This document shows, piece by piece, positions 1-64,000 of a DNA stretch of 64,000 nucleotides. The translations under genes and the position numbers were made by a program. The number at the start of each line of letters is the position of its first letter. Positions within the stretch are counted from its first letter, which is position 1. This stretch comes from Branchiostoma floridae (Eukaryota; Chordata; Leptocardii; Amphioxiformes; Branchiostomatidae): the NCBI RefSeq assembly GCF_000003815.2, contig NC_049983.1:18885180-18949179 (forward strand). Direction: 5' to 3'. Below the pieces are notes generated by a model. The model worked only from the letters and a program-made list of their open reading frames with translations. It was not told the origin of the DNA and did not search any database.

Positions 1-1954
1 ACGTCATGTTATTTTAGTCCATCAATCAGAGCTCAGCATGCCAGATGTCCAACCTGTTCCTTCCAGTTCCGCACAGTCGAGGACGTGACTCACGCCAGGT
101 TTCCCAAAGGACGTCATTTTACGTTGCGTTGTCGTTATGAAACTGGTAAAATTGCTGTGTGTTTGCAATATCAGGAGTTTCTGTGCGTTTGCAATATTTC
201 TTGTTTCGTAAGATCATATTTTATTTGTCTGTGATAATCTGTTGAAGAATGTCGACAAACTATGAACTGATTTCACTGCATTGCGACATTCACATTGCTG
301 TCTGCATGTACCCGTGGCTTGCATACAAAATAAGAGGCAATGATATTGATAGGAAACGGATTTGTTAGGGTCATTTACTTAAAACAGTGGTTGTAGTATA
401 CAACGCAGCACTAGTAAATGAACGTGATATTTATATCACAGTTTGTGTGTGAGTTGATTGAGGTCTTGATTGAATGGCATGGAATTGTAACCTTGTCCGT
501 CTCCCCTGGCTTTGATGCGATGGAGCCGATTTCATTTTCCTAGAAATTCCATAACATCATGTGTGAGTCTGAATATCATTACATTGTATTATGAATTTCG
601 GTAACAAATCACCGAGCGTTCTTAACAGTTCGGGAACTTTCCACCGTCCCACCAGACACGGTAATGGAAGAACTTGGCGATAGATTGGTGGCGTGATAGG
701 TTCATTGCCCTCTTTGTGTGGGCGAAGTTCGTGCTTAGAATGATCACCTTAATATCTGTAACGTTGAACCGAATATGGGGTGTTTGGAATTACGGCCGAT
801 CAGCCTGTCAACACCTGAGAACAAAAATCATCAACTTATAAAGTATTACATGAATTAATAGAATGATAATTACATCACAACATTTCTTAGTTTGGTAAGT
901 GTAAATCGTGTGTGCCTGTGTGTGGGGGGTGGGGGGTATGTTGAGGAGGCTGTGTCTCAGTGAGCTCAGTGGCAGATGACAATCGATTATTAGTATTGCA
1001 CATCCCGATGCCAGCACAGCGTTGTGTAACGTTAACATTACGTCTACAGTCAATGGCCCTTAAATTCTGGGGCCTCCGGGTGTTAAACGTTGAAGGGTCT
1101 CCTCGTGCCTTTTAACGATATGTAACTTGTTTCGCCATATTTATGCAATTTGAAGATCCGGGTACCAGATAGGAAGAATTACCTAATGGTTATTTTTCTT
1201 TTTAGTGTAACATGTCAGTTCTGTAACAGATCAAAATGGCGCCATCTGATCCTAGAGGCCATGTTCCCTGCGTGCTGGCATGGTTCCAGAAGGCAATTGA
1301 CAGGTTCTCTTGGCAGCGCTAGTGAATAGTAAAGTTTGCCGCATGACTGCATGCAAGTAAGGTTAGTGTTGGAAGTCAGTGTGCGTACAGAATAGCAATT
1401 GCCAACAATTTCAAATACTGCATCTTTTCCATATGGGCAAAAGAATCTGTCAAACATAGCTACAGGTGGATGTGCTGAAGTAAAAGACGTAATTGAGCAA
1501 TATTTAAAAAAAAAAAACAATGATTATGTGTAAAATGCTTTTACACAGGCGGATTTTTAAATAAACATTTGGTCATTTGTGAAATATGTAGAGTATTTTA
1601 TGACACAGCGCAACGTCATACCAACCTGCCTAGTCACACGTCCTGAAAACGTGTCGGTCGGAACACTACGCCTCCTGGCGGATGGATTCGACTTTTGCAC
1701 CACTTTACAAAGTATACAAATCTGTCAATGAACACGTGCCGCGGTTAGCATACGAACACCCAATGTTTCATGTATTTGGCTGAGAGCTTTCTGCATAAGA
1801 AAAATTCAGATATCAACATCCAAAAGAAAATACACAACAGCGGGCCAACATTCAACGGGGGAATGTTATACTAGTAGTCCAGTGCTAGTAGTTAGTCCAT
1901 ATGTAGCCTCCATAGCAGGCTCTCTATGGCCTTTTTGGCAGTTTACATTACCTT
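1..1954. other. No recognisable gene, left edge to gap
   Basis: This AT-rich stretch has only short open frames. The longest, minus strand 1215-1520 (101 codons), is rich in Phe and Cys, has no recognisable domain and ends in a poly-A/T run, so it is not called as a gene. A G-rich low-complexity run lies near 905-940. Nothing else is supported. Confidence 0.5.
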
Positions 1955-2054
1955 NNNNNNNNNNNNNNNNNNNNNNNNNNNNNNNNNNNNNNNNNNNNNN
2001 NNNNNNNNNNNNNNNNNNNNNNNNNNNNNNNNNNNNNNNNNNNNNNNNNNNNNN
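1955..2054. other. Assembly gap (100 N) between palindrome arms
   Basis: Exactly 100 N bases, the usual placeholder for a gap of unknown size. The flanks at about 1904-1936 and 2055-2087 are reverse complements: the left reads TAGCCTCCATAGCAGGCTCT onward and the right returns it as AGAGCCTGCTATGGAGGCTA. Beyond this, TCCATATG occurs on both sides. The missing sequence is therefore the inner part of a hairpin or inverted-repeat element. Confidence 0.95.
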
Positions 2055-2235
2055 AAAAAGGCCATAGAGAGCCTGCTATGGAGGCTAGTCCATATGGTTC
2101 TTTCTCATAATGTTACCCCTTCCTCTAAATCTTGAATGTAGCAAGCATGTTTTACAGAAAAAGAGCAACTGCATTTTCAGCTGGGTTACAAAAAAAAAAG
2201 ATTTAATGAATAACAGTGGCTATGATAATTGGGCT

Positions 2236-5200
2236 CCAAAGTGCACTTTGGTAGGGGGGGTCTTTAAATGGGTCAAAAATCGAAATTTTGAAATATGATC
2301 ACGCCCACTTCAGGGGTGATTTATTGGGTCATTTGACAGACATTGTGCACAAAAATTGGGATCTAGCATGAAATAAACCCCCCACCCCACCCAAAAAACT
2401 ATTTTGCATTATGTGCAATAGGGTACAGCCATATGGTGATTTAGAGGAATGCTTGCCGTCATATAACTGCCGAACGACGTGTGCTAGGACTACCAAACTT
2501 GTTAACTTTTGCTAAAATTTACTTGGCAACAAGTTTAAGAGAATAAATTAAATTTATGATATTTTTTGTTGCCATGGCAACCGGTTGATGACAGGCATAT
2601 TTTACGAAATTCTCTACTTTCCGCTTGAACGTTGCGGTTTAATAATTTTCTTGGTAAACACTTTTGTTTCCTATGGCATTAACATCTTATATAACATAAT
2701 GTAGCATTCATGATTAAATATTCATAATTTATGCTAATTTGATGACGTAACTGGTCAAAATCCAAGATGGCAGCCCATGTCATAAGCGATAATGGTAAAA
2801 TAGGTTATTATCACTCGAATTTTTCCACTACTTTGTAGTTTTTACCAAATACATTCCAATGGTAATTTGTAGTCCGTTCTTATTGTATTTTTGGGTTACA
2901 TGTCGAAAATAATATATTTTAAAACATTTAAGTTTGACGATCCAAGATGAGGGTTCTCAAAGGATGGCTAAAAAATAGATTTGACTTCATTTTCTGACAA
3001 GGCATTAATATCAATTCGGATGCCATTGACAACAAAAGTCTTACCTACCTTAGTAGACGTATAAGTTAGACACCCATATTTGCTAACTTTTTGTTTGATA
3101 CCTTTAGGATACCATAATATAATTGGAAGTACCGGTTTAGATGGTTATCGCCCATAACATCATCTTAATGGCGTCATAATTACCCCATATTACTTCATAG
3201 AAGTAGAGACAGACGGTGTTGTCAAGACACCAGAATTAAAGAAGTGATTAAGACTTATAAAGACATAATCCCTGCAAATTTGGTGATCGTAGACCAAGCC
3301 GTTCGGATTTAGTGAGGGGAGGGTGCAAAATGTGTGTTTTGTTGTCTTTTCAGTAACACTTTTACATTCTGTATGATATACCCAATATGAAATCGATGGA
3401 AACAAATCCGTTAGGACGCAGTGAGAGCTCAGCGCAATCGCCGTCTAGTGGAAAGGGGGCTTATTAGCAAAGTCAAATTTTTTCTCCCTGAAAAATAACA
3501 ACGGGGCACTAGGGCATTAGCTACATTACCATTGCAGCAGATTGATAACATACATTTTAAATGAATAGGGAGAGTGACAGTGGTAGAGAAATCAAAGAGT
3601 GTACGTAATAATTACTTTCAGTTACAACATAGAAGTAAATCTGAATCACAACTAATGCCAAAAATAGATCTAACTCTAAATTGTTTGATGTCGGTAAGGT
3701 ATTTCCTCCATCTAAATACTTCCAACTACCTACAAAACTGCAGACAGTATATATATAGGTTGTGATATCAATGATCTAGTACCATTGGAGGCTGAGGTAG
3801 TGGGCCTTGGGAAAGTGACCACTGACATGGATGTACGAGAGGCGTCACAGCAGATGTACCTTTTATGCCAAGTATTACCATGATACAGCATCTAAATCTC
3901 TGAGCACAATCAATAGAGGGTAGAAGACGTTCCTGAGGAAATGGTTTACTGAAAGCAGAAAGAGGCATGGACAGACAGAGAAGGAAAACCCAAAGACAGA
4001 ATACAATGAGTTGTTTTAAAAAGAAGAGTGAACTCGTATATACGCAGAGGACCCAGAGTAAAGGCAAACCCTGGAGAAACGAACAGAAGGTGGGGGTGAC
4101 TAGGATATAAGACAAAGTAGAGACCCTGGACTATACATGACAAATTCCAACAAAGCTTGGGCAAGCTGGGCTCTATTACTTTCCTTTCAAATTAGAAATG
4201 TACAAACATTTTCCAAGTAAGACCTTTCATCCACTGTTACTAGTACACAACAAGAGTTAGGGCACACAAATGACAGTGAGAGTAGCCCAAAAAGGCAGTA
4301 CCGTAACGGCAGGGATGTAATTTATATAATATATTTACATAATTAACTATCTTACTAGCAATTTTACTGCGGATTTAATTGTTCAAAGTAAAAAAAAAAA
4401 CTTTTGATGCAACTAACATGTACACCTTTCCAGGAAAAGTTATATTCAGATTTTGGCTCAATGTGAAATTTGGGTGCAAAAGTGTCGTTTGAGGCTGTTT
4501 TGAAAGCAGAAAAAGTAAATTATACACATGTATTGGAAACATAACATTTTACATGGCAACTAGATCTATTGTATACTACCAGGAAAAGGTGTAGGCAATG
4601 GCAAAGACTTCTAGATTTTAAAAAAAATGACCACATGTAATGTGCCATATTTCACAAATGTGCATAGTACAGGCACTACTAGTGTCAAATTTGAAATCTA
4701 TCTTCAAGTTAGCTATTCTTTGAGAAACCTCATCTTGGATCGTCAAACTTAAATGTTTTAAATTGCATTATTTTTGACATAGAACCCCAAAATGCAATAA
4801 GATCGGACCACAAATATCCCTAGGAATGTATATAGTAAAAACTACAATATAGTGGCAAAATTCGAGTGATAATAACCTATTTTACGATTTCGCTTATGAC
4901 ATGGGCTGCCATCTTGGATTTTGACCAATTACGTCATCAAATTAGCATAAATTATGAATATTTAATCGTGAATGCTACATGATATTTTATAAGATGTTGA
5001 TGCTATATATATGAAACAAAAGTGTTTACCAAGAAAACCATAAAACCGCAATGTTTAAGCCGAAATTAGAGAATTTTGTAAACTATGCCTGTCATCAACC
5101 CGTTGCCATGGCAACAAAAATATCACAAACTTATTTTATTCTCTTAAACTTGTTGCCAAGTAAATTTTAGGAGAATTCAACAAGTTTGGAGGTCCTCGCA

Positions 5201-5430
5201 CACGTCGTTAAGCAGTTACATGACGGCAAGCATTCCTCTAAATCACCATATGGCTGTTCCCTATTGCATATAATGCAAATTAGTTTTTCAGGGGAGGTGG
5301 GGGGTTTATTTTGAGATACGACTTTACTTTTTGTATCCAAAGCCTTGTATTGATGGTGTTAACCATTTCCCAGGTGGGTGTCCAAAAATTTTGACTTTGC
5401 CATTTATCGACCCCCCCTAACTTTGGAACA
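2236..5430. mobile_element. Large element with long inverted arms
   Basis: The left arm (about 2236-2995) recurs as an imperfect reverse complement in the right arm (about 4683-5430). Clear landmarks are CCAAGATGGCAGCCCATGTC near 2762 against GACATGGGCTGCCATCTTGG near 4897, CTCTAAATCACCATATGGCT near 5236 against AGCCATATGGTGATTTAGAG near 2430, and GACGATCCAAGATGAG near 2936 against CTCATCTTGGATCGTC near 4731. The arms are about 750 bp and the interior about 1.7 kb. The interior contains no recognisable transposase; the best frame is a 115-codon minus-strand ORF (3768-4115) that resembles nothing known to me. The arms carry small indels, so this is an old insertion of a foldback-type or non-autonomous DNA transposon. 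Exact ends and target-site duplication were not resolved. Confidence 0.75.
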
Positions 5431-6647
5431 TGTTTATCAAATGCTTGTTTACATGGCAAACATTTTACAGCAAGGGGACCCGAACAGAAGGAGGGGTCGT
5501 AAGCTTTGTCTGGAGAGGAGGTTATGCAATTCTGGTTGCAAAATATTATACAAACTGAGTTGGGTATAGGAAAAATATTTCGACTCATAGAGTTTGATTC
5601 ACAAAATGTATAGAAGGAAGCTAAAACAATGAAAGAACGAATATTTGCAGCTGCTGCTGACTTGGAACATTTCATCAAATTTTCATATACATTGCGCATA
5701 AGAGTACCGTAGAAAATTGTACATATGTGGTACTTCTGGAAGGTTTGATAATGTCCTATTGCGTGAAAAAATAACGCCGAAAATATCTTCACCAGTTTGA
5801 ACTAAAAGATTATATTACATTTGGTATGAGATTGATATCTTCTCTCTTGGAGTACAAAGCTCTTGGATTACAAAGGTCTTGACTGTATTGTTCTGTAGCG
5901 TTGAGTTATTGGAAAAATGCACTAATTGATAAAGTATGAAATTGTATTGACCCTTTGCCTGGCGTAATTATTTCTCCGTCATTCCTACCCTCCGAATTAC
6001 CATTTTACAGTTTGACCCAGAGAAAATAACGTGTGTATACAAATATTTACTATGGAGTTAACCTATTTTATCTTGCAGTACCGAGGGTTTGATAGTATTT
6101 TGCTATAGTCTTAGTCTTAAACTTTGAAATGCATTTTTACTGTGTGGATTGTGTGACCTTTTTGACCTTCAGCCAGGTGACGATTAGTCCCATCTCTGTA
6201 TTGGGTAATGTTTTATACGTGTATACATAAGAGAATACATTCAATTTGGCTCTTGGTTGTCCTAATGTTTTGTCACAAATATTGAATACTATCATAGCTA
6301 CATTTCCTATCTACTCTGCTTTAGTAATCATATGTTTCTAAATCCAAGAATTATATACATGCTGCTGCTGCTGCTGCTGCTGTGGCTGGGTGATGGGGCA
6401 GTCACATTCGTCGTAGGGAGTCGTCGTACGATATTAATGTCGTAGGCCGTTTGTGTCTAGCAGGATATGACAGAACCAACCACCAACAAGCCGGACCTAA
6501 TATAGCCCTTTTGGGCGACATGACAGCTTTGAAGTTTTGAACCGAGTCAAGTGCCACCATGGCAGGTCCTCAGTTGCGATCGTGCGACGATCGTACGACG
6601 GATGTGATCGAGCCCTCTGTCGGAACGGCTGAGGGGGGAGGGAGTGT
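5431..6647. other. LAMP 3' flank; no gene seen
   Basis: No coding exon is supported here. The right part is presumably the 3' UTR and flank of the minus-strand LAMP gene that ends at 6648. It contains a short CTG/GCT trinucleotide run at about 6361-6382 and a GATCGTGCGACGATCG near-palindrome around 6577. Confidence 0.5.
6361..6382. repeat. (CTG)n microsatellite
   Basis: About seven CTG units in a row, followed by a TGG-rich stretch. It lies in the 3' flank of the LAMP gene, outside the coding region. Confidence 0.9.
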
Positions 6648-8714
6648 CTATTCTGGACCGAGAACGCTCTCCATCTTGCGGTACTTCTTCGCGGCTCTCC
6701 TGCGGATGTACCAGAAAACTCCGAGCCCCACCAAAATCACGGCCAGACCGACACCAAGACCAATCTCCAGGCCGTACGAAGGCCCGCCCTTTGAGTCCTG
6801 AGAACACTCTTCCGCTGAGGAAAACTGTCCTTTCTTCACGCCGAACGGTTGCACGTGGACTTGACGGACGAGCAGGTCTACGTCCTTTGTTATCATGACG
6901 TGCACGTCGGCGTCACACTTGTAGGACCTGTCCTGGTCTGCCGGAAACACGGTCAGGCTACTGTTGGAGACCGTGTGAGCTTTGTTAGGGGTCATTGACC
7001 CGGGGAAGATGGAGGGTATCTCCGTGTACGTCAGGGAAATCGATGCCACGTGATATTTGGTCTTACCGCCCCCCTTTGCTGACTTGTGGAAATCGAAGGT
7101 TACGTTGAATTGTCCCTCGGCGTAGAAGGTCAAGGTCAGACTGGACTGTTCGTCGCCACAGGTCCCCGAAGCGCTGGCCCTAACGGGTACGTTGAAGACG
7201 CCTTTCCCCGTGTGCTTGTTCTTCTTCGTGTAGCTGGCCGTAAACTGTAGACCCATGTCTGCCAGCAGACATACCTGGGTTTTGTCCTTCAGCTGGTAGT
7301 GACCTTGTTTAGGTTCGCCGGGGGGAGGTCCAGGTGTAGGTATGTGTGTGGTAGAGGGGGGTAGGGGTGTGTGTGTGTGATTGGTGGGGCCTGGAGTGGT
7401 CTGGTTGGTGGACGGACCTACGGTGTGAGTGTGGTTGGTGGGGTTGATCGTGGTGTGGTTGGTTGGTAGGATCGTGGTGGCGTTTGAAATAGGAATGATG
7501 GTGGTCATGCCATCTAGAGCACATTCCATCGCGTCGCCGAAAGTCCCGTTCTTCACCGCAAACGGTTGAACCTGCCAGTCTATGATTTCCAGCGTGACGT
7601 TCGCGTTTATCTCCAATGATTGCTTAGATTTGCACAGGTAAGACTTGCCAACGTCAACGAGGAACAGGTTCAAGCCCTTTGCTGATACAGTGGTAGTCTT
7701 ATTAGGATGTTTCGAAGAAGGGAAATGAGGAAGACTTTCCTTGTAGATCAATGCGACGTTGGCAATGTCAAATTTCTTCCCATTCGATTGGAAAATGGCG
7801 GTAAGGTCAAAGCCGTTATCAAAATTGAGAGATAGCGTCGCAAAGTTATCCTCACACGCACCTGCGACATTAGAGTCTACGGGGAGGACAAACTGGGCGG
7901 TCCCGGTGCCACTGTCCTGGGTCTCGTACTCAATGTTAAATCTAACCCCCCAACTCGCCAACAGACAAACTTCGCCTTGGTCATTCTTCAGACTGAAGTT
8001 GCCGACAGGTATCCCGCGGGGTGTTGGGGTGGTGACGGGGGCTGTGGTCGACTCTGCCGGCAGTGTGGACAGCCCGTGGTCCTGCGGACACTCCTCGGAC
8101 GCAGAGAACTCCTGCTTGTGCACATCAAACGGCTGGACTTTGATATAGTCGATGACAAATGCAAGAGGCTGTGTAACAGGGTAGCCGAGATTAAAGGTCG
8201 CGTTCGCCTTACAGAGGTAGGATTTTGAAGTGCTGGTCTCAAATTCGTGCATGTCGTCTATCTGATTTGGAGTGGTCTGGTTGACGTACTTGGCGTCAGG
8301 AAATATGGACGGATCGAGGGTGTGATAAACGGTTAACGCGGAGAGCCAGAATCTTGGACGCACCGCCAGGATATCACGCTCGAATTCCATTTTTATACCA
8401 AAGTTTGGATATCCCGTGAAGAAGCCGAGCGAAATGTCTGCCTTTTTACCCAGTGTGGACGCACACGTACCTGTTGCGACACTGTCTATGGGCAGAGCGT
8501 AAGACACTTCTGCGGTGGTGTTGTCGCTCTTCACGTACTGGACACTAAACCTGGCGGCGATGTCGAGAAGCAGGCATTTCTTTCCGCTGCTACTGGATAC
8601 CGCGAAGTGCCCTACTTCAGGGTCGTCGAAGGACGCGTCGTCGGCAGCCAGCGCGACGGACATCCAACAACACGACAGGAGCAGAATAACGGCGGTCATG
8701 GACGTGTGAAACAT
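6648..8714 (-). CDS. Three-domain LAMP-family lysosomal membrane glycoprotein, intronless
   Basis: A single uninterrupted frame encodes 688 residues. Residues 1-23 are a signal peptide (hydrophobic core ILLLSCCW, end SVALA). Three luminal LAMP domains follow, each with four Cys at family spacing: C47/84/168/209, C250/287/361/398 and C482/519/600/637. Each shows family landmarks: CLL near the start, GTC or GAC, SYLC or SYKC, then VQPF..F..(A)EC. Linker 1 (about 213-235) is Thr/Pro-rich. Linker 2 (about 403-470) is Pro/Thr-rich with several NxT sites, like the mucin-like LAMP hinge. One membrane helix (about 648-669) and a 19-residue basic tail with Y678-R-K-M follow, a YxxPhi-type sorting motif that is neither Gly-preceded nor C-terminal as in LAMP1/2. 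Domain 3 is closest to the LAMP1 membrane-proximal domain. Vertebrate LAMP1/2 have two such domains and multi-exon genes. Start chosen at the ATG directly before the signal peptide. The family protects and organises the lysosomal membrane; function here is inferred. Confidence 0.93.
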   Translation of the reverse strand: MFHTSMTAVILLLSCCWMSVALAADDASFDDPEVGHFAVSSSSGKKCLLLDIAARFSVQYVKSDNTTAEVSYALPIDSVATGTCASTLGKKADISLGFFTGYPNFGIKMEFERDILAVRPRFWLSALTVYHTLDPSIFPDAKYVNQTTPNQIDDMHEFETSTSKSYLCKANATFNLGYPVTQPLAFVIDYIKVQPFDVHKQEFSASEECPQDHGLSTLPAESTTAPVTTPTPRGIPVGNFSLKNDQGEVCLLASWGVRFNIEYETQDSGTGTAQFVLPVDSNVAGACEDNFATLSLNFDNGFDLTAIFQSNGKKFDIANVALIYKESLPHFPSSKHPNKTTTVSAKGLNLFLVDVGKSYLCKSKQSLEINANVTLEIIDWQVQPFAVKNGTFGDAMECALDGMTTIIPISNATTILPTNHTTINPTNHTHTVGPSTNQTTPGPTNHTHTPLPPSTTHIPTPGPPPGEPKQGHYQLKDKTQVCLLADMGLQFTASYTKKNKHTGKGVFNVPVRASASGTCGDEQSSLTLTFYAEGQFNVTFDFHKSAKGGGKTKYHVASISLTYTEIPSIFPGSMTPNKAHTVSNSSLTVFPADQDRSYKCDADVHVMITKDVDLLVRQVHVQPFGVKKGQFSSAEECSQDSKGGPSYGLEIGLGVGLAVILVGLGVFWYIRRRAAKKYRKMESVLGPE

Positions 8715-8858
8715 GGTGGAAGTGGACGTGTGAGACGAGAGAACGTTCTCTGAAGTTGCAACACGCTGGAGTCTCGTGACTCTGAGCAGATCCCGGACTT
8801 CGAACCTTTATGGGACCAACGTGACCACCATATTTACCATGGCAGGGGAGGGGCCGGG

Positions 8859-8872
8859 GTAACCATGGAAAC
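8859..8872. promoter_or_regulatory. X-box-like (RFX) site upstream of LAMP
   Basis: GTAACCATGGAAAC, 145 bp upstream of the LAMP start codon, fits the imperfect inverted repeat bound by RFX factors (GTNRCC, spacer, RGYAAC) apart from one base. It sits in a GC-rich block (GGGGAGGGGCCGGGG) and is retained with one change upstream of the second copy. Motif match only; binding is not shown. Confidence 0.35.
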
Positions 8873-9450
8873 GAGATAAGATGAACTCAGATTAATACAA
8901 TGTATTTGTATTGTGTTATATCTCATTTTAATTGTTTGTCGTTCTAGTGTGCCCAGTGGGGTATAGATTTCTTTCTATACAATGGATTTGTTGGTAAGGC
9001 ATAGAATTGCATTGACCCTTTATGGCATTGTTCTGTCTCTGTCATTTCTACCCCAAGAATTTTTCCAAATAACTTTCACACTGTGGTGTTGACTAAAATG
9101 CAGTAGCCAATGACATTTAATCATAAGAGTATACATTCCATTTTATCTTATTTTCGTCCTTGTACGTAGTTCATTACGTAAATTATTATAGACTGATAGA
9201 ACCCATGTTTCCCACCTCAATTGGCTCAAACACCTGAGTAATACAGACAAATTCATTTTCATTATGAATTTAGACAAACCTTTGACTGTAAATCTTATCT
9301 GTTCCTACATTTTCAGAGTCTCACAAAAATTTAACACGAATTCACTTAGTAGAATATGATCCTTGTGTTGATTGATATTGTAAATATTCTATGTATTTTT
9401 CAACTACTTGCGACCAGTATTTAACCCATGCAGTGGATATATATATATAT

Positions 9451-9493
9451 TAATGCTAACTTAGCTATACATTCCCTGTTGTTGTAGCAATCA
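9451..9493 (+). repeat. 43-bp exact direct repeat, copy 1
   Basis: A 43-base segment beginning TAATGCTAACTTAGC and ending TGTAGCAATCA is found identically at 9769-9811. The copies are 318 bp apart, in the spacer between the two LAMP copies. Confidence 0.9.
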
Positions 9494-9768
9494 CATAAAC
9501 ATATATGCAATAAAGGTCTCCATTCATTAAATCATTATCACTAGTTTCTTGACTATGCCATTCTGTTCTTTAATGGATCAATGATCCATGATAATCCACG
9601 TACCTATGCTGTGCGCTGTGGGCACTTCAGTTCCTTGGCAACATTCCCCTTTCCTACATACACTTCTTCATTACGATTTTTCTATCTCCTTATTATTTGT
9701 CCAACTGGTTGTTGGTACATGTACAACCTCAATGACGCACTTTCAAAATGAATGTGGACATAAAGCTT

Positions 9769-9811
9769 TAATGCTAACTTAGCTATACATTCCCTGTTGT
9801 TGTAGCAATCA
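9769..9811 (+). repeat. 43-bp exact direct repeat, copy 2
   Basis: Identical to 9451-9493 and immediately left of the foldback repeat at 9820. The pair could bound an insertion or reflect local duplication. Confidence 0.9.
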
Positions 9812-9819
9812 TTAAGGTA

Positions 9820-10036
9820 TATGTTTGAAGGCCAATGCTATCAACAGAATGGTTCTGTCAATAAGAATGCTGTGCCTAACTGACACGATGATCCTGTCAA
9901 TTTTTTTTCATCATTGACAGTATGGTGATGCCAATAAGATTTTGGAACTGTTGAAAGCATTGGCAATAACATTCTAACAATGCCAAAAGGTCTTATTGAC
10001 ATAAACATTCTGTCGATGGCCAGGCCTTCAAACATA
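9820..10036. repeat. Foldback (inverted) repeat, about 217 bp
   Basis: The left end TATGTTTGAAGGCC and right end GGCCTTCAAACATA are reverse complements. Homology continues inward for about 50 bp (CAGAATG, then TGTCAATAAG) with mismatches. The interior repeats CAATAAGA/TTGACA-type words on both strands, giving several nested hairpins. It resembles a non-autonomous DNA element. No coding potential. Confidence 0.7.
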
Positions 10037-10168
10037 CTCCTGAGCTTCCTGTAAAGAAATTTTTGCACTATTGACAGGATGTCCCTGTCAGTAACAACGT
10101 AGGCTAACTCAACCCATACGTGAGACGTGCTGATGGCAATAATGTGTATGTTAGAACAACGGGGGAGT

Positions 10169-12276
10169 CTAAATTTGGCCGAAAAAGCTCATCTTATGGT
10201 ACTTCTTCGCGGCTCTCCTGCGGATGTACCAGAAAACTCCGAGTGACACCGACAGCATGACGAGACCGACACTAAGACCAATCTCCAGACCGTACGAAGG
10301 CCCACCCTTTGAGTCCTGAGAACATTCTTCCGCTGAGGAAAACTGTCCTTTCTTCACGTCGAAGGGTTGTAGGTGGACTTGACGGACGAGCAGGTCTACG
10401 TCCTTTGTTATCATGACATGCACGTCGGCGTCACACTTGTAGGACCTGTCATGGTCTGCCGGGAACACGGCCAGGCTACTGTTGGAGACCGTGTGAGCTT
10501 TGTTAGGGGTCATTGACCCGGGGAAGATGGAGGGTATCTCCGTGTACGTCAGGGAAATCAATGTCACGTGATATTTGGTCGTACCGCCCTCCTTCGCTGA
10601 CTTGTGGAAATCGAAGGTTACGTTGAATTTTCCCTCGTAGAAGGTCAAGGTCAGACTTGACTCATTGTCACCACAGGTCCCCGAAGCGCTGGCCCTAACG
10701 GGCACGTTGAAGACGCCTTTCCCCATGTGCTTGTTCTTCTTGGAGAAGCTGACAGTGAACTGTAGACCCATGTCTGCCAGCAGGCATACCTGGGTTTTGG
10801 AGTCCTTCAGCTGGTAGTGACCTTGTTTAGGTTCGCCGGGAGGAGGTCCAGGCGTAGGTATGTAAGTGGTGGAAGGAGGTACGGGGGGTGTGGTTCGTTG
10901 TCGTGGCGGGAGTTGTCTGGTGTGTGGACGGAGTGTGCTTGGTAGGGTTGATGGTGGTCTGGTTGGTTGACGGACCCACGGTGTGAGTGTGGTTGGTGGG
11001 GTTGATGGTAGTGTGGTTGGTTGGTAGGATCGTGGTGGCGTTTGAAATCGGAACGATGGTGGTCATGCCGTCTAGAGCACATTCCATCGCGTCGCCGAAA
11101 GTCCCGTTCTTCACCGCATACGGTTGAACCTGCCAGTCTATGATTTCCAGCGTGATGTTCGCGTTTATCTTCAGTGACTACTTAGATTTGCACAAATAGG
11201 ACTTGCCAACGTCAGCAAGGAACAGGTTAAAGCCCTTTGTTGATACCACGGTGGTCTTATTAGGATGTTTCGAAGAAGGGAAATGGGGGAGGCTTTCCTT
11301 GAACATCACCTGGACGTAGACAATGTCAAATTTCTTTAAATCCGATTGGAACATGGCCATAAGGCCAAAGCCATTATCAAAATGGAGAGATAGCATCCTA
11401 AGGTTATCCATACACGTACCTTTGGCATTAGAGTCTACGGGGAGGACAAACTGGGCGGTCCCGGTACCTCTGTCCTGGGTCTCGTACTCAACGGTAAATC
11501 TAATCCCCCAACTCGCCAACAGACAAACTTCGCCTTGGTCATTCTTCAGACTGAAGTTGCCGACAGGTATCCCGTGGGGTGTCGGGGTGGTGACGGGGGC
11601 TGTGGTCGACTCTGCCGGCAGTGTGGACATATGGTCTTGCGGACACTCCTCGGACGCAGAGAACTCCTGCTTGTGCACGTCAAACGGCTGGACTTTGATA
11701 TAGTCGATGACAAACGCAAGAGGCTGTGTAACAGGGTAGCCGAGATTAAAGGTCGCATCCGCTTATAATACAGAGGTAGGATTTTGAGGTGCTGGTCTCA
11801 AATTCGTGCCTATCGTTGATCTGATTTGGAATCGTCTGGTTGACGTACTTGGCGTCAGGAAATATCGATGGATCGAGTGTGTGAAAGACGGTTAACGCGG
11901 AGAGCCAGAATCTTGGACGCACCGCCAGGATATCACGCTCGAATTCCATTTTTATACCAAAGTTTGGATATCCAGTGAAGAAGCTGAGCGAAATGTCTGC
12001 CTTTTCACCCAGTGTGGACGCACACGTACCTGTTGCGACACTGTCTATGGGCAGAGCGTAAGACACTTCTGCGGTGTTGTTGTCGCTCTTCACGTACTGG
12101 ACACTAAACCTGGCGGCGATGTCGAGAAGCAGGCATTGCTTCCCACTGCTGTTGGATACCGCGAAGTGCCCTACTTCAGGGTCGTCGAAAGACGCGTCGT
12201 CATCGGCAGCCAGCGCGACGGACATCCAACAACCCGACAGGAGTAGAATAACGGCGGTGACCGACGTGTGAAACAT
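10169..12276 (-). pseudogene. Tandem copy of the LAMP gene, disrupted
   Basis: The copy aligns with the intact LAMP gene at 6648-8714 over its whole length: signal peptide (MFHTSVTAVILLL), three Cys-patterned domains, mucin-like hinge, membrane helix, basic tail (YHKM). Three separate lesions break it. (1) A 4-base insertion near 11762-11769, in domain 1 just after SYLC, shifts the frame and stops after about 177 codons. (2) A TAG at 11180-11178 replaces the CAA Gln codon after SYLCKSK in domain 2. (3) A C6 run (plus-strand G run 10883-10888) in the hinge has one extra base, shifting the frame before domain 3. A 3-base in-frame insertion also lies near 10800. No intron arrangement removes all three, so a pseudogene is most likely. 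The last eight residues differ from the intact copy. A truncated product of the first domain cannot be excluded. Confidence 0.85.
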
Positions 12277-12436
12277 GGTGGAAGTTGACGTGTGAGACGA
12301 GAGAGCGTTCTCTGAAGTTTCCAAACGTTGGTCTCGTTACTCTAAGCAAATCATTGACTCGAAGCAAATCCTTGACTTCGAACTTTGACGGGGACAATGT
12401 GACCACCATATTTACGATTGCAGGGGAGGGACCGGG

Positions 12437-12450
12437 GTAACCATAGAAAC
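12437..12450. promoter_or_regulatory. X-box-like site retained upstream of the LAMP pseudogene
   Basis: GTAACCATAGAAAC occupies the position matching 8859-8872 and differs by one base, within a duplicated 5' flank that stays alignable to about 12466. The duplication therefore included the promoter. Confidence 0.3.
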
Positions 12451-12466
12451 GAGATAAGATGAACTG

Positions 12467-14735
12467 GCATTAAAACCAGCTTTGCGTAATATCTAATCTG
12501 AATTATTTGTCTTTTACGTTTTATTGTACTTAGAGAGTTCCCCATCTCCCCCATCCTTGGGTCATATGTGTGATTTGTGAAGCTTGCCATTGTTTCCGTG
12601 TATTGATTCTTTTGGCTTACTTTTCAGATGTAGACATAAAGTCGATTATTCGTCATTTCTGCTGAATCAGACCAAGGTTGGGACGTTTATGATATAAAGG
12701 GGGACTCATGGCCCTGCAGACTGCCGATGCTGTTATCATACGCGACAACGTGCCCCTACACGAAATAGACCAGCTAAACTCACAGTACTGTAAATGCAGA
12801 AATGTTCGCGGTTTTCGCGGTGACCACTTCACCGCTAACTTAAAACCACCGCGAACATTTTTTCTATTATGGTATTAGACTGCAGTCTATGGTGTTTCCG
12901 CGAACTTAAATCCACCGCGAAAAGTCCGTTTTTCCGCTACCGCGAAATCAAATCCCCGCGAAATTAAATGCATTTACAGTATACTGTTAGACCTGTATTT
13001 TTCACCTTGATCCTAAAGCGCGCGTCTTTTCAATGGTGGTCAGGTCTTCCACAAGACGCACCAGAGATGTAGTTGTAACCGCTGGTCTCCTTATCCATCC
13101 CTTGGCGTGACCGCTGCTAAACTGAACGAAAGCTAAACCTGCAATTACGCCAGGCATCTCACCATCATGCTTCGTGTTTGTGTTTGAAGAGTTCTATGAT
13201 AATCCAGGTAGATGTACTACTGTTTCGCCTCGAATACACCAACAATCATGTATGTACACTTTACTCTACTTAAGCTTCGTCACTTTTATCTGTCACAAAG
13301 AAGACGCTCGTCTTTGTTCTGCTGGTTCTGCATGATTAAACCATGTAACTACCTGTACTCGACAACAACAGAACAACAAAACGCACGCCATCAAAAGTGA
13401 GAATTCTATACCAGGAATCCATCTTGACTACTACATGCAAGATTACAGTCTTTATTTGTGAAGATGGACCTATCTCTACTAGACAGTCGGCCATTTTGCT
13501 ATGATGATGGATTACTCTGACTGTGCGATTTAGCTGCGGTGGTGCGTACATTTATGTTGTAAATTTTAGTGTGACCTTCCGGTATGTCATGTCTAATATT
13601 GTGATCACTACTGAAGAAGATACAAGTACGATGCTGTAAATATTGTTTCGATGTCAAGCTACTTGTACCCCAGATAGGCGATTACAAAGAGAATGTCACC
13701 TTTGCTGACCTTCGTTTGTACAATTAATGTTTATCCACTATCGTTTGTTCGGAATGTAAGATGCATAATAGAACTCATTAACGAAATGGCACTGGTGGTC
13801 TAAATCTATCATGCAAGAAAGGCTCTTCTGGACATCCAAGACTCATTCTTCTTTCTCCTGTCTTCAGCATGTCATTTTGCTTGCACCTCCCTTTGTTCTG
13901 GGATTGAAGGAAGAAGAATGCCCAAATCTTTGTCAGGTGACTTAGTTTAAGAATAAGCAATGCAACTCTGCAGCGCAGCTGAGCATTACGGTTGTAAAGC
14001 ATCAGTACCTGGGGTTCATGCCGGCTATATTTGTGTTCATTTATCTTCAGCATCTAGGGATACGTTTTGTGGAAGAGGTTGATCCCGAGGCTCGTACGTA
14101 GTGAAGGTATGTTTGAATTCCGTGTTTTAAGGTGGAAAATCATAGAGGCAAAAATTCTACCTGAAGCCGTATCAATATTACTGTGTGGTACGATCACGCA
14201 CCATCCTCTGAGAGCTCGGGACATAGTATGATAGTATCATACCATGATCTAAGCTCGGAGAGGATGGTGTGCAAACATACCACATTTAAAACAGTTCATC
14301 GACGTCCCTCTTAGACGCTTCCATTACTAGTAGATGAACGTACGAGTTTTTTGAGATCTTTGTTTTGAAACCTCGATTCTCAGTACACTTCCTGTTCGGC
14401 TACTGGGCAAAGGCCGCAGGTAGTTTGTGCCTGAATTTGGCACAATAATATGATACGAGCGTCGCTGCCAAGAGAGGACGTCACTGCATTGAGCTTCCCG
14501 TCTTTGACCTTTGACGACGCCCCATCATTAACTGGATAATTGAGTCTGCTCGCAAGCCAAAATTAATTAGGCAATCATATTAACTATCGCTTGTTAAAAT
14601 CTAGTGCACATGATGTGCCTCAGGGTCTCGCATTGACCCAAACAGACACGAAGAACCGGTGTCGGGCGGTCACCTCGACTTTCCCACGGTATAGGCTCCG
14701 CTCAGGTGAGTCCACCTTTTACCCTTTCTCTGTAG
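12467..14735. other. Intergenic; MITE and no supported gene
   Basis: Contains the MITE at 12786-12981. A perfect-looking GTGAGT donor lies at 14706 and a pyrimidine-tract acceptor ends at 14735, but they would delimit only a 30-base intron, and the upstream exon has a stop in the needed frame, so no exon is called. A dyad around 14200-14265 (ACCATCCTCTGAGAGCTCGG versus CCGAGCTTAGATCATG..AGAGGATGGT) looks like a small hairpin. Nothing else is recognised. Confidence 0.5.
12786..12981. mobile_element. MITE, TACTGTAAATGC family, copy 1
   Basis: Terminal inverted repeats TACTGTAAATGC (12786-12797) and GCATTTACAGTA (12970-12981). The interior has repeated CGCGAA/TTCGCGG words (TTCGCGGTTTTCGCGG, CACCGCGAACATTTTT, TACCGCGAAAT) shared with copies at 57223 and 63522. 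No coding capacity. Confidence 0.9.
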
Positions 14736-14793
14736 ACACCTGTTGCGCTTGCCCAACGGCTACAGAAGCGGAAAGGGGCGGCCTGTCGTCCCG

Positions 14794-16254
14794 ATGCAGG
14801 GTACGCACGCGCCGCCTGGCCGTCGGCTACAGCCCCCCAGGAGGAGCCATTCCTATGCCGCCGGCGAGTTGGTCTACACTCCACGGTACCGTCCACAGCC
14901 ACAGCAGGTACTTATACATATAGCTTCTCCCTTTCCTGTTAATTCTGCAAGAGGAAATCGCGAAACCCCATGTCTGGGCGAGGGAGTTGTACTCTAGCAC
15001 GAATTCCGAGCATACTCAAGCACACAAGAGTTTTGACCACACCTGTTTATGTTCTCGGGGGGCTTTCTCAGTTCGCTAAAGAATATAACGTTAAGGTTCA
15101 CGTGCACAGCAACTGATCTTAGGTGGTTGTATTTCTGTACATAGCATTTATCTCTTGCACTGACTCATTTAATAATCCCCACAACGGTAGCTGTGTAATA
15201 GCCGGTTGTACCGCTGTGGTGTATGTACTAGTTCTTCTAAACATTGTAGGGCAGACGTCAGACGTTTTGTGTGTAGCACATCACGCATGACGAGATGTAG
15301 ATAACAAGATGATGACCCAGGCTTATGGTAAAACCCCTGTAAGTCTCACCTGGAATGGTAGGCATCATGTTACTGACATTACTATGCTACTGTACTACGT
15401 ACCAAAGCAGGGAAATATCGCCCTTGATAAGCTTGTTGCAGAAATGTAAATCAACATAAAAAAAATTAATATGCAAAGTTCTATTAACCCATGCTTAAAT
15501 TGGTGACGAGTCGGAAAGTAGCTGGTCTATAAAAATATATTCCTTACTCTTGACGTTTTACATCGATGAAGGTTTCACGTCCAGGTTGCACAGACGTCCG
15601 TGATTTTGATACAGAATACAAAACGTACTCATGGAACTCAGACTATATAAAACTAACGAAAGGTAGAGGATGCTACCTCAAAGGTTTGGCCGTTCACAAA
15701 ATCTATCTAGTTGTATTGTATCTAATAGTTGTATAGTGTATTGTACATGCATACAGTATATGTGTATCTTGAATGTGTTCTTTTTGATACCTCATTAGGT
15801 GCCACTCTACCACCATGACAACTATGTGTATCCTGAACAAATGCAGACCAGCGCAAGATTTGCCCTGCCCGGCCTGGCTTACGTGTACCAGGGAGCAGTT
15901 GTTCCAAAGAACGTTTGGCCTCAGGATCAAATAAGACAAAAAGACGCTTTCAAGTTGTCACGCATACCTCAGAGGAGCAATAGCGCCAGGATTGTTCCAG
16001 TCACCGCGTCGCAGGAGTTTCCCGTGCGGGGTGAGTTCACTTCTGCACCCGAGAACACTGACCCGCCCGAGGCCTGGAACTTGATCTATTTCACGACGGA
16101 AGCGTCCAAGAGAAGAGGGGTGCCCGACGACTTTCCGATTTACAATATTGTGTCAACCTCTGGAGCCATGGACGTTGAGGTAGCAGGTAAAAAGAAAGGT
16201 CTCATTAAAAGGGCTCTTTCGTCTCTGTCTTTCAGGAATAAAATTTCCATCTAG
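14794..16254 (+). CDS. Unrecognised protein, two exons (5' end uncertain)
   Basis: Two exons splice in frame: one ending at 14907 (CAG before GTACTT) and one from 15799 (after CCTCATTAG) to the TAG at 16252-16254. The first is open back to 14736, right after a good acceptor (TTTCTCTGTAG), so an upstream exon may exist. The first in-frame ATG is at 14794, giving 189 residues. The product is rich in Pro, Arg, Tyr and Gln in its first third (PRYRPQPQQ, LYHHDNYVY) and basic at the end (KKKGLIKRALSSLSFRN). It has no signal peptide, membrane helix or domain I recognise. GC content is higher than in the surroundings and the 456-bp exon is fully open, which supports real coding. A candidate AATAAA lies at 16873. 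Confidence 0.5.
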
Positions 16255-16408
16255 AATTACATGTGCGGAAATGTTTGTTGTCAATCAATATTGTTCTAGA
16301 TTTTCCCTGGACATACACAAACATTCTGCCAACAGAGTACAGTATCGAAACAACATGTCTTGTATATGCCAAATGCCAGTATTGAAACCGTAAAGTGCAG
16401 TATTTATA

Positions 16409-16441
16409 ATAATGATGATGATGATAATAATAATGATAATG
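16409..16441. repeat. ATG/ATA microsatellite
   Basis: Run of AATGATGATGATGATAATAATAATG-type trinucleotides in the 3' flank of the unrecognised plus-strand gene. Confidence 0.8.
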
Positions 16442-16872
16442 AGCAAAACAGCACGGCCCAGTCAAACCTGTTCAAGTGGCCACCCTTACATTCGTAGTGA
16501 CCACCTGTACTATGTCACCACTTTTTGGTGGTCCCTTAAATGATCTTTCCCTTGACACAGGCATAGAACGTTTTGTCAATAGTGACCACCTGTCCATATA
16601 AGACCAAATTTTATCGGTTCTCTGACTGGTTTGTTTTGACTGTATATGCAAAGTACAATACAGCACATATGCCAACAGCTGTTCCCTATAACAGAAAGAA
16701 ATGTACCCAAGGAGTACCAAACAGCATTGTAAATTTTAGTGATGTTGAAATATTTCAAGTAGCATTGCTAGTAGTACTGGTAGCAGCAACAAGGACTGTT
16801 ACAGTAATGTTTTCTTCTGTATGCCATTGCCCAGACAAAATAACTCTATATATACTATACTTCTATCTTGTA

Positions 16873-16878
16873 AATAAA
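16873..16878 (+). terminator. Candidate polyadenylation signal, plus-strand gene
   Basis: AATAAA about 620 bp after the stop codon at 16254. It is the best-placed hexamer for that gene, and a minus-strand hexamer lies only 40 bp further on. Confidence 0.35.
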
Positions 16879-16918
16879 AACAAGGTTCACGTTACAGACT
16901 GAGTTCTCCCAGCGAGGA

Positions 16919-16924
16919 TTTATT
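16919..16924 (-). terminator. Candidate polyadenylation signal, phosphatase gene
   Basis: Plus-strand TTTATT reads AATAAA on the minus strand, about 3.7 kb downstream of the phosphatase stop codon. A 3' UTR of that length is plausible for this family, but a closer non-canonical signal cannot be excluded. Confidence 0.3.
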
Positions 16925-19900
16925 GACTAGTTTTGTATCAGAAACCGTGTCACCATCAACTCAAGCAGCAAATCCAAATGTGACTATTTATGTAACTAAA
17001 TCGCTAAGTAAATCATACCCATTTACAGCCATGTTCGTATGACAGCTCCCTGCAACTAAAATGACAAGCTTCATACAATGTATAGCACTGCTTAAGCTCG
17101 CTGTATTCTTCAAAACTTTATCAAAATTAATGGAAGACAATGCTTACCACTGTCATTGCCCTTTGCCAACATTTCCTTTGACTTGCATGGTCATAACTTC
17201 TGTATGCCACTTATCAAGCCTAAATGTCATTTTTACTTCTTGTTGCGGATTATATGATACATAACAATTGCATGATTACTGATATATCAACCTGTCCATT
17301 GCCATGGTAACTAAGCCATCTTAGTTAAGAGTTTTATACTAGAAAACTTTAGGGGAATGCTTACATTGTAACTTACAATATGTAGCATTGTATCTCCTAT
17401 TACAAAGCAAAACTAAGTGTCAAAACATTCCCCTTATATGACATACATGTACAAATACGTACTCCCCAAAAGAAAGAATTTCACTTCTAGGGATAAAAGT
17501 CTCAGTAATGTGACTGCTAATGTATCCTGCTTTAGTATAAATATCACTTACTCATAGCCACACCAATTCAATTGTGTAGTTTTTTTTAAACCATCTTCTT
17601 TTGATTTTTGTTTGAAGGTTTGAAATTTAGGCTTGTCACAAAAATGGAGATAATACAGTTCCGATGCTGAGGATATTTTTACTCTCAATATCCAGTGTAA
17701 ATGCACAATTGAATTGATGTGGCGATAGGTGACCAACATAACTACTAGCAGTCAGCAGATATCACAGCAACCTTACATATTACTGTCTTTAGGGGGTTAT
17801 GAACCAGCCCCTACAAGTGTGGTTTAGATTAAATCTAGTAATAAACAGAAAAGAATCTTAAATAAAGAACAAAATATTTATGCTATGTACAATATCTACA
17901 ATTTCTTTCCTTAAGCAAAAAAATATTCATTTTTGCATCCTTGTTACACAAATTTCCTTTGTTGATATTAAGGAATCCAACACTGTTCATTAGGATTGAA
18001 ACATATGCAGGTTTCAGGTGTACAACTATGGTAATATCTGTGCTCGACTTGTTACAAATTGCTCCAGACACAATTAGAAAAATAACTCCCAACATGGACT
18101 AAGACAGGAGCAGAGCTTGTACCTTTGTTAGTGTAACCACATAAAATGGCACTATGTACATTATCCACCATTATACTGTAACACTTGCTGATTCTTCATT
18201 TACTGGTGGTTCAATTACAAGTAACACAATAACTAAATGCTTTGCACATTTGATACTGTTTTGTACAGTAAGATATGCTTGCGTGCATCAACAACATCTA
18301 AAATGTATCATTACTCTACTCTTGATGTCACACAAAATGGCACAGATGGAACTAAAAATAATAATATTCAAGCACATCACTGGCAGAGGATGTCTTTAAC
18401 ATACACGTATATTAAACTTTGTCGCCATTTGCACTTTTTTTTCAACATTTCAAACTTTTTCAAAATTTTTTTATATAATTATAAAAAAAATTAAAGATTG
18501 AAATAAAAATGTTGGTATACATGAAAATGGACAGGTAAGAAACAAAGAAGAGAACTGTGTGACTGAAGGTTTTAAAAAAAAGACTCAAATTATGTACATG
18601 AAAAAAATCATTGGCTGCAGAATGTCTGTCTATGACAGACCTTTTACACAGCTGACAGTGGCCAATCTGTGACAGATGGCCATGAGTATGTCAAATATAC
18701 AAAGTAAAGACACAACTGTTGCAGTTTTCTTTTTAACAGCTTTTTACAAAACCAAAAGCTTTCAGCATAAGGCAACACTTTCCTGCTAGGACATGTGCAA
18801 CGAATGATAATAACCAAGTCCAGTCCCATAAATGTCTTTTCTAAAAGGTAATTTGAAAAACTCTTAAGGGTTGGAAAAGATTACACTTAACATCTGTCAT
18901 TCTTTCAGAACAAAAAGAAAAATTCAAAGAGAGACTTGCATCAACTTTATATGCAGCAGTGTCTCCTTTCCATGTTTCTTCACACTTTTATGTGTTGTTT
19001 GAGACCTCTACTCATATACCACATCATTATACAGACCATTGCCTCTTCTACAATGCAGACATGGCTATTTGCCTAATAGTATGTTCCCTGTCAATACTTG
19101 TTACAAGGCCTGGGTTATAATTAGTACAGATGATAAGATCATTATCACAGTATAAAACGAACATGTTACAAACACATATCTTATAAACTTACAAAACGTA
19201 CAGATTCTCCATTGTTTTGTTACAATACAATGAAACTAAAGTACTATATTCTGTCATGGACACAGTTCCATCTTACCTACCTACACTTCCTCACTATGCT
19301 CACATACACATTTAACTACTACATGTACACCACATTCAATGGAAAAATTTGCTGTTTCAAATTGGCAAATTTGGCAGTTTCATTCAGACTTCATAAAACT
19401 CAGCTAGTCTAGAAAGATGTGTTTCACTACAACTAAAATAATGCTCTTCATCTTTACTGTCACTCAACATTTCCCTGCCAAGTGAAGCTTCTCTACATTG
19501 TAAACTCATTTGTACACAAAGAGTGATTACATCAAGAAAAGGAAAGCATTTTTAAGGTAATGAACTTCTGAATATTCTCCTTTTCGTTTCAGGCAAGCTT
19601 TTGCCTCTTCACCTTTCTTTCGCAATTTTCTAGGCAAACTCACACTGATGTACTCTGCATGCACATCATGCAATCAGTTTCTTTCTTTCATGGCTTTATA
19701 AAAAAAGCTAGATTTGAAATCTAATACACACGTTTTGGCCTCAGATCACACACATATTATGTCACTCTACTTGCTGTACATCCGACTGCTTTACACAAAG
19801 TATTCCTGATCAAGCAATTCACAAACAAGACACAATACACCTTTTCTTATGTACATGATATCTGATATAAAAAAAATAGTTGATGATAAAGTTTTAGGTA

Positions 19901-20604
19901 CAATGCTGCTTGCTCACTAGCACCATCAAGGCAGCCCAGTACATGGGAGCTATCTATGTTAACTTGGCAACTTTAGAAATACACAGAGAAATGAAACTAC
20001 TGTGCAAAGGAAGCAACAAATATCAATAGTTAATTACATGTTGTTGTTTTTTTGTTACACAGAGGCCAAAAAAATATACATGTTGACTGTACAAAACATA
20101 CAGGTATTTTCTTTCTTGTTTACTTAAACATTGATACCACACCACATACAGACACTAACAGCTCCAGGGTATTCTATACTGTTTACACCTCACCAACCAC
20201 AGATTTTACACATGATACACATCATCGCTCTACAATATGGACTTCCATGATCATCATTACAACACCCTCAGTCAATACCAACTATTTCTTCCGCACATAT
20301 TTCTTTCTCTGCTTTCAAAACAAATACTACAACACGGAACAAGTGAAACAGATACTGGTAAGTGTAAGTTGTAAATGAACAGCGGCTTCCTACAGACACA
20401 ATGGTCAAGGAAGAGTGTGCCCAATATGTAATTACTAGTACCCATAGTTTTGACTTTACCGAAGGAGAAGCACTGGTTGATTGACCATCTTCACCTAGTT
20501 AGAGACCTACATAGCTAGCCTTGTCTGTAGAGATTACAGTGCATAACAGGAAGACTTATTTTCAGCAGAGACTGCAGAGAAGACTCGGTCAGCGTGCAGC
20601 GACC

Positions 20605-23600
20605 CTAGACCAGAGACTCGGTGCTCTCGTCGGTGCGGTCCACAGTAATGATGTCACCGTTCTCGGCACTCCCCGCCACCTGGGTCTGCATAGCCTTGTA
20701 TAGGAACAGGTACTGGTCCTGGAAATGAAAAAAAAAAACGCCTTTAAGGACCACAAAACTGATCCCATAGCCCTGTCCACCTCTGTCAAAACCAGGGCTG
20801 TCACCAGGACCTGTCTTTTCATCCTGGGACGAAAATTTGCTTGTTGGGACAGAAAATAATTTCACCCCATCTGTCCCAAAAATTACATGAAACTGTTGAA
20901 AATGTTCTTTCATAGGTTTAAAATAACTTTGTTAATCAGGAAAATCAACAACATGGGCTCCCAACAAGCTGGAGGCTGCCCTGGTGAAAACATAGAAATG
21001 CAAAATAAAAATACAAAGATGCACCTCTTCAACGACAAAGATGCAAATATTTGAAGGACATGCAGCCACTCTCTCCTTGACCTAACTTATAACTGCCTTG
21101 TGGTTCAACTGCTATTTGTGATGGATAGTCAGGATTGGTCTAATTTCCAGCCTGTGACTTACAGGCACAACATCACATGATAATAGGTGGAACACATTAC
21201 TATTTCAATCAGGTCATCTTTCCAGTGCCATTGAACATACACTGTGATTGGGGTCCCTAGACTGTGTTTCAACAAGAATAGGTTTTTTTCTGCACTAGGA
21301 ACTATGAGGTCGTAGGATTGAACTAGATTAGATTGCAGCATACCTTCTCAGAGAAGATGCCAGGCCTCATCATGTGGTAGGTCTTGGCCAGCTGGAAGAT
21401 ATCCATGCTCCCATCATCCTCCAGCTGGTGCTTGAGAGCTGTCAGCCCACAGAAGGTGGCGGCAGAGACTCCACCATACCTGAAGGGACAGAATCACATT
21501 TTACATTTACCATAATTTTCAGTTATCCAAGTGACTTAAAAGTATTGTTGAATTTGAAATTCAAAATTCGTTTTTTTCACACATGAAAAATGTCAAAACA
21601 TGATATGACACAAATACTGTCCAGTTTGTTACTAACAGATACACGTCAACAAGAGTTGATATCTCTATAATGTTACTCACTGATATGCTAACTGATATAC
21701 AGACACAGACAGTCATTAATGTGTGGAATAGTGTCTGTTACAGATTCAACATCAGCATGTTTAAAGTCTTGGCTTATATGCTGAAAAGTCTCCAAGCCAA
21801 CTTAAGATTTAGTCCTTAAAACCCCAGCTAGGAATGTTTCAAGAACAAAAGCAGCAGAGCACAATACATCATCATTATAATCATAATCATCAAGCCATCC
21901 CCCATCTTACAAGAGTTGGACGTTCACTGTATGTCTGCAATGATATGATAAGAAAAGAATTAAACTGAACTTACACATCATGCACAGTGATGGGGCCCTC
22001 GTTGGTGGCAGCATGCTCCTGCACCAGGTTGACCAGGTGGAACACGTCGCTGATCGCCGTGCACGCTGCCGGCCAATCAGGCGACTGGAAGTGTCGAACC
22101 TCCAGCACGTAATCATCCTGTCATCGGGGAAGAAAAGTTAGTGTGTCGACTGTTGGGGTCAAGAGGATAATTTGATAAACCTGTGACAGAATGCATGAAA
22201 GGAATAGCCTCCTTCACAAACTTCTGGAGTGGCAACATTTATTTTGGGGGAAGTACTGATTGGTATTTTGCCATAGAGAATCTTAGCCCATGTTGAAAAT
22301 CATGAATCCCCAAAAAGTAAATGCTGCTGCTCTAGAAGTCTGCGAAGGGGGCTGAAAAGCATACCTCATCAAGAGAATCACGTTATGCATCTTTGATGGA
22401 AAATGGGGCTCATCTCAATGACAAGCTACCCATGAATAAAGTCTGAACTGGGTGAAAGACTTGGTTTAGATTGTAATCACATGACAATCTAAACCTTTTA
22501 AGTGCCTCTCCAACCTACATCATGTCCCAGTTAGAGGTACATGTATCGTTGTAAGAGAAGAACGGCTTTACCTTTTCTTACCTATCATTTAGCAATCACA
22601 GATGTAGGGATTGATTAAATGAATCAATGAACGAATTTGTGACAGATTGTAGCCCCTACCAGGCTCCACGTGTTGCTGGAAAAACAGTAGAAACTGACGG
22701 AATAGACAGATAATAGAGGAGTTACACTTCTCTGGCATGTTATCTATTTGATTATTTTTACTATTTTTCCATCAACATGTGGAGCCCGGGAGGGGCTAGA
22801 CAGACAGCACATTCAAAGATCATTCATCATAACCTGTGCTTTATCTCATCACATTCGAAACAGAACCTCACAAAAATCAAGTACTTTTCAGATATAACAT
22901 CCAAGTATTACATATTAACCATGAATTGGCTTCTCAAAGTGCAATTCCCACAACTTCTTTAAAATATGCTGCACCAGAAAGCATTAGCCTTAACTATCAT
23001 TTGCCAATTGGTGCTTCATTGCACCAATGTTGAACAGGTTAGAGAACTTAGACTGGGAGTTAGTATGACTTAGGTTAATGATGCTAGAGTTTAAGAGTTT
23101 GTGGTAGATGAACATGAGAAGAGTTAAATCGGTTTAATAGGGCAAGAATGAAGTAAAAGAGCAACCTGTTGCAAAGTTGACAGGACAGGAAATGTGCAAA
23201 TGAACTTCTTATTCCCATACTGATAGTGATGCTGACATTTTTTTGACACCTTGTGGAAGATGATGTCATTATAAAGGCCATGAAAAGATCCTTAGATCCC
23301 AGCATTGGAGGTTAAAACAGGATCAGTCAACTTTACTCTAAGCCTACCGATGTTTCGGACCCTGCCCTTGTTTTTTGCAAAGGCAGGGTTTCCCCGTCAT
23401 GTTCGGGACGCGCGGCTCTCACGCTACGTCTGGACCTGAAGCTGGTCTTAATCCTGGCACTTTGTCGTGATCGGAAGCTTTCCTGCCTTCGGCGCTTTCG
23501 AGAGCCCACTTTCTGCAGGTTGGGTGGTTAATATTTACGTTGTTTAAACCCATTATCTGTACTTTACTCTCTCTTATCACTTTTAATCATAACAACTGAT

Positions 23601-26600
23601 TAATGATGTTTAATTGTACTGGATATATGAAATATTACTTGCCATGCAAATTATTTAAAAAAATCAGTTTCTTCAACAAAAAAGTCCCATGTTCTTCTAA
23701 GACCTTCTATGGAAGTCCTTTTTCATAGTAAAATCAGTATTTGTGACAAATAATACCAAGAAAAGGAAATCAAATTTGGTGCTTTAAAAACAAGCTTATA
23801 GTTATAAAGGAGACAGAATCAAAATCAAATTTAGTCACACTCAGAAATGAAAGTGTGCAACTAATGTATAACATACTGATGATTATTTTTCATTTGGTGA
23901 GGTGCATTTGAAAGTAATTTCAAGTAAGGAAAAAAAATTCTGTTGATTTGCTAAAATATTTTAATGTTACTAATATACCCATATCACAGAGTTCAACAAT
24001 ATCAAAGAAGAGGTAATTTTGTTTCACACATGAATAGGGAATAAAATCAAAGCAAGAGTGGATGTCATTCATAAAATCTAGATGAGTTGGCTACATCAGT
24101 GTAACTACTACATAGACCAATACAGAATTTTCTATGATTAAACTTGTTAGTGGGATCTCTCGGGAAGGGAAAAGTGATCATGATCAGAGATTGTCCTCAG
24201 GAATGACCTACGGATTGGTATTTGATAAAAAAATCTTCACTTCAATGTCAAGCTGGTACATAGCGCTGTCATGCAGCCGCTTGTGTTTACCTGTGTGGCT
24301 TCCAGGAGGAAGCTACGGACAGTCACACTGTTGTCGTTGCCGACTTTCTCCTCCTTCTCGTCTTGCAAGGACACCTTGAAGGTCACACACTCCATAGGCT
24401 TGTCCTTGCTGGGCCAGTAGCTGGGCAGGTTGTCATTCTGTGGGGAGGGGGGCAGAGGAAGGGAGGAAAGGATGAGATGTCAGTCAGTCCTTTATCACAT
24501 TAGCAGAAGGTGGGGCTGGTATTTGCATGGTTAACACTAAGTCTGGCAGTTTTTTTCTACCATAAAAAGGTTCAAGTTCATGTACACTTCCAAAGAATAT
24601 GAAGCAAAATTAACATTGACAAACCCATACCCTGACAAACCCATACCTACTTCTGACATTATCTTCAAAAATATAAAACTCTACAACTATTAAATCTGTA
24701 GATGTAATAGAGAAAAGCTCAAGATGTGCTACATATAAATGTCTTTGGATCCTTATTGGCAAGTGCATATGTCACATAACATGCTAAAACACTGAATGAA
24801 GCATACTTCAGCACAGGACAAAGTATGACATCAGCAATAGCAGTAGCAGTAGCAGAGTACAAAGCACCAGAGTCACAGCAATAAGCTCATGTGCAGTTTA
24901 AACTGTGAGCTGGTTTATACAAGACAAGCAGACAGCAAGGCAAGACCAGTGCTTCGGCAGCACAACAGTAGTCAGGGCTCAAAATACCACCTGTTTATGC
25001 AGGTAAGTGCAGGTAACATAGGAGCTGTGCAGGTACATTTGTATTTCTGATGTCTACCTGCACCTACACTGCATAGGTCCATGTACTGGGTTTATATATA
25101 CATGTACTATAATGTAGGTGTATGTGGATTTTTATAAGCTGCATGGACTGTTACCACCTATGAAGTAAAAAAGAAATAATGGTAATGGTTTCTGAACAGA
25201 TTTTATTATGATCTATCCATCCAAATTTCTGAGTGGTGCAGGTAAAATTTGCCTGGTGAAGGTGATTTTCAATGTTACCTGCACCAGTGAAGGTCGACAG
25301 AAAAAAATTATTTCGAGCCCTGGTAGTACAGTATTAGAGCAGGCAGGCAGAAGAGGAGAGAAGCGGGCTCTACCACAACACAAGAGTGGGGGCCGTTCTT
25401 GACCTCGTCAGGCTTGCTCAGCATGACCACCGCCGGGGAGTTCTGGTCCCAGATCATCTGCCAGAAGTCCTTCACCGTCTCCGGCAGGGGATGCTGGGTA
25501 ATGATGAACTCCTTACTCCTGCTGTAGCCCTGTCATTGGTCGGTACAAAATGAAGTTAGTACCTTTAGATATATAACAGTCACCTCTATTTGATACTGGG
25601 CAAAGCCTGCTTTTGGGGCATCATGCCCAGTCATTTATGAAATCAAAACCAATATGAAATCACCAAAAATTACTCGAAAAGTCTCGAATCAAAGTATTTT
25701 TCTGTAAGATGCCTTCGTTTTCAGAGACCATAAAGGGTGCAACATGAATTGAAATGACAAAATATGGTTTCCACAGCCAACAAGACTTTTATTCCTGTAT
25801 TCAAGAAGTACAAAAGAGTGATAATAATGTGATAACCTAGTATAAATGCAACAACACTCAAGGCAAAAACCAATGCATCTGTTGATGTCATCCACAACAT
25901 TTACTTGCTGTGGCCTTAGACCTACCTGTAGATAAGAGGCGTTGATGTAATCTGATCCCTCCATCCCTGGCTTTGCTGTAAGAGACACCCGAGTGCCCTC
26001 CACTGTTGAAGGGAATGGAATTAACTTGTTATTCAGAATGCATGATGTATTTCACAGTTCACATGGGAAGAGAGACTCACTGACATTTACATGTTTCATA
26101 GCACATTAGACTCATACATTGAAGTGATACTAAGCACTTATTCAGAATAAAGGAAATCAGTAATTTACAAGATCAGACAATAGACTGATCCTGAATGTTG
26201 TTCATAATTACCAGTTCTGCCATTGGTATCATGGCAATAAGCATTCAACAGATGAGAGTGGTTGCATGTCTGTCAAATTTTCTTTGTCTTTACTTAGCAA
26301 TTTTCATGTTTTAATGAAGGTACAATGTAGGTGGGGCAATTTCATGTTATCATTCAGAAATCTACGCAGATAGGTACACTTTTGTATTATAGTCTCCTTT
26401 GTCTCTTAGTTCTTTTTTGCATAGTGTCAGTCTGTATAGACTAACTGACAGAGATGCAGGTAGGAGAGGCTATGGATCTACATGTATCAAGTAAGAAGGG
26501 CCCAGACCTGGCAGGAGTTTCTGCGTCCTGTTCTTCTTGGTGTTACACGGCTTCTGTGCGCAGTAGTACTCGAACTCCTCAGCCTGGTGCGCCATCATGT

Positions 26601-26748
26601 GTTTGAAGTGCTTGTCCAGCAGGGTCCTGCCGGAGCGGCCAGGCTTCAGCAGCTCGTCCATGTAGTGGTGCAGCTGCAGCTGGGCGATCTCCGTGTCACG
26701 GCACTGGATAAACTTCAGCAGGGCGTCGTGGCAGAAGATGTACTGTTC
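20605..26748 (-). CDS. Phosphatase exons 19-25: D2 pseudo-phosphatase domain and C-terminus
   Basis: Exons 26748-26508, 26002-25926, 25529-25404, 24437-24291, 22117-21975, 21479-21344 and 20718-20605. Landmarks in order: [121 protein letters not shown], and the final TDESTESLV. The position of the P-loop Cys is Asp (about residue 1215) and the WPD motif is missing, so D2 is inactive. The same Cys-to-Asp change is known in PTPRG and PTPRZ and marks the R5 subfamily. Confidence 0.95.
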
Positions 26749-29700
26749 CTGTCAACAGATAGGGGGCACTTCTGAGGGCTGCTGACCACAATACATGTAC
26801 ATGTATTGTCTCCTAAGGTAGTATTTACTAGTACATTGAGAGGGACTCAAGAAAATGTCCTGTTTCTAGCCCTAGTTCTCATGAACTTCAGCAGGGCGTC
26901 GTGGCAGAAGATGTACTGTTCCTGTCAACAGATAGGGGGCACTTCTAAGGGCTGCTTACCAAAATACATGTATTGTCTCATAATGTGGTATTTAACATGC
27001 ATTGGCATAATACCGGTCATAAGCCTTATACTGGTCTATTAAAAATAATGTTTTGAAAGGAATGAATATGAGCCGACATAAATGACTATAGTGTTGCTCC
27101 TCGCGGCGCCCTTTGTAATTAGGCGATGCCAGGCCGTGGCGATGCCGCCGTGCTAATTAATACCAAAAACATCCTTTTGTTTGGTACCGACAAACTCCGT
27201 ATGTGGTCTGGGCGCTGACAGGACGCGGCGGCACGAATTCCTGAAAGGGTCATTACACCAACAGATCCCGAGGTGAAAGCACACAGACTTTTGCTCTGAA
27301 AATTTTCCGCCCAACCCACCCAGCTTTAGCATGACAAAATTTCCTTGCTCTATAATTTGTCATGTCGTATGGTTCACATATGTCATAATATACACGCCGT
27401 AGCTACGACTTCACTTCGCCGCTATTCGCATTTAAGAGATAAATCTTAATCGCGTCTGCAACTCCTAGGCAAATTCTTTTCTAGCATAAACTAATTTTAT
27501 GACAGTTCCTCACACCAATTTTTTGTCTTTCGCCGCGCTTCCGCGGCGAAAGGCAATCAGACCGATATTAGATTTCTGTCCGTCTGTCTGTCCGTCCGTC
27601 CGTCCGGGTCGACCATGCCATACCGTGCTAGCGAGATATTCTACCCTGCAGATTCGACGGTATGTAACGTTATGACATACGTATCGGCCTACCATGAATG
27701 TGCTGCTTGGTTTGCGGTCCATGCCATATCGTGCTAGCGAGATATTCTACCCTGCAGATTCGACGGTATGTAACGTTATGACATACGTATCGGCCTACCA
27801 TGAATGTGCTGCTTGGTTTGCGGTCCATGCCATATCGTGCTAGCGAGATATTCTACCCTGCAGATTCAACGGTATGTAACGTTATGACATACGTATCGGC
27901 CTACCATGAATGTGCTGCTTGGTTTCTGCATGGCTTATAAGCAGGAATTTGCAGAGACGGATGTGAACGGTGAGGATTTCTTCGTAAGATTGTATACAAT
28001 TTATAAACTAACATGTTCGCTGTTTGGTTATAATAAAACAGACATTGTAGAGAACAGTTTGACATGTGATTTACTTTGTTTTATGGAAAATCACCGCTAC
28101 AAAATCTAGAATTGTGTAAGATGCGTGCGCCGCATCTGACATGGTGTGGGAGGGGGGCGTATTCGGAAATTTCTTACTCTAAGAAATTTCAGGCTATTTT
28201 CGTGTAACAAACTTCTTTCAGCAAAATAGTAGCCCTCTGATGCGTTGAAAATAGAATTACCCACATTTAATTTATAATTTCGAAAGGGAAGATTCTGACC
28301 GAGCTCGACGTCTGACGCGTGACGTCACGACTCCGTCAAGTAAAAGCATAATTGCGTTACTAAAAGAAACGAAACGTTCCAGTAAACATACCACGGACCT
28401 GTTTTAGTTTAAAATATCTACCTTTCACATGATCTTGCCATTAAAAAAAAATATTTCCATTACTGTATATGCCATGTTAATATTTTATGTTGTTTATGGT
28501 GACAATACTTTGTTTGTTCTTGCAGAAATTCAGGACACATCTACTGATAAATTTGATTACTACAGTGCACTTTCATAAAACCCTGTTGTACTGTAACAGA
28601 GCCGTTCTTAACAGCGAAACAATCCGAATAAAGTTAACATCATTCATGCAGTTGTGTTATTATACAGTTCAAGTAAAATATACTCTGTGAGAACCACTAC
28701 CTTACTAAACAGTTATATAACCTAGCACTTGACCAAACTGTGCCAGAGCTGCCAACGTTGCAGACTTGGCACCCACGCTTGACCAAACTATGCCAAACAT
28801 TTTTACCTACACAATATAAGTAAGCGAAAGACTAGCTTTTTTCAGAAGCTCTTGTTTTTTCTTCTCTTCTATTTGAGCTCTAGCCGTACCAAAGATACGT
28901 TTGTCGGGCCCAACGACGGCTGTGGCCGTGAAGTTGTAATTTGATTAATAGTTTTGCGTACTTGTCCAAATGTCCGATGTCATGAATACGCATAAGGTCG
29001 ATTGTATATCCCAGGGGATTCAATGTGCGCACAAGTGGATCTCCGTGTACAATTTGTTACAAAGTTGTACTTGTCATGTTTACAGATTTCTCAAGATCAC
29101 GTTTATGCAAATTTTGTTACCTACGTAATTAAGCAGTCGTGCACGTCGCATTTCGTGTCCTATTATTCAGCTAGTAAAACAAGTTTTGAACAGTGGGTAA
29201 TTCCATTATGGCAGACGATTTATTCTGTCCGTGTGGCGAAGTATTACTAAATTTATATGTGCCGGCAGACGAATTTGTTCTGTCCGTGAGGCACAATTGT
29301 TATTACTTGTATATGTGCCGGCAGACGATTTTGTTCTGCCCGTGAGGCACAATTATCATTATTTTTTATATGTGCCGGCAGACGATTTTGTTCTGCCCGT
29401 CAGGCACAATTATTATTACTTGTATATGTGCCGGCAGACGATTTTGTTCTGCCCGTGAGGCACAATTATCATTATTTTTATATGTGCCGGCAGGCGATTT
29501 TGTTCTGCCCGTGAGGCACAATTATCATTATTTTTATATGTGCCGGCAGGCGATTTTGTTCTGTTCGTGAGGCACAATTATCGTTACTTGTATATGTGCT
29601 GGCGGACGATTTGTTCTGTTCGTATGGCGCAGTTCTTAACATTCTGAATTTATCGACATGCGACATATTGTATTTTTTTTTCTTTCAATTTATCCTACAG

Positions 29701-32700
29701 ACAATTGAGTACTGCCAAGCTCTTTTTTTTTTTGCACCTCCGCTAACCGTTTGTTTACAAATGACATTATAGACTAGCCGATGCCTTGTTTTCATAGGGC
29801 CTCTAATTGCTCTCTTTACATACTTGGTACCTCGGCTCTACTCGCTTATTAGTAGGAACCCAGCTCGCGTGGGGAGACAGAATTACCCCAGTGCATTTTA
29901 TATATGAATCTAACATCGAGAGGTTTGCCATAACACCCCGATGCACTTATTCTGTTCATTCTCTCAACAATGTTAGTAATTCAGGCGTCTTCGTAATCAA
30001 GACAGGTTCCCTGCCACTGGGCAAATACGTGGCGCGATCTCATTGGTCCATATATTGAATGAATGAATGAAGACACTCATTGTACATTCTTGCCCAACCG
30101 AGCTAAGTACGAGTCACAACAAGTCAAATCATATATACATATAAAAATATCACAGATATAGTCGAAGTATATTATTTGATTATCCGACAGATAACGGGAA
30201 ACGAGGGACAATTGGTCACTCTTCAACGCGCGGTCAAATTATGCAATTCCTTGTTTCGACATCGAGCCCTCCTTGGTCAATGTTACCCTCCCACCCCCCA
30301 GGTTTTTCCTCATAATTTCCTCTGCATTACTAATTCGAAATAATTTACCTGGTGAATCTATGCCGTCCGTATTGCGTTTCATTTTGCTACGCTGCTGTTG
30401 CAGTGCTTTCTGAGAGCACGATGTATATGCTCATTTACATTATGCGTTTGAAACACATGGAATTAACATGAACCTCCCGTGTTCGGTAGACATTTCTCTT
30501 CGATCTGTGTGCCCACGGCGTAAATCTAATTGTACCAAAGCCACCCCATCGTGATGCCGACATCTCTTTGTAATCGACGGTTGCCACTTAATAAATTTAC
30601 AGGCGCCAAAAGCCGCCAGGTACAACAGTGTTAAAGGCTCCCGCTGGCAATTGTCCTGTCGTCTACCAGGACCTGTCAAATTCAGGAGCGGTGACAATCA
30701 ATCATTTCGGCACATGTTTTGTCTCTGCGCAATACAGTTATTCGACTGCACTGTTCTAACACGGCCAATGTCGCGGGGAGAAGTGTGTAGGTTGCCTCTT
30801 CTTCCCTCCGACATGTAGTTCAATGTATCTAAATCATCATCATATTAGATAAAAATTGCATTTGCTCGTCTCGCCATGTAAGGCAGACATTCCAATCTTG
30901 TTCTGTTCAGACCGTCAGAAGTTGTGTTGGCTTTAAATTGACAACCCGTCAACATTGAAACCGAAACCTTTGCCGCCTTACAGCCACGGTATAACCAGAG
31001 AGTATAGCAAGGTGCGAAAAATCTTAAAACCCTGACGTATTATCTATTCACCTACAATAATATTTTACGGATTACCTGGACTCTATCTTGTATCATACTT
31101 TCTGCTAAGAGCTTATATCTTCAGTACGCTATGAGCGCGATATTACGGATTACCTGGACTCTATCTTGTATCATACTTTCTGCTAAGAGCTTATATCTTC
31201 AGTACGCTATGAGCGCGATACTAAATACAACACATTATCTCCCATTTTTGTCAAGGCTCCAATTGAAATGAGCCGATTTCTAGATTGTTGTGGTATATAT
31301 ATATTAGTCTCGGACTGGAACACTCTTTTCGGAATACATTTAATGATTTTGTTTTATACTTCATTTCCATGTATTGCGAGCCCGAGGCCCTTTCGACAGG
31401 CATTTCGGAACACCTCTCACCGGAGGACGGCTGGTGCCCCGCCTGACAGCCCACTGACCCGATGCCGCGGAGCCCCAAATGTGTACGGGCCTGGACACCT
31501 GCCTGTTCCAAGTCCAAACCTCCTGCACGGACATCCTGTCAACGACCGAGTCTACAGTTTCATCTGCAGGCAGAGTCCGCTTCATCTAGTACCCGGGCCC
31601 TCCCAACTGGCTGCCTAACTGTCTCACATATAGACATTTTCTTTTCTGCTGCGACTGATACTTGTACCATTGGTTTATGAACCATGGACCTTTCCGACTG
31701 ATATAGTATTAAGAAACTTTCTCGTAAATAATTCACTGCAGGTGTCAGTTTCGGTCGGCACCATGTTAACGCCTTCCCACTCCGCCATGCACTATGTCTT
31801 GTTCCCATTTAAGTGCTACTAGTATTAGTTACATTGTTCCATCGCTTTACATGTACTTGTTTACACAATAAGCGGCTTATCTAATCTTGAAGCTGTAGGA
31901 GAAGAATGAATGAAATAATGAACTTTGTTGCATGACATTCCTCATCTTATGTCTAGTGCTTATATTCAACGATTCTAGAATATACAATAGATAATACGCA
32001 CTTGTACCGGAACAAACTGGACCTATACATTAACTTCTTGACAATTCCTACTTAAGGTGAGTAAACACCTGTCCTGCCGTTTACAGCAATGGGTAAATCC
32101 TACCTCCCCCCTCCTACGGGAGTTAGGGTTGGGGTAGCCGGCATTGCGGCACTATTCTCGATTTCAAACAGCCATGAAGTTTGGGCATTCCATTTGACAG
32201 CTCTGTCGTCCAATACACCGGTCAACGTGCTTATTTCATAAGTTCCTCTCTTGAAATTCCTTCTGCGCACTCACAGTTCAGCGTTAACAAGACACACGGC
32301 TTAGTTGCAACTTCCTTATGACTCAGCCATAAAAGGCACAGTGTATAGCCTATATCTTGCGACCTTCAAATGAATGAGACAAGTATAGTATGTAACAGAT
32401 AGCTGTATCCAGACCCGTATCAGAATATATTTACTTCAAGTTTTAAATTAGGCCGTAGAAAGGTGCATAAAGTACGTTAGATTATCCTGTGATTGTACGC
32501 CTCTAAAAAGCATAGGACGTTAGTGACGTACGCGTTTTTGTTTATACATGTAGCTCCACTATTAACCTTGGCGGAAGATACGCCCTACAACCTTGTACAG
32601 CCTTTACCGTTATTGAGGAATCCGATGTTGTCCTAATATCATTTTGAATTTGCTTGTTTCCGTATCAGCCTTACCATAGGCAGTCAACAGCGGCTAGGTA

Positions 32701-35700
32701 TAGTAAAGCTTCATCTTCAATCCTCCTAGTACTAGCAGCTATTGACGTGTAGTTAACATGTTGATCGCTTAGACAACATATCTAGTCATCCTTTTGTACG
32801 TCAACACTTCTGTTTCATACATACCGTGATTGCCTTCGACATTACCTGTTTGTCCACTTTAGCTATTTTCTTTCTTATCTAATTAACCTTTCAGTCTGAA
32901 TGGTCGATTAAGGATTTCGTAGCAAATTTTTTGCTTGTTCTCTGTCTTTCTTTTGCGAATTTAAGCATTTCAACTGCGGTTCCTCAGCATTTTTTTTTTG
33001 TGTTGTTTATCTTAGCTCTGTGGTTAGATTTGTAAGCTTTACCATGTAAACAATTTTGTTTGTATTTTCTCATGTTTGACAATGTCATAATATTGATGTA
33101 ATTGGACCATTAGCTGATTGACGTGCTGTGTATTCCCATGGGGATTACCCCCAAAACCTGTTGACGTCATTTGTGTTATTGCTTCGTGGGTAACTCAAAC
33201 TGATATACATCTTCGATTGATTTCCCGTTTGAGGAATAAAGTGTTGTGTTCCGCCAAACCTGATTTCGTCTCTGACCACATCTTTATTTTCTTGGTGTCG
33301 GTAGAAAATTCATGGATTGTAAAACACATTTTTGCGGAGCAAAAATAGTGGAACTTAAAGAGATCTACACATGCAACAATAGTTATTTCTGAGGTATGCA
33401 CACTTCAGACATCTAGGTGTCCAATACATAATTTACAAAGCATCGATAACAATGCATTCGAAGACAACAAGGCCAAAAGTTTTCAGGTCATTTTCGGGGC
33501 AGGCGAGCTCGTCGTGGGACAAACACACTGTCACGTTCATTGCCAGATTTGTAGATAATAATCACATGTGCTCACGGCACAAGACGAGCATGATTCAACA
33601 GCAATCTTGAATTTCTTTTGGTGACCTACAACTCGTGTAAAAGTGTGAGGAACCGTTGCATTATCGCCCGGATCTACGGCTGAATGGGTCAAATTGAACG
33701 TACGCCGCCATTTTCCCACCATTCTTAATGCTACGGCCAGCAGTAAAGTTTTACGTCATAGTGGTTGTGACGGACCAAAATTAAATGAAAATTCTTGTCA
33801 GTATACGCCCATTTTCTCATGACTTTTTGTATGCTCATGCAGATTTTTGTTTTGTGCAACTACTAACAGGAAAGAAAGGAACAACAGAGGATGTATAAAG
33901 GTACATAGCGGCAGTTAATTGTGCCGTGTTTCGTTCGGCCGGTATAGTGCACCCCCTTCCAACCACGCGCCCGTTCTCCGTGCAATTCCGCGGTGTGTTC
34001 CAATTACGATATTATGTTTTTAGCAGGACCAGAGAGACAAAATAATTTACACAGAAGAAGTGGTAAAGGTAAGCTGTAACAGCAACATGTAACTGGAGAA
34101 AATGATGCTTTGATCATTTGCCAAATTAGCATTGCTTGAGAAATTGCAGTAAACCGACCGGTATTATGCCAATGGATGTTACTAGTACATTGAGAGGGAC
34201 TCAAGAAAATGTCCTGTTTCTAGCCTTAGTTCTCATGAACTTCGGCAGCGCATCATGGCAGAAGATATACTGCAACTGCCAACAGATAGGGGGCACTTCT
34301 GATGGCTGTTGCCAATAATATACGTGTACTGTCTCCTTAAGCAGTACTTGTATTGAGAGGTACTAAGGAAAATGTTCTGATTTTAGGCCTAGTTCTCAGG
34401 GCACATTAAGTCTACATATTGTATATATGTGAAACATCATCATCATCATCATCATCATCGGTCGACGTGATCAAACATGTTCGCACATGTTTACACACGA
34501 CGGGGTTATACCGCCCCTTACGGGGTGACATACCCTTTGAAACATAGAATTTGATACTGCTATAACTACAAAAGAGGGTAAGGAGAACCGACCTCTGTCT
34601 GTACAAGGTAGTTCCTCTGTGTGCGGATGTGCTTGAGGAAGCCCTTGATGTTGACCGAATGTTTCTCTTCCACCTGCCTCATCATGGTGTCCAGCACGAT
34701 GTAGGTCCCTGTCCTCCCCACTCCGGCACTGTAAGGGAGGGGCACACTCACTTTACATATACTGAGGGCCACAGTTGTTCTTGATTTTACATGTGTAAGT
34801 ATTAGTGCTAAAGCAAGTTTCCAAGTATGCTAAAAGAAAGCTCTGTAGAAAGTTGTTCTACGCAACTCTATTGCTACTGTAATGTTTCTACATACCATTA
34901 CTAGCTAACATTCAAAACAATATAGATTCATGTGCTACCTACAATTGCAAACTACAATTCCTACGTACATTATACTATTGAAAATAACATGTATTACTAC
35001 ATTCAATGTATTTAACTGGATAAAAAAGAGCATATTTTCAACATACAAATGTATTATGCTTGAAATACATGTGTGGCCCATGGTTTTCTACATAACAGTA
35101 ATAAAAATCTATTTTCCTGGTACAAACTGTACATGGTCTCTACATTTATTTCATACACTGTTACACATTGCAGCTTGAGTAGCCATACCTGCAGTGCACC
35201 ACCATGGGCCCCACATCCTCCCCCCCTCTGACAACAGCTGACTTCCTGATGAAGGTCAGGACGGGGAGGGCGTAGTCAGGGGTGCCGTGGTCGGGCCACT
35301 GTGTGTAGTGGTACTGCAGCACTGTGCGCTCAGCCTTTCCCTGGGAGAAAATCAGGGGTTTAGCTTGTGAAATATAAGTGTAGCAAGGGAACAGGGATTC
35401 TGTTGCTCATGCAGTATTTCATGACAGTGCAGAAGAACAGAAGATATCAATTACACAAGTCTGAATCAAAACAGAATCAGATTCTATAAAAGACCTGGAA
35501 TCAACGGTACTCTGATTCTTAATTTCACAATGTTTATTTCAGAACATGGCATTGCTTTTAATTTATCTTATCACGTTCTTCCGATTTCACTGAATCATGG
35601 TAATTTATTTCTTCAAATCCTGGCATTTTGTATCTACTTGTAGGATGTGTGTGTGTGAGTCACATCAATACCTTTGCTTCATTACAAAGTTCCAGATGTT

Positions 35701-38700
35701 CAAAACTCAAACATGTTTGAAAGAAACTGGTGAACACTCTTAAATTTTGATACAAACCATTATGACCTTGGCATGGCGTAAGTAGAATGCCCTGATGGTG
35801 TGAGTCACATCAATACATTCACTTCATCCCAAGTTCCAAAACTCGACAGTGTTTAAAAAATGGTTGCTATGAATCTTCTTGGCTTTGAAACCCACCTTTT
35901 TGACCTTGGCATGGCGTAAGGAGAAAGTCCTGATGGTGTAGTTTGCCAGCACCTTGGTGTGCTTCAGGGTGACGGTGACCAGTCCATACTGCTCCGTCCC
36001 ATCTGTGGGCCAGTACTGGTCACACTTCCGCTGGAAACACAAAGGTGAAGAAAGGTTCAGACACTTTTTTCTAGCTTAAGAAACTTTTTTTCTGTGTAAT
36101 GATTTTGTAAATGTATGTGTTAGGATATATATATGGATTATTAGGATGATCTTTTCATGGATTTACTTGGGGTTCAATCATGTAATCTGACATGTATTCT
36201 GTCTAAACCTTACATGTACCAGTCCTCTTCCCTCATGATCTCAAAAGATACAAGTGGCCAGCATGTCGATTTTAGTTTTTCACGAATAAATAAAGGCCCA
36301 GCAAACAAGATCAAGCCCTTTCATATGAATAAGCCAAACATAGTAAGATAAAGCATATAAATGAATGGCCAGCTCTTGATCCAACGTAATCCTTGTACCA
36401 TACTCTGACTATTAGATAAACAGTTTAGGGAACTCACCCTTCCACGCTCCACTAGGTTGGTAAGCATGATGATCACAGCCGTGTTCTGTTCCCACACCAT
36501 CCTCCAGAAGTCTCCAAACGTCGCCTTCAGAGGACCTAGAAATACAGAAAACATACATTTAAACATTATGGGATTACCTTTTTACAATGAGCTACCTACA
36601 AAACATAAACTTGAACCCCATGATGTTCATTTAACAACACCCCTTTCATGTCATGTCTTTTGAAATAAATCAAAAACTTTCCATCACACATACATGAATA
36701 TACAGTATGTAACGTTATGCTACATTGTAAAAGCATGAAAGTACAAAGATTTGAAACACACTCTAAGAACGCAGTATTCTTGTACAATATTCAACAGTCA
36801 CCCACCTTGAGCAGCTATGAACTTTCTTGCCTTTTCATATCCCTACAATGAAGTTGAAAAAACTGTTAACTCAGACCACTGAATAGACATGACATTCAAA
36901 CTCAGTCAGAAAAATCTACGTTTTGACAGGAACATGTGTCTATCAGACGGTCCTCTGATAAACAACACAAGACAAGCCAAGATCAATTTCAAAGGACTTC
37001 ACAGAGTTTATTCATAATTCTGCCAACCAAGTTAAAGTTCAAACATGCTCTGACCACATCAACCACTGACGTATGTTTCAGAAGACATACAAGGGTATAA
37101 CAAATTTTAAAACTCCTCAATAAACATTAAAAGTAGGCAAAGCAGTTATCCTCAATGGAGGGAATCAAGGAATAAGGGATCATTATGGCTATTGTTTTCT
37201 GTAAAACACACCGGATCACCCATTCTATACTAGATAAGTGTGTTTGACACTTCGCCAGGCCACGAATTAATGGAATTTGATCTATATGGTGAAACAGCAG
37301 GATTGCACTACTGCTTACACCACAGGGACATACCCAGTAGCATTGTAATATTGTTTGTGCTACAAACGAATAAAGAAAGGGAGAAAAGACATCTGTGTAT
37401 GTCCTACAATACTTACATCCACAAAGTTTGCATTGATGTAGTCTGAGTGCTTCTGTCTGCCCAACACTGGCTTCAGCTGTACACGGCTGTGGTCATCTAA
37501 ATAGGGGGAGATGGACATTTATTTTCTTGGTCATATAAAAGGGTAAGTAAAGATGATAACAAAGCTCTGAGGGTAAAACAAAATCCTATTACTTGTGCAC
37601 AAAGTCTGCTGATTGCAAGAATGACTTTAACAAGAAATCAAACCTCTATGAAATATTTTCAGTTTTTGTGAATTTCTCGCTGATCTGACCATTGCATTTT
37701 CTCCACTTGTCTGGCTCTCATAGTATAACCTATTTTAGGACCTTTGACCTAACTTCCTGTCAGTGTCCCTGACGTGCCTAGCATGTGGTAATCAGCCACT
37801 CTGCATACAATTAACTATGGACACACAAGCAAACAAATAAACAGACACACTGAAACAAAACCTCTATACACAGAGGAAAGTCACAATATTGTCTCCTGGC
37901 TTCTCCATCACATGGACTGACTTACATGCCACGATGTTGATGTATCTGTTCTTGTGCTTGTTGTCCGGGTGCATGGTGTGTTCCCACTTCAGGTCCGACC
38001 TGTTGGCTGTGCTTTGGTGGATCTCCTCATACTCCAAGGCAAAGCCGTGGTCACTGTCCGCATGGAGGGAGGACACGTGCTTTGCAAACTGCCCAACAGC
38101 AATGGACTGTGAATTCTCCCCATCTGATTGTAGGGACAAACAAGACAAAAATAGATGTTGGCGTTTAAGAGCAATGACAATACATTTGTAGAATCACACA
38201 TTCATGCTGTAGGCTTTGCTTCTTACTGATACAACATGTCAAAACAAAAACAGGTGTGAATATTTACGTATATCATAAAAATAAGAAGTTTCTGGGCTGC
38301 CAAGATGGTTTGGGTGGTAGATAAAGAGTGACACCCAACATAAGTCGAAAAAAGTCGAAGTAATTTTGGCCTTTAAAAGTTTAATAGTCTAAGACTGATC
38401 CAAAGCCCCACAGAGACACAGACATAGAAATACAAAATGAAACATAAAAATTAAAATATTGGGCATGTAACCTCTCTCTCATTGGTTGAACTGTTTGTAA
38501 TGGATAGACAGGGATAGGGACAACTCACCCAACATGACCGGCAGTGGAATGTGCTGTATCTTCACCACCCTAGGAGACCCATCATCGTCGATGTAGTAAC
38601 ACGCCGTCTGGTGAAACTTCCTGCTAATACCAAAATAAACCTCAGTTAGAACCTTCTTCTGTGTTGGTTCTCACAAATGATGGATAGAAAAGGACATAAA

Positions 38701-41700
38701 AAGGAGTAGCAGAGAGCCAAACCCATATCAGTTATTGTCTTCTGATTGAGGTATACACCTCTAACGACATGGAGGTCAAATAACTAGGGAGGTAGCTAGG
38801 TAGGTATATGAATTAAGTAGGTAGGTACTAGGTAAACTGTTCAAATTTACACAAGATTGCCATATTACTAAGTGTTAATATCTAAAAAAAAACATTTTTT
38901 CCATTTCTGTACTACAGTTTTTTTTTCTTTTTTTATATGGGTGAATTTGGTATGTACAGATAATCTTTGGCCTGCTGCAAAGTTGCTAAATATATCATAT
39001 AGTTTTTGAATGGTAACATTGTACATGTATTTCTCCACTTATATGATGATCATGATGAAAAGTCTAGTTTGGCTCTTGCTCAATAGTTACCCAAAGTGAC
39101 ACACGGTTGACCAACAACAAATGTTGTAAGTATTATACAAGCATACATGTAACTGAATAATGTTCATTCCACTGATCTAAACCTTAAGTGATGCAGTGCA
39201 GCATGCATCCCAAGGCAGGCAACTCTGTAGCATGGTTGGTGAAACACAGTGTTACTGAGACTGTGAGTACATCCTTAATGTTCCATGCACAACTCATGCA
39301 GAATGCAACTCAGTTTTCATGTCAATCATAGGACATTACTCTAGCATGTGCAAACAGTGCAAAATCACACACAGCAAATGGAAGTTAAACTGTTGGACTT
39401 TCAACCAACTAGTTACTACTGTGACATGTACATATCATAGTGTATACATGTACCAGCAGGTAAATTACTATATACAGTATTTGAAGAATGGCAACAATTG
39501 GGATTAGCTTGTACAACTGTACTCTCATTCAAAGGAATATACCAACTTTGTTATAAAAAAACACGGTATCACATATCAGATGGAAGTGTTATCAAACGAG
39601 GTGAGGAAAAGGTGACGTCAAATGAAAACCAAAGTGAAGGAGATGACAGGCAGGACCTTGATCGTAATCGTCTTGCCACATGACAGCCATGTTGCCTGAG
39701 AAGACAACCCAGGTGAGACAGGAAGTCAGTGTACACAGTCACAACACCACAGGGTTGCAGCCAGCCTCAAATCATTTTCTGTCCCCTTCATTTTGAATCC
39801 TAATGACCACCCAAGGCGCAAGATGTCGCGCCATGCTCCCCCGGAAAATTTTGAAATCTAGACCCTTTGAAATGCTATTTCCTGCATTTTGAGGTGTAAA
39901 TTTTGCTGGTAGACTAAGCTGTTCAACGGCATCTGTCTTGGTAAAATATTCCACAAGGGAGTTTTTTTATATCTTTACATTATCGACTTTTGTACATCAC
40001 AGAGGACAAAATGGGCAAAATCATTTTCCGTCCCCAGCTGCAAAATTCCGTCAAAGGACAGAAGGACGGGCGCTGGCTACAACCCTGCAATACCACCAAG
40101 GCTGGCGTAAAGTCTTGTCTAACATTGGACCCATTTTGTATGCTAAATCTCAACGACATCATTCTGTTCCACAGTTAAACCTACCTTCTTGATTTTAACT
40201 CTTTTGTTCAATTTGCTGTCCTCAATATCAGGAAAGATCACATACAAAATGTACATGTTGCATTGTCTAGAATCTAATAACTGGATTTAAAACTTTCAAT
40301 GCAAAAAGACCATGTAGGAAAATTTGCTAAAAGTTTCTGCTTTCTGAATAGAAACCGGGAAAGCAAATGGAAGGAACTTTCAAGTTTTATTATATTTAAA
40401 GACATTTATTCACAACAAAGTGACTTTGAAATGGGCCTAATGCTAGGCATGGGGAAACAGATATCACCTCTAACACAGGCCACTGTCACAGGAAAATAGA
40501 CTATCAGTCTATATACAAATGCATTCCCAATGGTCTGAGACTAGCTTGTAAGTTGTAGTGTAGTTGATTGTTCAGGTGGTCAGAGCTGAATTGATCCAGG
40601 AAGAAATTTTTAATCACTACCACTTTGTAACATACAGTCAAAATTGCCCAAGAAGACTACTAAGAGGACAAATAAAATCTGTTCATTTGGACAGATGTTC
40701 ACTATAGACAGCATTGTGTCCATGGAAAAAAAGTGGTGCTTATGTAGTGGGGGTCACTTGTGCAGGTTTGACTGTACATCTTATACAAATTAGAATTTGT
40801 TTCCTGAGCTGTCCACTTTGAAAGAAATGTACAGTTGTAGGCATGTCGAAGGACAACTTTCCCAAAAAGATAAGTAGCTTTCCCCATTACAAACTGGTAG
40901 AAGCAATCAGATTAATCACTCATGTACATAATACATGTGTACCAGCAAGTCAATACACAATGTATATACAATGTAGATAATTGATTGGATTTTAAACAAT
41001 GGAAAACAGTATAGCAACCAATCAAGATTTACTCCAAGGGAGCTAGAAACATCTGTCATCCAATGATACAAAAAGATGTCAAAGTTAAAACACAACTAGC
41101 TGACAAAATGAAGAAAAGGTCAGAAATTGTACTGCTGAGAAGCCATATGATAATTCTTACCTAAAGTAAACAGCAGCCAGAACCAGAAGAATGACCAGGA
41201 AAGCACCGAGAGCAATGGCTATCCCGATGATGGCGCCGGTACCACTACTGTTGTCTACCTCCACGGTGGTACGGGCACTGGTGGTCTGCACGGGGGGTGG
41301 GGTTTTTGTGGGAGCTGCAACAGAAGTCAGGAAATTACACTATTATATCAGACTGCATACAGTTATATAATATGAATACCTTTACATTGAATGACTGACT
41401 GATCATCAAATGAAATTGTAAGATTGCAGACTTTGAATTGTTTCCATCCTTTTGACAAAGTGTTCGCCAGAAAAAGTTCTCAACAGGAGTTCCAGTCGTG
41501 GAAATGTTAAATGATGACCCTTCAACTTTGTGGCACCTGAGGTACATTGATGAGGGATAAAACAAATTTTGTATTTCACAAAATTCTTCCACTTGCTTGA
41601 GTGACTTTTTTGTATTGTGAATTTCTTGAGGTGCAGTAATTTCTGGTAGCATGTTACACTGAGAAAAACAATAAATTAACCTTCATCGTGTTGCATTAAT

Positions 41701-44700
41701 TTTGCTGTGTACCCTGGTAGTTAAAGACATGTGTGAGTTTCTTTTGGATGAAATCACAAAACTTGCTGTGCTACACTTTCAGCAGAGGTAACCATTTCCT
41801 TAACAGTTTAGCTTGATGTTTGTACTATAAATAATCTACTGTTGCATACAAAAAAATGCTACATCTAGAAAAACACAGAAGGCACACATGTAAATCTGTT
41901 ACTTCAATCACTTAGAGCTAAACTATCTACACAGTCACAGTGTGAAAGGGGGGATCTAACTATCTATGCATCAAAAGCACTGCAAACCTGCAACTTTGTT
42001 ATGCACACCAAACTTTGACAAAGAAAGGTTAAACATATCTTGTTTAACAAGAACAACATCTAGTGAACTACAAACTACCAGTTAATTTCACACATTAGTG
42101 ATCACAAGCTAGCAGCACAGCACAGCTACGAGGGAGGAAAGAGAGAGAGAGAGGAGGAGAAAGTGACAGAAGAGTTGGTAGACCCACCGGACACCGCAAG
42201 GAAGATCTTTTCAGATTCAGAGGTGTTGACATAATTCCGCCCGTGGATTTTACTGCGCACTTTAGCCGTAACGTTCAATTGGTAGGGACTGGCGGGCTTC
42301 AGGTCCTCCAGCAGGGACCACTGGACGGGGCCGTCACGAACGGGGACCTCCCGCCTTTGCGGCAGCGCACAAAAGAGGTACATAAAGGAGCACTGGCTGT
42401 AGAGAACATAGAAGCTGTCCACCCTGCGAAGGGCCATCCCCGGCTGGGTCCAGCTCACATTGATGCTGGTAGCCGAGACCTGCTCGATTCTGAGTTGCTC
42501 TGGTTTGAAGGGGGCTGTGAGGAGTGGAGAGGGGTGAAACGGGGCCAAAGAGACAGAGCCAAATTTTATCATGCAGATAGAGCAGCAACTGGTACAAATG
42601 TAGGTCCATTAGGCCCCCTTTCAACCAGACAGTGATCGCTGAGTGACCATACAGCAGCCAAAATTGGACTTGCATGAGCCTTAATTTCACAACTGGAATA
42701 TAACACATGGTACAAGATAAAACACACAAAATGTCAAAAATACTTGTTTAGTCTATGAAATTTGTTGAGCAAGTGTCAAATATTTGGAGGCTCAGTGGTC
42801 ACTGAGCTGTGGTCGTCTCCAGTGAAAAGGGGGTTCTGAGAATCACCAAAAGACAAAAAGGAATGTACAATGTTGGTAAGCAATACAATACATTTATTTG
42901 TAGATGGCAAATCATATTTTTGAATTCACAAAAAAAGCAAAACATTCTAAGTTCACAAATGTGCATTTTGACTCCTTTTACTACTGATTACTTCACAACC
43001 ATTTTACAACAGTGTGACCATAATGTAGAACAGACCTTCTACAGAATCAATCCTTAATCCATGATAGCCATACTTACGTAGAACATCAGTGTTAACAGGG
43101 AAGTCTCTAGTTCTGGAACTGGTGGATCCACTGTTGAAGCTCTCCATAGAAACCATGTAGAAAGTAGACGGTTCTGCGGAGAAGACATACAAGAGGTGTC
43201 TGTCAATCAACTGCAAACCCTGCAAACTGCTATGTGGCATAACATATCAAAAGACTGATCCAACAGCCCAACCAACATTCGTCAAAACATAGACATGCAA
43301 AATAAAGACAAAAAATGCAAACATTTGATGAAATGAAGCCACCATCTTGGTGTTTCACAAGTAATACAAAGCTACCTATGACAGGTCACTCACTATGCAA
43401 TATAATACCAGTTGTTCATTACAAAGCTAGTAAGAAACAACGTATAATATTGAACTGTACTCACGTAGGTCTTTTATAACGTAAGACCTTACGTCCCCAA
43501 CTTCGATGACAGTTTTGTTGGAGGGACAGGTGCTGTATAAACAGTAGTAGATACGGAAGCCCAGGATCCTGGCTACAGGGGGGCTGGGGACAGTCCAGGC
43601 TATACCGATGCTGTAGGCTGTAGTCTCAGGTTTGTCTCTATCTATTACTGGTACTGGTGCAGCTGAAAAATGGGGGTAAGACTGTTAACCTTTTTGCACA
43701 CGAAAGTAACGATTTGGTTAACAATTCTCTACTGGTTATGGAGATACATATAATGTAATCTTAGCAGGGAAATGACTAAATTTAATGTTTAATATACATG
43801 CATAGGGATAATTGGAGGAAAAACAATATAGAAGACCAGTCAAGGATTGAAAATACATCTAAAAGTTGAGGGTTCTTTTAATTCGCACTCTAAGAAAGGA
43901 GTATGATGCAAAGGCAGCAGTGCAACATTTTACTCTTTCACAAGGCAAATTTGAACAAATTTGTAAATTGCCAAATAGTAGTTACTCGAGCAACTCAATT
44001 ATGACTTTGAAAAATTGTATTTTCCAAAATATCCTTGGAAAAGTTACTATTCTTTGGAGTATCTTACTACCTGGATGTCTAACTTTCATTGACAAGTTTT
44101 ACATCCTTTCCATTCACAGAACAGACCTTTACAGACAGTACAAAGTACATGTAGTAAATTCATAATAGTCCTCTGATACAGACCTCCCTCTGTTGTCTGT
44201 GTATGGTTGACCCTCCAGTCCCCATACACCAGCCGACCTGACCCAAAATCATAGTACACCAGCACCTGCACCTTGTACAGGGTGAGGGGAAGGAGGCCAC
44301 TGATGGTGGCATTCTGGAATAGAGCACGGGAATGGTAAAAACACTGGAAGAAAGTGCTGCATACCTACATATACATTTGTAATATCAGGTTCACGTACAA
44401 GTACATGTATTATTATGTACAGGTACAGGCATGGGTACAGACCTACATTTATACCTGTACCTGTACAATTTGATAAAGTAACGTGTGGTTTTCAATGATA
44501 GCAGAAACATGAATTAACAGTTAACAGAATGTTTCTTTAGACATCAGGTATCTTATGCAGTGAACCCATGCTTTTGGAAGGCTAGGTGGTGGCAATGCCC
44601 ATACAATGTTCTAATCTTTCTTCAGTAAGAAAGTTTCATCATTGTGGTTGGAATACAGGAAGTGTATTTCTAGTAACAAATATAAGTCATCACATTATGC

Positions 44701-47700
44701 ATTTGAATTTATTCAGGTACAGTACAGTTGTGGTATTTTGGATCTGTACCAAAATGACTTTCATGCTAACAAAACAACCGAAAGACCATGCCATAATGGA
44801 ATATCAGTGGTAGTACACATTGTAGAAACCTGTTGGGAGATGGAATGCAACCTGAGAGGGTCAAGGTGGGGAAATGCTTTTGTATCAAATGGAAATCACA
44901 TGTGTAAGACCAAGTTTGCAATACGCACCATGACAATTATTAAAATGGAATCAATACTGCAAACAGCCTTTTGTTTGCCAAAAATAATAGCATGTATACT
45001 GCCTTATACACCTTGTAGAACAGCTGCAACCTTTTACAATTGTGAGGATGTTATATTATTGAGCGATGGAGATCATTATTGACATTGCTGAGCAACCTTA
45101 ACAACTGATTATTCTCTATAAACAGTATACCCTTGGTGTATGGTTATAAATGCAGACATAAAGCTTTAAATCTATCTGCCAAGCATTTCTTTGTAGCTCA
45201 TTTGCAGTGAATTTTTTTTGTTGACCTTGACAACTGTTCTTGGTAAAGACGCTTCGGTTTATTTGTATATATTGTTTGTTGTCTTCTGGTTGTCTTACTG
45301 AATGTAACACGTTTCGTTTTTGTTATTTATGTAGTGGGCCCCCTTGGAAATCAACTTCAAACAAGTTGAAGGGGCTACCCACATGTTTTGAGATGAATAA
45401 ATAAATTTATTGTTTGGATGATGGCACACCATGACTTAAGGCTTTAGTCTGTACGTGGCTTAGAAGTTGGTTGAATCCAGGTATCACATGCAAATCCTAC
45501 CAGAAGTGCATGTACTGGGGGAAATCTATGAATCATCTATTATATGCAACTTGAGAATACACTCTGACTTTCCTTTTCACTTCTGCTGCCAGCTTTGAAT
45601 TACCAGATGCTTCCAATGCCAACAGTAACTTTGTTATCTCCGCAGATTGTATGATTTTGGAGACTAATGGCCAGACAAATTTGATAACCAAAGAGCCTTT
45701 TCCCTCAACGTCAACCAATTAGAGACTGCTTCCTGTCAGAAGTTCATTGAAGAATGGCACACAATGTATCATAAAAGCAAAGATTGACATTCAGAGTTAG
45801 ACAAGTCCACTAGCCCGATTGTCTCAAGCAAGTGAAAGTGCTGATCGGGCAAGCAAATGTCCTACCCTACTTGCCAGATTGGGCAAGTAAGATTTTTCCA
45901 GAGACTTTGATCTACTTGTTAACTTTCAGTCATGGCATCAGGCATTGTTTAACACAGGAAAATAGAGTTGCTGGATCTTACTTACTTTTTACGTGCAATT
46001 TGATATTTAGGTTGTGGGCTGGAGATGGGTGTCTTTTTATACTATAAGCTGGCTCACAGTTTGAACAGCTCATGTGCAAAGTCAGAGGTGAAGGCTCCTA
46101 CCTTGAAAACAGTTCTTGTCTACGTACCAGTATTTTGTTTGTCTCAGGAGCCTTCATATTTGACACATTACCCACACTGCACGCAAGCAGTTCAAACCAT
46201 GAACTTGCTTATGATAATAACAAGGACCAAATGTCTTAACAGTTTCTAACAGCTCTACATACACGTTCTGACAATCTTATAACTAATTCTATTTCATTAA
46301 ACCATGCACAAGGTAAATCCTAACATTTATCTGGTACATCACAATACAGGTAAAAATTATATAAAGGATGGTTGACTTAATATGGACTTATCAAAAATAC
46401 AAAGGAAAGTGAAACAAATGGACATAAATCATGTAAAGAAAAGTAAGGAGAAATCAACTTGACATAAACAAAAGTTAAACTCAGATTGTGATGAACAGAT
46501 GAATAGAGGAACAGACCTCAAGGTCCCTACATATGCCAGATGCATTCAGGTCTCTGCTTGCAACTTCCGTGCAAGGTGTATTCACCTGATCAGCATCGAA
46601 GACGAAAGAAAACAAAAAAAGAACAGTTGATGTTGGAAAACACAAAGAGGCTGACACATGGCTTTGGAAGTACATAAAAGTCCTGCTCTACTTGTACGCA
46701 ATAAGCTGGCTCATAGTTTTAGCTGTGCATGCATGAGGTCAAAGGTGTAGGCCCCTAATGTGAAAACAGTTCTTGTCTCAAGATGTTTTGTTTGATATGC
46801 CTTTATGTCTCAGGGGCCTTCAAGTTTGACAAGTTACTCACAATGCATCACACTGTGCATGTGCAGTTCACACCATGAGCAAGCTTATTATGTCTCAATG
46901 ATACCAGCCAGAGCTATATAACTTGCATTAGGAAATACACCCTTTACTTTTTTTTTCAATTAGCATTTTGCAATCCCTTGCATATCCATTTGATTAGCAC
47001 CAACATTGCAATAATACAAAAAAGCAGCTGCAGACATTCTTATTCATGGCAGCAATGGCAAACAATTTTGCAGTTATGTCATGGATCAAGCTGAACAAAA
47101 AAGGGTGCATGCTGCATGCCAGTGCATATTTGAGCACTATTAGCGACCACTCACAATATTTAGTGCTATTTATTACTGTGTAATCTATGGTTACTTTGGC
47201 TTGTCAGATCAACGACAAGTTGAAACTGACTTGTTGTATTGGGATTAAAGCTGTGCAAGAGTTAAGCAAAAGGAAAGGCTGCATGGTGCTACCGGTAATA
47301 GCGCTTCAGAATTCAGATACATGTGCTGAATTGCTGATTCTGAAAAAATGTTATCTGCATGCACCTGTGTACCTAAATATGACATTCTCAAACTTCTTGT
47401 GAAAGGCATAAGTAACAGTGGACAAGTGCCCCAGCCAGCATCCATTGCAAAAGAAAAGCCATTAAAGCATGGCAGCCAGTACTAGCACACCCAAGCGCAG
47501 CATGCACACTTATACAGGCATCATTCACATGTAACAATCATGAGGGAACATGCCATACCTGGGCACTCCTCTTCAGCTTGATGTTACTGGCCGCCCTGCG
47601 CGAGCTGTTCGCTTCTCTATAGCTGAGGAAGTATCCCCACTTTATGTGGCTGGGGACAGAAATGTTGGGTCCCACCCACGACACAAATATCGCCGTCCCG

Positions 47701-50700
47701 TTCAGGGCTTCCCCGCGCAAGTTGGTCACCTTTTGGTCGGGTTCTAATGCAGTTGAGAAAAAAAAATATGTTTATTTGAATGAATCTTTCAATCTTCATT
47801 TACCTATTGAATCATATACAGCATAAATACAAAGATAATACACTTCTGCATTGTGTTGATTTTACAGGTGGTGCAGCAAAGACTGGGCATGAATACAAAA
47901 CCAATTATGATTCAGTCTGGATGTTGCTGTTGTGCAGAAAAATTGTTTAGTCTACAAGTGTGTGGTTGGGGAACAGGGAGGTCTCTTGACTGTCCAAGCA
48001 CAGGTGAAAATATCTTTGAAATATCAGAAAAGATTTTGAAATGTTTTTTTATCACCTTCCCAAATGTACCTGTCACCTTTTCAATATTTATTGAAGAACT
48101 ACACTGCAATAGCTGTTGAAATGATTCTCAAAAAAGCACAAAGTAAGGCCAACCAGTAGAAGAAACAGATAACTGCAGCTGTATGTAAACTTCACAGAAC
48201 CAAGTTGTTCTTACTGAGCTCTCTTGTAGAGATGGGATCTGACTGTGGACCGGTGACACTGTTGCCTTCAGCATCCGTGGCCTTTACTTGGAAGAAGTAC
48301 TCAGTGTCTGGGATCAAGCGACGCACGACCAGCCCCGTGTCCTGAGTTGTGTATGTACTGGACTTGCTCCAGCTGCCACTGCTTGTACTGGGGACAGAGA
48401 GTTTCAGGACAAGCTTAGATACATGTTGATAAACTCCATGGACAAGGGAAGAAAAGAATCATTTAACACAGCACATGGCAGGATTTTAAAGGTACATGTA
48501 CATGGTCTCAGAACATCATGCGAAACCACATGGAAATATAGAGAGTAAAACAGCAAGAAGCAAATCAACGATCTAGACAATGCAACTTAAACAACACAAA
48601 AACATCCTTCTCCCTTGTACACAAAAGAAAACCATCGCAAAAGTAAATGCATTTACAGTACTCTGTGAGAACCAAGGTGTTTTCTTGTGGCATCTTACCT
48701 GACATTAACAGTGTAGTTAACTTTGCTATCATTGACTTGGCTGGCAGTCCAGGACAGCTTTATAGTTGTAGCCGTCACCTTCAGTGCTACCGGCTGCCCT
48801 GGGGGGTCTATACCCCTGGGTGACCCTGGGGTTGACGGGGAGGAGCCTGGGTCCACATTAACCCCAGGAACCACAGGTAGTTTAGGGGAGGAGGTTGTCC
48901 CCGAGGGTTTATCAGTCTGTAGTGTGGAGGATGCGGCTGTGATGGAGGATGGAGATGTGACTGAGGAGGTGGACACCCTCGCAGATACAGACGCTCCAGC
49001 TGATGTACTCAGGGTGGATGTTCTCGGGGAAGTGCTTGTAACCACTGGGGCACCTGTGATTGTCAGAGGATAGAGAGTTCATTTACTACTAGGAGTTACA
49101 GAATGATGTAAAACAAAATCTTTTGTCGACATGTAAGAAATTCTAAGAAAAATAACTTTTGTTTTTGTGGCATCTATACATGTATGTACAAATAACCCAC
49201 AAATTTCATCCTCTCTGAGAAGAGACTCTCTTGCAAAATGAAGTTGCCACACATGACAAATCTATCCAGATTACAGTTGGATAGGACTGATACACAAAAA
49301 CAGCCAAGACTCTGGTGATGGTTTACATGATTGGCTGTACACATTCTATCGAGGACCTGTATGGGGAATTCTGGGAGTGCTTACTGGTAAATCTAACAGG
49401 ACTGGTAATCTTGAAAAGTACTTAGTCTAACTTATTCTGGCAAAGTTTTAGGAAAGCTTTCATTGGATAGACCTGTGATAGACCTTTGGGTGTCTGGATA
49501 TTTGAATATTCTAATGTTTACAATGACAATATTGTTGCCGTAATTGGTTAATATCTCATTCTGCATCTGACACAGCAGTCGATAAAACAATTTGTTGTCA
49601 TCATCTCTCTTGATTTTAATTTTGGATTGCACAGTGTGCGCTTATGGCTACATATTTCTTCTAAATGGAGCAGCTATTACATAACCTTGAAGACCTGTAG
49701 TCTGAATTTGGCACGATGAAAAGAAATTGAAATGTTCCAAGCACTTCGGCTCACACAGAACTCCTATTTTTCTATGTATGGCGGCATTGACCCAAACCAT
49801 CATCATACCAGCTCCGACCAGCTCATGTTTAAAAGGAAGCTGACCCAAGACATGTCAACAAATGGCCTTATGACAGATCCAGCTGTTTTGGTGGGAGTGG
49901 CGATTTCATCTGCACAGTTATATGTGTCATTTCTGCAGTAACGCTCAATGCTACAGACGGCATGTCATGGAGAAAACATCTCCTCTGAAGAGTCTGATCG
50001 AAATAGCATGTAGCCAAAATGCGTCATGGAAGCAAAATTAGGTAGTGTACAAACTGTAAAACATTTAATTTGAATTTGGTGGGTCTGACTGACCATGAAA
50101 GCAAGTTTATTTGAACAAATGCATCCTTATTTAAATTGCTTAGAATATGGTTAAATCCGGTAAAATGTATAATTTGGTGAAGTGCGATTTCTAATTTTCA
50201 AACGCAAGTTGCAGTTCATAGCAAATTTGCACAGTAACACGATATAAAACCCGCCCATTGTGGTCAGCAAACGATGTTGCTTCATGCACGAGTGCTTATG
50301 TTATGGCAGTGGCTGAATGACTATTTGGGAAACAAAAGCACTTTGGACAATATGCCTTTTCTCACCTGTCAATCTAACAGGTAACCGTACCCACCGGCAT
50401 CGAACACACAAAACAATCAGACAACCAAATGTACCATTCCCAACCAATTAATCAGGCCGAGATGGGCCTCTCTGGTTCATTAAGAGTGGGGTGCATGCTG
50501 ATGCCTGGTAAAGTGGGTCTCCCCACTCCATCAACAGTTGTGTTAATGTTGCTGCAGACTCACAGCTCCTATTCTGTGGGTGTTATGTATTCCCCCTGGC
50601 CTGACACAGGGCAGATTAACTGGGCTGGGGTCCGGCCAGGTCAATTTTCATCTGGCTCCCCTGTCCTGACCCATTTGTCCAAATGTCCAGAACCGTTCTG

Positions 50701-53700
50701 GACTCCGGTTCTGGACTCGAGAACCACCAATAAACATGTACCAGTAAGGGGAGAACACGCCGTGGAAGGGAGAACTTTGAAGTAATCCCTGCGATGCTAT
50801 CTCCGTGAGGCAGCTTTACAGAGCAGACTCTCTAACAGCCATTTCATTTCACCAACTCCAGGCTTGCCATGACCCCTCTCCTCTGGGTGTCTTTGAAGTC
50901 ATTTTCAAGATGCTGCCTTTGTTACACTTTCTTAAACCCATTGTTCCACCCTGTGTGTTTCCATCTTAAATGATTACAACGTGAGACCTTCCCCACATAG
51001 AGGTCATATCAAAATCAAATGCTTTTACATTATAACCAGAAACTTTGAAGTTATAATTTGCATCATGATTGTTTTAGACCTAATTGCTTCCTGTATACGA
51101 CAGAGATTCTAACTGTGTCCAAACTTGATTTTTATTTAGAGCTCGTATCTATAGAGCTTCAATCAGCTGTAGTTTTTCTCAGATCACCCTTTCTCCTTGG
51201 AAATTCCCCATCCACTGCATCTTACCATGACCTTCTCCTAGGAGACCTGACCTAACCTTTCTGTCCCAGTATATTTTCCATGCCACATTTCTACCCTAAC
51301 ATCAGCATTGTTGTCCAGCTTGGGGAGTGGAGATAATGCCAGATTGCCATGAATAAACCACTGGGAAGTTAACAGTTTGGCCTCTCACAATTGCCAGGCC
51401 TATTATGATTTTTAAAGAGAGATCGCTGTTCTGCTTCGGTGCAATGACTGTGTCAGATTGACTTTATGTCTCTGGGTACCATAGTTTGGGAGGATTCTTT
51501 GTTCCACCCTTTCTTTTCCCTTTTAAATCATGGGGCTCGTGATTTAGTCAAGGGGCACATGTTATCAGCGGTGTCTTTACCTGGCATGGCAACCGCTATT
51601 GTTGAGGACGTTGTGTTTCCGTCTGTGTGCTCTACAGTGCAGTTGTACAGGCCCTTATCCTCTTCCGCCGCCGACTTGATAGTGAGAGTGTAGCTTGGAA
51701 GACTCAAGGCGAACTTAGAAGGGTCTGTCACGGTGACCTGGTTCTCCGAGGTGTCACTAAAGGATGCCACATTGGCTCCATCCTTTATCCACTTGACATG
51801 TTTGATGTCAGCAGAGGTATTGTTGGCTGCTGTACAGTTGAGAGTGACGTTCTGTCCCAGCTTGAGGATGTAGGCATCTGCATGCACTGAAAACAACCAT
51901 CAACACACAGTTAAACACTGTAGAGGGACAATTTTCCCAGTAGGGCATTACTCCTAGGGTTTACTTAGTGAATAGGAGGTGAGGAGGAGAGTGAATCATT
52001 TCAAACTCTTTGAGACTCAATTGTCCATGACTGCAGAAAGTGATGGAAGCTTTGCGGTATGTAGATGACAAAGATCAACAGATTCAGGACAAGATAACCC
52101 TTTTGTTAAGAATCTTGCTGATATTTTCTAGGGAAAATGACTGGTGGTATGGTTGACATAGACTACATGTAGATTGTCCATTCCAGATCTGTATACATGT
52201 ATGACTTTATGTAAAAATCTTTATCAAATAAATGGAAGAAGTAAGTACCACAGAGACTTAATTGTGAATCAAATACATGGAGAGGCGGTAAGTATAAGGT
52301 TCCCTGGAAAAAAAAAAGTTTTAAGCAAGCTCTCGCAAGTAGTGGTATAAAAATACATGTACTGAATATATATTTATCTGTGTTACAAATCACACCCAGA
52401 CATGTCTGTTTTAGACAGGAACAGTTTGACCCTTGTTCTTCAAGTGTCTGGTCCCATGCTTTTGAACTATGGTATGTAGATAACAATGCCTCTGAGCAGT
52501 CTCCTGTCACTACAATGTGTCAACCAATTAAGTCATGTATTATTAAAGTCAATTACGTAATTATGTCAGGTATGATCTTCATATACTATGAGTCACATCG
52601 GCATTGCTATGACTAATATTTCTAAATATCAAACTCTTATGCACAAAAATCATTTTGCTTCTGTGACTGAATAGCTTCCTGATGACATTTAACAGTAAAT
52701 GTCAGTCATTTATCAGTCAACAAAGAGAGTCTTTCTTCTCTGCTGCTATAGTTCCATTGCATAGTGGTTATAAATATATATAGGAGACAGCTTTGACAGA
52801 TAATCATGTGGTATGCAGCACATCATACCACTACACCACTGTTGATCTTGAAATGTATGCAGTGGTTTTATTTTCATATTCTCCAAGAAGAGGTTGAGTC
52901 GCAGAGGTAAAAGTGGCCAGAAATGGTGAAAACATGAATACGAAATGGTGAAAACATGAATACATGCAATATAATGATTCCACGGTATTACCATACTTTA
53001 CTTTAAAAATGTCGCTACTGCCACTGCTAAAACCTCATTTCCCCTCCCCCCACCGCAAAATTAAGTCCTCATGAAAATAACTGAATTTACAGTAATGTAG
53101 TCCAACTTCTCCAATCTAATTTCCACCGCCAGACCTACGGTGCATGGAGCGCAATTAGATCATAGCTGTCTATTTCTGTCCCAGAAGTTGATCCCTGCAC
53201 CCACATCTAAGATGAGAAGATAAGTCTTCAATTCTCTGTTCAGCCAACAGAACCGAAGAACCACTGCAGGGGGATCTACCAGAGAGAACCTGAGACTCGA
53301 CTAAACAACAACAAAACTGATGTTATCAAAGCCGTTTTCAGTCAGGAAGTTATTCCGCACATGCTTGAATGGATGTACAATATTTTGGCAACCATTAGGA
53401 GTTTCAAATCCATGTTTGAAGCATAGCAAGAATGTGTATACTCGTCTGAGACAGTACTACACTGTACACCATATGGGAGGCATAGGCTAAACTAAGCCAA
53501 CACATGGTAATAGTATACTTCCTGTCTCCCCTCTATTTGTATACAAGAGGATATACACATCATGTAGGCATAACAAACTGGACAAGAGCTATCCTGCTTG
53601 AATAATCATACTAATGACTGTCTTGAAAGAACTTTGCAATACCTCTGCTCTGTATGTCCAGCAATTATCTTCAATCCTGCTTTGACTATTTAAAGTGAAA

Positions 53701-56109
53701 TATCTAGTTGTAGATTCTTTTCATAGAACAGTATACATAACAACTCTCAATATCATAATCATAACAAGGTAAAGTAAGTTTTGTATCATGAATTCCTTTT
53801 GCAGTAAAACTTAAAAGAAAACTAAATCCAACAATCACACCCTGACAGTCAGCAAAATTCTGATAACGAGTTACTCCTCTTGCTGACCTGAGACTCATCT
53901 AAATCCTTCCATCCAGGAAAGGGCAGCTCTGTAAAGTAAGGTCGATGAACTTGGCCATGGTTCAAAGAGGGCCTTTCCTACAACATTTTCCAGAGGTCTC
54001 CTGTATCCCCAGACAGGAAGTACCATTAGCAGCCATGGTTCAACCTTGTAGGTACAGCTGGCATCAACAAAAGACTGGAAGACATACTGCTACATGTATT
54101 TTAGCAACCTCAACAAGAGTCTTGGGGTCACTTGTTAGCATTACGAAGATCTTATGTTTGGGTTGATAACTGAAGGAATGGACTGGAAAACGACGGATGT
54201 CACAGCAACTAGATAAATTGTTTGATTTTTTAACTGTCAAGTGAGCAAAAATCTGGGCCATAACAAATATTCATTAAAACACCCATGGACATTAAAATCT
54301 AATATTGCAGTTCCATTTGTACTATTATTATTCCTCTATAAAATCATTCACTCATCAATCTTCCAGTAGGCTCTAATACATACCAAAAGTCAATAAGGCC
54401 TGTCAGTAATGATGTGCCCCTGCCCATGAGTAATGACGTACGTGTACATGTCATGCCAATCATAACATGTCCACCCTATCTTGGAAATCACTTCTGGTTT
54501 ATCAGCGAGCCCTTTCCTCGCCCCGCTATTTGCCAAAAACGACCTCTGATTAAGATTGTATTAATACGTCATTCAGGGACATGCTACACTGTGTTACAAT
54601 TACTTAGTAGTCACCAGACATGATACAGCAAATGAACATTATAGTATTATCTACAAAAGGACCATAATTAATTCAACATGGTCACATTTACAAACAGGAA
54701 TAAAGTAGTCCAGACGTTTGATTGCCACAGAATGAAAGGCTGACCTTGACTCGTATTGTAACAATGGGTTTGAACTTTGCTACCAAACAAGGCATCACTT
54801 TAAGTCAACATGAAAGTGAAAGATCATGGTTCTTTTATTATGTGCCTTGATTGTCCAGAAAACATGGCTTCCTCTTTCGAGGATCAGCATTGCTGACGCC
54901 CACAATAGGTTTTTTGCTACGCAATAATGGAACTACATTAATTAAGACATGAGATTAAATTGTGATCTTTCTGTTCCTTGATTATACTCCTTTCTTTTTG
55001 GACTTCAAGAGTGTGAATGGCCCCTTCAGCCAACTATCAATATTTGCCTTGCCATAAGGATGTTTTCCCCTTAGGACAAGTGTTCCTTGCTTAAGAATTG
55101 TTGAAATGTTCTTCAATTTTACAACTTCGGCTAGTCATGGTTACAACTTGGTTTTACTTCTTTTTTTCGTATGGACCACACAGGAAATACTTCCTGTTCG
55201 CTAGACCCTACACAGAGCTGTACATTGGATTTGGAATTGCTATGCAGAATACAATTTGAATACATTTCACTGGTCATAAAGATATGGACAATGTCAGAAA
55301 TTATCATCATCGATGGATGAAATCACAAATTTTACAGTAGAACAATCAGTACAATATATTTTCAACTTAACGTTATATCTAGTACAAATGGAAATACAAA
55401 TACATGTCATTGAAATAATAAAAAAAGGATTATCAAAATTGTAATCTTTTTGTGTGCTGACATCTTTTGTGTGGCTTTCTTTATTTGGGAAGGGGGAAAA
55501 GTTAACAAACAATTCACATTGGGTATGTGTTAGGTTGATAATTCCAGGAACTGGGGAAGTAAGATAATCTATTCTATAATTTGTCTTTTTATTGTCTCAT
55601 AGTGATATAACAAAATTCAATACAACAATGATGAAACATTATTTTGATCATACTCATGGGATTAATATCATATCCCGTTTGTGGCTGTGTTAGAGGACTA
55701 GTCTTTGATAATGTAGTCATAATACATAATAATATCACAATCTGCCAAATATTTCCCTTGTGAGTTGTGTACTACAACTTTGGGATGAACATAAAAGAAT
55801 AAAAAGGTTGACAGATTAGCATAAGGTGTAGGAAAATATCATTCTTGTCCCCATGTGCCTTAAACCACCAGTTCCCAATTAATTTAGTGTATTGCGTGCT
55901 ATCTGGGTCGTTTGCTTCAGGAGTTTATCAGTCTGTACGTGTCACAGTTTGGGCACGGGGGAGGCATGTCGGCCCGACTCCAGCCGTGCCCCCGACACAA
56001 CCTCAAGCTGCTCATTTCCCCCTTCCCACAGCCTCAAACAACACTTACCTTGGACCAAAATGACGACAAACATGTAGAAATGGAGGTGAAGTTTCCAGAC
56101 ATCCCTCAT
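20605..56109 (-). CDS. Type R5 receptor protein tyrosine phosphatase (PTPRG/PTPRZ-like), 25 coding exons
   Basis: Reconstructed exon by exon with GT-AG sites and matching phases, 5' to 3': 56109-56049, 51886-51581, 49053-48699, 48387-48215, 47743-47559, 44313-44184, 43662-43465, 43173-43078, 42514-42188, 41315-41161, 38620-38529, 38123-37926, 37496-37417, 36842-36806, 36535-36438, 36030-35896, 35340-35189, 34728-34593, 26748-26508, 26002-25926, 25529-25404, 24437-24291, 22117-21975, 21479-21344, 20718-20605. Product about 1298 residues: signal peptide 1-23, Ig, Ser/Thr linker, four FN3, membrane helix about 638-661, D1 phosphatase (Cys about 925), D2 pseudo-phosphatase, C-term ESTESLV. It would dephosphorylate phosphotyrosine on proteins at the plasma membrane. 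Subfamily R5 rests on D1/D2 identity to PTPRG, including [13 protein letters not shown], the D2 Asp and the SLV end. There is no carbonic anhydrase domain. The total is one base over a multiple of three, traced to exon 10 (41315-41161). Confidence 0.93.
20793..20983. mobile_element. hAT-like MITE nested in an older repeat
   Basis: The ends CAGGGCTGTCACCAGG and CTGGAGGCTGCCCTG are imperfect inverted repeats. The flanks GTCAAAAC (20785-20792) and GTGAAAAC (20984-20991) form an 8-bp target duplication with one mismatch, as for hAT elements. The related repeat at 43242-43345 has GTCAAAACATAG uninterrupted, showing the empty site. It lies in the last intron of the phosphatase gene. Confidence 0.75.
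22118..24290. other. Phosphatase intron 22; no exon seen
   Basis: AT-rich intron between exons 22 and 23 with no supported coding. A GC-rich block at about 23330-23530 stands out, with a hairpin (ACCCTGCCC, spacer, GGCAGGGT) and CGCCTTCGGCG. It could be a repeat or a conserved non-coding element. Confidence 0.55.
24973..25322. mobile_element. 350-bp MITE with CAGGGCTCRAAATA ends
   Basis: Left end CAGGGCTCAAAATA and right end TATTTCGAGCCCTG are inverted repeats. GTAGT occurs directly on both sides (24968-24972 and 25323-25327) as a 5-bp target duplication. The interior repeats GCAGGTA/TACCTGC words. It lies in the intron between exons 21 and 22 and ends 80 bp from exon 21. Confidence 0.8.
26884..26990 (-). 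pseudogene. Partial duplicate of phosphatase exon 19 (5' end)
   Basis: Bases 26884-26946 are identical to 26711-26773, which are the acceptor side of exon 19. The tandem unit is 173 bp. The copy keeps the splice acceptor (CTGTTGACAG) and 13 codons ([13 protein letters not shown]), then reads into a stop in former intron sequence. If used, it would end the protein between D1 and D2. It sits upstream of the true exon in transcript order. Confidence 0.8.
27613..27925. repeat. Tandem repeat, 106-bp unit, about 3 copies
   Basis: Units start at 27613, 27719 and 27825 (CCATGCCATAYCGTGCTAGC) and are nearly identical. The third is cut short at GCTTGGTTT. It is preceded by a (TGTCCGTC)-type run at about 27578-27606. 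Each unit includes TATGTAACGTTATGACATACG, with internal dyad character. Confidence 0.9.
29200..29640. repeat. 56-bp minisatellite, about 8 copies
   Basis: GTGCCGGCAG recurs at 29259, 29315, 29372, 29428, 29484, 29540 and (as GTGCTGGCGG) 29596: spacing 56, once 57. The outer units are more diverged. Each unit contains TTTTGTTCTGCCCGTGAGGC and a variable ATTATCATTATTTT part. Long open frames across it are a by-product of the repeat and are not called genes. Confidence 0.92.
31064..31221. repeat. 78-bp tandem duplication
   Basis: TTACGGATTACCTGGACTCT onward to GAGCGCGAT occurs twice in a row, with starts at 31065 and 31143 and near-perfect identity. Located in phosphatase intron 18. Confidence 0.9.
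34180..34330 (-). pseudogene. Diverged partial copy of exon 19 region
   Basis: Matches the 26830-26960 block (CATTGAGAGGGACTCAAGAA, CTCATGAACTTC, GGCAGAAGAT, CAACAGATAGGGGGCACTTC), with several substitutions in the exon part (TTGCAGTATATC for GAACAGTACATC). It lies about 260 bp downstream of exon 18 in transcript order and 7.4 kb from exon 19, so the exon fragment has been duplicated at both ends of the same intron. Confidence 0.75.
34436..34458. repeat. (CAT)n microsatellite
   Basis: Seven to eight CAT units in phosphatase intron 18, about 135 bp from exon 18. Confidence 0.9.
34593..38620 (-). CDS. Phosphatase exons 11-18: juxtamembrane region and active D1 domain
   Basis: Exon 11 (38620-38529) is juxtamembrane ([20 protein letters not shown]). 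Exon 12 carries the wedge-like helix and the KNRY loop ([15 protein letters not shown]). Exons 13-16 encode [41 protein letters not shown] and KCDQYWP. Exon 17 has the WPD loop ([15 protein letters not shown]) and ends inside the P-loop after VVHC. Exon 18 continues [19 protein letters not shown] and ends at the Q-loop QTE. All catalytic elements (WPD Asp, Cys, Arg, Gln) are present, so D1 should be active. Identity with PTPRG is high throughout. Confidence 0.95.
35654..35945. repeat. Tandem duplication overlapping exon 16
   Basis: Bases about 35654-35800 resemble about 35801-35945: GTGAGTCACATCAATAC, then CAAGTTCC/CAAAGTTCC, then TGACCTTGGCATGGCGTAAG and CCTGATGGTGTG. The second unit includes the last 15 or so codons of exon 16; the first is a decayed copy lying in the intron. 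Confidence 0.75.
38386..38520. repeat. Dispersed repeat, copy near exon 11
   Basis: AGACTGATCCAAAGCCCC, then CATAGAAATACAAAATGAAA, then GGTTGAACTG and TAATGGATAG parallel 20757-21135 and 43247-43345. All three are in introns of the same gene in the same orientation and close to an exon. Confidence 0.6.
39750..40087. mobile_element. hAT-like MITE, CAGGGTTGYAGCCAGC ends
   Basis: Inverted ends CAGGGTTGCAGCCAGC and GCTGGCTACAACCCTG enclose 338 bp. The flanking octamers CAACACCA and CAATACCA differ at one base, fitting an 8-bp hAT target duplication. It has no transposase frame. Confidence 0.78.
40633..40776. mobile_element. Tc1/mariner-like MITE
   Basis: TACAGTCAAA at the left and TTTGACTGTA at the right, 144 bp apart; reading the outer TA as target duplication leaves CAGTCAAA inverted ends. 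A related sequence (CAGTCAAACCTGTTCAAGTGG) starts near 16459. Confidence 0.65.
41161..41315 (-). CDS. Phosphatase exon 10: stalk and membrane helix
   Basis: The exon encodes a Thr/Pro stalk ([12 protein letters not shown] in the incoming frame), then [15 protein letters not shown] and the membrane helix ([20 protein letters not shown]). The two halves are in different frames as the sequence stands: the incoming frame reaches TAG soon after VQTT. One base fewer in the plus-strand GGG at 41280-41282 restores both the incoming phase 1 and the outgoing phase 2. Assembly or allelic indel is the simplest reading; use of an earlier weak donor in exon 9 is the alternative. Confidence 0.8.
42188..42514 (-). 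CDS. Phosphatase exon 9: FN3 domain 4
   Basis: A whole FN3 domain on one exon, unlike domains 1-3: [46 protein letters not shown]. It has an insertion ([15 protein letters not shown]) between strands. The donor CCG/GTGGGT leaves phase 1, and the next exon then reads correctly only if one base is removed near 41280. Confidence 0.88.
43078..43662 (-). CDS. Phosphatase exons 7-8: FN3 domain 3
   Basis: Exon 7 (43662-43465) gives the first half ([36 protein letters not shown]). Exon 8 (43173-43078) gives the second half ([20 protein letters not shown]). Both junctions are phase 1. Two Cys in [11 protein letters not shown] could form a local disulfide. Confidence 0.88.
43242..43345. repeat. Dispersed repeat, uninterrupted copy
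   Basis: AAAGACTGATCCAACAGCCC, GTCAAAACATAGACATGCAA, AATAAAGACAAAAAATGC: same family as the copies near 20757 and 38386. It shows the empty insertion site of the MITE at 20793. Confidence 0.65.
44184..47743 (-). CDS. Phosphatase exons 5-6: FN3 domain 2
   Basis: Exon 5 (47743-47559) gives [20 protein letters not shown] then VSWVGP, and exon 6 (44313-44184) gives [20 protein letters not shown], the Tyr-corner half. They join in phase 0. The exon 6 donor is weak (GAG/GTCTGT) but is the only one that fits the next exon's phase. The 3.2 kb intron between them holds two related MITEs. Confidence 0.85.
45795..46000. repeat. Dispersed repeat with GGCAAGT words (partial copy)
   Basis: GCAAGTGAAAGTGCTGATCGGGC, CAAGTAAGATTTTTCCA and CAGTCATGGCATCA match the element at 60704-61017 in the same orientation. 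The right part is lost. Located in the phosphatase intron between exons 5 and 6. Confidence 0.65.
46044..46212. mobile_element. MITE with ATAAGCTKGCTCA ends, copy 1
   Basis: Inverted ends ATAAGCTGGCTCAC and TGAACTTGCTTAT. The interior shares GAAAACAGTTCTTGTCT, TTTTGTTTG and GCAGTTCA with copy 2 at 46701-46888. In the intron between exons 5 and 6. Confidence 0.75.
46701..46888. mobile_element. MITE with ATAAGCTKGCTCA ends, copy 2
   Basis: Inverted ends ATAAGCTGGCTCAT and ATGAGCAAGCTTAT, 188 bp, in the same orientation as copy 1. A very short relative (AATAAGCTCATG..GTGAGCTGGTTTAT) lies near 24880. Confidence 0.75.
48215..49053 (-). CDS. Phosphatase exons 3-4: Ser/Thr linker and FN3 domain 1
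   Basis: Exon 3 (49053-48699) encodes about 80 residues rich in Ser, Thr and Pro ([23 protein letters not shown]), a likely O-glycosylated stalk. It then starts FN3-1 ([19 protein letters not shown]). Exon 4 (48387-48215) completes it ([30 protein letters not shown]). The split is in phase 2, in the middle of the domain. Confidence 0.9.
49054..51580. other. Phosphatase intron 2; no exon seen
   Basis: Between the Ig exon and the linker exon. No coding supported. The stretch about 50380-51300 is less AT-rich than most introns here, with CCAGGTCA/TGACCT and palindromic GTGGGTCTCCCCAC features, and may hold regulatory sequence. Confidence 0.5.
51581..51886 (-). CDS. Phosphatase exon 2: immunoglobulin-like domain
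   Basis: Residues about 24-121 form one Ig-like domain on a single exon. The B-strand is [12 protein letters not shown] lies in VKWIKDG, and [20 protein letters not shown] is the D-x-G-x-Y-x-C signature. Three or more NxT/NxS sites lie within it (NVT, NCT, NTS, NTT). Symmetric phase 1-1 boundaries allow the domain to be shuffled or skipped without a frameshift. Confidence 0.92.
51887..56048. other. Phosphatase intron 1 (4.2 kb); no exon seen
   Basis: The first intron, between the signal-peptide and Ig exons, whose phases match directly. A 3' end fragment of the TACTGTAAATGC MITE family (CCACCGCAAAATTAAGTCC, GAATTTACAGTA) is at about 53015-53095. Nothing else is recognised. Confidence 0.6.
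56049..56109 (-). CDS. Phosphatase exon 1: start codon and signal peptide
   Basis: The ATG at 56109 opens [20 protein letters not shown], a signal peptide with a hydrophobic core (FYMFVVILV). It ends after one base of the next codon at the strong donor GTAAGTGT. The phase joins exactly to the Ig exon (G + TG = Val), so nothing, such as a carbonic anhydrase domain, is encoded between them. Cleavage is likely near VHA/DAY. Confidence 0.85.
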
Positions 56110-58189
56110 GTTTCTCCCTGGGACGACGTCTGGACTATTTACAGAAGCAGACGATATGGGAAGCCTGGCCTACAAAATGGATAGTTGGTGGACTCTTTGA
56201 CTCCCGCGAAAGGCTGTGTGTCCCAAAAGGAGGAAGTTCCGCTGGACAAATAGGGCTCCATAAATGTCTAAGGAACTAAACTACATTTTCTATGAGCTAC
56301 TTTATCCTCGTTACTGTTGTACAGCTCTGGCGTTTTCACTTCCGACGGAAGAACGGCGAGAAATTAAAGTGGAAGTGACATCAGTGCCGTAGGAATCCTC
56401 TTTCGGGCTAGGTCAGCCATCTTAGGGACAGACCACTGTGGTGGAGTGAAGGGGGTTCCGTTATTGTTTTGTTGTGGTTTTTTAGTTTCACAAAATTTTG
56501 GTTCAAACCGTTGTCTTTTGGATTAAAATAATTGAAATGGCTGTTTCTTAAGGTTTCAAATAACTCAAAGCTATAGTTTTGGAGAAAACTGTGCCATTCG
56601 TCTACAGAAGTTATGCTGCCAAAGTGAAATATCCCAAACATTTTATAGCTGTCTATCACAAGCATTAAAGAAGGTTAGAATAAAAATGGTATTTTACTAG
56701 ATATAATGTCACAAAATGTAAAGTAATCTGTAATTATAAATATTTTCAGTTTGAATGTATTGATTAAACGGTATTAGATTGGTAACTAGCAAGATAATGC
56801 CAACAGAAAACTTATATATCATAAGGCTCAAAAGATTGTTACGAGGGACAGCTAAACTGCTGGCGGGACGGTCAGATTGGAAAAGGTGAGATCGATTGTT
56901 CACAGCTTGTTGAAGTTGCAATTTTTGTGTGTGTTTAGATGATGGTAAGTTCTGTCACGGCCCAGAAAGCATGAACAAATAGTTTGTTCTAATGACTGTA
57001 ACATCAGATCCTTTACTTGTGGCCGCAATGTGGCAAGGATGACGTTTATTTTATTGCTCTTGTCCTAGGCTATGATGCTAAGTCGGTGAGACTTCCCAGG
57101 TCCAGGTCTAGCATAGCATAGCATAAATATTATCTCCAGCATAGCATAGCATGAATATATTAATCTCCAGGCAGTGCTGTGGTCAATGAAACTCCTCTGC
57201 CGTCTAAACTTTTTCCCAAGCTTACTGTAAATGCATAAACTTTTGTGGTGGTTTAATGTTTGCGATGGCCGCTTCACTGCGAATTAAACCACTGCGAACA
57301 TTTTTCCATGGCAGAGACTGCAGTGCATGGTCATGATGGTGCTACCACGAACTTAAAACCACCGCGAAAAGTCCTTTTTCCCGCTACCGCGAAATTAAAT
57401 CCCTGCGAAATTAAATGCATTTATAGTATATGGTACTATCTTTATGCCACAGCAAGATTGGCCTGGACTATATATGTAAGTTGATGTAACTGTTATAGTA
57501 CTGTATATACATCACTGCATGTATAGGGGTGGGTATTGGTACAGGAAATTTAAGTTCGGTTAAGGTCCAGGGAATCAGGTCTATGTCTAACTGGGGCAAC
57601 AATCGCAAGGAAAAACGTAATGTACAGCGTTTTTTTTCTGCACGTCCCTGGCTTCCCTGGAGTCTTGCCTACTTGCACACCGTTCGCAATTTCAGGTTTT
57701 CCCAAAATAGCCCAAAACACTACCTTTGTCAACGAAGCGCTATGCCTAACTGGTCCCGTCCGCCATCTTGACAAATTTGTCGATATTTGGGACCACCTTC
57801 GGCAATGCTCTACAGGTAGCCTTTCCAGCTATGTTTGGAAAGTGGTCAGAAATGCCTTGGGAGGCTATGAAACCTTGCCGTTGTATGTTTTGTTTATTTT
57901 TTGTTGTTCCTCATTTGTTATCATCCTGGGAGCTAGTAGAAGTGGCAGTGGTACTATTTGTCTTAGTATTGGATACTATTACTAGTATAACGTTACTACT
58001 ACTAAGCTTGTGCCAGTATTTGTGCATTAAAACCATAGAGTCAAATTGGACCAATTGCTGACATCTCATGTCCGTAAGGTCAAGTGACCTATAGCTAGAT
58101 GATTGGTCATTGATAATTTTGATGTATGAACACATGAACACTATTCAATATAGCCTCTCTTCCTACACAGATCGAGCCATCTTGTGGAA
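56110..58189. promoter_or_regulatory. Divergent intergenic region between phosphatase and FHIT
   Basis: This separates the start codons of two divergent genes, so it should hold both promoters and 5' UTRs. The phosphatase side (about 56330-56420) has a CACTTCCGACGGAAG ETS-like dyad, GTGGAAGTGACATCA and GCCATCTTAGG. The FHIT side has CGTCCGCCATCTTGAC at about 57757, a YY1-type initiator-region motif. A MITE of the CGCGAA-rich family (57223-57428) lies between. Motif matches only; upstream non-coding FHIT exons are possible. Confidence 0.5.
57223..57428. mobile_element. MITE, TACTGTAAATGC family, copy 2
   Basis: TACTGTAAATGC at 57223 and GCATTTATAGTA ending at 57428, with the family's CACTGCGAACATTTTT, CCACCGCGAAAAGTCC and TACCGCGAAATTAAATCC words. 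It lies between the divergent phosphatase and FHIT genes. Confidence 0.9.
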
Positions 58190-60621
58190 ATGGCAGGATC
58201 ATCATTTAGATTTGGACAGCACGTTCTCCAATCATCGTGTGTTTTCTTCAAATCCAGGCTCAGTATTGGGTTTGTCAACAGGAAGCCTGTTGTTCCTGGT
58301 CGTATCCTTGGAAGATCTACTTGTTTTTTCTGGTTTTGGGCTACCTATATACTAGTAGTATGCACACTGAAGCTTCTAGAAAGCGTTTCCATTTACCCGA
58401 CTTATCGCAGCTAAAACCTGCCAACTGAAGTCTTTTTTTAGATGACCACTGGCATTTAAGGACAAATTTTTCATCTGATGATGATGAAATTCAAAACAGA
58501 AATGTAAGTAGTCTTGCAAATGTTTCCTACAGATTTCATGCTTTGTTGACAACACCGAAATCTTTTTCTTTTTAAAAGAACTCTTGCCTACCAATCCTAA
58601 ATTAGTAGGGCTGTGTTTAATCGATTAGGAATTCTATCCCAGCTCCTCCATATTTACAGGGGCAGCCAATTAGCAATTTGCAAAAACATTGCTGGATATC
58701 TGTTGGATGGAGCCAGATATCTTTTTTTGGTAGTAGGAAAACAGGCCAAAGTCAATACATACGCCAATGTCATGCATGAAAATAGCTGGCCTTGATATGA
58801 TCCTCCTTAGCTGCAGTTCCATCACAGATGTCCTGGTGTCCCCACTGAGAGTGGTGGAGAGATTTGGAGAGCTGTCATCAGAGGAGGTGGCCGATCTTTT
58901 CATGGCCACACAAACAATCTCAGGGGTGGTAGAAAAACACTTTCAGAGCACTTCACTCACCATTGCTATACAGGTGAGAGAAAATACATGCCTGGTAATC
59001 ATTATCATTAAACTTAACTTACTATCCGCATGCAGACTAAGCCTGGCTGTCTTTTACACATAAAAGATGATATGTAGGGGATCCGCCTGTCAATCCGCCA
59101 TGCAAATTGATGGTGGTCGAATATAGTTCAGGGCCTAAAACTTCAAGATTTTTTTCCTGGTCAAATGGGTAGAAATCCTGGCAGTTTTGAGGTGGGTGTG
59201 ACAGGGGAGGGTTTCTACTTTCTGATTAGGGCCAAAAAGCTGAGTTTTTGTGGTTGTTAGGGGGTATAAAGTTGGGACTTTTTTGTCCTAGCATATGGCC
59301 TCCTCACTGGGTTGTGGTGCGGTTTTGAGGTCATGGGTCAATCTTTCAGTTCCCCGGAAGTTTGTGCCGTTAGATTCATGCCGAAATGTGTTTGTTTGGA
59401 TAGCTGAGATGTCGGGCTTTCAAATGAGGGTATGTTTGTGTGCCAGTAACGTCAGAAAGTTGAGTTATTAACAGTTGCTTTCTCCTCTTTTGGGCATAGG
59501 AACCCATTGTTTAGAGGCTGTATATTGAATCACTGGCGGATGCCCTGTAGTATTCTGATATGTCCTGTTTTGTGCTAAATACATTGCATACACATGTATG
59601 TTATCAGGAAAGTCTATGCATTCCTTATATGAACTTACATAAAAGGGTGACACAGTGCATTGTTTTAAATGGATAAGACTCCAATGGGGTACATGACAAT
59701 TTGGGGCATGTGACAATGTCATGTACATTTTTTTCCAAAATCCCTGTTTTCTTTTTCAGGACGGACCTGAAGCAGGGCAAACAGTAAAGGTATAATATGT
59801 ACTTAAGTTTCTAAATCACTTTTTAACCTCATTTTTAACAACAAATTTACTACAAGGTTTGATGTCAAGAACCATAAATTCAGTAAACAATCAGTAAATC
59901 AGACCTCTGTCCACAATGGACCAAACAGTTGTCATTACTGAATAGCTCACTTTTTGATACATCAAAATACCCGTAGATGAACAGTTGTACAAGGTCAAAT
60001 GTGTGTATGCCACAAAGTGTTGAATGTATAGTTCCCGATGTTAAGTATCTTCCAAATTGTTAAGATCTTGTTGAAAGCATTCATCTATTGGAATAATAAT
60101 ACATGCTACAAAACAGGTCATATGTGAGCATGAAAGTTCATGGGTCATGTGTGAATCCATAGAAGTGCAATACTACAATGGGTTGCAAGGTAGCATTTTT
60201 GAACTGTGCAAAAACAGTGACGAGGCCCTTGCAGTTATTACATCAGGTGCCAGGTGGCACTATTGTGCAGTAACCTGTAATGTTGTAATGTAATGTTCCA
60301 TCCTTGCAGCATGTTCATGTACACATACTTCCCAGGAAAAGTGGCGACTTTCCACAAAACGATGAGGTGTATGAGGCGGTAAGAATTAACCTTTCCATGA
60401 AGAATTGTGTAATTGTTTGTTGTTTGAAAATTTTCATGTTTTTGCTAAAGTACATGTATGACCCAAAAAAATTTGTAACGGCTGTATTTCTTTCTATTTT
60501 TTAGTTAGACAAGCATGACAAGGAAGTGGGTGAAGATGGAAAGTGGAGAACTGAAGAAGAAATGGCAGCGGAGGCTTCAGTCTTGGCTAGATACTTCAAC
60601 TGTCAGGTGGACTCTAGTTAA
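58190..60621 (+). CDS. FHIT: Fragile histidine triad hydrolase (diadenosine polyphosphate hydrolase)
   Basis: Five coding exons with GT-AG borders: 58190-58301, 58828-58973, 59760-59789, 60310-60378, 60505-60621, joining to 157 residues (human 147). FHIT cleaves Ap3A to AMP and ADP and acts as a tumour suppressor in mammals. The N-terminus [20 protein letters not shown] and the stretch [19 protein letters not shown] match FHIT closely. [13 protein letters not shown] and [16 protein letters not shown] follow. Exon 3 is just [10 protein letters not shown], and exon 4 carries the HIT motif [14 protein letters not shown], with the middle His (residue 99) as nucleophile. The tail [18 protein letters not shown] is typical, with about eight extra residues at the end (NCQVDSS). 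The exon 1/2 split falls within the Gly-His pair, as I recall for the human gene. Start chosen at ATG 58190; an upstream GTG frame is not needed. Confidence 0.96.
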
Positions 60622-60703
60622 CATTTACTCCTATTTGTTCACGTTGTGTAGAACTGAACATCACAGTTTTCTATACGTCTATTGTACAGTATCTCATGAC
60701 AGG

Positions 60704-61017
60704 GTTGTTGGACAAATTCGTTATCCCAATTGTCCAGGGCAAGTGAAAGTGCTGAACGGGCAAGCATATACTAGTATCCTACACCACTTGTCCAATTGCC
60801 CGGCAAGTAAGATTTTTCCATTGAGTAAGATTTTGACGTACTTATAAATTCTAACAGTCATGTCATCAAGAAAAAGAGAGCTAGAATAGTAGGTTGCCAT
60901 TACTTTACGTGAAAATAAATGAAAGATGTTATTGTTTCGGGTAAGTGAAAAGTTGGTTTGGTCAAGTAGGTTTGGTATATGTACTTGCCCAAATTTTAAA
61001 AAACTTGTCCAAGCCTG
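60704..61017. mobile_element. MITE-like element with GGGCAAGT words
   Basis: Left end CAGGGTTGTTGGACAAATT and right end AACTTGTCCAAGCCTGG are imperfect inverted repeats. The interior has GGCAAGTGAAAGTGCTGAACG and CAAGTAAGATTTTTCCAT, shared with 45795-46000. It starts only about 85 bp after the FHIT stop codon, so it probably supplies part of the FHIT 3' UTR. Confidence 0.65.
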
Positions 61018-62813
61018 GAATCTCAGGTGGACCCACCTGTGGGGTATTCTCCAGGGTATACTAGAATGCTCTTATTGTACTTAGTAAATGTTAATGGTGA
61101 TCTCATAATAAGTACTTCTCATTGTGTAACACTAGTGATGATAAGGTAACATGCATTAACACAGAAGCGTCTGTTGTGACTAATACATGTACACCATCAC
61201 TGTGATTGTCTGTGATTGTCAATAGAACATTGTACAAGACATCCTGACTGTCCATCGCAATTTGCAGTTCAACCATTGAGAGAATGACAATTAGGGGTTC
61301 GACCAGTGAGAGAGTGGCTGCATATAAGTGTTAAAGTTACATTTTAAAGTATTTCGCAGTTCTATGTATTGATGGAGATGGGCTAAGCCATGGGAACGTC
61401 CTAAATTGTATTCATATATGGGAGTCGCTAAACTTGACTTTAATGATATAGTTAGTGATATCACTAAGGTCACTAAATACATCCTTGTGACCAGAATTTT
61501 TGGAAAGGAAATATATACTAGTATGTGTGTTTTTATAGCACATTTCAGAGGATGCAGTTTCCCGTGCTTGGGAATTGCATCATTGAAATGACTAGACAAT
61601 ATCTTACATAGATTATGATAAAGTTGCTCTCCTTCAGTTTGTGCAAAACCAGAAATAAATCTGACTTTGATAATGACCTCATTATACACATGGTATGTGT
61701 GATGAGAGGACATTGTGAATAACAGTAGCTTCCTAACTTTATCAATGTCTACATTGTTGTCAAGCAATGTAAATCTAAAGAAGGTTAGAGTTTAAGAAAA
61801 TATATGAAAGTTTTAACAGGCTGATTTTGCCTTATTTGCCTGGACCTCTGTTGGGGCTTGTTATACAATCATGTACATGTAATAAACTGTTGTTGCACTG
61901 TATTCAGTAAGTGTTGGGTAATGAATGTATAATAACAGGTTTTCATTTGATGAAAGGGAGTGATCATTTGTCTGTCAAGTGGACACCAATATCTGTCCAC
62001 TGATATGAAAACAGACAATATGGCATTTAGATTATACAGTATTCATACTGTACATGAAATCCGATAAACAAAACATGACATGCTGTAAATGAACCTTGTA
62101 TCAAAAGAATACCTATTTTGGTACATTTTATTCTTTGGAACATTTAAAAGGAAGCAGACTAGATGGCAGGCTACACAAAGACACTGCCTTGTGCATCCAC
62201 ATAAAGGGATAGTATAAAGATCGGTATCTTGAACTATGAAACATTTTGTTCAAATGTTTATCTACAATCTCTCAAATACATTCAGTATCACAACTTCAAA
62301 GGAACCTGCTAGGCGAAACATCTATCTTGTGCTCCATTTGACAGTTAGGCAAACTGTTGAATGTAAAGCGTGTCTCATCTCTCATGCAAAATCACAAGAT
62401 CTTTGCATAGAGTTGCACAGTTAGGGAACTGGTATGGATGTGCTGGGTCTGCAGATTTAGTTGTCTTTAGTTTGAAAGTCATTTCACAAAGCTGTTTCAC
62501 ATCAGGTCAAACACATGGCACCCTTTCCACACTTGTTTTGCAGGCCCTGCCAGCCATGAGGCATCGCTAGGATTAGCCGTAAGGTAATGTGTTGACTTAC
62601 AGCCAAGATTTGGTCCACTGCGACAGATGGAGCTGTGTGTGATTCATGCAACAGTTTGGGTTTTACTTTTAGGGAGAGTACTTGTAATGTTACATGTACA
62701 TGTGAACTGAGAGGCTCTGCATGTCTTTTCCGTCAGGTGTAGGTAGCCTATTTTTATTTCCCATAATTCGAAGGGAAACCATCTTATCTACGTAATTTAT
62801 AGCAAGGCGACCA

Positions 62814-62897
62814 AATTTAGCGTAATTGCCTTCCTTGATTTAGCGTAATATTTATTTAGCGTAATATGTAGGGGGTTCTTCTGAATTGAGCGTAAAT
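62814..62897 (+). repeat. Cluster of four ATTTAGCGTAAT motifs
   Basis: AATTTAGCGTAAT (62814), GATTTAGCGTAAT (62836), ATTTAGCGTAAT (62854) and AATTGAGCGTAAAT (62884) recur at uneven spacing in about 85 bp. The uneven spacing argues against a simple tandem repeat. Confidence 0.8.
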
Positions 62898-63521
62898 CGT
62901 TGTCGGGACCCCACATGGAGACCCTCAACTGCATATTAAGCTTCCTGAGTTGATGACTGCAGACATCTGATGTTCTTGACTGACTGACTGACTGTATGGA
63001 ATAAGGTAGATTTAGGAATATGCTTATTACGATCAAATGTTCTTTTTTTCGATTCCCGAATGAGTTTAAGTCCTTGGAAACAGACTATTTATTACTTTTT
63101 TTCTTTTCTCCTCTCTTTGTCTTCTTTTATCTCAGAAGATGGTCAGATTCCCGCTGTCTCATGCATACAGATTGAATCAGTCACTTTGTGCAGTCCTGGC
63201 TGGACAGCTCCTATTTTTCTTACCATGCTCTAAAAAGGCAACTATTCTTTTGAACTATTCTTTCTGCAATTATGTCTTAAATGTACATGTGTTATTTATT
63301 CATGTGTTTGTGTCTATGTATATGTTTGTGTGTGTGTGTGTGTGTTTCTGGATGTTGTGTTTTATTTTTGAATACAGTTGTGACAGGTAGTGAAAGGGAA
63401 GTTGTGTCACCACAAAGGTCAGGCTTACTGGATTGACAGATTGTACAGTTCCGAGGTGGTAGAACTAAGTGGTTAGTCAGAAATTACAGACATTCCAAGT
63501 CATGAAGTCAATCGAACAAGA

Positions 63522-63736
63522 TACTGTAAAAAATGCAGAAATGTTCGCGGTGGATTAATCTTCGCGGTTTTCGCGGCGGCCACTTCACCGCGAATTTAAA
63601 ACCACCGTGAATATTTTTCCATAACAGTAAGAGATAGCAGTGCATGGTGCTACCGCGAAATTAAAACCACCGCGAAAAGTCCATTTTGCTGCTACCGCGA
63701 AATTAAATCCCTGAGAACTTAAATGCATTTACAGTA
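63522..63736. mobile_element. MITE, TACTGTAAATGC family, copy 3
   Basis: TACTGTAAAAAATGC at 63522 and GCATTTACAGTA ending at 63736, with TTCGCGGTTTTCGCGG, CACCGTGAATATTTTT and TACCGCGAAATTAAATCC inside. It is the most complete of the three copies at its left end (CTTCGCGG block). Confidence 0.9.
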
Positions 63737-64000
63737 CTACTTCATTGGGAGGTATTGTTTTTGGTCTAGGCAGCTAGCTAATGCTTTGGCCTCTGAAGAT
63801 ATGTGTAGTTGCTCAGGCTGATGGGAAAATATAAAGGCTGTAGAACTGAAAGAAAACTCAAAATGCATGTTTAAAATATCCTTTGCACAAATGTAGCTTT
63901 ATCGTGTAAGCATTTCAAAGAAACAGCTGATGTAATTATGTTTTATGACCTAGAAATGTAACCTGCCCTATCTGCATAATGTTTCCATTACTTCGATCTT

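Follow-up and report, generated by a model that had tools for sequence, protein, structure and literature searches.

The genes for the tumour suppressor FHIT and an R5 receptor phosphatase were found to lie head to head on chromosome C5 of the lancelet Branchiostoma floridae, and the row to which they belong, KCND-FHIT-R5-FEZF, very probably represents an unduplicated chordate block that gave rise to two blocks in vertebrates, through genome duplication with reciprocal losses. This reading was built on the gene models, the order and direction of the genes on C5, a gap-free locus, and the lack of both a close second R5 gene and a carbonic-anhydrase (CA) match on C5. The window, a stretch of 64,000 nucleotides, corresponds to C5:18,885,180-18,949,179 of the 513-Mb lancelet genome (NC_049983.1). 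FHIT was on the plus strand and the phosphatase on the minus strand, with start codons at 58190 and 56109, respectively; the distance of 2,081 bp agreed with the 2.08 kb of the original prediction, whose coordinates 56049 and 58301 were the exact ends of the two exons. The features of the locus are summarized in Table 1.

Table 1. Features of the FHIT-R5 locus (window coordinates)
Feature	Position	Strand	Details
R5, end of D1 (EQYIF exon), D2, C-terminal tail (...ESLV stop)	20605..26748	-	D2 VHD replaces VHC
R5 phosphatase domain D1	34593..38070	-	catalytic motif interrupted by intron after HC
R5 transmembrane segment exon	41160..41315	-	hydrophobic stretch, by eye
R5 four FN3 domains, several exons	42183..49054	-	Pfam fn3, 4/4 pieces above curated cut-off
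R5 Ig domain exon	51585..51886	-	Pfam ig 2e-11
R5 first coding exon (signal peptide)	56049..56109	-	ATG 56109; phase-1 donor 56049
Spacer between start codons	56110..58189		expected to contain 5' UTRs and promoters (predicted placement)
ETS-like CGGAAG pair, putative	56339-56351		spacer, R5 side
GCCATCTT, YY1-like, candidate R5 promoter element	56416..56423	+	function putative
Segment common to FHIT2	57107..62089	+	blastn and alignment
MITE-like repeat, inverted ends	57223..57428		second copy near 63530-63736
FHIT, five coding exons	58190-58301, 58828-58973, 59760-59789, 60310-60378, 60505-60621	+	spliced model
FHIT intron 1	58302..58827	+	U12-type signals: donor GTATCCTT, TCCTTAGC upstream of acceptor

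As predicted, FHIT was complete: its exons, which span 2.4 kb, spliced to an intact protein of 157 amino acids with the HVHVH triad. The best solved-structure matches were FHIT/Bis(5'-adenosyl)-triphosphatase chains (216.5 and 210.3 bits), above the Nit-FHIT fusion structure (127.8 bits), and the HIT domain with HVHVH together with this nearest match among structure chains placed the protein in the FHIT family. Intron 1 carried U12-type signals; its donor GTATCCTT occurred nowhere else in the 64 kb on either strand and was retained in FHIT2, a second copy of the gene. A candidate 5' exon ending at 57815 (CAG/GTAGCC) was rejected, as its donor was not retained in FHIT2. Candidate 5' exons ending at 56885 and 56944, both outside the copied segment, scored equal to the FHIT donor at 58973; all donor scores given here derive from a hand-made consensus and not from a trained model. 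Two plus-strand ORFs in the spacer matched no Pfam family above cut-off.

The signal-peptide exon of the phosphatase was likewise found where it had been predicted. Its donor had the top minus-strand score between 56,000 and 58,160 by the hand-made consensus, and its phase 1 agreed with that of the Ig exon's acceptor at approximately 51886, so that the signal peptide reads into the Ig domain. When the D1-D2 region (587 amino acids, exons joined by hand) was compared with solved-structure chains, PTPRG scored highest (767 bits), followed by PTPRZ (713.5 bits) and PTPRS (585 bits). The Ig domain had suggested a LAR-type identity, which was rejected because the phosphatase region was nearest to PTPRG/PTPRZ. 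The gene contained tandem phosphatase domains, extracellular FN3 domains and one transmembrane segment (by eye), with the active-site Cys present in D1 and VHD followed by RYGGVSA in D2. Asp in place of Cys in D2 is an R5 trait, and the matched PTPRG chain also has it. R5 receptors usually carry one FN3 domain, compared with four in the lancelet gene, and in place of the N-terminal carbonic-anhydrase-like domain we found the Ig domain and the four FN3 domains. From its sequence, the lancelet protein is thus R5-type by its phosphatase domains, not by its full architecture; "pro-orthologue of PTPRG and PTPRZ1, without the CA domain" describes the gene better than "PTPRG-like". No close second R5 gene was found among the 74 of 161 first-look candidates that were scored, in which D1-D2 matches outside the window were at most 68% identical and most were 35-60% identical.

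The domain combination of PTPRZ1/PTPRG has been dated to the vertebrate ancestor (PMC11788884), and this date agrees with our finding that none of 33 CA matches lay on C5. A figure legend of that paper sets PTPRZ1 beside lancelet CA7-like and lancelet PTPRA-like models. In contrast to the PTPRA-like model of that legend, the gene described here combines Ig and FN3 domains with phosphatase domains nearest to PTPRG; judged by these domains, it looks like a better progenitor than the PTPRA-like model, which may or may not be the same gene.

Beyond the pair, the row on C5 reads FEZF(+), R5(-), FHIT(+), KCND(-), or, mirrored, KCND-FHIT-R5-FEZF. The FEZF orthologue was located at C5:18,679,725-18,680,219 (+), with 93% identity over 165 amino acids (next best match 47%); about 226 kb lie between it and the stop codon of R5. 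KCND pieces were found on the minus strand from C5:18,955,923 to 19,003,307, starting about 10 kb past FHIT; the best match of the N-terminal exon was KCND2 (468.5 bits), and this first exon was separated by a 100-N gap at C5:18,993,360. There was no N from C5:18,887,234 to 18,993,359, a stretch that covers R5 and FHIT completely and KCND in its 3' part. A misjoin had been named beforehand as a possible cause of the pairing, but as the sequence of the locus contains no N, one made at a scaffold gap cannot account for it.

We take the human order and strands to be those of FHIT-PTPRG-FEZF2 at 3p14 and KCND2-PTPRZ1-FEZF1 at 7q31. One lancelet genome was compared with this human order, and the conserved order extended beyond the pair, as KCND and FEZF flank it in the human order and direction. 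In particular, human 3p14.2 (the FRA3B region) has the same neighbours, order and direction as lancelet FHIT-R5-FEZF, and lancelet KCND, R5 and FEZF share order and direction with the human 7q31 row KCND2-PTPRZ1-FEZF1-CADPS2. Because the order and direction of the row match two human regions, the neighbourhood of FHIT and the phosphatase is probably older than the vertebrates, and the ancient linkage originally proposed was supported, more strongly than by the pair in itself. That the two genes became adjacent independently in the lancelet and vertebrate lines is very improbable: FHIT has been mobile, with a second copy 18 Mb off, but KCND and FEZF flank the pair in the order and direction of the two human regions.

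The 3p14.2 region also differs from the lancelet locus. The human starts are hundreds of kb apart, compared with 2.1 kb here, the human FHIT coding exons span more than 1 Mb, compared with 2.4 kb, and the lancelet phosphatase lacks the CA domain. From the 2 kb here and the hundreds of kb in human, we infer that the two genes were already linked before FRA3B grew. Among the papers listed, we found none on the FHIT-PTPRG linkage as judged by titles and the starts of abstracts; the catalogue of ancient microsyntenic pairs that Irimia 2012 is said to provide, which is outside that scope, may already include the FHIT-R5 pair. A term search of PMC4728774 returned neither FHIT nor PTPRG, and that of PMC2942887 returned none of five searched terms. 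FHIT has been described as a later discovery within the PTPRG region (PMC8766859). The genes reported for a 7q31 duplication include KCND2, TSPAN12, ING3, WNT16, FAM3C, PTPRZ1, AASS, FEZF1, CADPS2 and NDUFA5 (PMC8962598); unlike the lancelet row, this list lacks FHIT and has four genes between KCND2 and PTPRZ1.

NDUFA5, a member of the 7q31 group, also had a match on C5, 0.55 Mb from the locus, and matches for CADPS, THOC7 and the SCA7/ATXN7 family were found on C5 at 7-10 Mb; for THOC7, NDUFA5 and SCA7, one or two exons were assigned to the family, which falls short of orthology. All five human 3p14/7q31 genes tested, FEZF included, had a match on C5, which makes up 5.8% of the assembly. Of three control genes, one, NDUFA12 (human 12q), was on C5, and the other two were on C2 and C6. 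Since this control also lies on C5, presence on the chromosome is weak evidence in itself, and the weight rests on the close gene order.

The second copy, FHIT2, was intact and lay on the minus strand of the same chromosome, 18 Mb distant (C5:~861.5-867.0 kb). It was near-identical to FHIT (dN 0.011, dS 0.10 for the coding sequence) and gave a Pfam HIT match of 1.9e-23. The HIT family search gave no signal at either FHIT; such searches miss genes split into short exons, and copies elsewhere could therefore be missed. FHIT2 includes the FHIT-side half of the spacer only, without R5 and the R5-side 1 kb. Upstream, intron 1 and downstream noncoding sequences were 78-88% identical, with lower values in introns 2 and 4. 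Since just 5 kb were shared at this noncoding identity, a local duplication fits better than an allele, and the latter was rejected. A diverged FHIT copy on the same contig could also point to a misjoin or misplaced haplotype, but the short shared segment, its noncoding divergence and the gap-free locus make an assembly artefact extremely improbable.

FHIT2 also bears on whether the spacer acts as one bidirectional promoter whose co-regulation holds the pair together. The head-to-head arrangement with 2.1 kb between starts would suit such a promoter, as would GCCATCTT, which we take to be a YY1-like motif: it occurred six times in the window, more than in any of 100 shuffles, and three of the six copies lay within the 2-kb spacer. 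Bidirectional promoters have been reported for 25% of adjacent amphioxus protein-coding genes, many ancestral ones having gone in stem vertebrates (PMC6292497). However, FHIT2 moved without the R5-side kilobase and its coding sequence was retained, which argues against a need of FHIT for that part of the spacer, as far as the two copies can tell. Moreover, the copied half of the spacer (82% of aligned bases identical) was conserved no better than intron 1 (88%), and of the YY1-like motifs in the copied segment, 58176 was kept in FHIT2 and 57762 was lost. We therefore regard one shared promoter as unlikely, and the shared regulation originally suggested for the pair was not supported.

A different constraint might come from FEZF, a developmental transcription factor gene whose relative order and direction in the row are shared by the two human copies: enhancers of FEZF, situated within R5 and FHIT or further on, would keep the two genes where they are as bystanders. 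Such locking of bystander genes is an established model, in which neighbour order survives genome duplication with alternate losses (PMC2745767). The lancelet row resembles such genomic regulatory blocks and ancient microsynteny in that order would have been kept through duplication and alternate losses; it differs in that the comparison covers gene order, lancelet against human. However, the enhancers are putative and 226 kb separate FEZF from R5 in lancelet, and we consider this explanation possible but doubtful. A wider version, in which the row was a regulatory landscape around FEZF that existed before the vertebrates and expanded after duplication, parted FHIT from PTPRG and made the giant introns of FHIT, with FRA3B as a by-product, appears quite unlikely.

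Under the preferred reading of an unduplicated block, the row would have carried FHIT, a diadenosine triphosphate hydrolase, beside the phosphatase whose ancestor would also be that of PTPRG and PTPRZ1, and would have been copied in the vertebrate stem through genome duplication. The 3p14 copy may then have retained FHIT, PTPRG and FEZF2 and lost KCND, whereas FHIT may have been lost from the 7q31 copy, with KCND2, PTPRZ1 and FEZF1 retained; the CA domain of the phosphatase would have been acquired in vertebrates only. Separate promoters are most likely, with that of R5 predicted at about 56.1-56.5 kb and that of FHIT at about 57.1-58.2 kb. Short distance and shared descent may have retained the pair, perhaps with the help of long-range FEZF elements.

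Two human regions of medical interest, FRA3B/FHIT-PTPRG and KCND2-PTPRZ1-FEZF1, can be compared with the lancelet locus as an unduplicated reference, which makes it testable whether FRA3B grew from a compact ancestral state. Additionally, the locus holds a likely progenitor of PTPRG/PTPRZ1 before the carbonic-anhydrase domain, and FHIT2 provides a natural test of the dependence of FHIT on the promoter of its partner.

We searched a genome of lancelet-like content, 513 Mb in 431 contigs, with the window at C5:18,885,180-18,949,179, and found that the five FHIT exons joined, in a spliced model, into an unbroken protein of 157 aa whose nearest solved structures were FHIT, which bore out the original prediction of a complete FHIT on the plus strand. 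The start codons of FHIT and R5, a two-domain receptor phosphatase gene on the opposite strand, were separated by 2,081 bp, in agreement with the expected 2.08 kb, and a gap-free stretch of sequence spanned R5, FHIT and KCND's 3' portion. FHIT intron 1 carried U12-type (minor spliceosome) signals; the donor was also present in FHIT2, a second copy on C5.

Coordinates of the genes and other features (window positions unless prefixed C5:)
Feature	Position	Strand
R5 gene	signal-peptide exon 56109-56049 to stop at 20605	-
FHIT, five exons	58190-60621	+
FHIT intron 1	58302-58827	+
FHIT2	C5:864,865-862,681	-
MITE-like short repeat copies	57223-57428, 63530-63736, 12800-12980	
EQYIF exon copies	34275-34231, 26921-26877, 26748	-
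Tandem array in R5 intron	29240-29620 (minus reading)	
LAMP-like gene, long frame	6648-8807	-
LAMP-like gene, shorter frames	10169-12336	-
N-acylglucosamine 2-epimerase (RENBP-like) exon	C5:18788138-18788506	
Glycine-rich open frames	C5:18839184-18842305	
NDUFA12 match, outside the window	C5:27598232-27598396	

In the R5 protein a single Ig domain was followed by four FN3 domains, a membrane segment, two phosphatase domains (D1 and D2) and the tail ESLV. The catalytic cysteine was intact in D1, and Asp was found at the cysteine position in D2. The end of the signal exon and the start of the Ig exon were both in phase 1, which backed the earlier call of a signal-peptide exon on the minus strand. 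The best matches of D1-D2 were PTPRG (767 bits) and then PTPRZ (713.5 bits), with PTPRS well below at 585 bits. A carbonic-anhydrase (CA) domain is the defining feature of vertebrate R5 proteins; we found none with the lancelet gene, and none of the 33 CA matches genome-wide was on C5. The predicted PTPRG-like identity thus held for the phosphatases but failed for the CA domain. This absence agrees with PMC11788884, which dates the PTPRZ1/PTPRG domain combination to the vertebrate ancestor. The lancelet gene is a likely progenitor of PTPRG and PTPRZ1. Among the 74 of 161 candidates scored in the genome, none was a close second copy: matches outside the window showed at most 68% identity (mostly 35-60%). 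Additionally, the EQYIF exon, which holds the end of D1, was present in three copies, two of which reached an in-frame stop within a few codons; if spliced in, these stop-bearing copies could end the phosphatase before D2. A tandem array of ~56-60-bp units (CCTCACGGGCAGAACAAAATCG...) was noted by eye in the intron preceding this exon.

KCND/Kv4 was located ~10 kb beyond FHIT on the strand opposite to FHIT, in three parts covering an N-terminal exon (best match KCND2, 468.5 bits), the pore and the C-terminus. We infer that these parts form one gene; its first exon lay across a 100-N gap. FEZF (+) was located ~226 kb beyond the R5 stop and showed 93% identity over 165 aa to the query sequence, with the next match at 47%. 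Read in mirror, this row was KCND(+) FHIT(-) R5(+) FEZF(-). We take the human orders to be FHIT(-) PTPRG(+) FEZF2(-) at 3p14 and KCND2(+) PTPRZ1(+) FEZF1(-) at 7q31; on these arrangements, each human region retained three of the four row genes in the order and direction of the lancelet. PMC8962598 gives a 7q31 gene list. Beyond the R5 gene we also observed an RENBP-like exon, and elsewhere on C5 two adjoining open frames, apparently arisen by local duplication, that resembled small secreted proteins rich in glycine.

All five of the 3p14/7q31 genes tested (FEZF, CADPS, THOC7, NDUFA5 and SCA7/ATXN7) had a match on C5, which represents 5.8% of the assembly. CADPS was searched as the MUN family, which had a further locus on C2; the C5 locus was CADPS by best solved structure. 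Among three control families from other human chromosomes, NDUFA12 was on C5 and two were not, so presence on C5 is no strong proof, and the strong part of the linkage evidence is the close, oriented gene order. The human NDUFA12 gene is presumably at 12q22, and its match on C5 reflects either chance or descent of 12q22 from the same ancestral chromosome. Such family searches can overlook genes split into short exons, and the HIT search gave no match at FHIT itself.

FHIT2 was intact, 18 Mb from the first FHIT, and identical to it at 153 of 157 residues (dS 0.10, dN 0.011). Homology between its locus and the window was confined to 57107-62089, with no R5 match at the locus and no R5 exon 1 found by blastn in the surrounding 20 kb (2,559 bases of which were N). 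The duplication therefore seems to have carried the FHIT side of the spacer between the two start codons without the R5 side, and R5's promoter would be unnecessary for FHIT if FHIT2 is expressed. Identity to FHIT2 was 82% where aligned in the spacer part 57440-58189 and 88% in intron 1; extra constraint on the spacer was thus not visible, which speaks against the shared FHIT/R5 regulation proposed originally. LINE-like open frames neighboring FHIT2 were noted by eye, and one of the MITE-like copies, within the spacer, sits at the border of the copied segment. The window also contained a tandem LAMP-like pair, one gene (the partner covered by the domain scan) being a single long frame that held three Lamp2-like stretches and the other spread across several shorter frames.

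FHIT and R5 are most likely separate genes, each with its own promoter within the 2-kb spacer, whose pairing has most likely been retained since the chordate ancestor. A YY1-like site and paired ETS-like sites at about 56.1-56.5 kb mark the probable position of the R5 promoter, and the extent of the segment copied with FHIT2 would place the FHIT promoter between 57.1 and 58.2 kb. According to PMC6292497, one quarter of neighboring amphioxus genes are in bidirectional promoters, and stem vertebrates lost many ancestral bidirectional promoters; a divergent pair per se is thus common in lancelets. Short distance and descent would suffice for the persistence of the row; an additional cause would be FEZF enhancers situated among bystander genes, following the model outlined in PMC2745767.

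No publication on FHIT-R5 linkage was found, as judged from titles and abstract openings in a search that one major ancient-gene-pair catalogue lay outside. The row shows in unduplicated form two human regions that have been studied closely, and also provides a likely progenitor of PTPRG and PTPRZ1.
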